DNA of 64,000 bases from Hermatobates lingyangjiaoensis (lineage: Eukaryota; Arthropoda; Insecta; Hemiptera; Hermatobatidae). The notes beneath the pieces are model-generated. The model was given only the letters and a program-made list of their open reading frames with translations, was not told the origin of the DNA and ran no database searches. The stretch's first letter is position 1. Each line of letters opens with the position of its first letter. Positions 1-64,000 of the stretch are shown one piece after another. Position numbers and translations under genes: made by a program. The stretch covers positions 62,001-126,000 of the forward strand of contig JAPFBL010000324.1 of NCBI GenBank assembly GCA_026182355.1. Reading direction: 5' to 3'.

Positions 1-2063
1 GATACCAGGCCTGGCCCTTATTCTAGAAATCAGAAAGCTTCTGGTTTCATTTGAATCTATGAATTCATTTCTGATCACCTCTTATAATGCTCCCTGTAAA
101 ATATTCTGTTATCAGCATTACTGATAATAAGGTCGGAGGGCGTGTGTAATAATTTTCCAAACTGTATATAAAGCTAGTGGTTATTGGGCCTGTTATTCCT
201 AGAAACACTTTTTTGTAATTTATTGAGGCTAAATTTCGTTTACTTTTTACTTAACAACCGATGTATGTCACACCTTTCGTTTTTATGACACAGGTAATAG
301 CAACTTTGTAGAGACTAAAATTTAGATTTTGGATTAAGGGCTTTTCTACCAAAGAATATTTTAGATCATATCATTGACTGTATTATCAGCAGAACATTGC
401 TTTAAGGTCTCTTAAGAAAGCCTTAGCCAATATATCTGTTGTACGGATTTCCCAACTTATTTTTTCATCTAAAGAGACTCTACAGTTTTCGGATAGGTTT
501 GGGAGTCTAGTTTAGTAGTTTTAATGAAGAGCTGTTTGAAACCTTTTCTTCTTCAGAAAAGTATAAGAGAGCTATTGTAGCTGAATTGAAATCTAGACCT
601 GTCTCCTTTATCTTTCACCACTTTTGAAGCACTTTTGTTTAGGCTAAAAGGCCATACAATCAACCATTTCTCTTGTAAGAATAAAAAGGTCATCAGGACA
701 TCCTAGCGTATAGAAACCTTGAGTAAAGTACCCACTAGCTTATTTACAACTAACCACCTCAATAAGGGCGACAGCTCACCACCCTGAAATCAACCTCAGA
801 TGGTCACGATTTCAGTTGTGATAAATTCTATACTAACACTACTTATTCTTGCGTTAGATTGTCGTAATTATTCTTGAAATAAAACATCTACTTATTACAT
901 ATTAGTTCTAATTCAATACATTCTAAGACATGTAATCAATCAAATCCTCTTTCAATATTAAAGAAGTAACATAAAGTCGTTCATTTGAGACTTGAGAAGC
1001 TTACTATCTTTGTTTATCAAATTTTTGGAACTCACTCTGTTAATTTCCTTTTCTTATATATGTTGTCATAAATGATGAAGGCTTATTTATAAAAAACTTC
1101 TTATGACAAATGAAACCTAATAGTTGTCATTTTTAGTGTAATATTACTCTTCCATACTAAAGCTTATCTGCCATTAAGATGTTTTAAAAGGAACAATTTT
1201 GTTGGATAACCATCACACGATGGGAAAGATAATGAAGCATGTTGACTTTTGTGTTTGTTTCTATACTTTAAGAATAAATCTTATTAAATATCATATAAAT
1301 CATTAAAATATCTTCAATTTTGTAATTGTCTCAATTGGTTTTTTTTTTAACTAAATTTTGATCAAAAAAATTCAAAGGCAATGTAAACAAATCCGACAAG
1401 TATAGATAATTATCCGTTGACGCAAGTTCGAGATTTCCAGTTTTTTTTTAATTTATTGCCTTTTTTTGGTAATCTGAATTTCTTAAAGTTATTTTTGTAA
1501 CTTACTAATGTTACGTAAATCATTTTAACAAAATTTCAGCGTTCTAGCTAGATGTTTAGAAAAAAAAATCAAATCATTAATTGTATTATGACACCCTTTT
1601 TTTTTCCATGTAATATCAATATAGTACTCTCAGAAGGTGTTATTTTTCAATTGGATTTGATTATGATTGATCAAACGATGAGACCTACATCGTGTTCATA
1701 ACCTTTTGAAATCAATCATAAGTCAAAAATTCAACATTTTACAGCAGAACTAACCTCTCGGTTATTGAAAGATTACTTATTTCTGGTAATGCTATGTCGG
1801 TTTAATAATCCCAAAATTTCAATTCTCTGAAGTTAATAGTTTAGGAGGAAGAGAACGTTATCAAATAACTTTTTGGCAAAAAAAGTGATTTCTTCATTAT
1901 GGAATGTTGCCAAAAACTAATTGGGCACATCTACACTCAATGACCTAATATTTTGTAAAAATATAAATTTGATCTATCAAACGGGTTGGCCTATAACATG
2001 CCATAAAAGAAAATTTCAACAAAAAATGCTGTTTGATGCCAGCTCTAAAGGCAGTTCCCTAGC
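1..2063. other. AT-rich stretch with no recognised gene
   Basis: I see only AT-rich sequence with homopolymer runs here, no long ORF, and no exon with good splice sites. Upstream exons of the plus-strand gene that starts to be visible at 2504 could lie here or beyond the window's left edge, but none could be identified. Confidence 0.5.
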
Positions 2064-2308
2064 CTGATCAATGCTATCACTAAAAGTCAATTCCCCAAAA
2101 ATTATTCATTCCTTGACTAAAAGCCATTTCTCTAACCTAATCTATGTCGGCAATAAAAACTAGTTTGCAAATCTAAACGATGCAATTACCAAAAGCCAGT
2201 TCCCAAAAGTTTCCGATTCTTACACCAAAAGCTAGTTTTCATCCCTAATCGATGTCATCATTAAAAACCAGTTGCTTAATTTGTTTGATACCGTCACTAA
2301 TAGCTAGA
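2064..2308. repeat. Diverged minisatellite, period about 35 bp
   Basis: About seven degenerate units follow one another, each built around the pattern 'atcgatg..atcactaaaagccagtt'. The units differ at many positions, so the array is old. It lies about 200 bp upstream of the first visible plus-strand exon and has no coding potential. Confidence 0.6.
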
Positions 2309-2503
2309 TGAAAATGTATGTTCATCTATTTAAATTAATTGGAATCATTACGAGTATTACATTGGATGGATTCTGAATGTATTACATACCTGTTTTGATT
2401 TATCATCATGTCTCTGAACCTTTCGGCTATTCCATGAGTAAAGCATAACAGATCGAATTGTATTACATACTTGTTGTGATCGCTTTGTACCTTAGCTTTC
2501 CAG

Positions 2504-2675
2504 CCATTAACACCAATAAATCAAATCAGGCCGACGATTTTTTCCGTGTTGCCCTTTCGTCACCCCCAGGTTTGCCACAAACCTTGAGGGTGTTCAAGGT
2601 GGACCTCGCGGAGGCGGGCACCATGATGCTACGTCGCGCATTTGACCAATCAATTTACTCGCGCAATTCTACCAG
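2504..2675 (+). CDS. Probable internal exon of an unrecognised plus-strand gene
   Basis: A pyrimidine-rich acceptor ending in 'tttccag' precedes 172 nt that read open in one frame (enters with 1 nt carried, leaves with 2), followed by the donor 'ACCAG|gtttgg'. The stretch is clearly richer in G+C than its surroundings, as coding exons are here. The peptide is about 57 residues, starting near INTNKSNQADDFFRVAL, then a proline-rich turn and RVFKVDLAEAGTMMLRRAF. I recognise no family. The frame also reads back through the acceptor into a hydrophobic YYILVVIALYLS stretch, but no ATG opens it and an in-frame stop lies just upstream, so an internal exon is the better reading. Its exit phase fits the exon at 13177 directly, but not the exon at 9637. 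Confidence 0.5.
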
Positions 2676-3151
2676 GTTTGGAATGTCAAAACGGTAGCAA
2701 AAATGCTGGCCCCGGTATGCAAGTGGCTCTTACCTAAGTTATAACCTATGTACTTGAGTTAAACAAATTACATGTAGACCAATTTTTTTTTTTACTTCAT
2801 TTTGGGAAGAGCGAAGGTCTTTTATATTACATACCTGATGAAGATTGCAAGTCCTCTAATGGGTTGAGATGAGAGTGCTCCGGTTGGGCATTAATGATTA
2901 TTAAACAATAAGCCTTACCTCCAAGGCTATGAACATTTTCTGTAATCATTATTTTACATATAGGCATTATTTCAAGAGAACAACAGTTTCTTTCGTTTTG
3001 TTCATAGATTTGTTTAATGAATCAGCTACATTGGAACTAAATATTTTAATTTTCTACGAGTTTCCTAAGTTTAATACTAAACTGTAACGTTTAAACTAAT
3101 CAAACTGTATTGTTTTATTTTAATTTTGTGATTACCTTTATAAAAAAAAAT

Positions 3152-3240
3152 TGCATTATGAGTTTTAAAATTCTTCCCAAAATAATCAACAATTATTTTA
3201 TCAAATATTTATAAATGGACTAAGAAGAAGTAGATATTCT
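3152..3240 (-). repeat. Internal fragment of the tRNA-derived SINE
   Basis: Read on the minus strand, this matches the inner part of the SINE at 4887-5329: a run around 'actaagaagaagta', then 'tttataaat', then 'gataaaataattgtt' and 'ttgggaagaattttaaaac'. It lacks the tRNA head and the CCTAA tail, so it is a partial or decayed copy. Confidence 0.55.
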
Positions 3241-3673
3241 TTTTTTAACCAGTAGGAAGATAATGCTTCAGTGTTATCTAAGAGTTTGAGACGATAAGAA
3301 ACAAAGAGAAACTTTAAGACTGATATCGTTACTACTATCATCCGCTTTGTGCCTTTCAGTAGAGCTACAAAAAAAAAGCAATTTAAAGAAACAAATAATG
3401 GTTATATTTACTTCTGAAAGTTTGTTTATACATTTATTATAAAAATACTAATGATTTTATTGCTCAATATTTATTCCTAAAATAATAAAAAAAGGGTGAA
3501 ATTTACTAGAAATAAATTTATAAACTATTTATTGAATATTTATAAATAGAATAATTTATAAATCTATCAAAGTCAAGTTGAACGGAGGTCTTTGACTTTT
3601 GACGTTAAAAATGCATTCATTTTCCTCGTGAGTTATTCAATCATTTATTCTATGGTATTTACTCATGATTAGA

Positions 3674-3857
3674 AAAAGGGGAAGAAACACTAAGTCTCCG
3701 TACAAAAGATTTATATTCAACGTCGACGCGTTTCAAACACTTAGTGTTCATCGTCAGGTTACATCTGTCTCAGTAAGGTGATGAACACTAAGTGTTTAAA
3801 ACGCGTCGACGTTGAACATAATTCTTTTGTATGGAGACTTATTGTTTCTTCCCCTTA
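3674..3857. repeat. Palindromic element, 'ACGCGT' family
   Basis: Two arms of about 78 bp are inverted around a spacer of about 26 bp. Each arm runs from a 'ggggaagaaac' end through 'gtctcc/ggagac' to an 'acgcg' block and the inner hairpin 'aacacttagtgtt'. The same architecture and inner sequence recur at 44516-44835 and 50683-50907, so this is a diverged member of that family. No ORF is present. Confidence 0.7.
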
Positions 3858-4886
3858 TTCTAAGCACTACATTATTATTTAATAATAATAGTTCTCTATT
3901 TTTACTGTAATCATAATATTTTTATGAATATTAACGTTGGATAACTTTAATAGTTTTTCTATTTATAACATAATATATAATTTTCGTTCTATTAAAGTCA
4001 ATTTGAATTTAAAGTTACTGTTGATATTCGTTGCTCTCTTTAGCTTATTTGAAGTAACACAAAAATGTTATTTATTTCTATTTTTATAATAACATTTTGT
4101 GTGTGGGTGTCTCTGTGTGTTTGTGTGTCTCTGTGTCTGTGAATTAATATGAATTAATTTTTAGTAATTTTTAGGGATTTATTCGCAAATTTGTCAATGC
4201 TAAGTTCAAAAATCTATATTTGAGCTATTAGAACGGAGAACTTCGGTACATAAACCACCGTTTTCAGTAACTTTGTTTTTTCGCACTTTACTATGCTCAT
4301 TAAGACAAAATATTTGCCTTACATCTACCATTTTTATGTATATTCCAATACCTGGTATCAATGCATTATTAACATTTTAAAAATATCAATATTTTGTATG
4401 TTCACCTCTACTTATGAAAACTGGTCAAATTTACCTTTATTTGATAAAAAAAAAAAAATGTCTGAACAACCGTTGAACTATAGCTCAAAAAGAAGTTTTA
4501 ATGAACCCTGTGAAGTACTGTTTAAATGAATTCTATTAGATTTAAAAAAAATATATATTTTTTTAATTTATGAAAATACAAACTATACAAAGAAGGAAAT
4601 TGTTGAATATATGTGCGATTGTATGAATAGCTCGTTGAGAGGCAGTATTTCATTCTTCTTTGGTATTTAATCACTTATTAGTCTAAGTAACCCTGAAGGA
4701 AGTGTACTTTGAAGAGTTCTAGGACACTTTGCATAGAATTTTTCAAGGTTAGATCCCAATTATTTACTATTGTCTCACTTGGTCCAGTCTATATGATGCA
4801 TGACTAGTTTAAAGCTTAGTCTGTCTTGACGCTTTTGCAGGTGATTGGAAGTAGGTGCGCAGAATAAAACTAGTTATTCAACTCCA

Positions 4887-5329
4887 AGGGGCCAGGCTAG
4901 CTCAGTGGTAACGTGCTCACCTCTGAACTCATAGGTCTGGAGTTCGATCCCCGGATAGAACGATTCACGTTCGAATTCTAAGAATACTTCTTCTTAGTTC
5001 ATTTATAAATTTTTGATAAAATAATTGTTAATTATTTTGGGAAGAATTTTAAAACTCATATTTCGATCCCCTCGATTTATTTACGCGGGAGATAAATAAA
5101 TCTGAGCACGTCGTCCCTCGGAGAAGGACTTTAAATCGTCGGTCCCGAGCCTGTACGATGTCAGGTACTCGTTAAAAATCCCTACTCGAAATGAACTTGA
5201 GTTAGGCAAAAATTTAGGACTCCCACAGTAGAATCAAACTTCATTGTGTGGTATCACAAAGGCCCAATGCTCGGCCTACGTCGGTCCCTTGTGGGACTAC
5301 CACTGCAACCTAACCTAACTAACCTAACC
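4887..5329 (+). mobile_element. tRNA-derived SINE with target-site duplication
   Basis: The 5' head is tRNA-like: an A box (TAGCTCAGTGGTA) and a B box (GAGTTCGATCCCC) are spaced as in a tRNA, but there is no acceptor-stem partner, so this is not a tRNA gene. The body is followed by a GC-richer segment and a short (CCTAA)n tail. The 12-bp direct repeat TATTCAACTCCA flanks the element at 4875-4886 and 5330-5341, which defines both ends and shows insertion by target-primed copying. Related 3' ends occur near 34300-34435 (plus) and 48697-48790 (minus). Transcription would be by RNA polymerase III from the internal promoter, with the machinery of a partner LINE. Confidence 0.85.
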
Positions 5330-5341
5330 TATTCAACTCCA

Positions 5342-7690
5342 CACTAGCCCATTGTTAATAACCAAAATGATGTTTTTATTAAAACAAAGATCCGTACATC
5401 CATTTTAAGGTTTACAGTTATTCTAGGTGTGTCAGATTCGTTATTGTTGTTTTTAATTTGAATAGGCTCGTGTTGAAGAGTTAACTTCGCAAAGTTCTTA
5501 CTTGGAAAAGATTTCTGACTTAATAATTGTGGGGACAAATAAAGGAAACAGAGAAGAGCTAATTTTTTTACCTGATGACGATGATCAGGTATAGTATGGT
5601 ACTGCAGGTGTTAAAAACCATGTCACTTGTCGTATCTTCCGGAGTAAGACTCTGAGCTTGAATGTATTTTAACAGGACATATTAAACAGTTACGTCAGTA
5701 TGTTACGGAAGCAGTAAACAGCTGCTGTCTACCAATATCTGATCGACACAATATTTCGTTTCGTTTTCGATTGCGTTATTAAAGAAAGTTTTACACTTTT
5801 ATAAATCCTTATGTAACGAGATGAAATTTTTGCTATTTATTCACGCTAAGTATTGAAACTTTCAAGAAAAATGATAGTTAACAGGAATGATGAGTTAAAA
5901 TAAAAGAGAGGTCACGCAAATGTTATATTCTGTTGGTTTTGTAAAAGCTGAAGTATTTGATTTTCCTTTTCCCGGATATACCAGGATATCAACCAACTCC
6001 CTTTGAATCACTCCACAAGTTCGACAGAATTTCATGAAATTTATGAGATATACAGTCCGTATAGTGCAAACCCATCCTATTCATTTTAGACGTTATTGTA
6101 TTATATAAGCCGCTTTATTGTACTTTCCCCTTTCAATCCAGGTTATTCTAGAGTCTTCAACTTTTTATTCAGTATAGTTCATATGAGAGCATAGTATGTA
6201 AACATTTGTTAAATTGCAGAGTATTTTAAAGAACAATTTGGCATTGAAAAGAACAAGAATGGATGGTTTTTCTCTAATCTTAGTAAAAAAAAAAACAGAG
6301 CCAATATGAGCAATTAATTAAAAGTAAATTTATTTTTAGACTAAAACTAATCAATTATCAGTTATTAAAGCAATTAATATTCTAAGGTGTTAATGACAAA
6401 ATTCTGGTGTAAGACGCTACAAAACTTACTTTTATTTGCCTAATTAAAACTGGTAGAGGTATCGCTAGGAGGCATTAGTGTTTCGGTTTTATTTTTAGAA
6501 AGAGCTGTAAAAATGTAATACATGGGTACTCTAAGGATATCAGTTTTTACTTTAATTATATTAGTGTGTTAGGTTCTTTCAGACTTGAAATGGTGATTTA
6601 AGTAGTACTTTACTTTCTTATTTGAGCAGCCATACTGCAAATGTATTCACCTTCATCAACATGCGTTCGCCTTATTTTTCACACCAAAGGTTTCCACCAA
6701 TTATTTTGAGAAGTATTTCCTATTAGAATCCTCAGCATCACCCAGGTTACCTTACAAAGAACTATCTTGATCATCAATATTTAACTTAGAGTAGATAATA
6801 AGAAGTTATTAATCAATGGATAAGTGGTCTTAGTACTTGTACTAATATTGAAGAAAAAGCTGGATCTAAAACAGGTTAATAGAAATTGCCTCCAGGGAAG
6901 AAGTAGCATGCATATTCATTGTAGAGTAGTTACTTTACTGACCGCATTATCAATAGCAGCACCGTCCAGACTAAGAACTTTACAAACAACATATGGCCAC
7001 TCTTAATAATTCTTTTGTACTTTAGACAAAAAGCAGTTTCAAAACTGTTGTAAGATTATCACGAAATATGTTTTTCATTAATTTATAACCTTATACTTTA
7101 TTATTATATAAAATATTATTATAAAAGGTATTGTTTTCTTGAGTACAATTACTAATAAATACTTTCCTTTTTCTCGGACTTTAGTCACCCTGACCCAATT
7201 CCGAGAAGAAGAAAAGCATTTAAGATATTACTATTAATTATTTTATGTAATTGAGTCCTATTCCTGAATATTCCATCTTGAACCATGAGAAAATGACGCA
7301 ACAAAAATGTTTCAAAGTTCAAACTTGTTTGGAAACACTTGCTAAATAATGTTCAAAAATATGTTGATTATTTAAAGCGTTAATAGCAATAATATTGATA
7401 ACTTAAAATGAGTTATTTTAAATGATATCAAAGGATATCATGATGTCCAGTCGATTAGAACATGATATTCGATGGATGTCGAAATATGGCAGTGAATGTG
7501 TCAGTGTTTGTCTGTTCTTTTGGTTCAATTTCTTGTTCTTGTGGGCTGCTTCATTGATATTTAGTATACTTTTTAGTTTTTAGGGCAGAATTCTGTTTAC
7601 AGGCAGATACTTCTTCCTTTGATTCATTCACTCCTCTCCTTTATATCCTTCTCTCTTTCACTCTCTCCATCAGTCACAATAGCATGTCTT
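5342..7690. other. AT-rich stretch, no gene recognised
   Basis: Short ORFs on both strands have neither good splice sites nor recognisable products. The position between plus-strand exons suggests intronic sequence. A small perfect palindrome, cctgatgacgatgatcagg, lies near 5570. Confidence 0.4.
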
Positions 7691-7693
7691 GTT

Positions 7694-7779
<86 letters not shown>
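7694..7779. repeat. (CT)n microsatellite
   Basis: This is an uninterrupted CT run of about 85 bp within a wider pyrimidine-rich tract (7619-7965). It produces three overlapping Ser/Leu-repeat ORFs that are not genes. Confidence 0.95.
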
Positions 7780-7780
<1 letters not shown>

Positions 7781-9636
7781 GTCTCATTCATATTCTCAAT
7801 CACTCTTTTTCCCACTCTCTCACTCACGATTCTTCTCCTATTCCCGCTATCTCATTCACTCTACCTCTCTATATACCTTTTCCTCTTCTTACCTCTCACT
7901 CCGTCTCTGTCACCATAACATTCCATCTTTTTCTTCTCTATCTCTCACTCCTTGCTCTTTGACTTTTGTAGATAGACTTATATTTATCTGCTGTCCAGTG
8001 AGTACTCGACTTCCTATTTGCATATGAACAGTAACAACGACCACAGAATAAGAATCACTTAGTAGATATATAATCTCAATATAAACTCATCATTCTCCAA
8101 ATGATGAAATTTTTTACTTTCCGAATTCGACCGGAATATAACATTTCCATCATGATGCTACTGAATTAGTTTAAACATATTTGTCAGATGTAGCAACTAG
8201 TTATCTTATAGTATTTTTTTATTATTATTTTTTGTATTTATCAAATTCTACTTTTTTTGCTAGTAAAATATTCTTAATTTAACAGATTTGGAAGTTACGT
8301 TCTTAATAGAGTTGGACTGTTTTTTATGATTATTTATGAAACATATTTAGCAATTTCCAGTGTATAAGTCAATATTATAAGTATGTTTTAATTAGAATTC
8401 GTTATTTGAAATTGAAAGGAGTTAAAGCTGTATTGTTGTGTTAGAAAACTTTAATTTGCACTATTGCGTGATTAGCTAAAAAATAAAATGAACAGTAATA
8501 AAGTACAGTCATTATTCATATTATTCTTATTCATGTAATATGCTATTCATGCATTTCAAATCACTGTTTGATGATGAAGGTGCTTTATGCATTTCTGTCA
8601 CAAAGTAGCTTACAAACACTCAAAGATTGGACGCTCCTCCTTAAATGCCAATAATTTTGTCGCAATGGTTCTTTTTATAAAGTTTTTTAGTGCTTCAAGA
8701 AAAGTAATTACGAGAAGAAACTGAGGCCATAGATGATGAGGATGAGGTATGAGGTATACAACAAAAGCCACAAGAAAAACAATCTTAAATTGAAAAAGTC
8801 AAGTTAAAAGTGACAATTGTGAAATTTTGTCTGGGTAGCCAAATTTATATACCTCACATTATTTATATTATTTTTGATTTTTATCTACATCGAAATTTTC
8901 ATTGAAAAGAAATGATGTGATCATATAAACTAAGATAACGTTTTTAAAGAAGCATCATAATGTTATAGTTTTACTACCAGTTATTAAAAGGAGCAACATA
9001 TTTTTTCTTCGAGATTTCCCTATAGTAGGACAGACTTAGGACCCTTTCAGTTTTTGGGAATCTATCCATATTTGAGTCCCTTTACTTTTCAATTGAGAAA
9101 GGTTTTTGGCTATGGCTTTTGTTTGGTTCTTTGCCATCTTCTTTTTTTTTGTTCTTTTGTTCTTTGCCAGCCTACATTTTTCCGGTTCTTGAGTAAGCAA
9201 GATCAAGTTATATCAAGTACAAAATATCAAAGACCTGACAACAAAAAAACAATATGCAAAATTAAAACAACAAGACGAGCAAATTTTAAAATATCATTAC
9301 CTTATAAAATGAAGCAAAAACATTGTACATATTATTGTTTTTGTTTTTTTACTTTTCCATATTGTGTGTTTTTGTCTTCTGGTCTCTGAAATTCTGTAGA
9401 GCTACTTTTCTAGGGTTACTTGCAGTATTACTAATTCTCAATAAATTGTAATTAACCTTGATAATTTCAAACGATTTTTGGTGAAACGTCGATTAGTAAT
9501 TAATAGTTGTTATTTTGGACCTAATATTCTAGTACTTCGGATATTCAGTCGTGAAACTATATCAATTGTAATTCTAACTATAACTAGAATATCAGATTTA
9601 CTGATCAAAAAAATAACAATGCATATTTTATTACAG

Positions 9637-9826
9637 TGTCAAAGTGTGAGAGGGCGTTTATGCTAAATCGACATGACAAAAGTATATGCAACGCTAATAG
9701 GGAAGAAGAAAACGCCAATGAAATTCGACATGTTAAGTGTGCTGCACTTCGACATATCAGGAAGAACGTGCAAGATTTGAATACAACATCCCGAGAGCTG
9801 GAAATCGAAATCGAAAGTCTCTGCCG
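9637..9826 (+). CDS. Probable coding exon (Cys-containing, helical) of an unrecognised gene
   Basis: The acceptor 'tttattacag' is followed by 190 nt open in one frame (enters with 1 nt, leaves with 2) and the donor 'TGCCG|gtattt'. The 63-residue peptide begins SKCERAFMLNRHDKSICNAN and continues as a charged, heptad-like stretch ending in NTTSRELEIEIESLCR, which could form an amphipathic helix or coiled coil. Its exit phase matches the terminal exon at 13177. It has the same entry and exit phases as the exon at 2504, so 2504 cannot splice to it directly: either one more exon lies between them, or the two are alternatives or belong to different genes. No family recognised. Confidence 0.5.
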
Positions 9827-12800
9827 GTATTTAACATTACTATACAATTATATATTACATTATTAAATAGTATAATAATTATATATATATTATATAATAT
9901 AATATAACACTATAATTATTTTAACATTTCTTTTTAATTGTAATTAGCATGCGTTTGAGAACAACACTAACTAGCAAGCCTAGCTGGTTGACAAAATTAT
10001 TCGCATGTGATTCACATAAGAAATAAATTTATAACTTCGCATAAATTTATTTGTGAAAATCACACATTCAATTAAAAAAAGATTGATAGTTGTATTGGAT
10101 CAGAGGTCGAGTAACTTTTTTGGGTGTTACCTCAATTGAATTTGTAGTAAAAAGAATTTACTTGGAAGTACTCTGATGGACAAACCAATTCACTTGGTTT
10201 ATGGAATTTACAGATACAAAATAAAACAAAATATGTACATATGGTGGAGGAATATTTAATTGTTGATTTCATCTATCATAGGGAACAAAAGTCTGTCTTT
10301 TTGGCTTGGAAATAGCACAGAAGAAAAAGATGTAGGAATCACATAAACAGAAGTAAAACGCTATTTTTTAGCATTACTTGACACACAACAGAACTATTAA
10401 CCATCATTCATTTTACATTCACACAATAACAAAAGAACATTTTATTATTTAATACATTATTGGAGGGGGGGGGGATTTTTATCCTTTCTAAAGATAGGAC
10501 AATTAATTACTATTTAATTAATTTCTAAATAATATTTTCCATTAATAGTTAACTATTAATAATTAATTTAATTAAGGATTCCGACTAGACTTCTTTTACA
10601 ACAACCACACATTTTTAAATCAATTATTAAAAATAGGCTCTATTATCTTACTATTTTTCTCAAAGTCGCGTTGTTCTAATCCACATTTACGTAATTTAGT
10701 ATACATTATTTATATACTTCAATTTATTATTATTATTTATATTCATTAAGGTCTCTCGTACAGTAATCATATACAGTATATTTTGGAATTATTTCCCCCT
10801 AATTTCTTAGTCCTGATTGGAAACCAAACCCAGGCACACCTATATGAATGAGTGGAAAGAGTGATACAAACATTTGATGAAGCCCAGAACGATAAAAGCA
10901 TATATAAGCAAAATTATTCGTTTTTAATGAAATGATTATTCATAACTGTTATCCAGAAAGAAAAAAAATGGTTGTTTATTGATGCGAGACTATGTTACAT
11001 ATTTCTGTTGGGGTTACTGTTCTTAATAAAGAAATATAAATTGAAATTTGAGACAATTGAACAAGGACAAACCAAAGTACTGCGGTGACTACAGATTCTG
11101 GCGAGATTAATATGTTTTCAGTTTATCAGTCAGGGTATGATGTGGACCCTGACAATTAATTAATAAGAAATTATTGACAGTGTAATATTTTAACATTATA
11201 TTGAAATCCTCAGCTACATAAGGCTTTGGAAAAATGATACTATTTCATCTTGGATATAGAGCCAACTGGATATTAGGAATTCTCGATGTTACTTCTACTG
11301 GGATGCTGTCTTCAGAATTCAACCGGTTTCTGTATTTTGCTTTTAGATTTATAAGGGTAAAAAAACTTGAAAAAGCTGTCTCACTAAGGGTTAAAAACAG
11401 TTTCAATACTGATTCAACCCCGATGAAGCAATTTCAATACTGATATTTCTCTGTTTTCATAGTTTTGAAGATCGTGGTGTCCTCGATGCATTCTTTTCTC
11501 CAACTTTCCCTCATTTAGTACATCCACATCTGTACCACGATTATTACCCCCCAAAACTTGGGGATATTTACCCCTGTTTCCCGACTACTGTATTAGAGCA
11601 AAGCAAACGGGAATTGGAATAATTTCTCCTCTTAAAATAATGGAGGGAGATAATTTTCTATATTCCCTGGAACTGCAGTTGAACAGTACCACACCGATAC
11701 ATGTTATAGGTGTATATAATTCCAACTTATTTTATGGAACAAATTTCCAATAAATACCCGGTCAATTAGTTTGATAGAAAATTAGTACTGATATATTATA
11801 TGATGGACTAAGGCAGTATCCGATGAAATCTTTTTACAAGTGGATAAAACATATAATACACTGCTAGGGGTTATGAGGGTCTATCTTCAAGATTCTCATA
11901 AGAGGACGTGAACAAACAGACATACAGACAGTGGTCAGTCCTTAACAATAGTAGATTAGCGTAAGCTTTCATCAATTATGCACTTTTAATATTGTAAAAT
12001 TTTAAAAGTGCGTATTAAATTAAATAATTTATTATAATATTTAATTTAATATATATAATATAAATAATATTAATATTAAAATATTTAATGTAAAAATTAA
12101 ATATTTTTACGTTTTTTTGGTAAAACGTAAAAAAAACGCAACGTAAAAAATTACTGGTTGGAGTGAAAATTAAAGCTAGATCTACCAGTCCAGAAGTGAG
12201 CATGGAAACCACGGGTACCCTGGCCTCTGAACAAAACTGTTACTGTAATTTCAAACCACGGTTTATTGTCAGGAGTGAGAATCAAGGAGAGAAAACTCTC
12301 AAGTCAAAGGTCCTATGAAGGGTCATTACATAAATACATATTAGTATTCCATTTTTAATAACAAAACTGCTTATAACATTGCTCTTCTATGACGAAGAAT
12401 CTTGAAGTTGACCTACCTGGCATTAATAAACAGTGTAAAAAAGTTCTTAAGGCAAATATAAAAGGTGACATTGATGAACTGTTTTGAAAGAATTGTTTGC
12501 TCAAAGTAACTTAATTTGGTTCATTTATATTATAAGTAATAATTGTAATAAGTAATAATTAATAAGTAATTAATAAGTAATTAATAAGTAATTGTAATAA
12601 TTGTAATAAGTAATAATTGTTCCTGTCAAGTAATTTTAATTATTGTTGTTGTATATTTTTTCTTACAATTTTTTTAATTACACTCAACCCTCGAGTTTCC
12701 GTACTTCAACAAACCGTCCTTTTAAGTTTCCATACTTTTTTTTCTTCCAAATAGCATAAATTATCATCCGAGTATTAGTAATTCACAATGAGGGTAGAGT

Positions 12801-13176
12801 GAGATCAAGTAGCCTAGGCTACTCCAATTTAGTTATCTTGAAGAAACTATACCTTTATTATGCATAAACAATATTATTATTACGTATTTTAACGTATATA
12901 AACATAAATTAACTGTATCCACATGTATTTGATGATTTTTTAGGGTACCATTTAACAGAGTTACCTATTTCTGGACCTTTCTGACTCGGTCTCTATTAGT
13001 ACGAAATTTGAGGGTCGAGTGTCTTTTCTGACGAATACTTGAGTCTTAAAGCCATATAGTAATTTACCCCGGGTGTACTCAGAACTCTGCACGTCTCTCT
13101 TGATCTATCAAAATGAAATCCTGGCCCACTGGTAGTATTACATATAGACGAAGGTTATAAATATATATTTTTCCAG
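9827..13176. other. Presumed intron, AT-rich
   Basis: Apart from the tandem TAAGTAAT block noted separately, I see AT-rich sequence, an 11-G run near 10464, and no exon with convincing borders. The short ORF at 11234-11443 has no recognisable product. Confidence 0.4.
12533..12617. repeat. Short tandem TAAGTAATAATTG-type repeat
   Basis: Units of 10-15 bp based on taagtaat and taagtaataattg follow one another with small length changes. This is simple-sequence expansion with no coding content. Confidence 0.7.
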
Positions 13177-13405
13177 TAATTCAAATGATCAGTCGGATGA
13201 TACGTCTGAAGAAAGATCCGAAAGAACCTCCAATGTAACTACTCAGTGGTGCGCGTCCATCTCAACCAGGCTATTCGTCCTCATCTTGGCATTCATCCTC
13301 GGCTGGATTCTAGTGGGCTACATCTTCTACAAGATTTACAAAGGAATGCACGGATCATGCAACTATTGTAGCTGTTGCAAAGCGCCGAGGATAAACCCTA
13401 ACTGA
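13177..13405 (+). CDS. Terminal exon of a single-pass membrane protein, Cys-rich tail
   Basis: The acceptor 'tttttccag' is followed by 229 nt open to a TGA stop, with 2 nt carried in. The peptide has three parts. First is a Ser/Asp/Glu-rich polar stretch (NSNDQSDDTSEERSERTSN) with possible N-glycosylation and phosphorylation sites. Next is one hydrophobic segment of about 22 residues (LFVLILAFILGWILVGYIFY). Last is a short basic and cysteine-rich tail (KIYKGMHG, then NYCSCCKAP) ending INPN. The segment just before the stop suggests a C-terminal anchor with a short tail; its cysteines could bind metal or be acylated. There is no ATG in the exon, so it depends on upstream exons: those at 2504 and 9637 both leave in a compatible phase. 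An AATAAA follows at 13490. Family unknown. Confidence 0.65.
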
Positions 13406-13489
13406 CCCTGGAGGGTGGTCAATAGGCCACCCTCACATCAGACATCCTTAACTAGTCGTATCTCACTGATTACAGAAGTAGTTTTCAAC

Positions 13490-13495
13490 AATAAA
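13490..13495 (+). promoter_or_regulatory. Polyadenylation signal AATAAA
   Basis: AATAAA lies 85 nt after the TGA at 13403-13405 on the same strand, which fits a short 3' UTR for the membrane-protein gene. Confidence 0.55.
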
Positions 13496-14203
13496 AATTC
13501 TCAAAAAATTCATTCGTTTTTTGTATTTTAATGATATTTTTTTGAATTCACTTTCATCAAATACGAAAGTTATTTGATTTGAAGGTGATACAATTTTAAA
13601 TTGTAACTATCTAATTAATCATAATCACTTTAATTGTTATGTTACGACCACCTTGCACCTGCAACTGTTATTCATAAAGCATGCACCTGCATGCAACGGG
13701 TCATCTCAGTAGTTCATTTAAGAATCCTTTACAGTAAAGAAAAGTCGACGAAGTAACAACCATCACTCCACTCCATACGTTACAACAAATCTGAGACACA
13801 CTTTGAGTCCCACCCTTATCCATTTTCAATGTTTTGTGTTTAAACAAACTTTTTTTATTGATAGACAGTAAATCATTCTAACACTACAGGAACACAAAAG
13901 CGATTTTATATATTTATTAATAACTCACTCAAAATTTAACATTTGGTGTTATCTTTTTGCTTGTTCTCGTTTATGTGTCCAGTTTTTTTTTGTTATATTC
14001 TTTTATTCATCTTTAGTCCTGTTCTGTATGTAGAAGGTGAGATTTATTGGAACTTAATGTAGTTATGAGGAAGTTGAGTTACCAAGATTATTCTGTTCTA
14101 AATGTTTGTCTTGGTCAGGAGTATAAAGTTAGGTCAGGTGTGGTCCCTCTGAGGATATTTGTCGCTAGTACTGAACTGTGCCAGTTTAAATCTTTGTTAT
14201 GAT

Positions 14204-17200
14204 CAGGGCTGTGCAGTCGGAGTCGGAGTCGGGAGAAATCAGCGATGCCGACTCCGACTCCTCACCTATTTAAATTACTTGTGAACATTAAATGATATAA
14301 CATGATTAATTAGTCCAATTAGAATTTTTCCCCTTCGGACAAGGACATTAAACATTTGATGGTACAACACAAAATGTTTATTTTAATACAAAATATCTGG
14401 CCTTGCCTGTTCAGTATTTCAGAAGATTAATAATTAAAAATATGGAGTGGCCTACACTCAACTTTACTATAAGTAAATATAATATCACACTTCTTGGTTA
14501 TGTAATGTCCCATTTAAACATAATATAAATGGCTAAATAGGAGATGTTTATTTGCCTTTGATTCCTGGCGGAAGTACAGACAGTGTTTGAACCAGTTATC
14601 AATATAGACGCTTATTTTGGTATATCCCAGAACTGAAACATACAATGTCCTTGGTATTTCCACATCAGTAATAACCCTTTTGTAAAGACAAAAGGAAGCG
14701 AGATCGAATTTTTTCACGATCACTATACTTTACTTATAGTAAAGTAAAAAAACGTGTTATGAAACAATCTCGAACAGGAGAACATGGCTTTTGTTCTCAT
14801 AGCCAGTGGATCTCATTCATGGCCAACTGTAACATTACATGCCAGTGGATCTGTTAAAGTTAATACTGTTAATCTGACCACCTTCTACATTGAAGAATTA
14901 AGCCAAAGTTATCGTTTGGAGACTTCAAAATATTCCTATTTTGTTTGAAAAATGTCAGAAACATTTAACAAAAAAATAACACCGAGAAATTAGCTTGAAA
15001 GTAATATCCGTTTTGTAATATAGAAAAACTGAGTCCCAAAACAATATTACCCAAAGATAATACCATTAGTAAACACAAGAAAATATACATCCAATATTAA
15101 GTTTTGTTCAAGGGTACAACATATAGATTCCTTAGAGTATTTTGTTAGACAAATCCTTCATACCATGGAAAGCATAGAAATTGTAGGTTTGATTGGCATA
15201 GATTTTTTAATTGTAAAATATTAATTATTCTTCTTGCATTTCATATTCAGTCATTAAATCATTTCATTAAACTTCCAAACATCAATTTTATTTCAGTCTA
15301 TTCAGTTAACAAATTTCTAAGTCAGTGTAACAAATCCGACAATTATAGCAGTTGGTGATCCATTTGTCCTAGTAGAATATTCAGTTATTTAGTTTTATTG
15401 TTCTTTGCGCTAATGGAAATTTCACTTTTTTTATATAAATTGTTAATTATTTTATCATTATTATTATAAAGTACTAATTATTATTATCCATCTGTCATCT
15501 GTTTTTTTACTTTACTATAAGTAAAGTATAGTGATCGTGAAAAAATTCGATCTCGAGATTTTGACGGAATTACATGTTTTGAGGTCCCAGAAGTCGTTTT
15601 ATGAGGTTTTTACGATGATGTCTGTGTGTGTGTGGGTGGGTGAGTGTGTTAGCATTGCTTGTTACCACGCTACGGTCCAGAATCTTTGATGGATCAAGTT
15701 GATATTTTACACAAAAATGGGCCCCATTTAGACGAAGATCCCTATTGTTTGCGAAGAATTATGCATGATGGGAAAGTCACTTTTTTTGCCAAAAACCGTT
15801 TTTTTTAAAACATTTATTTCTCCTAAACTGATAATCCTAGAGTTTTGAAATTTTGACATTATCTTTGAGGTTACAAATAGAACAAACGAAAAATATATTC
15901 AGAATTTTAAAACAACAGGAAATATTTTTTTTTCAATAAAATGTACAAATTTTGACTTATAATTCAATCTCAAACCTTGTGAGAGCGATACAAGCTATAC
16001 TGTTTGACGGACAAGAATGAAACTATCCCTATAAATAGAACATTATGTGTAGAATGAGTTGAGATATTTTGTTTCAAAATTACATTCGCTAATCGGGCGT
16101 TACAGTACGATTTGTGTTTTCAGAAAATGATTTTTTGACGCTAAACGGCTCGTTAAAAAATAATGAAAATTTGACCAAAAATGGAACAAAAAATTAGCAA
16201 TTCACAAAAAAAATTCATGAAGTTTCAATTACGGGAAAGAGCAATAACGATATAAAAACTGTTTGTTTATTCTAGACTAAGAGATCACCTGCTATACTTG
16301 TCGAATTTTTTGTATTTTTTTACATTGTTTACATTGACTTAGAAATTTTTTGAGCGAATCCACTGAGATAAAATTGATGTTTCTAATGGAAAAATGAAAA
16401 TATATTATTGACTTATAAGAGATGTAAGAGGAATAATATTGTGCAGGTAAATGATAACACTCATTAAAAAAAAATTCGTATATATGTTATTTGACAAAGG
16501 GGAAGGAAAATGATCTTATTAAATACTAAGAAGCCATAAAATTCCCAGTATAAAAATTCTGTTAAAAACCAAAAATGTAAAAGATAATTCAAAATTGAAA
16601 TCTTTCGTTTAGAGATTAATAACTGTAATTATCGTACATCTTTAATTAACAAATCACCTTAAAACAACATTTTCTTCGCTGTTTAAGAAGTTTTTCAGAG
16701 AAAAAAAGAGTATTTTACTGTTTCAAATTTGAAAATTTTACATTAATATTCAATGTAGAAGGATGTCAAGTAAACGATGTAAGAAATCTACTGGCTATTT
16801 GAACAATAGCCATGTTCTCTTGTAGGATACTATTTCGTTTCAAGAAATGTTCACTTTGGTTTTTCAAAAATGTAATTACTGCTGTAGTTATACTAATGAA
16901 ATTATTTGCAAATAATAAATTATTTGTGATGTACAAAAATAAGCTTATAAATTGATATGTCCTTCAATCACTATCTGTACTACCTCAGGAATGACAGGCT
17001 AATAATTATATCCCATTTAGATGTTTACGTTGTGCTTAAATGAGACGTTATGTTTTATATACTCAAGAAATTTGACATTAAGTTACTTATAGTAAAGTAG
17101 AGTGTAGGCCACTCCAGATTTTTTTAATAATAAAAAGAATAGCTGTGGCGTCGGAGTGGGCTGTTGAAAAATAGAGGAGTTGGAGTCGGCCCTATGAGGT

Positions 17201-17217
17201 CTGACTGCACAGCCCTG
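14204..17217. mobile_element. hAT-like non-autonomous DNA transposon with nested palindromes
   Basis: The ends are inverted: CAGGGCTGTGCAGTC on the left and GACTGCACAGCCCTG on the right, each followed inward by repeats of gagtcg/cgactc. An 8-bp direct repeat (GTTATGAT / GTTATGAC, one mismatch) flanks it at 14196-14203 and 17218-17225. An 8-bp duplication with CAGGG...CCCTG ends is the pattern of hAT elements. No transposase ORF is visible in the 3,014 bp, so it would need a transposase in trans. Inside are two further inverted-repeat pairs: a 31-35-bp pair around ggagtggcctacactc at 14443-14476 and 17087-17117, and a pair around agtatagtgatcgtg at about 14697-14750 and 15513-15555. Confidence 0.8.
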
Positions 17218-17225
17218 GTTATGAC

Positions 17226-18585
17226 TCCAGATTTTTGATGTGATAGACAGAAAATCTTGGGCTGACCGTACCCCGAAGTGTTCTTAAATTAGGCAGTACT
17301 GAGCCCGCTCAGTGACTGCTATGTGTTCAAAACACCTACTCTAGTTAAATTGAATTAGATATCATTTACAACTTCCAATATAGAATCAATCGGGTAATGT
17401 GTTTACAAAGCAAAACTAAAATGGTGGCAAATAAAAAAATAAAACTCACTATCTACACTTAGAGCAGTACTGAAAGTGAAATCATGTCAGTGTAAACGGT
17501 TATTACAGCAGGGATCTTGAACGAATACCTTATAGTGTATGGGCTCAAATTATCGGATGTTCATCTTCTCTTATGTACAGTTTGAACCAGATTTGCTAAC
17601 TTCCTCTATGATTCCATAAGCCTAAGGTCAAGTAAACAAATTCCACACTATTCCTCGACTCGGTCTGGCATAGGGGACTATTGTACAAGCTAAAATGTTT
17701 TGGTTTACCTGGATGGTTTGTGAAGACAACTAAATCTTTCCTTTCTGGACGCCAATTCCTCGTCTCGACCAATAATAGACTTTCCCCAACTGGACACATC
17801 TGTCCTTTGGCTGAGGTAGTCCAAAGTACTTAGTAGTAGACGAGTGCAATTTCTGCCTATGCAATGTTAGAGATGATATTTTCATATATAGTTTGAATTT
17901 GACAATTTTACATCTTTCTTCAGAGTCTTTTAGTCGCATTAGAACATTAACAAGTGCTACTACCTTACCACAGCAAATAACAAACTAAGCCTTTATATTT
18001 CTGAACCATGCAATCAATAGAGGTTTTATTTTTATTTTTTTATATGGGTTTTATCAAATATAAAATCATGTTTTATATACAATAAATAAAAATAAAACAT
18101 ATAATTGAGGAACTGACTGTAATTTTATTCATTACTTATTTTTTTACATCAATAATTTGGGGAAAAAAAATACAATTATTTCCTCTTAAATATATGACGA
18201 AAATATTAATATATAACAGGACTTTTATTTTAAAAGTACAAAACGTTAGTATTTTTATACAATATGACAATACACAACAACAATAAAATTTATGTGTTAT
18301 ACACATAAATTGTTAATTTAACCGAATAAGTTATACCGAAATTATCACCTTGAGTTTCAATAAAAACACGTCACTATAGAATTTATTTTGCATTCACCCC
18401 GTAAAAATATTCCTGAGGACAACAAGTCAAATTGCAGGAAAAACTGCACATTTATTAGCTTTGTCTTATTGCACCTGTTCGGCGATGTTCAAATTGTATT
18501 TTAAAATTAAAACTTCAGTTGTGTTTACATAGTTAAATGAAATAGGAAATGTTGCCTCAATTAAATGAATGATTGTTGAAAGGTC
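17226..18585. other. No firm gene; overlapping short ORFs on the minus strand
   Basis: Two overlapping minus-strand reading frames (17596-17799 and 17730-17939) together look like one frameshifted coding relic, with peptides containing TTKYFGLPQPKD and VETRNWRPERKDLVVF. I cannot assign a family; a decayed transposase is possible. The rest is AT-rich. Confidence 0.3.
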
Positions 18586-18591
18586 TTTATT
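18586..18591 (-). promoter_or_regulatory. Polyadenylation signal of gene A (AATAAA)
   Basis: On the minus strand AATAAA lies about 100 nt after the TAG of the last GH16 exon at 18692. This is a plausible 3' end for gene A's transcript. Confidence 0.5.
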
Positions 18592-18691
18592 TCCTTTCAG
18601 AATTTCTGGTTATTTTTTATTAGTTTTGATCATTATGTAACTGTTTCATGCGTTATAACGCTTGCAATATTGTAGTGACGGTGTACGTAAG

Positions 18692-18793
18692 CTATAAAGC
18701 GACCACTCGAATACTGTCGATTTCGAGCCGTGTCCCCTCCTTTGACCACGATTTGATCCAGTCGTCACGAGCTTCGTAGAATTTTGCCATTGC
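18692..18793 (-). CDS. Gene A last exon (GH16 C-terminus)
   Basis: The acceptor 'ttatttcag' is followed by 34 codons from AMAKFYEARDDWIKSW to DSIRVVAL and a TAG. The equivalent gene B exon (55016-55117) is also exactly 102 nt and ends DSIQVVAL. The Trp-rich DDW..SW segment is typical of the C-terminal end of insect GNBPs. Confidence 0.88.
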   Translation of the reverse strand, partial: AMAKFYEARDDWIKSWSKEGTRLEIDSIRVVAL

Positions 18794-20063
18794 CTGAAAT
18801 AAAATTAGAATATATCACAACATACATTGATATTAAACAAATATGATTCAAACAAATCTTCAAACATAATCACATAGTTTAAATTATTAATTCAATAGCA
18901 ATGAATTATTGCATTCTTGTTCCTTGAGTAAAACTTTGAATAACAGTAGGCTACATTTATAGTAATCCCCCCTATAACACGGTACTCTTATAACGCGATT
19001 TCATGTCCCTCGAAAAACGTGAGATTTCCCGTTGTACAGTAATCCCCCCAATAACACGTTAGTCCTATAACCTTTTCATAGAAAGCGATTTCATGTTTTG
19101 CGTGCATTGATGCACGTTCGGGTCAGGGAGTTCCAAGCCAGAGGCTTTCACCTGCTTATCTATTTGTACTACTTTAGTTGTTCAGATCTATCGGGTAAGT
19201 CGGTATGTTAGTTTCTGTCCTGTCTATGGTGAGTATGATTCGTGGTCGTATGATCTTAGAGTTTATCGTCGTCAGTTATCGTGAATATGGTGATCTGATT
19301 AGTCGGAGGAGGATTGGTTTCAGGGGATTTAAGGTAAAAGTTTCTTACTAGCAGGTTAGAGTGTACGGGAAGTTTTCTGTCTTCATTGACAGTCAGACCC
19401 CTAATGTAGGTTTCTATTGATTCCATTCTTGATCACGCTGGATATCGATATTTCTCGCAAAAAAAGGAACATTGGATATATGGCGAGCACACTTGTTCTG
19501 GACAATCTGGAGTCGGTTTTTGTTAGTTATCGCAGAGTTGTACCAGACAGAACATCCATAGGTCATGTTAGTGATAGGGGGTATTACTGTATATATATAT
19601 ATATATATATATATATTGTAAAAGACGAGCCAATCCCTGTTACGTATTACTTTGGGCACTTCTTATTGGCACTTCTTATTAATATCTAATCTGGCATTCA
19701 ACATATATATATATATATATATAAATTAAAATAAGCAGTGACACCGTAATGGCGGTCGAAATATTGAAAAGTGAGTCTTTGTTGTGTTTCTGTTTATGTG
19801 TCACTGCTTATTTTAATTGTTATTTGTCCTGCCGGACCGTTTTTAGTTTATCATGGTATATATATATATATATACAAAACACTTTTTCTTTTTCTCGGAG
19901 TTTGGTCAGGGTAAATATATGGAATCACCTTTTTGCCAAAAGGTGATTGCATAATCACCCTTTTTGGGCAAAAAGGTGATTCCATATATTTACCCTGACC
20001 AAACTCCGAGAAAAAGAAAAAGTGTTTTGTGAATATTTTGTGGTCAAGAAAACAGTACCGTAT

Positions 20064-20125
<62 letters not shown>

Positions 20126-20227
20126 ATGATCAAACCACTATAAGAAATGGGAAAGATCTTAGTCTTGTTTTCCCATTTCTTATTGTGGTTTGATCATTGA
20201 TTGTTATTTCACGTGTTTATGTGAAAT

Positions 20228-20261
<34 letters not shown>

Positions 20262-23200
20262 CGAACACTTTTTCTTTTTCTCGGAGTTTGGTCAGGGTAA
20301 ATATATGGAATCACCTTTTTGCCAACGTTTCGTCTTTATTTCAAGACATCCTCAGGGCTATAAACTAACAAAAAAACAATAAACAATGGACATTTGTCAT
20401 TTCTACTTTTAAAAACATCATAAACAAATTGAAAAAAGAACTTACTGAAGGCTGGGTTCTGTTACATTACAAATTTCAATTTGTTTATGATGTTTTTAAA
20501 AGTAGAAATGACAAATGTCCATTGTTTATCGTTTTTTTGTTAGTTTATAGCCCTGAGGATGTCTTGAAATAAAGACGAAACGTTGGCAAAAAGGTGATTC
20601 CATATATTTACCTTGACCAAACTCCGAGAAAAAGAAAAAGTGTTTGTTAATATTTTGTGGTCAAGAAAACAGTACCATATATATATATATATTATATATA
20701 AAATAAATACAAAACGAAGGAAACACACAGAAAGACACAGACATAACTCACATCGCTATTTCGACCATCGTCGTCATCAGGAGGTGCGAAGAGCGAAGAG
20801 TCCCGCAGGAAGACAGGGCGGTACTCATGAGTACCGCCCTGTCTTCCTGCGGGACTCTTCGCTCTTCGCACCTCCTGATGACGACGATGGTCGAGTCGAA
20901 ATAGCGATGTGAGTTATGTCTGTGTCTTTCTGTGTGTTTCCTTCGTTTTGTATTTATTTTATTTTAAAAAAGTCCGCTGGACCGTTTCTTTTAATTATAT
21001 ATATATTATATATATACCGTCTCTTGTTTCCCAATAGTAAAACAAAGAAAATTCTCACTGAATATAGAAAAATAGCCTAATTTATATAGAATATTTAGTC
21101 TCAAATGATATTAAAACTTATATATTTTCATACCTTCGTCCCAATGTTTCTCCATGGCTTTGGTGCTCCATTGCTGTAGGTTGAATCAGGAAAATGTCTG
21201 ATTCCTCCCACCGACAAACCCACAGTCAAAAAGAACTAAACAGTTAAATTTTCAATAACAAATTTAAAAAAATTTTTCATTTTCAAAAATTATCAAACAA
21301 AAAAAATAATAATTAAAAATAATTTTTTCAAGTTGCTATTCTTTCAATTCTTACAAAGTTATATTTATTAATAGTATAATATAAAAAGATTTTAATGATC
21401 TTTAATTAAGGGATAATTAAGATATTAATAATTAAAAGAAGTATAAGCCCTTAAAATAAAAACTTTAAAATACAAAAATGTGTATTTGTCTTATAAAACA
21501 ATATGTGTGAAATATAGTAGTAACATAATTGTCATTGCATTGGTAATTCTGTATATTAGCTGGGCTAGTATTGCCTCTTGTGAACGCGATCGGAATAAAT
21601 CCACTTCTGATCGTTTGATGTAAAGGAATATCTATGTTAGAAATAAACTCCTCGACGCTACAAGAGCCTCCGATGTACCCTTCAAAAAGTTACTGTTTTT
21701 CTTCTCGTTTCCCTTGGTTACCACTGTCCATGCGGTGACACCTGTCTCAGGTTGACTAGTAGGTAGGACAGTTGACTTACTCTATGTAAGATTACTGTGT
21801 TTCACTCAATATTCAAACTTGTTTGCACGCACAATTTGCTGGTGAGCCATTCGCTGTAGCATTCACCAGCACAAGTGAAATTAAATGGATTTCTTATAGC
21901 TGTCATCATCATACTGAAAATGGTGTAATCTAGGACCAACAGTTGCTCACTTACGGTTTTTTTACCAACAATAACCGATATTAACGGCAACAAGAATTAC
22001 CGATAAATATTTTAAATACTCTTCTCAAGCAAGGATTAAATGGCAGCGAGAAATAGAGAGAATAAGAGGGAAAGAGTGAGAAAGTGTATTAGAAACTAAC
22101 ATTGTGAAGCTGATTGAATAATTGTAATTTGATTTTTAAAACATATGAATTTATGTATAAGACTACTAGTGACGCGCAATGTTGGGGTTGGGGAGGCACT
22201 GACTCAAAAGTCAGATTTACAAACATATCGTAAGATGCCAATAGAATAGGATGAGAGAATAGGAGCAAACAAGATGATTCCTTGAGGCAGAGGTACTGAC
22301 TGCCTCAAACCAAGCATTTTCCCATGTGGATTTATGTTGTACAAACAAGATGTAAATATTATATATATACGGGTAACACTTTACCGAAAACCATGGAAAG
22401 GAAACGTATGCTTTTATTACATGAAAGTATCCTCAACCATTATATTGGAAAACATACACAGAAATGGGAACAAGCACGCGACATTTGCACGCGCTCAATC
22501 CAGCTTGTGAGTGATTGCACAATTTGGAGGGAGCCTCGGGTTGTTGATGCTTCATCTCTGGTCTCGGTAGAAGACTCCGTTTATTTGAGCAAGAAATATA
22601 GAATTTCCTGCAATTTTTACTATAAAAATTGTCAAAATATATTAAGAACCACACCAAAATCATAGTTCAGATGATATATATTAATACTTTGTTATTTTAT
22701 TATTTCGTTTCTTTTTCCTGTCATGATGACTGTGGATACTTATGGAGTGTCTTCTCTTCCCATACCTTCTCTATATGGTGTCAATTTTGACGTATGTCTA
22801 CCAAAGCGAATAGTTTTCAGAGACTACTCCATCATTTCTTTATAATGGAATGATTCGTAAGTCCCCATAACTCATTAACAATTGTTAATTAATTAAATAA
22901 ACAAACCTCTTGATCAAAAGGCACTGTTGTCAGGTTACTGTAAGACCAAGGATGAGTTGTTTCAAATCCCAAAAGACTTACCAAAGGCTCCTTTGAATCC
23001 TTGGGCATAAGTCTTGTTCTCATTTGTCCATCAATCAAAAATTCGATATCGTCTAAAAAAGAAAAGGAAAAAAATCAGCCTTCTTCCCACGCTAACTAGT
23101 AAACAACATTTAAAGCAAGAGGAAGAGGTTCTTGGCCGTTGAGTGGCATTACCTAGCTCCCCACAATGTGTAAATAATAATCAAATAATTAAATACTACT

Positions 23201-24718
23201 TATATGAAGCTGGAGTCAAAACAGTTTGTTATCAACTTCAAAATCCTTTGAAAAATTATCTACTTCTTATCCTTCTGTTTGGGGTTATTCATTTGAGTTT
23301 AGTGTCTGGTAGAAGAACAACTGCACCCTAGCTGTGTTGATGATAGTAAGATTTATTTCATTTTTTAGGTAAACTGTGTTAATTATCATTATTCGCTACA
23401 CTCGAGAGTAATGTTATGAAAATTGACAGGAACTTATACTTGTGCTTAAAAAGTCTTATACAATATGGACTGGAATGAACCAGAAGTACTTCATTATTTA
23501 TTCCAAATATATAATTGACTTAATGACTTAATGTTTGACATATTTCAGAACGTTAGTGAGTTACAAAAAAACCCTTAGGCAGTGAAAAAAACATAATAAT
23601 GTGGATATTAATATATAGTTAGAGTTGTTTTTTTTTTCTAATTTATTCTCTAAATGAAAAGCATGTTTGACTCAATCATTTTATTCTGCAATTCGTATTC
23701 CATGAAGCGAAAATGGATTAATAACTCCGATTAGCATAAAAACATAATAGGGATCAGGAGTAAAATGGCGGTAACCAATTGACAAGGAATGAGGGAGTTT
23801 TGGAAATTGGATCCTCTAGACTAGAACATTTCCTTAGAGTACTGTTTCTGCACCTGTCAATCGGTACAGTAAGATCGCACAGGTGTGTGATAAACTACCA
23901 TTGTTTATAACAATTTAAATAAATATCCCATTCAATTGCCACGAGAAAAAATGAAACGAAAGAAAATGAAGAAGTATTGAAGGATCAAAAATGATACTTG
24001 ATATCATTTTATTATATTTGAGTATATTCTTTAAGTCAAAGAAACTATTTAAAAATTAGTCTACCAGTTCTAAAAGCAAAACCAAGCTGTATACAATTTG
24101 TTTGAAAAAATTAAGTGGGGCTCACAGAATTTTGTTTTCCTGATGTAGGACACAACTCGTAAATGGTTGAAAAACAGTGCCTAAAAGGGTATGGAAAATA
24201 ATACAATCCAATGCACCTTCTAAGTGTCTCATCATATCTGAAAAAAATTGTTTCCTTTCAGAAGTTTTTTCAGAAGGGAAGATAATTTACGTAACTATCT
24301 TCAAAACAATATTTAATGGATGATTATCCAATTAATAAATCGTATGAATGGTGTAATATATTTGTTTAACTCTCCTGATGGAAAAGTTGAAGCAGGACGT
24401 TGGACGTTGACAATGCCTGGTAATTACATTTCAGGTAATTGAAAGTAAATGATTGTGTTACCTGCAAATCCTTACCTGGAGACCAAATAATGGTGTAGTT
24501 ATGGAAATCAGCAGCCCAAGGTCTATTGGCTTTTCTCTGAACTATGCGGCCTTTAACAGATCCACCTAGGCCCACGAGAACTCCTGACTCCAGTAGATTA
24601 TTACCAATTTCATTATTATTTTGCAACAAGCTAGGATTTCCTCTAGCTGAAGCAATCATAATTCTGCCTGAAGTATACTCAGGTCCATATATGAATCTTC
24701 TCGGTTCCAGCCACAATT
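18692..24718 (-). CDS. Gene A, 3' part: C-terminal half of GNBP-like GH16 domain (4 exons)
   Basis: Four exons (24476-24718, 22907-23052, 21134-21235, 18692-18793) join in phase into 197 residues plus TAG. The peptide is the C-terminal half of a glycosyl-hydrolase-16-like domain of the insect Gram-negative-binding / beta-1,3-glucan-recognition family. Landmarks are ELWLEPRRFIYGPEY, NNLLESGVLVGLG, DFHNYTIIWSPG, PFDQE, LTVGLSVGGIRHFP and the ending LEIDSIRVVAL. The GH16 catalytic motif ExDxxE is replaced: before ARGN the residues read RIMIAS, so both catalytic glutamates and the aspartate are gone. The expected role is secreted binding of beta-1,3-glucan in immune recognition rather than hydrolysis. 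The first exon needs 1 nt carried in; the exon that should supply it is not found (see findings). Gene B at 55016-60997 has identical exon lengths. Confidence 0.85.
18958..19100. mobile_element. Possible pogo/Tigger-like terminal fragments
   Basis: Two direct copies of a 'cagtaatccccc..ataacacg' end, each followed by 'gcgatttcatg', lie about 77 bp apart. Such ends resemble those of pogo/Tigger DNA elements, but no transposase or matching inverted end is present. This is a weak call. Confidence 0.35.
19211..19590 (-). pseudogene. LINE (jockey-type) reverse-transcriptase 3' fragment
   Basis: The minus strand encodes a peptide with MTYGCSVWYNSAITNKNRLQ followed by IVQNKCARHISNVPFFARN. This matches the conserved region after the reverse transcriptase of jockey/CR1-type non-LTR elements ('YGxxVW..A..TN...LQ..QNK.LR.I.NAPW..RN'). 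Further C-terminal residues continue in the same strand towards 19211 with stops. The 5' side is cut off by a (TA)n run at about 19588. It sits in gene A's last intron and has no functional ORF. Confidence 0.65.
19588..19616. repeat. (TA)n microsatellite
   Basis: This is a run of TA dinucleotides at the broken edge of the LINE fragment. Similar runs at 19700-19725, 19857-19874, 20070-20122, 20230-20260 and 20679-20700 flank the palindromic elements that follow. Confidence 0.85.
19722..19858. repeat. Palindromic element with degenerate hammerhead-like core
   Basis: The arms (taagcagtgacac / gtgtcactgctta) are inverted around a centre holding 'ggcggtcgaaatattg' and 'gtgagtctttg', the same core as the elements at 20700 and 29873. 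A tail with 'tcctgccggaccg' leads into a (TA)n run. It is probably non-autonomous and related to Penelope-like elements. Confidence 0.6.
19874..20060. repeat. Palindromic element flanked by (TA)n
   Basis: Arms of about 75 bp, from 'acaaaacactttttc' through 'ctcggagtttggtcaggg' to 'ggaatcacctttttgcc', are inverted around a short centre and followed by a tail ('tattttgtggtcaagaa'). The same arms form the outer part of the element at 20263-20678, and the piece at 40139-40358 matches one arm. Confidence 0.8.
20115..20225. repeat. Palindromic element (short), (TA)n-flanked
   Basis: Inverted arms containing 'tcaatgatcaaacca' and 'aagaaatgggaaa' surround the centre 'gatcttagtcttg'. The right arm and its tail ('ttatttcacgtgttt') recur as single arms at 24841, 34128, 41358, 48361 and 55321. 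Confidence 0.75.
20263..20678. repeat. Palindromic element with hammerhead-like core
   Basis: The inverted arms are about 165-190 bp. Within the right arm the plus strand reads CTGAGGA (20553-20559), a hairpin GTCTT..AAGAC, then GAAAC (20577-20581) and GTTGGC. This is the core order of a hammerhead ribozyme, with one extra base before the hairpin. The left arm carries the reverse complement. (TA)n runs lie on both sides. Confidence 0.8.
20700..20990. repeat. Near-perfect palindrome with hammerhead-like core
   Basis: The arms of about 130 bp are almost perfectly inverted around 'gtactcatgagtac'. The right arm reads CTGATGA (20875-20881), a GAC..GTC hairpin, GAAA (20898-20901) and 'gtgagttatgtctgtg', then a tail 'gtccgctggaccg'. 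The same order appears at the 3' end of the Penelope-like element at 25016 (minus strand) and in the element at 29873. Confidence 0.85.
21134..21235 (-). CDS. Gene A exon, GH16 (LSVGG block)
   Basis: The acceptor 'ctgtttag' and the donor 'ACGAAG|gtatga' bound exactly 34 codons: FFLTVGLSVGGIRHFP, then DSTYSNG and KPWRNIGTK. The exon is phase 0 on both sides. Gene B's exon 56825-56926 has the same length, with 24 of 34 residues identical. Confidence 0.9.
21236..22906. other. Gene A intron, no further gene recognised
   Basis: The intron is AT-rich. The ORF pair at 22324-22665 lies on both strands and has no recognised product. Confidence 0.5.
22907..23052 (-). CDS. Gene A exon, GH16 (IDG..PFDQE block)
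   Basis: The acceptor 'ttcttttttag' and the donor 'CAAGAG|gtttgt' bound 146 nt: 2 nt completing a carried codon, then 48 codons (DIEFLIDGQ to TVPFDQE). The equivalent gene B exon (58309-58454) is also 146 nt and ends with the same PFDQE and the same donor sequence. Confidence 0.9.
24476..24718 (-). CDS. Gene A exon, GH16 core with degenerate catalytic motif
   Basis: The exon is 243 nt, entering with 2 nt that complete a codon (E) and leaving with 1. It encodes ELWLEPRRFIYGPEY to FHNYTIIWSP. The GH16 active-site stretch reads RIMIAS-ARGN instead of E-I-D-x-x-E, so hydrolysis is unlikely. The acceptor context 'tttttatgag' is weaker than in the other exons. The gene B exon 58981-59223 is also 243 nt. 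Confidence 0.88.
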
Positions 24719-24840
24719 CTCATAAAAAAAAAATGCAAACTAAAATTAATGAAATTTTATTTAAACACAAAATACGAAGTAGTCTTAATTAACTTTACAT
24801 GAGTATACACAATAGCCTATGGTGTAGGCTATTACCCAGA

Positions 24841-24967
24841 GTTGGGTTTTTAACTCTGACGAAGACCGCTTGTTACAGTTAAAAGATCTTAGTATTGTTT
24901 TCCCATTTCATATTGTGGTTTGATCATTAATAGTTATTTCACGTGTTTATGTGAAATCTTTTTATCG

Positions 24968-24970
<3 letters not shown>
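24841..24970 (+). repeat. Single-arm element with hammerhead-like core
   Basis: 'gttgggttttta' then CTGACGA-AG, hairpin ACCG..CTGT/CGGT type, 'gaaag/aaaag' and 'atcttagt', then the tail shared with 20115-20225, ending in (TA)n. Further copies are at 34128, 41358, 48361 and 55321. Confidence 0.65.
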
Positions 24971-25016
<46 letters not shown>

Positions 25017-25261
25017 CACACAGGAAAGAGAAAACACAAATAAAAGACACACACAAAAGACTCACAACGATATTTCGACAGTCGTCGTCATCGGGTAGAA
25101 GTAGTCCCTTTGAGTAGCTGAAGCTAACTGAGTGGTAGGCCAAATGCAACGAACACGCGCGCACTCTGCCTGCCGCCCTAGGTAAGCTACTAACTACAGA
25201 GAGAATAATAACTAAAAAGAACAAATAAAAGCAAATAAAAATAACAGAAGGAGAAGACTAG

Positions 25262-25408
25262 TAAATGAAGCAATAAACAATTAAAAAATTAAAAAATAAA
25301 AATAAATAAAAAAAATAAAAATTAAAATTAAAAAATAATAAATAAATAAATTCTTAAAAAAAAAAAATAAAATAAATAAATAAAAAAAAAAAATAAATAA
25401 ATAAATAC
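25262..25408. repeat. A-rich (AAAT)n low-complexity tract
   Basis: The plus strand is nearly pure A with regular T, within the 3' region of the Penelope-like element. It has no coding content. Confidence 0.85.
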
Positions 25409-25413
25409 TTAAA

Positions 25414-26990
25414 TTAACGGTACAAGTTAAGGCCAGGAGGAGAGCGAGCTTTGAGAAGACAGATAATTGCCTCCTCTGAAGCTCTTAAAGTAACCCGAGA
25501 AGACTGAACAGGGATATGATTAAGGACTTGGACCCGGAAGCAGTGATTAAAATCCAGTCCATGGGAATTAGAGTGGATAGCAATAGGAAGGTTTTTGCGT
25601 TGACCAACGGAAGCCCTGTGACCATTCATACGTAAGTTGAGCTGCGTAGAGGCCATACCAACGTAGAATGCATCACACTGGGTGCAGTCCAAACGGTAAA
25701 CGCAATTAACCGAGGTGCATGAGGTGTGGGGAGGACAAGGGTAGTTAATATTGCTATGGGGGGAAGTAAAAAAGGGATTAGGGTTTATGATAAGACAGGT
25801 TTGGCATCTGCTCCGTCCGCACTCCAACATTCCCCTCCCAAGTGTAGGGTTCAAGGGAGAGTGATGGGAGAAAATGCCTCTGAGGTTCGGTGGTTTGCGA
25901 TATGATAAGGAGGGGGCTTCAGGAAAAATAGATGAGGTAGAAGGAGAAGAGGAGAGCAATGGGAAAAACTCCTTAATAACCGAGCCAATCCTATGAGCGC
26001 CAGGGAAAAAAGTGGATATCAGGAAAACACTATCAGTGTGGTCTTTTCTGGGTACGTGCCGGTGAACTATTTCAGCCGGCACGACACGACTATAAATGAC
26101 ATTGGAAGGGTAGCCACGATCAATTAATTTTTCTTTCAAACAGTTAATGTGGGAACTACGGTTTTTCAAATTATTACAAATCCTGTAGATGCGGATGGAA
26201 AGGGATCTGGGGATTGCTTTTTTGATGTGGGTGGGATGGCAACTACTGTAGTGGAGGTACTGCTGTGCATTAGTAGGTTTTATATGTACAGAGGTGGAGA
26301 AACTGCTATTGTTGAGGGTGACATCAACATCAAGGAAAGTAATTTTATTGCTGGACACTTGGTGGGTGAAGGAGATGGAGGACGAAAAGTTTTGGAAGGA
26401 AAGTAGGAAGAGGTTTAACTCATGGGTACCATGTGGCCAAATGAAGAAGATATCGTCAATGTAGCGAGTATAAAGAAGGGGAAGGAATTGACGATCAGAC
26501 AGAAAAGATTGCTCTAATTTGGCCAAGAACAAATTAGCAAAAGAAGGAGCCATAATAGTGCCCATCGCAGTACCCTTGGTTTGAAGGTAAAAGGCACCAT
26601 CAAACTGGAAGGCATTATGCTTCAGGACAAATTCGGCTAAGGAAACTAGAAAATTGGTAGAAGGAGTGAGGGGGGGAGTTCTGAGTTCAAGAAAGTAACG
26701 AAGGGAATTCAGTCCCTCACTGTGTTCAATATTAGTATACAGAGAGGTGACGTCCATAGTAACCATGAGGAGGGGATGGGTGAGGTGGGGTGGGATCGAG
26801 AAGTTATTGAGGAGATTGAGGAAGTGGAAACTGTCTTTACAGTAGGAAGGCTGACTGCGGACTAGGGGTTGGAGGAAGTAATCAACAAAAGCAGACAGTC
26901 GCTCTGTGAGGGAACCATAACTGGAGACTATGGGTCTTCCAGGAGGAGGTGAATCAGGCATTGAGAAAGGCAAAATTCCTTATGAATTTT
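25414..26990 (-). pseudogene. Penelope-like reverse transcriptase / GIY-YIG endonuclease
   Basis: The long ORF (about 519 residues from the internal Met at 26973) reads as a Penelope-type reverse transcriptase. It has PPGRPIVSSYGSLTERLS near its start, motif A DVTSLYTNI (about residues 74-82), GTAMGTIMAPSFANLFL (about 134-150) and the catalytic YIDDIFF (about 171-177). Next comes the family-typical KPTNAQQYLHYSSCHP. The C-terminal GIY-YIG-like nuclease has NCVYRLDCTQCDAFYVGMAS with the arginine of LNLRMNGHR. An ending near NLYR at 25414 is usual. The N-terminal part is in another frame (27170-26985: SDSTFYLSLP, YLLPKIHKEF), so a single-base indel near 26985 breaks the ORF. It is inactive as it stands, though the rest is remarkably intact, which implies a young insertion. 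Confidence 0.9.
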
Positions 26991-27190
26991 GGGAAGGAGG
27001 TAGAAGACAGGACATCGGGGATTGGAAGGTATTAAGGTATTAATGTCGTCGGGTGACAGACCCTCAAGGTGGGCCCGGTCATTAAGCAGCGATTTAAGTT
27101 TAGAGAGGAAATCGGAATATGGATTATTAGGGAGGGATAGATAAAAGGTGGAGTCAGACAACTGCCTCATGGCTTCACGGTGGTAAACCG
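26985..27190 (-). pseudogene. Penelope-like ORF, N-terminal part in shifted frame
   Basis: The peptide TVYHREAMRQLSDSTFYLS to RCPVFYLLPKIHKEF is the region immediately upstream of the GRPIVS motif in Penelope elements. It continues in a different frame from the main ORF, with the break near 26985. It ends abruptly at the (TA)n run, so the true start codon is lost. Confidence 0.8.
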
Positions 27191-27214
27191 TAAATATATA
27201 TATATATATATATA

Positions 27215-28007
27215 GACAGACAGATCAACTGGTGAAAGCTTTTCATTAGACTCTGAAGACCTCGAATTGGTTTTTTTTCTTATTTTCGTAGGCAACTCTG
27301 TTTAAACATGTTGACCCTTGTTTTTTTCTTTAAAATCAATATTCTGGTAATTGTTTTATATATTTTTAAAAAAAATATTTAATAATATTTAAGGTTTTTA
27401 AATTCAAAATTTAAACAACACTCATAAATTTGAAAAAGCAGAATGAATCTAATCTCTATAACAAAAAATACTTTAAAATCTTTTCTGATTAATCTCTTGT
27501 CCATTTGACAGGTTTTGGCATTAATTCCATCTTCAGAGAAGTTTTTTAATTAACAGTTTTTTATTTTGTAGGGTTATAATCCGATAGCCTATTCGCCAAC
27601 ATATTTGACCAACTATTGCACAATTATAATTCTATTTCATTACTTTTGCAGATGTATTTAATATGTTTTAATTTGCTATTGTCTGTCATCGCTGTTTCTG
27701 TCTTGACTGTCTCTCTGTATTTTTCCTAACCTAATATGTTGGTTAGTAGTTTAAATAAGTCATCTGCCGGGTGATTAGTTTGTTCGTTTATAATGCTATT
27801 ATTTTATGTTTAAATATTTCTAACTTTCTCTTATTTTCAGTCTTAGTAATTTATGTAATAAGCCATCGATTTCTGTATACATACGCTGTTGAATGATATA
27901 CAAAATTGAAATTAGTATGTTGTTTACAAACATGAAAGTGTTCATGATGAACTTACACTATATAAATGTTTGTACATTTTGGTAGCAGTCCTTCCTTTAC
28001 ATGCATT
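27215..28007. other. AT-rich interval, no gene A exon found
   Basis: I searched the minus strand for the GH16 landmarks expected here (CTGD.., PPV.SAR, FRYGRV, GDWVYP) and saw none. The minus strand at about 27495-27535 reads ctgaagatggaattaatgcc and then 'aaaacctgtc', a decayed hammerhead-like core, so even this part is partly repeat-derived. Confidence 0.5.
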
Positions 28008-28176
28008 ATTGAAAATTACAGCAAACTTAGCTGATACCTGTTTCCTAATAAGCTTCTCAATTTTTCGAAATAATACTCTCGTTACTGGGTAGACAACATA
28101 ACAAGAGTTTTATTTAGAAAAATTGAGACGCTTTTTAGAAAATAGGTATCAGCCAAGTTCGGTGTCATTTTCAATT
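28008..28176. repeat. Palindromic element
   Basis: Arms of about 70 bp (attgaaaattaca, cttagctgatacctg, cttctcaattttt) are inverted around 'cgttactgggtagacaac'. There is no ORF, and a TA-rich run follows. Confidence 0.75.
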
Positions 28177-28594
28177 ATATATAATATATATTTTTCAAAT
28201 TGGAAACGTGATCTAAACTGGACATACATAACGTCAAAATCGAAGAAGAGTAACAGAAAAAGTACATAAACACTCTTGCTAACTCAAATCTTTGGACAAT
28301 TCGTCTTTGGGAGAAACGAGAGAAGGAAACCTAGCACTCTAGAGATTGTATTTTGTTTTTCTCCAATTTCCTTTTGATTCAATTACATTTAAATCACCTT
28401 TTATTGCTTATCTTTATTTCATTGTTACATCTTCTCTGTTACATTCTTCAAAATAGGCGTTAATTTCTGTTTAACTGACATTTTTTCATGATACCAGTTC
28501 CTCTCTTGAAGATTAACAGAGTCGAAATATATTGAAAGTGTGGTGCCATGGTGTATTGTTTAAATTCGTATTTCTTTCCGCTTTTAATGCATAT

Positions 28595-28832
28595 ATATAG
28601 TTCAATGTAGAAAAAGAAAGAGAATTAAAAACAGACACTTACAGTCTCTATCTAATCTTCGGTTTGAACCGTCTTTAGGAGAGATAAGAGAGGGAAACCA
28701 AGCGCACTGGTTCAGGTTGTCTAAACTAGTTTCCCTCTCTTATCTCTTCTGAAGACGGTTCAAACCGAAAATTAGAGACTGTAAGTGTGTGCTTTTAATT
28801 TCTCTATATTTCTTTTTCTACATTTAACTATA
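28595..28832. repeat. Palindromic element
   Basis: Arms of about 100 bp, running from 'aatgtagaaaaagaaa' through 'cttacagtctct' and 'cggtttgaaccgtctt' to 'agagagggaaacc', are inverted around 'gcgcactggttcagg'. A tail 'tttgtccgtttcggatcg' leads to (TA)n. It resembles the termini of the element at 29159-29802, and a half copy seems to lie at 28200-28340. Confidence 0.75.
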
Positions 28833-28882
28833 TTTGTCCGTTTCGGATCGTATTTCCGACGAAAAATTATATATATATATAT

Positions 28883-29091
28883 AACACTATTTTTCTTTTC
28901 TATCGAGGTTTGGTCTAGCTTCAATAATTCAACACCTTTAAGCCGACGTTTCGTCTATATTTGTAGACATCTTCAATTTCAGGGCTACATCAATACAGAA
29001 TTTAATTGCAATAACATGAAACATAATTTCAAACATTACATGAAAGTTATTGAAGCTAGACCAAACCTCAATAAAAAAGAAAAATAGTGTT
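28883..29091. repeat. Palindromic element with hammerhead-like core
   Basis: Inverted ends of about 45 bp ('aacactatttttctttt', 'gaggtttggtctagc', 'ttcaataa') surround a centre. There the minus strand reads TTGAAGA, a GTCTA..TAGAC hairpin and GAAACGTCGGC, closely matching the core of the element at 20263. (TA)n runs lie on both sides. Confidence 0.75.
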
Positions 29092-29158
29092 AAATATATG
29101 TGGTCGAGATAAGGAAAACATTCCTATATATATATAAATATATATATAATATATATAT

Positions 29159-29802
29159 GAGTTCGAGATTAACAAAGAACAACATACAAAGTAGGGAAAC
29201 ACACTTACAGACTCAAATTTTCGGGTAATCCGTCTTCAGGAGAAAAGAGAATGGGAGACCAAGCACGTTGTAGGCGCAACGGCAAGTAACCAACCCGGCA
29301 ACCGCCAGTGCTGTCAACCGTACCCGGTCTTAAAGTATAAAATTAGGAGAAGATATAAACAGAAGCTCAGATAAGCAGTACTGGTTGGGTAAAACTATAA
29401 GTAGGTGAAAAATTATAAACAATATAAGATAAAAACAAACTATAAGAAACAAAAATAATGATAGAGAAAAGAAGAAAAAATAATAAATAAAAATAAATAC
29501 AATACAAAAAACTTGCATTGGTTGTTTTAGTAAATAAAAGATAGAGACTGAATAAAAGGGTAAGTATGGGAAACTAGTTAAGAATAAGAATTTAGAAAAA
29601 TAAAATAGGATAAAACAAACTAGTAGTAAGTGAAGAAGACAAAATAGATATACACAAAATATACGAAAGAGGAAAAAAGAAATAAGTACTAGAGAATAAA
29701 GAATACTGGAAAAAAAGTACAAAAAAAACGGATTACCCGAAAATTTGAGTCTGTAAGTGTGTTTCCCTACTTTGTGTGTTGTTCTTTGTTAATCTCGAAC
29801 TC
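29159..29802. repeat. Element with about 80-bp inverted ends and A/T-rich interior
   Basis: The ends ('gagttcgagattaacaaag', 'gtagggaaacacacttacag', 'caaattttcgggtaatccg') are inverted at 29159-29243 and 29728-29802. About 480 bp of A-rich sequence between them gives a spurious hydrophobic minus-strand ORF. The tail 'tttggatcgtatttcg' after the right end is shared with the element at 28595. Confidence 0.75.
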
Positions 29803-29840
29803 GTATTGTGTCCAGTTTGGATCGTATTTCGTTTTATCAG

Positions 29841-29872
<32 letters not shown>

Positions 29873-30130
29873 CTTTAACACATAGAAAAGAACACAGAAA
29901 GACACTACAGAACTCACTTCGATATTTCGACATCCGTCGTCATCGGGAAGAAGTGCGAAGTACTCGCGTTGAGAAGCAAGCTGCTACTCAACGCGAGTAC
30001 TTCGCACTTCTTCCCGATGACGACGGATGTCGAAATATCGAAGTGAGTTCTGTAGTGTCTTTCTGTGTTCTTTTCTATGTGTTAAAGTGTTTATTGTCCA
30101 CACGGACCTTTCATTTTATTCGAAGTATAT
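29873..30130. repeat. Near-perfect palindrome with hammerhead-like core
   Basis: The arms of about 105 bp are nearly identical when inverted around 'gagaagcaagctgc'. The right arm reads CCGATGA (30014-30020), GAC-GGAT-GTC, GAAA (30032-30035), 'tatcgaagtgagt', then 'tgtctttctgtgttc' and a tail 'gtccacacggacc' before (TA)n. It is the closest relative of the 3' end of the Penelope-like element. Confidence 0.85.
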
Positions 30131-30149
30131 ATATATATATATATATTAT

Positions 30150-30339
30150 TGGAGGGATTTCTATTTTTCCTCTCCTCCGCTGGGGGGCCGCATTGCGGTG
30201 GTTTCACGAGTTACTCTGGAGGCCAGTAGCAGTTTGCTTCTCAACGCGAGTACTTCGCACTTCTTCCCGATGACGACGGATGTCGAAATATCGAAGTGAG
30301 TTCTGTAGTGTCTTTCTGTGTTCTTTTCTATGTGTTAAA

Positions 30340-30342
<3 letters not shown>
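30150..30342 (+). repeat. Single-arm copy of the 29873 element plus GC-rich 5' piece
   Basis: From about 30234 to 30342 the sequence repeats the right arm of 29873-30087 almost exactly. The 80 bp before it is GC-rich (ctccgctggggggccgca) and not palindromic; it may be internal sequence of a longer parent element. (TA)n follows. Confidence 0.7.
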
Positions 30343-30371
<29 letters not shown>

Positions 30372-30373
<2 letters not shown>

Positions 30374-30988
30374 ATTAATTTACCACAATGAAAACAATTT
30401 TTAAAACAATGCTCTAAGGCCTTTCGTTAACACATCTTCGGAGAGCAAGTGAACTAAAAAAAACAAAAATACTTGTTAACTTGGCTGATTGAAATTTCCA
30501 GAATTGATGGCAACCCTGAATGTGTTTAATAATGAAGTCTTCAATCTGTTTAATTATCCCGTTAATCAAAACTTCATCTAATTTGTAGAGTCCTAGGCTA
30601 TTGTTCATCAACCTCTCATAAAAGTTCTTTATGAGCGCACTTTCTACGATATTTCTTCTTCTTTCTGAAAGAAGATTCTGAAATCTTTCTGAAAGAAAGA
30701 AGAAGAAATATCGTAGAAAGTGCGCTCATAAAGAACTTTTATGAGAGGTTGATGAACAATAGCCTAGGACTCTACAAATTAGATGAAGTTTTGATTAACG
30801 GATAATTAAACAGATGAAGACTTCATTATTAAACACATTCAGGGTTGCCATCAATTCTGGAAATTTCAATCAGCCAAGTTAACAAGTATTTATTGTTTTT
30901 TTAGTTCACTTGCTCTCCGAAGATGTGTTAACGAAAGGCCTTAGAGCATTGTTTTAAAAAATTGTTTTCATTGTGGTAAATTAATCCA
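30372..30988. repeat. Very long palindrome, about 300-bp arms
   Basis: The arms 30372-30671 and 30689-30988 are inverted copies with few differences around a short purine/pyrimidine-mirrored centre ('ttctgaaagaagattctg'). An intact transcript would fold into a hairpin of about 300 bp. Near each outer end is 'cgaagatgtgttaacgaaag', a possible decayed core. (TA)n lies on both sides. No ORF is convincing; the minus ORF 30414-30611 and its mirror are part of the arms. Confidence 0.85.
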
Positions 30989-31039
30989 TCTATTATATCA
31001 AGTGTTATTTTGATTATTATTCATATATATATATATATA

Positions 31040-31047
<8 letters not shown>

Positions 31048-31071
<24 letters not shown>
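31048..31071. repeat. (GA)n microsatellite
   Basis: A GA run of about 24 bp follows a TA run, at the edge of another short fragment with 'cctgaggacgacc' and 'gtttctgtctatgtgtcac'. Confidence 0.8.
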
Positions 31072-31440
31072 TTGACCCTCCGTCAATTCACTTCTTCTCC
31101 TGAGGACGACCACCAATTGCAAATTGAGTCTTTGTTATGTTTCTGTCTATGTGTCACAGTTTATTTTAAGCATATGTATATGTATATACATAAGATTATT
31201 ATTCACAGTGGGTATTAAACCTTCTTACCTACTTATGTAGTGCTATTAGATCTCCAATCTTGGATCTAATATCTAAGATAGCGGTTGTCCAGAACAATAT
31301 TGTAAAAAAAAAATAAAACTGAACTAATAATAGCATAAAGAACATGAGTCGTTATCATGGAATACACTAAGAAGGAATATTCTGAAGAATAATATCTTTC
31401 TAATACGTGGATTAAATAAAAATAAGTGGTTCTCGAGTAC

Positions 31441-31706
31441 CGGGGAGGCTGGCATGAATATTGAGTGTTGCCAACGCAGTCGATTGATGGCATTATTAAA
31501 GGGTTCCCAGAAGATGACTGCCCCAGAACAGGGCTGCTTCCCCTTCACTAAAGTCACTGATGGTTTGCAGACAGAACTACTTGAAGGTTCTTCTATCATT
31601 GTTGGTTCTTTGATAGGTTCTTCTATTACTTCAACAGTTGAAGGAGTTTTGAGGAAATCTTTTACATTCCAGCTGTCATTAAAACTCAACTCGTGATCAT
31701 TGATCC
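31441..31706 (-). CDS. Gene A exon: linker fused to GH16 N-terminal block
   Basis: The acceptor 'tattgttgttag' takes in 1 nt from the WSC3 exon and reads 266 nt to the donor 'TCCCCG|gtactc' (phase 0 exit). Residues 314-358 are an acidic, Pro/Ser linker. Residues 359-402 are the GNBP-type start: the paired cysteines of VCKPS...QPCSG, then VIFWEPF and RWQHSI. This single exon joins the WSC part to the GH16 part, so the fusion does not rest on an assumed splice between two families. Confidence 0.85.
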
Positions 31707-34700
31707 CTAACAACAATAAAGATATATGATTAATTGATGAATTACGTTCTATAGACTATAGAAAACATAAATGACGTCAAAAGAACCTGTTTCATGAATC
31801 AACATTCTCCAGTTGCCACCACAATAATATTCCGGTCCAATAGGACAAGCTATATAGCACTGATTATCAGCCACCTTTAAATGTTCACTGGGTCGAACAT
31901 TGCCGCAGTAGCATTGAACTCTGAAATATATATTATTTATGAACATACATTTTTGTATTGATGACGAGGTATGACAGTTTTACCTATTTCTAATATAAAT
32001 CATGCTAACCTCAGTGGTATTAACAATATGCATGTATGCATCTTGAACCCTAGGCTACAAGAACTGAACAGTTAAATTCACACATAAATGTGTTTATATA
32101 CATATATATGTGATATGTATATATGTGGCTATAATGCAAAGGAGTACCATATAAAAAACACATATTCTTTTTTATAAACTTTTTCTTATAAAGAAGACAA
32201 ATTAAAATATTGTTCATATTTATAAAAAACTATCCAGTTAAATGTTTGTTCCTAAAGATCTGACATCCAGCAGTTCAATAATAACCTACATATACAACTT
32301 CTTCATATTTGCATTAACATTGTAATTTACTGTGGCTGAAGTCACTCCTACAAAATTATTCTAGACTTAATTTAACTCCCGCCACATTTTTTTATTTTGG
32401 ATAAACTAACAAATGAAAATGAAATTGAGTTAGGCTTTGAAAATGTAAGTTATTAAACATTATATAACGTGATTGTAATATAATGATACAATTTTAAATT
32501 ATAAATCATTTAAGTGTAATTTAGAACATGAAAAATTATAATTTTATATTTAGGTTTTTTATTAGATTTTCGTTAGGTTACCAATTAATTTTAAATAAAA
32601 GTATCAAATTCATAAAAAAAATAGGAAAATATTATAATTTAATAACAACTCCTTTCTTACAGTTTAGTTTAATTTTAAACTAATTTAATAAAATAATTAA
32701 TAACTTTAATTAAAATTTGAATACTTTTTAATGATATATTAATTATTTTATTTATAATTAATATATATGTCATATATATTTGTCATTTTATAAGTTATTT
32801 TTTATCCACCAAAATATTAATGTAATCTTAGCACACGGTTACTACAACACATCACCCCTAATAAATAAGTACATTCTTTGAGTAAATTATACGACCCTAA
32901 GCTTGCTGTCGCTGAGGTTTATGAAGAAACACAATTTATTCAGTTTTATTGGCGTATAAACTTGTAAACAAAGTTCCTAAAATTATTATGAATTTTACTT
33001 TTATACCTTCTATTTATTTAAGTATTGCTTCAGCAAAAAAATGGCTAATATTTGGTACCAACTATTTGATAGATCCAGTCTTAACTCAATTCACTTAAAA
33101 AAAATTCATTTTTTTTAATTTCATTAATTAAATCAGTTCCTTATGATCTTGAGTACTGGAACTTTTAATTAATAAATATTATTGTCAGAACAATCAAGTT
33201 TCACCACTACTCACTGCATAAAAAAGAGTGAATCATAAATTAATTTATATGGTACTTCTAGAAACAAAAATATTGTAACTGCAGTAAAAATATATAAAAA
33301 AGGTTAAAATTTAACAGGGAATCCACGGTCTCTATAACTGTTAATGAGAGAATAATAATAATTCTTTCTCTATTTATAAGAAAACTAAATTTGAATTGAG
33401 GATATTACCGCCATATGCACAGTAAACTGGGGATAGAATCGTCATGCATTTATTTTGAATTCAAAGAAAAATTAAATTTCTTACTTATATTCAACGCCAG
33501 AATATTGATAGCCCAATGAAAGGCAAATATTGAGGCATTTCTTTGGAGAATTCGTGGAACGCAACCATAGTTCTGTTCCTGACAAGATCGTTGTGTCCCC
33601 GTCGTCATTATAGCAGCCAAGTAATTTACCTTTTGGGGAAATGTCTACAACAATAGTAAAGAATAAATAATTATAAAAATAACACAATATTTAAAAACTG
33701 ATTTGTGTTAATGATGCACTTAACTAAAAAATTATCTTTCATTTTAAAACACTATCATCTAATGAGAGAATTCGATAATATTTCTTAACAACATCAATTT
33801 TTCATAGGTAATAAATTTAGCTACTGTCCATTTATCGAATTCTCTCTGATTAAATTTAATAGATCAAATATTATAAACATTAGTAACGGGCTCTTCAAGC
33901 TTGATACTTTCTTTAGAGGGCAATAGCCTTTTTGAAGAGGGTCGACAACCTTTACTTTTTTTTACTTTTTACTTTTTTTTACTTTTTTTTTCACTGTATT
34001 CCCTTGTTTCCCCAAACATTCATCTGTGGGCATTTGTGCTTTCCTGCACTTTACACCCTTTTAAAATACCACTCTTCCCTCCCACTCCTCTTAACCCCAC
34101 ACCAAGTGTTTCTGCATCTAGGGTTTCAGTTGGGTTTTTGACTCTGACGAAGACCGCTTGTTACGGTTGAAATATCTTAGTCTCTCTTTTTCCCCTTTGA
34201 TATTGTTGTTTGATCATTGTTTGTTAGTATATGTTAGTATATTAGTGAGAATCTTGAGAACTTAGAATCCATTGATATCCGGGATTTAATTAAATTTATT
34301 GTTCTCTCAAGATGGTTTGAGTGACCGGCGGTGGGTGAGAATAGCCCTTTTTCTTTTGTGGTCTCACAAGAGGCCGACTTGTGGCCTATGTGCATTCTCT
34401 CTTGGGACGACCACTACAACCTAACCTAACCCAATATTAGTAAGGTTAGATTTTCATTCATACTGGCTTACCTGGAATTCCGGTTCTAAATATTCGAATC
34501 TTCAAAGGACCTCCACAACGAAGCCTTTTATCACCAGGGCACGGAATTGAACATGTTGACTCATTCCTTCTTCGATCTGATTTGATCTCGTCACCACACT
34601 GACATTGGGTTCTAGACAAATTAAATTTCAATTTACTAATATTTGAATTTTATAAATCTAATAATAAATTTATAATATAATAAGAAATTTCAATTTCAGT

Positions 34701-37700
34701 AATTATTTATTATTACCTCTAAGTTAAATGAATATCTGTCTACCACTCTGGTGTAAATTCTATCCGTTCTAATAAAATTTCTGATAACTTCATTATAGTC
34801 GCGCTATTTAACTTCAGAAACACTTAATTAAAGAAAAACGATAAAATAAAGAGCATTTTGTTCCTCAAACATATTATTTCATAAGCAATATATTTTACCA
34901 TCAATGTGTCCATCTCCAATCTATAGACTGAATTATTTAATACAACTATAAGAACATATTTATAACCTAAAGATGTTCACATTATGGTAAAAATTTATTG
35001 CTTATAAAATTGAGTAATTTAGTAATAAAAAAGTTTTTTTTTACATTATACATTTCTAAATTTCTAATTAAAATATATATTTACAGGTCATATTGTTTAT
35101 TTAATATTCATTCCACGTATCATTTTATATTATATAGTGATAAATTTATATGTAATTTATATTTCTTAGCTTTCTTTTCTTCACCAGAGATAATATAGTT
35201 AGTACATTTGCTTTGAATCAAACCTAATGTAAAAACAGAAAAATTTGAGTTGAAGGAATAACTTTAAGTTAACTCTTTTAACTCAAATATTTGTGTAATT
35301 TTTTTTATTTAAATCAAATATATTTGAGCCATAGCATCAATTAAAGCTTTTCTATTTCATATATAACTACATTTCTATCATTGTAGAATCTTCACCCTAG
35401 TCACTAGTCTGATAAACTGTCAAATTTCTTCCCCAATAAGGTGAAGGAAAAAAAACTAATAAACATAAATTAGAGGTATTTATCAATATACAATATAAAA
35501 TAATGAATCATGAATTATTAACACATGTATTTGTATTAACAAATAAATTTAATTCCAAAGAACCATCTTTTAGGAATGCAGTGTCATTTTTTTATAATTA
35601 TCTAAGAGTTCTCTTCATTAAAATGAAGCAGTTATAAGTTAAATTTGCTCAAATTTCTGTCCTAATACATTTATAGTATGGATTCCACAGTTGATTCCAA
35701 AAGTTCAGCATATAGAACTAGTATATTCAACTACTTATATGCATTTGATTAAAGGAAAAGAATAAAATATCTGTTTAACAATCATTTTTAAATACTTGTA
35801 GTATATGACTTGTAAAAATTAGTACTTCTAATATAACAATTAGCGCATGATCTAATAATGTACCGACTACTACTCGAGAATGGGATCATTACCATGATCG
35901 AAAATTGATAAATGATTTGAATCTATGATGTTCGTTCTTCGTGGTGCTTTTGATTTTGGGTATTATAGATATATTTCAATATAAACAAAGCTACATAGGT
36001 AAATGAAAAACACATTTACAGTCTCTAATTTTCCATTTGAACCATTATAAGGAAAGAATTCAAAAATAGACAAAAATAAAGAGAACAACTTTTATGTATT
36101 GTCTATTAACGTATAAACCACAGTAGGTTATCAGAAAAATGACTAAGGTCTCTCAACCAAAACAAGTGGTCTTCGTCAGAGTCACAATGATAGTCAGTCA
36201 GTATCTGACGAAGAGCACTCGTTTTGGTTGAATGATCACAGCCATTTTTCTCATTTCTTACAGTAGTTTAGACGTTGATTTTTATTTAAGACTAGCAAAC
36301 GTACCCGTCTTTGACGGAATCAAAAATTCTATTATACTTGGTATTCCAAAATATCAATTATAGTATTATACTAATACTACAATTAGAAGTTATAGAATAG
36401 TAGAAAATACCATTATTAGTACAGTGCTAAAAAAAAGCCTCTGTATACAAAGATTAGATTTTAAGTTAGACATACACAAATCTGCAATCAATGTTTCAGC
36501 TTTATACGAGTATGTCTTATGGTAGCAATATTTTGTGGACAAACCGACAGACAGAAATTATTCTAAGGATACATGTGGCTACTCTGAAGTATGAAACGTA
36601 AAGAAACTTGAAATGAGTTAGTTCTAATTAACGTGCTCCCAGTCAAAAGCTAGCACGCAAGCCACTGGGCTACTCTGGTTCCATACCTTACTTTATTACC
36701 ATTGTTTATATTACGCAAATATTAAATTAAAAAAAAATATTTTTGTTGTGTTTATTTATAATACATTTGCACTACTGTCATCGGCGAGCAAGCCAGCTAC
36801 TGGCTACCCTGGCTAGATCCCTTTACTTTATTACCATCTTTTATATTATCCACATTTTAAATTCAAAAAAATATTTGTTTGTTACATTTATTTATAATAC
36901 ATTTGCACTACTGTCATCGGCGATCACGCAAGCCACTGGGCTACTCTGGTCCCATACCTTACATTATTACCAGTGTATTTATTAAGCAAATATTAAATTA
37001 AAAAAAAGTTGACAGTTATATATAATACATAGCAAACGTACCCGTCTTTGACGGAATCAGAAGTTCCTGTTTTGGTTTATTGCCGTGTGCCTATTGCCTT
37101 TCGGCTATACCACGGAGGAATCAGAAGTTCCGTCATTTTTGGTATTTCAAAATGTCATTAGAAATTATAGAATAGTAGAAAATACCATTATTACTACAGT
37201 GTTAAACAAATGCCTCCAGCTAATACACTACATTAGCTGTCTGTCCTTCAGGTTCATGGTAGAAGAAAGAGTTGAAACCTCTGACCGTTGAGCATGTAAA
37301 CTACATTTGACCATGTGAGAAAAACTTGGTTTTGCTACCTTGTAATCCTGCGTTAGATGAAGTCTCCCTTTGCGACTTAGTTAACGTCATTGCGAAATAG
37401 ACTCTGACCGGACTTTGCAATCATTTCAACGTAAACAGACAGTGGCTCGGAATCAATGGTATGTGAAGTATACACACAGACTCCCCAATACCACATCCAG
37501 TCATTATGTCCGCCTCTATGGCATATCTGTGTAGAGCACGAAGTCAGAGTTGTGTCCCGTTGCACAGTTTTTAGGGCACTCATGTTTCGTAACATGAAAT
37601 TTGTTACTGCTACTAAATTGCAGCGTGATCGGTGCTACTACTTTAAGTTTTTACTCATGAGCAGGCAGTCCAGGAGAAATAAATTCAGAGTCAAGAAATT

Positions 37701-40700
37701 CAATTAGATAATGAACTGCTTCTTCATCACTAATCCAATATCTTTACTGACTTGTAAGTTCTTTCCTCGGCTTCATATAGCGTAAGAACTTTTTTGTTGA
37801 TTTTTCCTCCCTGTTCATATTAAGAGTTGAGAATTGCTCGTTTACAAAACATTTATTCTCAATAGATAGTACATCCTTAACTCTGTGAAACACCATTTCA
37901 ATGATGTCAAATACGCAATATATTCATATGCTCAATTGAAATTAAAATCAACTAACAATACCTACTTGCCACACCTGTGTATTTTCAAAACAAACTTGTC
38001 TGTGAAGTTAGGAAAATACAGCTAAAAGCCCCATAACTTCGCTTCTGTACTGAATTAATAATATATTTAGAGCCCATATTTTAAGTTAGGCACACACAAA
38101 TCCAGTGTCAATGTTTCAGCTCGCTATGTCTTATGGTGGCTGAGTTTACTTGTGACAAACATTTTTGCGTTAAACGTCCATAACTTCACTTCTACGTTGA
38201 ATTTCCAATCAATTCATAGCCTATATTTTAAGTTAGACCTACACAAATCTACTGTAAAAGTTTCAGCTTTATATGTCTTATGGTAGCTGAGTTTACCTGT
38301 GACAAAGTTTTGCGGACAAACCGACAAACCGACAGAAATTTTTCTAAGGGTGGATTCGGTTTCTCCAATGTATGAAACGTAAAGAAAACTTGAAATGAGT
38401 CAGTTCTAAGCAATGTACAGACAAAATCATTATTTTATTTATAAAGATATTTATTGTGAAATCTGGTTATATTGTGTATATTTGTTTATATTGAACTTTA
38501 GTTGCCGGTTTTGGATCGTTTTTTCACGGTTAAACTATATATGTGTAGGCTGAGATTACTACAGTATTAAAATAATATTGTAAAATCTCTGCAGTCTCCA
38601 CATGCGACTCTACAATTAAAGAAATCACCACAAAACTTCTTCATTTTACTTTGAATTATGTAGTGATTTCTTTAATATATGTATTCAAAATACTGTCATA
38701 ATATTTACTGTAATTATAATACTATGAGATACATAATTTGATTAATTTATTAAATATGACTAAATTCTTAAACAAATAAAAAAAAATGTAAGTACATAGT
38801 AATGAAATTTACCCATACTGAACCCCTGCGAGTCTATAACCTTCCCTCAAACATTGGCCAATACAAAACTCTGGAGTCAATAATTTTGGAAATTCCATAA
38901 GTTTGTCGGTAAGAATAGGTAGATATATAGAGTCAGCAAAACATCCAAGGTAGCTTTCAGGATGATCGTTACCCTCTTTCTCTAAAGAATAGAATTAAAT
39001 ACACATTTAAATAGTTAACTACATAAGTTAATATTATGGTATCCAATAAATCAAAATTTCCATTATTGTCTGATTATCTAGCTTAATGAAATTCATTTAA
39101 CAGCTAAAATAGAAATTTCAACTTCTGAAATACTCAATTCTATTATTTATATTTTCTAAACCATCAATGTGATCATCTTCAGTTTACAATTTAATTTCTT
39201 CTTCTTCAATTAAAGTTTTCCACAATTTTAAACACATTATAAAATTTAAATTCAACAAAATTTCAATAAGCGTGAATAATAAGCAATGAACAATAAGCGT
39301 GAATAATTTGAGCATTAGGCATTTTTTCTTTTGAGATTTGTAATTAAATCATATATGTGTTGCTCACTTTTCATTGAATTTCGATAAATTCTCTATGATA
39401 AAAAACTGGTTGAGGAATAGTCATACAAAAATAATACAACAAATAACAAAATTGTAAAAAGAAAATATAATATTTTTCATAAAGTTCATAGTTGATTAAA
39501 ATACTTTTTTTTGTAAATAGATTCATTTACTCTATTTACTCACATCCAGAAAATTGGAATTTGTAAATTAATAGTAATTAATTTAATTGTTGACAATTAA
39601 ATTAATAGTAGTTAATTTAATTATTGACAATTCGAAAATCCTGAAATTTTAAGATAGTAAAACTTAGAAAACAATTTATCCAACTTAAAAAAATACTGAA
39701 TTATTACAATTCAAAAAAATCTTATAGAGTTTACTATTAAAATACAAGTGATTTAAATTAATTCGAAAAAAATACTTCAATTAAAATATTAATAATAAAT
39801 TATTTTTAAAATAAAATATTTAAACAATTAAGAAATTAACTGGAAATATAAAGTACATTTGTCCAATACTGGGTTAATAATCACTCCATGTAGCAATGCT
39901 TTTATTTACATGAATAATCATTTGTGAAGTCAGACTTAATCACATGTTTTAATTAAAAGGGATAAGCGAGGTTTTGTAGTAAATCACTAAAAGTATTTTA
40001 TTACCATACCAATTAGTTTTGTTACATTAAATAACAACTACTATCTAATGACAATTTTGAAGAAGGTACTTCTTCTAATACAATGTTATTTTTTGATAGG
40101 AGAATTAATATTTATGTAGATATTAATGACTAATAAAAACGTTTTCTTCTTCTTAGAGTTTGGTCAGGGTTAATATACGAAATCACCTTTTCGCCAACAT
40201 TTTGTCTTTATTTTAAGACATCCTCAGGGCTATAAACTAACAAAAAACAATGGAAATTTGCATATCTAGTTTACAATCATCATAACAAATTCAAAAAACA
40301 TACTTACTCAAGGCTAGCTTCTAATTCCGGACCAATTTTTAAATTTGTTATGATGACCTGACCAGCTTCTTTCAAGAGATCACAGCGCCTCAAAGCAATG
40401 TACCCACAATGTAAGGGGACTACAATGTACCAGTCAGTGATTCACTACAGACCTTACAAGTAGTAGCGAAGTACGGTATTTCTTATCCATCTTACTGGTC
40501 TTTAATCTATCTATTCTAATCCCCCCACATAGGGGGAAAATTGAATAAGCATCTATTTATTGGAATAATATTTCTTTAGAAGTGCAAAAATGTTTTAATT
40601 GATAGCATTTATTTAATTGGGAATGAATTTTACCGGTTATGTCGTAGACGCTTATTCTCAAATTTCCACCACAAATCTGTGATTTGTCACCCTCACATCT

Positions 40701-43700
40701 TAAGGTACATCTTTTCGTCTCAGCCATGTAAGTTAAGGAAGGTCTTTTGGTATCACAAAAACACTCGTGTCTAAAACAATATTTAAATTCACAATTACTC
40801 CTTGCTTATTCAAACAAGTACATTGATTTATTAATTTTAACAGTAATTTAAATCAGTTCAAAGTATTATTAAAATTTACATAAGCATTTATTTCAAATAA
40901 AAAAATAAGACATATGCTTATATTAAGATTTTTATCAATGATACAAATGACTACATCAAAGTAACTGCTTTCTCTCTTTCGATATACTGGGAAAATACCA
41001 CTTTTAACCCTGTATGGACCTTTTAAATCGATTGTTGACGAAATAAAAGCGGATTTACCTATTCTGTCTTAGGAGTCCCCTATAAGAATGTGCTATTTGT
41101 GGTCTGTAAACTGTCTGCTAACCCGAATTAAGGAAACATGCTAAAAATTTACCAATACTCTAGAACTATCTCCACATACAGAACAAGCCTGCCGTAAGGT
41201 ACACCTCCTGGCTAGTGAAATTAAAATTAATTAAGACATTTTCTATAATTAATAGTGTGACTTTGATGGAACATCTTAGTCCCATCTCTCAACTTCTTAC
41301 TCTGATTAAACATTAATTTTTATTTCACTTAGTTGTTGAAAACAATTAAAAACCCATCAGTTGGGTTTTTGACTCTGACGAAGACCGCTTGTTATGGTTG
41401 AAAGATCTTAGTCTTGTTTTCCCATTTCATATTGTGGTTTGATCATTGATTGTTATTTCACTTGTTTGTGTGAAATCTTTATATATATCTTCAATTAAAA
41501 ATTAGAAAAATTAATCAAACTGGACACAATACGAGTTCAAAATTGAATAAGAGTAACACACAGAGTAAAAAAACACATTTAAAAACTCTTGTTTGTAAGT
41601 TACTCTTCTTCGATTTTGAACTTATATGTATATCAACCTTCAAACCGCAATAAGAACAAAAGCTGTTATAAAGTTTTTTGTTTTAAAAGTTGTTTTCGTT
41701 TACTTTACATATGCTCATGCTTAAATATGTCTCTTGGACAAATGATTTGGGAATTACCACCAGCCCACGGTTAAGTTGTTAGAAAACTAGAGCAGACCAG
41801 CTTAAATGTCGTGAACACAGAAGCTGCTGTGTATTTTAATGAAATATATTTAATATGCAAGCTTGTTTGTTGTGAGTTTGAGAGTAAACCTGTATTTATT
41901 TAAAATTAATTGAATCAAAAGTACATAAAATTTTTTTCAGAAATGAACAACACAGTAAATTTATTTACCCTTTATGTAGTCCAGCGTAATCCATTTCCTT
42001 CTCTTTACAATACTCTATACACAATTCAGGAGTAAGGCTATTTGGAAAATTTTTGAATTCTCCTGATAGTAACCTAGAAGTCTCAGATATTTCTTTGTAA
42101 CATCCAATGAACTTGGCAGCATCTAAAAAAAAAAAAAAAAAAAAAATAGATTTTTCTATTTAACATGATAGTTCATTTTGACATAAAATCAGTATCAGCA
42201 TTTTGTATTACGCTTCGCTCTTTTAGCGGGACTGAGCTTATACTAGTACCCAACTTCATGTAAGCCCTTACCCTCCTTAAATTCCAACCCTCTTCCTAAC
42301 CTCCTACCCTTACTCTCCTCCAAGGTATCCCTCTTTAGAGAAGATTACCAGAGGAAAACTTCCTAGAAGGCAACCTTAAATTCTAGTGTAGTCCTAAAAC
42401 TGTGGGTAGTGGTAAATCAGTAAACGATTTGTAAATAAATTAGGATGGAATCACTTTCAGATACGAGTTAAAGAACATTAACTTTTTTCAATGGTGAAGC
42501 TTCTGTAAGTCTTTTTCTCATTATACATGTTGTAGTATATATTGTGTATTTTTTTTTAATTTTTCTGGAAATATGACATTTATAGTGAATATATTAATAG
42601 CTTATTTTATTAAATTAACAATTTTTGAAAGAACTATAAAAATAATTAGATTCATCAAAGTGATATTAGTTCAAATAAACTTGCTTAGTTTACCTATATA
42701 AATTGATTGGTTATATCATAAAAATTTAAATGGTTCCTTATTTATTTCGGATTGTTCTTTAGGAGTTTTCTTTTCATCAATAACTGTGGTATTCGAATTG
42801 GAAGACTTACTCGGACATAGGCAAATATATTTGTCTCATTGTGAGCATTGCTTGTAATCTCGTTAGTTTTACATAATAGAGTGTTTAAAACATTTCTATT
42901 TTTGCCAGTGGAGTTTATCTGTATAAATAATTTAAAGTAAACATGAAAACTTAAAACAAATCTAATGAAAATAGCTTTGTTAACGGAAGAATTCTGTATT
43001 GAAGTAAATATTTCTGCTAAGATCCGTGAAAATTGATAGCCACACTATCAAATAATTTATTTCAATTAACATTTGAAGATTTAATATTTTATTTTTTTCA
43101 CTCTCTCGTTCTTAATATTTAATAGATTAAAAATGATTACGTAGTATTTCTTCAAAATAATTACTCAGTGGGGAAGGATAGATTTTGGAAATCTAATCAA
43201 ATAAATTAAAATGAACATTTACTTCAATAAATTAAATTTAATATATGATTTTATTAAATAGCATTAAAAAGATATTAGATGAAAATAAAGGTAAATAAGA
43301 TGGTTTAAGTTAGATTAGTCCCATTACCTACTGTAATATGTAGTTCTGCCAGAGTTGATCAAAATTGAGAAAACAACACTACCCAAGTTTGCAGTATAGC
43401 TTTTGATCGTTTATTTATACATCCATCTTTAGGAAGATTATCGATCAGCTGCTGTTCCCCATTAGCATGTTTGTAAAAATTGAACAAAATAATAAAAAAA
43501 AATTATTAAAGTAAGAAAATGTAAAAATAAATTAGTTTAACTGTCTGTATAGTGCTGCTCTTAATGTTTACGGACACTCAAAGAACTATTCATCTCAATA
43601 GGAAACAGCTTTACTAGCAATTTTTTTTTATATATTTATAATTTTATATTTGATTTTATTAAAGTATAATTATTTGATTTCCCATTAAAATTGTTTAAAT

Positions 43701-46700
43701 ATAAAGTTTGCATTTTACTATAATTGCATTATAATATTAATGAGAAAAATTCAGTTGGTTTTTTTTAACTCATGTTAAAGATTCTCATGTTTTAATAGTC
43801 TCTAGTTAAATTGTCTGCTTCCCTGTTAACTGAAGCCGGTAGCTAATATGAAATTGAGTTTGTATAAGTAATGTTGATCATTAGGTACTGTCCAAATATT
43901 TTGACAGTAAGAGTTAATTAAGACAGTAACTCCCACATATTAAAAAAATTCTCTATTTTTTTAACTTCTTTTTAACTATTTTAGTTTTTAAATGGTGTTT
44001 AACGGTGCTTTATTTAATTAAACACCTAAGATAACTTATGATAATTAACATTAAATAGATAAAACCTAGATTTTCTACATAATGTTATCATGACTGATAA
44101 TCAAATTATCATTTCTTTAGATGAAGTCGAATTCCCTACTTACTTAAGTAGATACTGTACGCAACTTGTAAAGTGACTGCTAAGTAAAATTTATGTAGTA
44201 CTAGATAAATGTTCCTCTAGCCTCTTCATACTTTTCGATTAATGTTTCTAACAACTTTTGTGGAACTAACAATAATGTTATTTTATGTAAAATGTTTATA
44301 TCAATAATTTTAAATCTTCCATTTATTTTTAACTATCATCTAAACTTTGAAATCTTGAATGTTTTTAGGCCTTGATTTTGAATTTGCAGAGTCTTTGTAT
44401 AAATTATAAATAGTTTTACGAGCTTCAAAATACTCAGGGGAACACGATCACTGAATTACTAAACTTGGGACCATCATCAAAACACTCAGGGGAACACCAT
44501 AACTGAATTACTAAATTCTGAGGTAAAATCGATAAACAAACAAAAGTCTCCACACAAATGAAGTTTTATTCAACATCAACGCGTTTCGAACACTTTGTGT
44601 TCATCATCAGAAAGACACCAAGGATGTGGTGCTGACGGGTTGGTCCAGTGAAAACAACAAGTAGAAAATGTTTTCCTATTTGTTGTTTTTACTGGACCAA
44701 CCCGTCAGCACCACATCCTTGGTGTCTTGTTGCTGTTGAATAAAACTTCATTTGTGAGGAGACTTTTGTTTGTTGATCCATTTTACCTCAGAATGAGTAA
44801 ATTCCACACAATTACGGATTGCACAACTAATGATTTGAATTACTAAACTTAGGACCATCATCAAAATACTCAAGGGAACACCATCACTGAATTACTAAAC
44901 TTGGGACCATCATCAAAATACTCAGGGGAACACCATCACTGAATTACTAAACTTGGTTCATCATCAAAACACTCAGGGGGAAGTTTATCGTTCAATTACT
45001 ATTTTTGGGGCCAAGTGGTCTTAGAAGTTCACCACTCTGCAGTAGTAGCTTTAGTCATAAATCACAATAACAGACCACTTTTGTAATCCTACATAGCACA
45101 GGTGATATTTTTTTAAGTTGTCTACAATTTAGTACCAAAAGAATGAAACAATAAGAAAAGTTTAAGTGATACAGTATAAATAAAATTAAGATAAATCAAC
45201 TGACTGTGAAACTAAATTAGCACAAATTATTGCCCTCAACGGTTTTCAAAACAACATCATTAATGTCACATTAATCTAATGGGACCTTCACTAGTTAATA
45301 GATCCCAGACGAGTTAGAGACTTCTATCAAAGGATATTCTAAGCAGAATAGATATTAATAAAAATTGTACAAATTTATTAAGTGTCCTAAGAACTTGAAA
45401 TCAAAGCAATACCTGTCACCCCAAAGAACCTTTTAGCAGCTGATTGGTAAAAAACAAAGCAATTTTCAACATTCGAAAAGATTAATTGTTATAATAAATC
45501 TAACAGATAGACTCCAATAAATACAAAGAAATAAATAAAGTTCTCAATAATCTAATATTTAGTTTAAAATCATCAAGAATTAATTATCAATTTTCTGATT
45601 TAGACCAAATATCCAAATCCGATAATTCGGTTTTATTTAAAAAAGATCTTCTTCAAAGATAAAAGGAAAACTTCCCTACAGCTTTCAACTACATTATCAA
45701 TGGTATATAAACGATTGATTTGACGATTTTAAGTTTCTAAATCTGTAAAACCAAACTGTGTATTCCAGGCTTAAAGAATACACTACAGAAGTAAGAGACA
45801 AATTATATTACTCTGTACTTATATTTATTTAAAATATCAAAATAGTCGAATAAATAGACTAACTAAGAAGTAAAAATTAATAACATAAAACAGAACTGCT
45901 TTTACCAGGGACGTATATTAGAAAAGCTTTTTGACCTTGAGCTATCAAGTGAAATCTAGCCGAAACTTTTGAACTATTCAAGACGTAAACACGAAAGTCT
46001 AGGGAAAGATGATGTTTTGAAATATAAAATGAAAAACTTGATAAGTTGAGATTTTATTATTAAACATATTAATAGTTATAATTAGTAATAATACAATCCG
46101 TCATACCTCGTAAAGTCTCAGAAAAACTCGACCGGTTTCGGGTCCGTCTGGATCCCATCTTCAAGAGCACCTAACTGACTGTGAATGTTATTTTCCTATA
46201 ACCTACCTACATATGTCATCTACAATGACTAATATTACTAACTTTCTAATATTACTAACCTCAGTGGAACTAACCCATTAACTATATTAATAGTTGTTGA
46301 TGATTTCGTTGTATGCAGTACTTGTCAGATGTTTAAGATCTGCCATTCGTATCTAATACAGTACATGTTTTAAAACATGGCTTAATTATTCTTACACAAA
46401 AAGTAACCAACAGCAAACATCACAAGATTGCACTGTCCACAAACAATAGAGGATTTCAACAATCTAATGCAAGTATTTTCTTTTTGTATAAATGATTATT
46501 TCATTAACACCGAACGGATTTAAGTAGCAAATAACAATAGTATAAAGACGATAAATTAAATAATGTTCATACTAACCATCTAAGTATTAATATATTTCCT
46601 AAAATGTCAAAATAAAGTTTTAAACTTTACAAATCTTACAACATATTAAATAATTTGTTTATAATTTACACAGTTCCTAGTATTTCAATAAACATTTTGG

Positions 46701-46791
46701 TTGTTAATAAGATTTTTATGGTGTTAGTATAATTCATAAAAATACCTGAATAACTTAGGTAGAGGACTAGAAGTAGTGGTATTAATTCCAT
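31441..46791 (-). CDS. Gene A, 5' part: signal peptide, three WSC domains, start of GH16
   Basis: Eight exons (46746-46791, 41969-42122, 40634-40770, 38813-38981, 34472-34611, 33485-33644, 31787-31920, 31441-31706) sum to 1,206 nt, exactly 402 codons, with all junctions in phase and GT-AG borders. Order: signal peptide MELIPLLLVLYLSYS (1-15); WSC1 (about 19-108), WSC2 (about 120-212) and WSC3 (about 222-310), each with eight cysteines and a C-G-G (or close) end; an acidic/Pro linker (VIEEPIKEPTMIEEPSSSS); and the first block of a GNBP GH16 domain (CKPSVTLVKGKQPCSGAVIF to WQHSIFMPASP, to residue 402). WSC modules bind carbohydrates in fungi and other organisms. Here they stand where beta-GRPs normally have CBM39. 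A secreted multi-lectin glucan-recognition protein is inferred. The next GH16 exons are not found, so the gene may be interrupted. Confidence 0.85.
31787..31920 (-). CDS. Gene A exon: WSC3, second half
   Basis: The exon completes WSC3 after an intron in the GxxY-K|V position: VQCYCGNVRPSEHL, then NQCYIACP and YYCGGNWRMLIHET. The four expected cysteines are present. The donor 'AAACAG|gttctt' leaves 1 nt, matching the linker exon. Confidence 0.9.
33485..33644 (-). CDS. Gene A exon: WSC3, first half
   Basis: The exon is 160 nt, phase 1 in and phase 2 out. It encodes ISPKGKLLGCYNDDGDTT, then KKCLNICLSLGYQYSGVEY. This is the GCY...C...C..GY.Y.G pattern that opens a WSC domain. Confidence 0.9.
34128..34225 (+). 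repeat. Single-arm element with hammerhead-like core
   Basis: The core is CTGACGA-AG-ACCG-CTTGTTA-CGGT-TGAAA followed by 'tatcttagtc'. It is the same family as 24841 and 41358, and lies in gene A's intron between WSC2 and WSC3. Confidence 0.7.
34300..34435 (+). repeat. SINE 3' end with CCTAA tail
   Basis: The block 'gggacgaccactacaacc' followed by taacctaaccc matches the tail of the SINE at 4887-5329, with a similar 'gtggtctcacaa' region upstream. It is 5'-truncated, with no tRNA head visible. Confidence 0.65.
34472..34611 (-). CDS. Gene A exon: WSC2, second half
   Basis: The exon is 140 nt, phase 2 in and phase 1 out. It encodes TQCQCGDEIKSDRRR, then STCSIPCPGDKRLRCGG and PLKIRIF. The donor is 'TTCCAG|gtaagc'. 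The four cysteines of the second WSC half are in place. Confidence 0.92.
36108..36276. repeat. Palindromic element (diverged)
   Basis: The arms ('aacgtataaacca', 'caaccaaaacaagtg', 'gtcttcgtcaga') are inverted around 'acaatgatagtcagtc'. The inner edge carries CTGACGA-AG, as in the 24841 family. The arms differ at several positions. Confidence 0.65.
36293..36628 (+). repeat. Interspersed repeat, short copy ('CAAACGTACCCGTC' family)
   Basis: It starts 'tagcaaacgtacccgtc', 'tttgacggaatca' and ends around 'aaccgacagacagaaatt', 'gaaacgtaaagaaacttg'. Both ends match those of the longer copy at 37030-38455, so this is an internally deleted member. Confidence 0.65.
36655..37010. repeat. Tandem repeat, period about 135 bp, about 2.7 copies
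   Basis: The landmarks 'ttataatacatttgcacta' (36757 and 36892) and 'ttattacca' recur every 134-136 bp. The array lies between the two copies of the interspersed repeat. Confidence 0.75.
37030..38455 (+). repeat. Interspersed repeat, long copy
   Basis: It has the same ends as 36293-36628, with about 1 kb more in the middle. The interior includes two internal repeats of 'acacaaatc...gtttcagct...atgtcttatggt' (about 38090 and 38245). No intact ORF is present; it may be a non-autonomous retroelement. Confidence 0.6.
38813..38981 (-). CDS. Gene A exon: WSC2, first half
   Basis: The exon is 169 nt, phase 1 in and phase 2 out. It encodes KEGNDHPESYLGCFADSIYL, then LTPEFCIGQCLREGYRLAG and VQYG. The donor is 'TATGG|gtaaat'. 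It has the same phases as the first-half exons of WSC1 and WSC3. Confidence 0.92.
40139..40358 (+). repeat. Partial copy of the 20263 palindromic element
   Basis: The copy has 'gagtttggtcaggg', 'aatcacctttt', a decayed inverted core ('acattttgtcttta', 'aagacatcctcaggg') and 'aaatttgttatgatga'. It is more diverged than the 20-kb copies. Confidence 0.7.
40634..40770 (-). CDS. Gene A exon: WSC1, second half
   Basis: The exon is 137 nt, phase 2 in and phase 1 out. It encodes HECFCDTKRPSLTYMAETKR, then CTLRCEGDKSQICGG and NLRISVYDIT. The acceptor is 'attgttttag' and the donor 'AACCG|gtaaaa'. Confidence 0.92.
41358..41490 (+). repeat. Single-arm element with hammerhead-like core
   Basis: The core CTGACGA-AG-ACCG..., 'ggttgaaagatcttag', and the shared tail 'gtttgatcattgattgtta' end in a TA run. 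It is very close to the copy at 24841. Confidence 0.7.
41969..42122 (-). CDS. Gene A exon: WSC1, first half
   Basis: The exon is 154 nt, phase 1 in and phase 2 out. It encodes AAKFIGCYKEISETSRLL, then LTPELCIEYCKEKEMDYAGL. The acceptor is a poly-T tract ending in 'tttag' (27 bp of pyrimidine). The first codon is completed by the G from the signal-peptide exon to give Asp. Confidence 0.92.
44437..44990. repeat. Minisatellite, period about 54 bp, split by an insertion
   Basis: Units of the type 'tgaattactaaacttggga', 'ccatcatcaaaa', 'actcaggggaacaccatcac' occur at 44437-44515 and again at 44836-44990. The palindromic element at 44516-44835 sits between them. Confidence 0.8.
44516..44835. repeat. 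Palindromic element, 'ACGCGT' family, with core
   Basis: Arms from 'gaggtaaaat' and 'aaaagtctcc' to 'ttggtccagtgaaaac' are inverted around 'aagtagaaaatgttttcc'. The minus strand of the left arm reads CTGATGA-T-GAACAC-AAA-GTGTTC-GAAAC-GCGTTGATG, the hammerhead-like core; the right arm lacks that block. After the right arm comes a non-palindromic tail ('ccacacaattacggattg'). The 12-mer tgaattactaaa lies on both sides, either a target duplication or minisatellite units. Confidence 0.8.
46746..46791 (-). CDS. Gene A first coding exon: signal peptide
   Basis: The ATG opens MELIPLLLVLYLSYS, a short hydrophobic leader, and the donor 'TTCAG|gtattt' leaves one G. Joined to the WSC1 exon it gives ...SYSD-AAKFIGCY. 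This exon was chosen because it has an ATG, a leader, a consensus donor and the exact phase needed. Cleavage is expected near the SYS/D junction. Confidence 0.8.
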
Positions 46792-46882
46792 CTCAGGACA
46801 ATTGCGACCTACTTGTCAGGAAAGTAAGAACGATGAGACAAACAGTAGTTCTAATGCTCTGGTTGTGGTAAAGTTCAGAGTC

Positions 46883-46912
46883 CCACTGAAGTCCCCTCCA
46901 CCTTTTATCAAT
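46883..46912 (-). promoter_or_regulatory. Possible core promoter of gene A
   Basis: Read on the minus strand, an arthropod-type initiator TCAGT (46885-46889) lies about 95 nt upstream of the ATG, with an A/T-rich 'gataaaagg' about 20 nt before it. The spacing is short for a TATA box, so this is a weak call. Confidence 0.2.
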
Positions 46913-48350
46913 CGTCAACAATATATTATGGACTTTGTTGACAGTTCTACTTCATCTAATTGTAGAACTACTCAGCTATTTTCAGTAACGGATTCACGAC
47001 TAGCAACCGTTTGTCTCTTTCAACCTCACATATCAGTTTTCACCTTCAATGCTATTCTAGGTGCAAAAAGTGTGGCTCATTTGTTATTTGGCACCCATAT
47101 TAGTTCTGATCGAACTACATTATGAGGTTATTGTATATTAGAAGCATATCTCAAGTTTGAGTAGATGACTCCAGACTGGTTTTTTCACATGAAAAAATTT
47201 AGGATCATTACCAAAATTGAGCCCACAATCTACAGTTCTAGCAGCAAGCAACTGATACTAAGTAACCACCTGACCCTATCTAAAAATAGAGAAACTTCAG
47301 ATGCAATTCAGTTTTATGAATACCACTCCAGTAAAAATAAAGTTAGCAATTTTTTTTCATCATAATTAATGAAAAGTTTTCAGATTTCGGTTTTTGCAAA
47401 TTTAGTATAAGAGTATTTTTAGATAATAATGCACAAATTATTGCTATTAAACATCATGTACAACTTGTTTAAATGCACAGAAAATAAGGAATTAGGCAGG
47501 TTTTTCTATTTTTTGTTTCTTGGTTTCTTCTCATATTCCAAATATTACTCCGGGTATTAAACATTGCTTGAGTAAACATTTTCCTCAAGAATAATATTAT
47601 CTCCTAAAACAAAAATCACAGTATGTAGTAATAGAAATAATCATTGATTTAAATTCGTAAATCTCCCTTCCTGTTTCATTTAAACAAAATTTTTGTTTCG
47701 AATTATATAAAATATAGGTAACTATTTCCGATCATACTGAATATAAAGGTTCAGTACTTATGCGAATATTTTGTATTTATTTTTAAAATATCCGTAGGTC
47801 TACAACACAATACCTTTGTGAATATAAATAATTGCTTATAGAGAACACTTTTAAATTATTGTTACCTTGGCATTTATGCAAATACAATGTTGGCAAATTT
47901 ACAAGGCTTTACTTGTTTATCTCTACAATTTCTTAATTTCTAGGAGTAACCTTTAAAAAATTTAGTGTTCACTCACTATTTTATGTTCATTAAACTATTC
48001 TGTAATTTTCATAACCGTGACAAAAACTCGTGAAAGAAATAAAAAATATTCGTTCGAATTTATGTGACCCAGATAATAATACAGATTGATATAAGTAGTT
48101 CCATACGAATGGTAATGGAGAAGTCACTGTGGTATATAAAATTACTATAGGACTATTTGTGGAATGTACCCTTTATTATTAGAATTTGCCGAAACTAATG
48201 TAAGTAGTATTTTAAATACTATTACGTCAATACTTTTATTTTTTATGTTCATTTAGAACTTGAACTTGTTTAAATTTGAAAATTTTGAGTAGGAGGGAAA
48301 GTATGAACGTTATACACTTTCATCATAAATACTACAGCTAAATAGATAAT
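46913..48350. other. Intergenic AT-rich sequence upstream of gene A
   Basis: Plus-strand ORFs at 46802-47125 and 47165-47365 have no recognisable domains and no splice support. I see nothing else. Confidence 0.4.
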
Positions 48351-48360
48351 TTCAGACCGC

Positions 48361-48595
48361 AATCTGACGAGGACCGCTTGTTACGGTTGAAAGATCTTAT
48401 TCTTTTTTCCCATTTCTTATTGTGTTTTGAACATTGATTGTTGTTTCACGTCTTTATTGTGAAATCTTGTTATATATATATAACTCAGTTCTATATTTCG
48501 ACCATCGTCGTCATCAGGGGGCGAAGAGTCCAACAGGAAGGCAGAGCGGCGACTGAGTCGCCATATATATATATATATAAATGCACAATAGGTTT
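48361..48595 (+). repeat. Two single-arm palindrome pieces joined by (TA)n
   Basis: The first piece (48361-48470) has CTGACGA-GG-ACCG...'ggttgaaag' like 24841. The second (48483-48565) matches the left arm of the 20700 element ('atttcgaccatcgtcgtcat'). TA runs separate and follow them. Confidence 0.65.
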
Positions 48596-48696
48596 TTAAT
48601 GTTGTCGTCATAATAAAAATACATTATGCCATACATTAAAATGTATTATGTGTACATAACATAAAACATTTTCGGCCAATTTACAATAATTATAGT

Positions 48697-48790
48697 CTAG
48701 GTTAGGTCAGGTTGCAGCGACAGTCCTACGAGAGAAACGCAAATAGGCCCTTTGTGGTATCACGCAATGAACATTCTACACTAGGGGTCT
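48697..48790 (-). repeat. SINE 3' end, reverse orientation
   Basis: On the minus strand 'gataccacaaagggcctat', then 'aggactgtcgctgcaacc' and 'tgacctaacctag' match the tail of the SINE at 4887. The rest of the element is not recognisable. Confidence 0.55.
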
Positions 48791-49504
48791 TAAAGGGAAA
48801 GTGGGAAAATGTTGTCACTATAGTATAGTTACTGTATACTATATGATGGAAGGGGATATGGCCTAAGTGTATAAGACAATGGGTCCTTCATAAAGAATGC
48901 TGGAAGGCTTACGACCGACTAGGGGAACAGCAGTACTCTCTCTTAACTGCAAATCATTTTGCAGATTCACTTTGTTGATCGAAATGCATACAAATACGGT
49001 TGTTTTGTTGGACTGCACAGTGTTTTGTAAGAAGAAGGGGTCATTTCAAAATTATTGTGTTATTATGCTTCCACAGGTTGGCGAAATCCAACTATTGTAA
49101 ATCTAAACATGATATAATACTTTCTTTATATTATACGACGAAGACAATTGTACAGACTAAAAAATTATGACCGTGACGATGAAATATAGAGCAACTTCTG
49201 GTATTAACAGAAGAGGCAGATCAATCCCGACCAGCTAACTAACCCCAGTCCACTATTGACGCATACACCATGATGCCCATATGTGAATTCCACTACATAA
49301 AATTATTAACCCTTTTTCTCTTATTTATCCGATTTAAATTCTGTTTTTAATGATTTAGTTTTTAAAATTTCTTCTCTCTCAATTAGCCTAATAATTGTTC
49401 ACTAATTATTCCAATCTGAGTTTTTTATGTGTTGAATAGTAGTTATAGCATATCCTTTGAATGATTAAATTAATTTTAAAATTCGTTTAAACTTTTTAAA
49501 TTGA

Positions 49505-49511
49505 TATATAT

Positions 49512-49570
<59 letters not shown>
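49505..49570. repeat. (TA)n microsatellite
   Basis: This is a long TA run with few interruptions; no palindromic element is attached. Confidence 0.9.
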
Positions 49571-50682
49571 TTATAATATAATAAATAAGTTATATATATA
49601 AAAAAGTTTACTTTTTGTATCAGGGGGATTTTGTTACTTTAAATCTATCTTGATCACTTTTCTTTTATTATAATCTTTTTTTTCAACCATAAAAGAATAC
49701 TATTTTGAGATTTTGGCAGGATTTGTTAGTTTTCTGATCTTCTGAGAAAATTTGTAAAGTTTTTTTTTATGATATTTGTTTTCATGTGGAATGTTGATAT
49801 AAAAATAAGGTAAATTGAATTCACACCTTCTATGTATCGACTAATATTATACCAAAAAATAGCCCTAACGGTACGAATATTATGCAAAGTTTTAGAACAA
49901 AATTTCATCGTAAGAAATACTCTTTTATGCAAGTTTTGTAAATTCAGGTCTCATTTTTTTCCTCATGAACTACTAACTCTAGAATATTCACCTAGTCAAA
50001 TTAATGTAGAACTGATATCAGCATAAAGGAAAAAAAATAATATTTTGATAACAACACAATGAAGTATTGCATACAATTTTAATTTAGCTTAAATTTGAAG
50101 GATTGCAAACACAAAACTCGTCACACCGTTATCACAAAAATAGCTCCTTATAGAAGAATGAATTGTGTGGTTTCTTATGGCAATTGAATCATAGAAAATG
50201 TGCATTATAGTATATTTGGCGAACGAAGAAGTACTTTTTTTTTTGGAAAAGTACTCAGTATTGAATATTAAAATTATGCCTTTGAATATTGAATTGTGTT
50301 GAATATTAAAATTTCGTATAAGTAAAATAGTTTTGTTAAAATAAAAATTGCAAGAACTTTGTGCTATTGGAAGTGTGCTATGATCTTAAAAACACAAAAC
50401 TCCAGTGGGAATAAATAACTACTACCAGTCCTATTTATCGGATTTGTTTACATTAACTTAGAAAATTCATTTTTGTCACCAACTTGATAATACTAAAATC
50501 ATTTAAGATAATACTCACTAAGCAATTACTTCAAATATCACTGGTCTGTAGAATTTTAATGTGAGGTCATCTTCATTACCGTAAACAATAATAAAGTAAT
50601 GAATATAATGTATAATTATAAAATACAATGAATGTACTTTATTGTATTACATATATATAATACAATGATAACATATATTTAT

Positions 50683-50907
50683 TCATTCTGAGGTAAAATG
50701 GATAAACCAACAAAAGTCTCCACACAAATGAAGTTTTATTTAACGCGTTTCGAACACTTTGTGTTCATCAGCAGGAAGACACCAAGGATGTGGTACTGAC
50801 GGGTTGGTCAAGTGAAAATAACTCATTTGTGTGGAGACTTTTGTTGGTTTATCCATTTTACCTCAGAATGAGTAAATACCACACAATTACGGATTGCACA
50901 ACTAATG
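50683..50907. repeat. Palindromic element, 'ACGCGT' family, with 12-bp target duplication
   Basis: It has the same arms and tail as 44516-44835. The minus strand reads CTGATGA-(ACACAAAGTGT)-GAAACGCG-type sequence. The direct repeat ACATATATTTAT flanks it at 50671-50682 and 50908-50919, which defines the ends and shows it is a mobile unit of 225 bp. Confidence 0.85.
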
Positions 50908-50962
50908 ACATATATTTATGTCTATATTTATAAATGTTGATAAAAGTATCGACCATGGAATA

Positions 50963-51298
50963 GAAACAAAACTAAAGTTTATAGGGACTAGGTCAGTTCT
51001 TCGGGTTCAAATTAAACTCTCAATGCAAACGTTTCGGTTTTTATTTAAAACCTTTTTCATAGGTAAAAGTATAAATTTTGAAACAGAAAAACAAAGTATT
51101 ACATTACAAATTATTTTACAAAGAAAAATAGTCTTATGTTTTTCTTTGTAAAATAATTTGTAATGTGATACTTAGTTTTTCTGTTTCAAAATTTATACTT
51201 CTGCCTATGAAAAAGGTTTTAAATAAACCAAAATGTTGGCATTGAGAGTTTAATTTGAACCCGAAGAACTGACCGAGTCCCGATAAACTTTAGTTTCA
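50963..51298. repeat. Long palindrome with GAAAC core
   Basis: Arms of about 150 bp, from 'actaaagtttatagggact' through 'cagttcttcgggttcaaatt' and 'aaacgtttcgg' to 'caaattattttacaaag', are inverted around 'tagtcttatg'. The minus strand of the left arm reads 'aggttttaaa..aaaacc' then GAAACGTTTG. Related pieces lie near 55540-55805 and 58745-58815. Confidence 0.8.
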
Positions 51299-51299
51299 T

Positions 51300-54200
51300 A
51301 TTTATAAACATATCATAAATGTATGATAAAATAAAAGTGAGTGTTGGTTGTATGAAATTAATTGTGATCAGTGTTATTTAATTTTTGTCACTCCTCCAGA
51401 GATCACAGAATGATATTTCGATACTTGAAGAATTCTCGCAACTATGAAGGACTAAGCTAGCATATTTTTACCAATAGATATTTAACACAAAAATTAAATG
51501 CTCTTAACTATTATTTTGAACCAGCTGATGTACCTGACGTCCAGGAAAAACAATTAGAATATATATCTAAAAAGAAGTTACTTAAATTAAAATCTAGGGA
51601 TCATGTTTTTCTATCAAAGTAAAGAATTGTTTCTAATTTCTCTACAAACATTGCCTTTTATTTATAAAAATGTGTATATCAAAGTGTACAAAATGAAGGC
51701 AGAAAATGTTGAAAGATCATCACACTAAATTATCTTGATATCTGAGTTATGAAATTATTTAACAGAATTATTTACATTACATTATTTACAATATATCGGA
51801 AGTGTCTTTATGGAAAAAGTTTTATGAAATTGTTCTAAGAGTGGTAGAGTACTTTTGTTTAAATGAACACTACTAATAAATCGCTTGTAATTAAACTTAT
51901 AAAGTTAATGTGAAATTAGATATGGGATATGAAAAGAAAAAATTATTACTTTATATATTTATTGTAATTTACAATTTTTTTTTAAATATTAAAATTACAC
52001 TATTCACTTTGAATATTATTGGTAATTTAGGATTCTATTCTGAAATATCTAAAAATACATTTTATCTTTTTTGGGAAAAAATTATTAATAAATATTTATC
52101 AAATTCAATGAAAAATTGTTTATGCTTCTCATGGAAGAAAAAAAAATTCCAGTTCTTTTATAGAATTCACAATTCTAATATTCTAAAATATTTTTCATTG
52201 ATATAGAAAGCTGAATTTATGACTTAGAATTATTTAATTTGATGGAAATATTCTATTTTATATTTTGAACTCATTGAGCTATAACTTTTGAACAGCTAAA
52301 GATTTTTTGTAGTCCGTTATTAGAATACAAAATAAACGATCTAAGTTTATTCAGAACTATGTCAAAAACATTTTGTAAAATATTTAATCCCATTAAAAAT
52401 TATTAAATTTTAAAGTGTAAATAAAAAGGGACAATTTTCGTTTGAGAACTGACAAATGACAGAGAGAGAATAGTTGATTTCATTTTATATAGATTATAAA
52501 TAAATTAAAATTATAAATGTTTTATTTTTGAATGATTAGATCCTCTTTGAAATGACAATGAATTACTAATGACTAGTACGGTACAATATTAAATAAATAA
52601 CAATAATTATATTAGTTAAATTAATGAACAAACAAAAGGTTTTACCTTTATAAAAATTCATATAAATTAATAATACAGCGTAGTATGTGCATACAAAAAA
52701 TCTTTATTCTTATAAAACTTCACTTGTGCACACCTGAGTTAGTTGTGATAATGACCCACAGAGGGTAGCACTGTATGAAACAAGTAGTAGTCCTGAAATT
52801 CCAGTTTATCCAAAACAAACTAGTTATTAAATCAATTGTGCAACTGAGTTATGTGATAATGACCAAATAATCAGTATGAAACAAATATAGTATGAAATTC
52901 ATTATGCAAGTTATTACCAAAGTAAGTACTAAATAATGAGCAATGTGATTATTTACAAAAATCTAACCAGTTATATTCCACGAAAGATCTTAGTCCTTCT
53001 GAATTTCTAATTTTGATTTCGCCTGATACTTGACTGTATTTCTACTTGATGATAAGGCAGCCGAAATATAGTAGTGAGTTTTTGTGATCTTTTTTATGTG
53101 TACTCATTTTGTCGATTTAGTTTATTTAGTTCGTGGAATAGTTTTTTTTAATAGCTTAAATATGAGAAGTATTTTTATCAAGAATTGGTTAGCTTGCTAG
53201 GTTTAAATCAAAATTTCAAAGCCAACATTTTTATTTATAGTCCGGATTTGAAACTTTTGTTATAAGCAGAAGTGTGACATTTTGAAAGTATATTGCAATA
53301 AGCTATTGAAAGTTAAAATGAATAATTTTAGGAATATTAACTTTAACGCAGCTGTCAGCTTAAACAAAATCGTTACATTGTATAACTGTGTGTAGCCTTA
53401 TATGTATTATTGTGTGCCATAAATTATACTGAGTATGGTTGAACACTGTAACGTTCTCCTTAAACATGACAGTTTGCTGAAGTTTTATTCATAACATTAT
53501 TTATTTTAAACTTCTAATATAACGCAAGTTTATCGAATTTTGGTAATAAACTAAAATTATTTACCAAATAATTTTGGTCGTTTGGTGATAATTAAAATGA
53601 TAAAACTTTAATTTAAAGGAATATCAGTCTCCTTAACCTTCTGTTCATAATAATTATTTTTTTCTTTAATAACGAATTACATTCATTTTTAGAAAACTGT
53701 CGGAAGAACTTTGTTAACCATGAATCCTATCTTGTTCAAATTGTTTCGGTCATTTCGTAACAGGTAGGACATGTAGAACATTTTATTTATTTATAAAGCT
53801 TTTGACCTGTAACAAAATCTATATATAAAATATGTGTAGAATATATATTCACGAAATTTAAAGAATATATGTTATCTAAGAAAAAACATCTAGTCTTACA
53901 TATATATTCAATGAATTGGTTAAATGTACAATTCATGGAAATTATGTGCCTCAAAAAACTGGAATACTCTCAATCCCTTATAAGGATTACCTAATTATAT
54001 TTCTTATTTAACTTTAAAACTAGTAGCATACTCTTGAGTCGTAGGTTATTAAATAATATAACACTAATAATAGTATTCCTAACTATTGTGAACAGTACTG
54101 AAACTTACGATTGTTGTTTTTTTTTTCTATTTAGTTCCTCTATCATTATCAATATGCCATAAGTCATATCAAATTAAATTGTGGTATTGTTTTGTTTATA

Positions 54201-54520
54201 TGAATCTGGAATACTGATTGAAATTAAAAACTGCGTATAACCTACCTAGTTAATTTACTGATAATTACTACCAAAACTCTCGTGTGAGTTATAGTCCATG
54301 TAGGATATATCTTTATCAGTGTTTTCCTCAATCTGATTCAGTAATATGACGAATCAGTGTTTCGATTCTGTGAACTTGAGGTCCACGTTTCATATAAAAA
54401 GAAACAAACAGTCTCAAACATTTGGTTGAACAGTTATCAAGAGTAAAAACTTCATTTTGAACTATGATACAGTGTTAATTATGAACTGAAATTTTTATTC
54501 ATTTAACAAAACAATTGTTG
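51300..54520. other. Intergenic AT-rich sequence
   Basis: No gene recognised. An element of 52980-53150 has 'ttgatgataaggcagccgaaa' type core split as TTGATGA, AAGGC-AGCC, GAAA, then 'tatagtagtgagtttttg'. It is bounded by 'ccacgaaa' and 'ttcgtgga'. Confidence 0.45.
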
Positions 54521-54589
54521 AATGGAGATTCATAGTGTAAAATTTAATTTTGTATAAGTAGTACCCGTGCTGATAAAATGGATTCTTCC

Positions 54590-54668
54590 TATGATACCAA
54601 AAAAAAATAGGTGTCTTCTCATGTTACCAAAAGAAATAGGTACCTTCCCATGATACCAAAAGACCCTA
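54590..54668. repeat. Short tandem repeat, period about 30-37 bp
   Basis: The pattern 'tgataccaaaa', 'ataggtgtcttctcatgtta', 'ccaaaagaaataggta' repeats about 2.5 times. Confidence 0.6.
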
Positions 54669-54770
54669 TACATGCTATAGTCCAACCATCTACTGTACAT
54701 CTCTTGAATTTCATTAAGATCTGTTAAAATGTCTCTCTTAATTTTGGAAATACAATCATCTATAGTCACC
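54665..54770 (-). CDS. Candidate exon or relic, helical peptide (unassigned)
   Basis: After 'ttgtgatattag' the minus strand reads VTIDDCISKIKRDILTDL, then NEIQEMYSRWLDYSMYR, before running into a tandem repeat. The residue pattern (helical, ending in Y.RWL) faintly recalls the N-terminal helix of syntaxin-6-type SNAREs, but no continuing exon was found. It could equally be a chance ORF. Confidence 0.25.
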
Positions 54771-55015
54771 TAATATCACAAACAAAATTGAAATTTTTGT
54801 TCAAATCAAAATGTTTAAATCTGTCAAGAGAAATAGTTTTGGTGGTTACTATATTTTACTTATATTAAAATAAAAATGTCAAAACCAGTTCATATCTTGT
54901 TTTTGGAATAAACAAAAAAACATGATTTCTACAATGTTAAATAAATAAAAATGTAATAATCCTTTTCACATAAATATTTACGTATAATTGTTTTATTTAA
55001 TTTGTTTGGCTGCAC

Positions 55016-55117
55016 TTAAAGAGCTACCACTTGAATACTATCGACTTCTAGCAAAGTGTTCTCCTCCGACCATGTGGCAAGCCAATCATTTTGTGCTTTG
55101 TAAAAATTGGCCATTGC
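55016..55117 (-). CDS. Gene B last exon
   Basis: The acceptor 'ttttcag' is followed by 33 codons from AMANFYKAQNDWLATW to DSIQVVAL and a TAA. A possible AATAAA follows on the minus strand at 54992-54997, only about 20 nt away, so the true polyadenylation site may be further downstream. Confidence 0.9.
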   Translation of the reverse strand, partial: AMANFYKAQNDWLATWSEENTLLEVDSIQVVAL

Positions 55118-58100
55118 CTGAAAAAGCATTATAAAACAATTAGTTTCTGTTGTCAATAAAAAAAACCTGCATAAGATCAAGTAATATTGCTTTAAAGAGA
55201 TAAGAGTTAATTTCAATATCTTAATGAAATATAGATTTTGAAATAAGTTAATGTTTCAATTTAAGCAGAATTACTGACAATTCCATTTTTAAATCATTAA
55301 TGCAACCAAATAATACATACACATATATAATCAATGTTCAAACCACAATAAGAAATGGGAAGCATCAGTTTCATTTTAACTCTTGAGGAAGACAATTTGT
55401 TACGGTTGAAAGATGTTAGTCTTTTTTTCCTATTTCTTATTGTGGTTTGAATATTGATTGTTATTTCACGTGTTTTTTAAAAATTTTGTTATACGTATAT
55501 AAGAGAAAGAATATAAAAATATACATTTGGGATCAGCCATTTTTTCAGGTTCGAATTATACTATTAAAAACAACAGCTTTCTGTCTGTAAAACTTTCCTC
55601 AAGCTAAACTACAAAATTTTGAAAAAGGAAAACATGAACTATTTTAATATTACATTAGATCATTATTACAGCTATAGTCCATATAAATGGTTAATAAGTA
55701 TTTGTATTTTTAAATACTTTTATTAATCCCTAAAGTTGTAGTTCATAATTTGTTTTTCAAATAAAACTGAGTGTCTGCCCTGCATATTTTTTCGAACCTG
55801 AAGAACTGACCAATTGCTGGTATATATTTTCTCTTATATAATGTAATACCAGATCAATATATTCATCGGTTATATTTAAATATAACAAGATTCCACACTA
55901 AAAGCATGAAATAAAAGCAGTGAAAGCTTGAAATGGAAAGAATGAAAGGAAAATAATCAGAAAGACGTCTTGGAACCTTTTTCTCTGAATTGCTTGGTCT
56001 CACTTTAATTATTCTCCTAATGACGTTTGAAACCGACAATTGATGAACTATTAATCTTTCCTCATTTATTTATCTTAACTCATACTGAACTGTATATACA
56101 TAATTATACACTTCAAAACTTCTGACAATGATAAATTTTAATTAAAAATAAAAATTGTACTAATAATTTTCTTCATTATTCTTATAAATATTAATGCAAG
56201 TTGGTGACTTTGACTTAATTTTATCTTATAAAATAAATCTGTTTAATAGATGTACTCAGCTGAAGTAAAGGAATAAGAGATTTATTTTTACTGAAAATAT
56301 AAAAATGACAAGAGACTTGTATTTATTTACATATCCGCTTCCATTCAAGGGATTCAGGGCGTAGATTATTTGTCATTAAATACAATTATTTTATGGACCG
56401 TTTATGAGACTAATAAAATATTAGTTATTAAAAGTTCTTAATATACATTCATTTCAATTATTTAATACTATTTATTTCATTTAAATATTTAAATTAATAA
56501 TAATTATTATTATTTTTATTTAATTCGCTAAGATTTATGTTGCACTCTTTTGTATTCAATAGTGGTAGTGGTACTATCAAACAAATCAGGTACTTGTAAA
56601 AAAATGGGGAAAATAGTATAAGTAATTGTCTAAGATTCAAGAAAAACTGAAGACACCAACTTACGTTAATATTCATTAGATAATTAGAAAAGCAACGGTA
56701 CAAACTGTATAATGAAAGGGCAGCAGATATACACAGTGTTATTATTGTAATTAATAGTAACACAATAACTGTTCTTGTTCTTTAATTATACAAATAAATG
56801 TCAGTGAAATGAAGTAATGTGTACCTTAGTTTCAAAGTTTATCCAAGGCTTTATATTTCCACTGCTGTATGTTCCATCAGGGAAATATCTTATTCCTCCT
56901 ACTGATAGCCCCACATTTAAGTAAAACTGAAATTAAAAAAAGGTTTACAATCTTTATGTAAATGTCAATATATCATATATTCAATGGAAAGTTATATTTA
57001 ATGTAGAGGGAATAATTTTCCATATGATCTTATTTAAATACAAGTTTCGGAAGAATGATATTAACTTTGACCTTGTGCACTTGTATAATATTGGAAAGTA
57101 TTATATATGTAAAGATACTGGCTAAGTTGGTGGAACTACAACACCGTGCAATCCATCAAAATGTGAGAGATAAATGCGAACACGAAATCCAATGTTTTAA
57201 ATCAGGTTTAAAAAAAACCTGACAACAAATGAATTTTTGGTCACGTTTTGCACATATCAGGCCTCTATTAGGTGCAAAATAAGATAACCTAATACATATG
57301 AATGTTATTATATCTAAAACAGTAACATATGCTCTATAAAAAATTTATCTATTTTAGGTAAAGAAGCAAAAACTAGGTAATTAAAAAAGAAAAACTTTAT
57401 AAGGGATTTTGAAAATTTTAAAACAATGTAACTTTAAAAACAATATCTAGAGAAAAGTAGTTGTTAATCACGTGATTGGGGTACTCGTATTTCTTATGGG
57501 TTAAAATATAGTTTTGGAAAAAAACTCGTGTTAATCAGCCCAGAAGGCTTGTAAATATTAGTCAGTTTACGAATGTCCACATTTATAGCCTTTCACCTTT
57601 TAGAGCTGTTATAAGTGCGGAAAAAGTGCTCACTTATTATTTCGCATATTATTTTAGATATTGGCGAACCACGTTACCAGGTGCATTCCACATCAGGAGT
57701 CCTAAATTTTATCTCACTCTACTTTATTAGGGTCATGCCTAACATCCCAACTGCAATCTTGAGTTCCTAAGGCAATCATATTACCTTTCAGCCTACACCT
57801 GACTCTGAACTGTAAATGTGTTAGTTGGAAACTATAGACTACGAGTTTGTTAGATAACTGTTTCTTTTTTTTTTTTAATATTATCAAGGAATTACTAAAA
57901 ATATCAATAAAAAGTCTTGATGTCTTTTGGGGGCCTAAACAACGGACAATGTGTAAAAATATTTGCTCTTAGGAGGCTCAATACACAGAGCAGGCAAGCG
58001 AAGAAACCATTTTATGTATATGCAATCAAAACTGCAACAATGTGTCTAACAACAAAACATCAAAAACACCAACACAAAGTAACCCGAAAATAAAACAGAA

Positions 58101-60997
58101 ATGAACTTATAAAACACCAACAATCAATTTCACAACAAACTTGTTCCATATTTTGAAAACACTTACAAAATTACTAAAATATAGATTACAAAAAAAAAAT
58201 TGAAATAATATCTCCAATTACGAAATGCTACCCTCAAAGAACCAAACCAACACCACATACACTAAAAGGAGATATATAAGAATCATACAAAATTGTGTTT
58301 GCACAAACCTCCTGGTCGAATGGTGTTACTCTCACACCACGAAATGACCATTGCTCTGTTGAGTTCAGTTCTAGTAAGTTTATCAGCTCATCAGTTTTAT
58401 CTGTGGGTAATAGTTTTTCGTTCTTTTCTCCATCGACTAAAAATTCTATGTTATCTAAAAATAATTAATAATGCTAGAAAAGACTAGAAATGTATGAGTA
58501 TAAAATTTCATATTTGAAATGGAGGAATTGTAAAATAGGGGTTTTTCGATCTATTAAGTCGATGTTGCAATCGATTAGGGTTGCAGTTGATTAGGTACGT
58601 CGTTTCTCGTTTGATAACATCAGTGTTGCATTTGATTACAAATATTCAGAATTAACATAGAAATTAAAACACTGAGTGAAACACTATTTTTGATCTTTAT
58701 TCTGTTGTTTTAGATGTCCAGAAATTAAAAGATTAACCAAACATTCATAGGTAGGTGACTTTACAGATTATTTAAAACTTTCTTCATAGGCAAAGATATT
58801 TTAACTAATCTATCGCCCTTAGAAATAAAGTTGTATATAAAGAGTCGATTACGCACATATACATAACGCACCGCACAACACATACTCACTAACTTTCCAC
58901 CTTACTCATCAAATTCAATTACTTTAAGAGCTCTATACTATATTTTGGAAGTTGCAAATAGATTATTTTATACTGCTTACCTGGAGTCCAAATAACACTA
59001 TAGTTGTGAAAGTCGGAAGACCAGGGTCTTCTGGAGATCCTCTGTACAGTTAGATCTTTCACTTTGTCTCCCAGTCCCACAAGGACACCAGACTCCAATA
59101 AGTTGTTACCTAAGTCTTTTTTTCCATCTAGTAGAATTGGATTTCCTCTTGCTGTAGCTATACGCATTCTCCCTGAGGAGTACTGTGGTCCGTATATGGA
59201 TCTCTTGGGTTCCAACCACAGTTCTGTAATATGGGTAGCTGTTAAGTATTATTCACATTTACAGCGGTTAAAAATGTACTAGTATAGCTATCTGGGTTAA
59301 CTGAAAATTACAATATTAAAACTACAATTATGGTTTAGTAGTAATAGTTGTGTGGTGAGATTTTTCATACAAAAAGATGAGTAATTCATATTTTTTTGGC
59401 AGGAACAATACTGCTCAACAACTGGATTGATTTCAAATTGATAGTTAAGTTGTTGGCATATTGAAGTTTATTTATAGTGGCGATCTTTAACGAGTGTCTG
59501 ATATTCTACATCTCGGGATCGACGGGCAAGAGACGGTACAATGTTATCACCTCTCCATGTAAAATCTGATATTCTACATACTCGGGATCGACGGGCAAGA
59601 GACAGTACAAGGTTATCACCTCTCCATGTAAAATCAACGCCTTCTAACCTAGGTAGGGACTTCGTCCCTCGTGTATTCTCAATAGAGGTGGGACGTATCT
59701 AGTACTGGCGTTCTAGTCGCATAAGTGGCCACTGTGTTCGCTTCAAGCCGCAGGCAAACAGTACAGTGCATTGCTCCAAGCGCGCCCAGTAGTCCAGCCC
59801 ACGGCGGATTTATTTGTCTTAGCCGGACAGGTGTTATTCGAAAGGGCTTTGCCCAGCTTGGACCCGTAGGGCGGTACGGGATGGTAGACTCTTACTTGAG
59901 TAGAAAAGGTTTGCAGCAGAGTCTAGTTGGTAGCCCTGTGTAGCACCACTTGGTGGTTCTGTGTATCACCTTGTGGTTAGGTTTCCCAAACTGGCTTCTA
60001 GGAAAAACCTCACACAAAAATCAGCCCTTTACAGGGCATTGCCAAGAGTCTCTTGAAACCTGAAACAACCAACTTTTCAGGTTATTAGTCTATACAACCC
60101 AGCAAGTAACGTGCCTTCAACAAATGTAGAAAAATTAATCCAACCTAACTGTATGTTTGTGGAAGATTTTAATTTTTACGAGTAATAACCCATCGCCACG
60201 ATGTGATACCACAACAAAGACCAGCAGGACTCTTCTTCGAAGAAATGATCGACGATAACCTATTGGATGTTATAGAAACAACTGACCTTTCTTTTATTGT
60301 CGGAACAAACCTGAAGACTAGATCTAGTCTTATCATACTCTAATATCACTAACAAAACATAAGTATAATGGATTGATGATTGCTGGTTACGGTTACAGAG
60401 CACATCTCATTAAAATAATAACAAACAAATCTAATTTTAAAAAACCTCTACCATGCGAGAACTTTAAAAAGGCAAACTGAGCTGAGTTTCTACCTCTATC
60501 TGATATGATTCTCTGACTTACAGCAACCGCCACTCATCGGAAGCAGCGGTTGCCTGAACAAATAAAACCATTCCTAAATGCGCCACTAAAATCATACCTA
60601 GAGGACAAAATTAATAAATTAAGGTCATTCTAGAATAAAACTTCAACTTTTCTTAAAAATAAACACCAGTCATGATGTAAAGTAGAAAAGTCTAAGTCTC
60701 AAACAGACCTCAAGCTTCTGAAAAAACATCAAGTAGAACTGAGATGAGAAATAAAAAGTTCCAAACTGAAATATGATAGATATATTGTCGAAAAGATATT
60801 TAAAAAGAAACAAATTGGTATATTTATTACCTGGATATACCCAGTCTCCCAATGGGAATCGAGCACGAATATCCACTCTTCCATATCTGAAACTAAATGA
60901 CTCCTTGGTAGTTATTCTCGCAGATTCAACTGGTGGAAGTATGACGAACCCCACAGCTTGCCTCTCACACTCATCCGTAAATAGGTCACCAGTGCAC
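55016..60997 (-). CDS. Gene B: GNBP/beta-GRP-like GH16 protein (5 exons seen, 5' end missing)
   Basis: Five exons (60831-60997, 58981-59223, 58309-58454, 56825-56926, 55016-55117) join in phase into 253 residues plus TAA. The order is CTGDLFTDECERQAVGF, ILPPVESARITTKESFSF, RYGRVDIRARFPLGDWVYP, ELWLEPKRSIYGPQY, NNLLESGVLVGLG, DFHNYSVIWTPG, PFDQE, NVGLSVGGIRYFP and DSIQVVAL. This is the GH16-like domain of insect beta-1,3-glucan-binding proteins. The catalytic motif before ARGN reads RMRIAT, so all acidic residues are lost and a binding role is likely. The first exon needs 2 nt carried in; no upstream exon (signal peptide, CBM39 or WSC, GH16 start) is recognised in 61.0-64.0 kb, so the start probably lies beyond the window. 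Tandem with gene A, same strand. Confidence 0.88.
55321..55500. repeat. Palindromic element of the 20115/24841 type
   Basis: Arms containing 'aatgttcaaaccacaataag' and 'aaatggga' are inverted. The middle has 'cttgaggaagacaatttgtt' and 'acggttgaaag', a changed core. It lies in gene B's last intron. Confidence 0.65.
55535..55810. repeat. Degenerate palindromic element
   Basis: The ends 'ttttttcaggttcgaatta' and 'cgaacctgaagaactgacc' resemble those of 50963-51298. The interior is diverged. Confidence 0.45.
56825..56926 (-). CDS. Gene B exon, GH16 (LSVGG block)
   Basis: It has 34 codons, phase 0 on both sides: FYLNVGLSVGGIRYFP, then DGTYSSG and KPWINFETK. The acceptor is 'aatttcag' and the donor 'ACTAAG|gtacac'. 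Confidence 0.92.
56927..58308. other. Gene B intron
   Basis: The intron is AT-rich, with a moderately GC-richer piece near 57560-57800. No exon or named repeat was recognised. Confidence 0.45.
58309..58454 (-). CDS. Gene B exon, GH16 (VDG..PFDQE block)
   Basis: The exon is 146 nt, as in gene A: NIEFLVDGEKNEKLLP, then LLELNSTEQWSFRG and TPFDQE. The donor is 'CAGGAG|gtttgt'. Confidence 0.92.
58981..59223 (-). CDS. Gene B exon, GH16 core with degenerate catalytic motif
   Basis: The exon is 243 nt, from ELWLEPKRSIYGPQYSSG to DFHNYSVIWTP. RMRIAT replaces the E-I-D-x-x-E catalytic motif. The acceptor is 'atattacag' and the donor 'CTCCAG|gtaagc'. Confidence 0.92.
59470..60625 (+). pseudogene. Non-LTR retrotransposon 5' fragment (endonuclease region)
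   Basis: A GC-richer, tandemly duplicated leader (59497-59633) and an apparently untranslated 5' region are followed by a decayed coding part. Around 60080-60180 the plus strand reads VISLYNPASNVPSTNVEKL, then PNCMFVEDFNFYE, matching the 'YNPP...L.GDFNAHH' segment of APE-type endonucleases of jockey/CR1-like LINEs. Further on, LFFEEMIDDNLLDVIETTD matches the segment after it. Stops and frameshifts are frequent. The piece sits inside gene B's intron between the 60831 and 58981 exons, opposite in strand. Confidence 0.65.
59497..59633 (+). repeat. Tandem duplication, 68/69-bp units
   Basis: Two direct copies start 'tctgatattctacat', contain 'ctcgggatcgacgggcaaga' and end 'cacctctccatgtaaaa'. 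They differ at only a few bases. They stand at the 5' edge of the LINE fragment. Confidence 0.85.
60831..60997 (-). CDS. Gene B exon, GH16 (FRYGRV..GDWVYP block)
   Basis: The exon is 167 nt, 2 nt carried in and 1 nt out, and has 55 whole codons: CTGDLFTDECERQAVGFV to PLGDWVYP. The block GRVDIRARFPLGDW is highly typical of GNBPs. This is the exon whose counterpart I could not find in gene A. Confidence 0.92.
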
Positions 60998-61009
60998 CTA
61001 AAAAACACT

Positions 61010-64000
61010 TAATTTTGAAAATTTGATTAAAAATTAGGCAACAAGAAAAACAGGAAGAAGTCAAACAACATTAATTACATCGATTATTTTATAAATATAT
61101 TAGTTTCATTTTTTTTTAAAACAAAAAATATTAAATATAAAAACCTGAAAATTCTAAAGAAAAAAATAAAATCCAACTTCATTTTCTTCAAGAAAACAGA
61201 TAAAATGGTTATTTGTAGAAAGTGCTTTTTTAAAGAATAAAAAGTAAAGAAAACTTTTGAGAATGTCTGGAAAAAATATAAAAGTGTTTTTTAAAGAAAG
61301 GATCTTTTTTTCGGTGAAGCTTAAAGCCATGATTACAAGAACTCTTTGAAGATGAAGATGAAAACACTCAAACGAAATTTAATAAATAATATGGCTAAAC
61401 GTAAATAAGAAATATTATGAAAGAATTATACTACTCTTTGTTAAAATGAAATCAAGTTTAAAATATGTAACTCTAAGCACTAAAATTATATATATATAAT
61501 ATATATACTGACTGTGTTGATTATCAAGAATTGTTTTACTTGCTGATTTATTGTGAAATACCTCTATGAGATTAAAAACGATAAATCTAAACCAAAAACA
61601 ATAATAAAACCAAGATATCTCTACATGTTGAGAATTAAGTCATCTTATTGTCCATACTTTGGTTCATTGAGGGAGCATGAGGCCATTTCATGGTTGGGAA
61701 AAATGACAGCAACTTCACTGTTTGAGATTTACTGAACAGGCTTGCCAAAGCAGAACAGCATCCAATTATTATTGTTATAATTCACTCCTAGACTAGGAGA
61801 ATCTCGGAGTGAACCTACTAATATTGAATGTCAAAGCTTTGATACTTTGACGGAGTGTAAGCTTCAAACAAAATTGATATATGGATAGCGGGAACTGCCA
61901 TTGGAATTAACAGTTTTTTAACATTTCTTAAGGAACAATAGTTCTTAAGTTATATAAGAAAATAAATTACCTAGATAGCGAGTGTTGAGAGGAAGAGATA
62001 TATATATTGGGAAAGTGTAGGGTTTCGTGAAGATGTCGGAGGCAGAGAGAGAAGAGGATAAAAATGGGGAACGTTTTTTTGTTATGATGATACAAACTTT
62101 TTGAATGCTTGGAAAGTAGATGGTCATGAGATAGTAGCAGGAATAACATTAAATTCTTATATTTTCATTTATTGTAAAGACAGTTAATTCTTATAGACAG
62201 GAACTTGGAAATAGATTTCTTAATAAGAGGAGGGTGGCAACTCTTTATGTTAATAGCAGGGGGGGGGGGGGGGGGGAGACCAAGGCCTGGCAAGTAGGCC
62301 ACCAAGTGGGTTCTTTTTGCCTAGATCTACCCCAAGGAAAACCTACCCAATCTCTCCATAAATATCAGGAGATTTTCAGCTCAATTTCTTTTAATTTATC
62401 TTTCCTAATAATAATAATAACACTGTGCATATTTCACCTAAGTAAGCTGAATGCACGACAGTTAGCCACACAGTGGACAGAAGTTTCATCCTCTTATATC
62501 AAACTGCGCTGATTTCTAAGTCCATAATACTTAAATATCTTCTTAGTATACAGTGACGGGTGAGAACTCCTATCAGATTCATCAACCTAGTTCTCCCAAG
62601 TCCTAGAAGAAATTCATATTTTTAACACTATAGTTCAAAGTAAAAAACTTGGCCTGTCTGTTGCCCGGACAATACAGCCAACTCCTCTTCAATCTCCGCT
62701 GCAGCCAGACATTGAGGCTGACAACTATTGAAATATAATTATAAAAGAACAATAATGAATTTGGGGAAAACCTATGATATAATGGCGTTATTATTGGGAG
62801 TAATATTAACATCAAGGATGGTGCTTAAGTTACTGGAAATATTCTAGATAAAGGAGATAGAAGAGCAAAAGGTCAATGATACTTCAAGTTCTTTGAAAAC
62901 ATCATCATCCTATTCCTACTAAATCCCCCACTCAATCCAATTTCCAAGTCACTATGAATTTAACTTCACTTTAAACTTTTTCTTGGCCTTAATTAGAGTT
63001 TAAACGCATTTTTTTTAACCTGAGTAATGCCAAAGTAAAATATCAACACCTAATTAGCATTCAATATTTGTTGAACAATTAAGTATTTCAGGTGTATATA
63101 AAAAGAAAGTATTAGTGTAGAAACTTTTAATAATGCAATCGATGATTTTAATTGAATGTTGTATTTATAAAATCCAATTGTACCAAACTAGAAACATAAC
63201 TAGATACTAAGAGACTATATTTTTAACCATTGTTAGTAATTTTTAATAACTATAAGTAATTTAGCATAAGCTTACGGCCTATACATAGTTTATCGTCAGG
63301 TTTCAATTTAATAAATGATCTAAATCTAAAATAAAAAGAAAAGAAATGTATTGCATGCACTAGCTGTACTATTTTTTAAATTGTGTTTAAATTTTTAAAC
63401 TATTATTTTATATTTTTCAGTAATTATTGCCACTGAAGCTTGTAATAGGTTTTATTTGGTCTGATACGATGTCATTTGTTTCAGGAAGACTAACGATCAT
63501 GTGAAGAAATGAAGGGATGTTCGGAAATCCTGTAGAAGTGTTGCCAAGCATCATGCCTCAGAAAGTAGTTTCAGGTAATTATTATACCATGGAAATATTC
63601 AAGTAACACTAAGCATAATACCATAGCCTGTACTTATATGCTAGTTAAAACAGACAAAAATTATCAATTTTGTACTATGGGGTTTGATTATTCGGCCGTT
63701 ATCCCTGACAAAGTCACCCAGTATAGGGACTCATGGAATCTGTTTAAATCTGTGGACGGAGCTGCAACAAACTATGACCTGCTCTGATTATTCACTCTTT
63801 CTCAACAAACCAGCATTATTATTTGACAATGAGTCACTGGTAAAGTTGTTTCAACTAGGTAATATATTGAAATCGCTATTCTGAATGCTAAAGTTCGGGT
63901 TTTGGTCTTTATTTTTCACAATGCAGTATTACTACCACTATTATTCAAAATCGGGGGTTCGATTATGCCAAACTAGACTTATCTAAGGTTACATAGAATT
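61010..64000. other. AT-rich sequence upstream of gene B, no exon recognised
   Basis: I searched the minus strand for the N-terminal GH16 block (paired Cys, VIF.E.F, WQH) and for WSC or signal-peptide exons and saw none. There are an 18-G run at 62259-62276 and several short ORFs without recognisable products (61553, 62234, 62603, 63684). Confidence 0.4.
62259..62276 (+). repeat. Poly-G run (18 G)
   Basis: This is an uninterrupted G18 homopolymer, rare in such AT-rich DNA. It could form a G-quadruplex, and its length is prone to sequencing error. Confidence 0.85.

What the first reader, a model, noticed from the sequence alone, without database searches (positions are those of the whole stretch)
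31441..46791. Three WSC lectin-like domains fused to an insect GNBP/beta-GRP GH16 domain
Seen: eight minus-strand exons with GT-AG borders sum to 1,206 nt in one frame, giving signal peptide, three eight-cysteine WSC domains, an acidic linker, and the unmistakable start of a GNBP GH16 domain. The linker and GH16 start are in the same exon. Known: insect beta-GRP/GNBP proteins normally carry an N-terminal CBM39 before GH16, and WSC domains are carbohydrate-binding modules best known from fungal wall sensors and some fungal glucanases. I am not aware of a described WSC3-GH16 pattern-recognition protein in arthropods. Inference: a multivalent glucan or fungal-wall receptor made by swapping the glucan-binding head.
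Basis: partly seen in the sequence, partly recalled or inferred. Interest (0 to 1): 0.92.

Follow-up and report, generated by a model that had tools for sequence, protein, structure and literature searches.

The report
Insect fungus-sensor with swapped sugar-binding head
This true-bug gene joins three WSC domains, a kind best known for binding fungal walls, to the body of an insect glucan-recognition protein; the same join recurs in other true bugs and in a row of at least five genes in this genome, although the copy in the window has lost, or its assembly lacks, two middle exons.

Summary
It is not a one-off. The host genome holds a tandem row of at least five such genes on contig C324, all on one strand with near-identical exon lengths. 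The four sisters have all GH16 exons. The window copy (g5) has four further GH16 exons at 24.7-18.7 kb but lacks the two middle ones (292 nt in its sisters, not a multiple of 3): a broken gene or an assembly loss. Twenty-two database proteins (isoforms included) with 2-10 WSC modules (one in a fragment) plus GH16 were found; the 16 with names are from 11 hemipteran species, aphid to stink bug. Their GH16 domains group together, with two or three hemipteran proteins lacking WSC inside (bootstrap 49-78). They lack CBM39 and the GH16 catalytic acids. Most likely they are secreted, multivalent, non-catalytic glucan-recognition proteins; binding and signalling are inferred. No paper listed by my searches describes this.

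The parts
46746..46791 (-). g5 exon 1: start codon and signal-peptide-like segment (MELIPLLLVLYLSYS), ends phase 1
   Evidence: GT donor. Signal peptide judged by eye, not by a predictor; exon 1 of the sister genes was not located
41969..42122 (-). g5 exon 2: first half of WSC1
40634..40770 (-). g5 exon 3: second half of WSC1
38813..38981 (-). g5 exon 4: first half of WSC2
34472..34611 (-). g5 exon 5: second half of WSC2
33485..33644 (-). g5 exon 6: first half of WSC3
31787..31920 (-). g5 exon 7: second half of WSC3
31441..31706 (-). g5 exon 8: acidic linker and start of the GNBP-type GH16 domain, ends phase 0
   Evidence: corresponding exon found in the four sister genes
24719..31440 (-). g5 intron in which sister exons 9 and 10 (125 + 167 nt) are missing; filled with hairpin repeats and a retroelement
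   Evidence: best tblastn hit E 0.08; the same search with g1-g3 exons finds those of g4 at E 6e-15 to 4e-32; 24 inverted-repeat pairs, several of them only TA repeats
25417..26979 (-). 521-codon reverse-transcriptase reading frame inside that intron
   Evidence: open frame; RVT_1, E 9.5e-09
24476..24718 (-). g5 exon 11: GH16 (LWLEP...), catalytic acids absent
22907..23052 (-). g5 exon 12: GH16
21134..21235 (-). g5 exon 13: GH16
18692..18793 (-). g5 exon 14: end of GH16 and stop codon
60831..60997 (-). g4 (next gene upstream) exon 10: GH16
58981..59223 (-). g4 exon 11: GH16
58309..58454 (-). g4 exon 12: GH16
56825..56926 (-). g4 exon 13: GH16
55016..55117 (-). g4 exon 14: end of GH16 and stop; its three WSC domains and exons 8-9 lie beyond the window at C324:133524-127417

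Best explanation
The locus is one member (g5) of a tandem row of at least five genes encoding a hemipteran family of secreted proteins: signal peptide, a run of WSC domains (three here), a linker, and a GNBP/beta-GRP-type GH16 domain. The GH16 body has lost its catalytic residues, so it should bind or signal, not cut. The WSC run takes the place of the CBM39 glucan-binding head. Most likely mode of action: several WSC modules bind repeated beta-1,3-glucan (or a neighbouring wall polymer) on fungal surfaces with high avidity, and the GH16 body, as proposed for ordinary GNBPs, recruits the serine-protease cascade leading to Toll and prophenoloxidase activation. Shown: domain make-up, gene structure, tandem copies, recurrence across Hemiptera, loss of catalytic residues. 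Supported but not settled: one common origin. Inferred: secretion, ligand, avidity, downstream signalling. The window copy itself is, in this assembly, missing two internal GH16 exons and probably makes no complete receptor.
Against: No binding, expression or immune data for any of these proteins here. WSC domains also bind proteins (Kremen is the closest solved match by sequence), so a sugar ligand is not given. The binding data I saw are fungal, and the fungal WSC domains form a separate group in the module tree. The window copy lacks two GH16 exons. The tree shows no clean WSC clade: WSC rows alone are rejected as a clade (p-AU 0.00015; 0% of 200 bootstrap trees), because a Macrosteles member without WSC lies inside; with that row added a clade is not rejected (p 0.193), but the free tree also places P0024 and P0038 inside, and the bootstrap support of the whole group is only 49 or 78. 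Three WSC hits from species with WSC-GH16 proteins show no Pfam GH16 (P0006, P0007, P0059), though P0006 and P0007 carry GH16-like pieces by eye.
Confidence: 0.6

Rival explanations
1. The window copy is a recently broken pseudogene: a repeat-mediated rearrangement around a retroelement removed exons 9 and 10, leaving the rest readable.
For: Exons 9-10 absent from the assembled intron while detected in all four sisters; direct joining of exon 8 (phase 0) to exon 11 (phase 1) breaks the frame; the intron holds a reverse-transcriptase frame and many inverted repeats; the exon 11 acceptor (ATGAG) looks weaker than in the sisters.
Against: The other twelve exons are open with splice sites kept and show the family's low dN against near-saturated dS, so any break must be recent.
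Confidence: 0.5
2. Exons 9 and 10 of g5 exist but were lost from the assembly at long TA repeats and hairpins.
For: Twelve open exons with splice sites; the intron has six hairpins with arms of 80-153 nt, five of them 96-99% complementary, of a kind that may misassemble (inference).
Against: The stretch is continuous without N; no stray copy was found on the parts of C324 and C923 that were read. The search of the whole genome for GH16 exons did not complete.
Confidence: 0.42
3. The fusion is a false join of two neighbouring genes, a WSC gene and a GNBP gene.
Against: Five tandem copies keep the corresponding junction exon; 22 database proteins carry both domains; unnamed contigs barely longer than the reading frame (e.g. 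2,681 nt for 870 aa, P0002) look like spliced transcripts (inference).
Confidence: 0.02
4. The family is not an immune receptor but an extracellular-matrix, salivary or gut protein that binds plant or self glycans.
For: WSC also occurs in proteins of other kinds, such as Kremen and multi-WSC oyster proteins; hemipterans have reduced immune repertoires (PMC5126049, abstract and passages).
Against: The GH16 body lies among GNBPs and lost the catalytic acids as they did. In the mirid Adelphocoris two of four GNBPs rose on Beauveria infection (PMC8012897, abstract and passages), though the passages do not state their heads.
Confidence: 0.3

Closest known systems
Insect beta-GRP/GNBP family (CBM39-GH16)
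   Same: C-terminal GH16 of the same wider family, without the catalytic acids; found in the same order
   Different: WSC domains in place of CBM39; more binding modules; linker between head and body
Serendipita indica WSC3 lectin
   Same: three WSC domains; binds long-chain beta-1,3-glucan (PMC7816849, passages)
   Different: fungal; described there as composed of WSC domains, no GH16 mentioned; it was not in my module tree, where the fungal WSC modules used form a separate group
Planthopper GRP3 type (CBM39-LDLa-GH16; Nilaparvata, Laodelphax)
   Same: hemipteran GNBP with an altered front end
   Different: keeps CBM39, adds LDL-receptor class A repeats, no WSC
Oyster multi-WSC proteins (13 WSC plus kringle in Ostrea)
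   Same: animal WSC arrays
   Different: kringle instead of GH16
Yeast Wsc1 sensor and Kremen WSC domains
   Same: eight-cysteine WSC domain of PAN/Apple fold (PMC9024836, abstract and passages; sequence matches)
   Different: Wsc1 is a membrane sensor; both lack GH16 (recalled)

Membership tests
beta-GRP/GNBP | C-terminal GH16 laminarinase-like fold | tested here: met
beta-GRP/GNBP | loss of the GH16 catalytic acids | tested here: met
   g1-g5 and the 19 of 22 WSC-GH16 proteins that were aligned
beta-GRP/GNBP | N-terminal CBM39 | tested here: not met
   no PF15886 hit in the 402-residue window protein, g4, or the 22 WSC-GH16 proteins
[quoted passage not shown]
   bench assay needed
beta-GRP/GNBP | secreted (signal peptide) | not tested
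   hydrophobic start of g5 seen by eye only
WSC domain (PF01822) | profile match over curated cut-off | tested here: met
WSC domain (PF01822) | eight conserved cysteines and CGG motif | tested here: met
   eight Cys in 15 of 15 modules of g1-g5; CGG in 13 of 15, g3 and g4 WSC2 differ
fungal WSC3-type lectin | long-chain beta-1,3-glucan binding | not testable with these tools
   only the arrangement is alike

The most novel reading that the evidence does not exclude
Early in Hemiptera a GNBP gained a WSC head in place of CBM39 and became the order's own line of fungal-wall receptors, with valency tuned by WSC number (up to 10) and, in this species, an array of at least five genes whose WSC modules diversify. 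That would explain how bugs with few classical recognition proteins still sense fungi.
Probability: 0.42. Interest if true: 0.78.

Novelty: new variant of a known kind. Interest (0 to 1): 0.62.

Why it matters
GNBPs are a textbook class of insect fungal sensors, described as a CBM head plus a glucanase-like body. An insect order with major pests and disease vectors carries a parallel line with another head. Surveys of hemipteran immunity that look for the classical head may miss or mislabel it: one triatomine study accepts GNBPs with the classical N-terminal domain 'and/or' the glucanase domain, and a psyllid study reports GNBPs absent (passages); I did not check those species' genes for WSC myself beyond the Rhodnius and Triatoma hits. 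It gives a direct test of whether WSC, known as a glucan-binding module from fungi, serves an animal for recognising fungi.

Tried and rejected
A false join of two genes was rejected (five copies, 22 homologs). A weak DNA match of g3 exon 9 in the g5 intron (44 nt, 77%, E 1.8e-4 in the small database, 0.009 in the larger) was examined as a possible exon remnant and set aside: it is AT-rich and looks like part of a repeat; this is a judgement by eye. Recent transfer of WSC from fungi was considered: in a quick tree of 129 WSC modules (15 from g1-g5, the rest from 17 database proteins that I picked) fungi form one group (support 91) and hemipteran modules need two changes; the tool warns of few columns for so many rows, so a late fungal source is not supported but the deep origin is unresolved. 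dN/dS: dN 0.16-0.37, dS 1.3 to saturated, so omega values (0.07-0.21 where defined) are rough. The only CBM39 match found in the genome (C110:723574-723807, E 4.6e-7, one stop inside) has no detectable GH16 in the 10 kb on its downstream side; its gene is unknown. The fold search of the whole model was filled by GH16 matches, so the WSC part was not tested by fold; its fold rests on sequence matches. The suborder of the host could not be fixed from the GH16 trees. The exon 8 acceptor chosen for g1 is doubtful. In one search the phases were given to the script in advance, so agreement of phases is not independent evidence; exon lengths were free within limits. Rows left out of the GH16 trees: isoforms P0015, P0019, P0020 and the unnamed P0035, P0040; one search also left out P0038 and half of P0017.

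Full report
WHAT IS THERE. Pfam gives three WSC domains (E 8.5e-56). Exon 8 carries a linker and the opening of a GNBP-type GH16 domain that aligns with the same place in other bugs' proteins. Four more exons of the gene follow at 24718-18692 and match Pfam GH16 (31.3 bits, cut-off 22).

THE GAP. Between exon 8 and the next GH16 exon found (31440-24719) two exons should lie: 'DYEFV...' (125 nt) and 'CTG...GDWVYP' (167 nt). tblastn with the four sisters' exons gives nothing better than E 0.08 there, while exons of g1-g3 find those of g4 at E 6e-15 to 4e-32 by the same search (earlier negative searches). One 44-nt AT-rich DNA match (E 1.8e-4) was judged to be repeat. Together the missing exons are 292 nt, so skipping them shifts the frame. 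The stretch has no N, holds a 521-codon reverse-transcriptase frame (RVT_1) and 24 inverted-repeat pairs, several of them plain TA repeats. So this copy is either freshly broken or misassembled; I cannot tell which.

THE GENE ROW. The host genome (910 Mb, 1,629 contigs, no name given) shows 16 WSC exon matches, 14 of them on the window's own contig C324 (window position + 62000 = C324 position; the tool gives lower bounds). tblastn on the stretches that I could read (C324 1-60,000 and 62,001-306,000 of 405,882; part of C923) shows five genes on one strand: g1 267.2-248.1 kb, g2 232.8-204.1, g3 168.3-144.1, g4 133.5-117.0 (its 3' half is in the window at 61-55 kb), and g5, the finding, 108.8-80.7. 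Exons 2-14 of g1-g4 have lengths 154, 137, 169 (163 in g2), 140, 157 (160 in g5), 134, a variable linker exon (206-266 nt with g5), 125, 167, 243, 146 (122 in g2), 102 and 102 (99 in g2). The script was told the phases in advance; lengths, splice dinucleotides and the resulting frames are the evidence. Joined, g1-g4 read without internal stops for 661-671 codons, stop included and exon 1 left out. g4 gives three WSC and GH16 over cut-offs in one protein. In g5 each WSC module is two exons bounded by phase-1 introns, a pattern that lets modules be added in frame. WSC1, WSC2 and WSC3 of the five genes group by position (two changes, the least possible for three groups), so the three-module form seems older than the row. 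All 15 modules have eight cysteines; dN is 0.16-0.37 against dS of 1.3 to saturation, a rough sign of long purifying selection, g5 included.

RELATIVES. Three protein searches return 22 proteins, isoforms included, with both domains by my Pfam scans, two of them with GH16 just under the cut-off (P0033, P0046). Sixteen carry names, all Hemiptera: Nesidiocoris, Nezara, Rhodnius, Triatoma, Rhynocoris, Cimex, Macrosteles, Uroleucon, Lycorma and two Homalodisca species. Six are unnamed. WSC number runs from 2 (Cimex isoform X3, and P0023, which may be partial) to 10 (Lycorma); the Triatoma fragment shows one. Three further WSC hits from Nesidiocoris and Homalodisca (P0006, P0007, P0059) give no Pfam GH16. 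In one search, 15 of 33 listed proteins have WSC; the other 18 (6 from Hemiptera; thrips, butterfly, flies, bee, sawfly, Orthoptera; 2 unnamed) show none in the precomputed domain column. In one search, 120 of 374 hits were listed; none with a non-hemipteran name shows both domains in that column. That column misses GH16 in 4 of my 22 (P0005, P0033, P0042, P0046), and the searches rest on shared 5-residue words, so absence elsewhere is not proven. Several unnamed contigs are hardly longer than the reading frame (2,681 nt for 870 aa; 2,468 nt for 763 aa), whereas g1-g4 span 16.5-28.7 kb without exon 1; these look like spliced transcripts in which WSC and GH16 are joined (inference).

TREE. In a careful GH16 tree of 41 rows, g1-g5 form one group (100/100). 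WSC rows alone are rejected as a clade (p-AU 0.00015; 0% of 200 bootstrap trees), because a Macrosteles protein with a sushi-like front (P0021, below Pfam cut-off) sits inside (98/84); WSC rows plus P0021 are not rejected (p 0.193). A mirid protein with no known head (P0024) and, weakly, a long-branch Homalodisca CBM39 protein (P0038) also fall inside; the whole group has support 49/96. Without the two longest rows (P0038 and half of the Cephus protein) the group of 24 WSC rows plus P0021 and P0024 has 78/96, and the WSC label needs three changes, which fits one gain and two losses. One origin near the base of Hemiptera with later losses is the simplest reading, not a proof.

HOW IT PROBABLY WORKS. 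Inferred by analogy: a fungal lectin of three WSC domains binds long beta-1,3-glucan but not short oligomers (PMC7816849, passages), as expected from avidity, and in yeast Wsc1 two aromatic surface clusters are needed for function (PMC9024836, abstract and passages). In GNBPs the front domain is said to bind the sugar and the glucanase-like domain to contact proteases (PMC11084805, passages); glucan recognition then starts the serine-protease cascade to Toll and phenoloxidase (PMC11818254, passages). Combining these gives a multivalent glucan receptor with a signalling body. No step of this is shown for the bug proteins.

WHAT IS KNOWN. Held-library searches for WSC with GNBP, glucan, Hemiptera, arthropod, insect lectin, beta-glucan recognition protein or Rhodnius listed no paper whose title or abstract start describes this architecture; one search listed 25 of 218, and most subscription papers are not held. 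A spittlebug foam paper reports a WSC-like fold match for one protein, with low scores, and calls WSC rarely described in insects (PMC12911473, abstract and passages). In Daphnia, WSC-domain genes are among the candidates at a locus for resistance to a bacterial parasite (PMC9894429, passages). Hemipteran immune surveys speak of GNBPs without WSC in the passages read. The proteins themselves are in public databases, mostly as uncharacterised or 'beta-1,3-glucan-binding'.

VERDICT. Observation confirmed and enlarged; the architecture is a real hemipteran variant of GNBPs; the function is a good hypothesis; the copy in the window is incomplete.

Noticed in passing
G000:C324:220487-220363 and 217668-217544: Sister gene g2 carries exon 9 twice, 99.2% identical, about 2.8 kb apart.
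   Followed up: partly
G000:C324:207115-206970: g2 exon 12 departs from its sisters' frame near its end; an upstream donor gives a 24-nt shorter exon that stays in frame.
   Followed up: partly
G000:C923:52265-48280: Another WSC gene piece, split at about the same place within WSC; its other domains are unknown.
   Followed up: no
window 24720-31440, also elsewhere on C324: Many hairpin repeats, some with TA-microsatellite arms, related to repeats elsewhere on this contig.
   Followed up: no
P0021 (Macrosteles), P0024 (Apolygus): Hemipteran GH16 proteins placed among the WSC-GH16 rows that lack WSC; one has a sushi-like front below cut-off. Possible second head swap and head loss.
   Followed up: partly
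P0051, P0061, P0091: Fungal proteins that join WSC to PF03659, named as alpha-1,3-glucanase or family 71 in two of the three records.
   Followed up: no
P0045, P0047, P0049: Oyster proteins with a kringle domain and WSC (13 WSC in P0045; 12 WSC modules cut from P0047; P0049 by precomputed domains).
   Followed up: no
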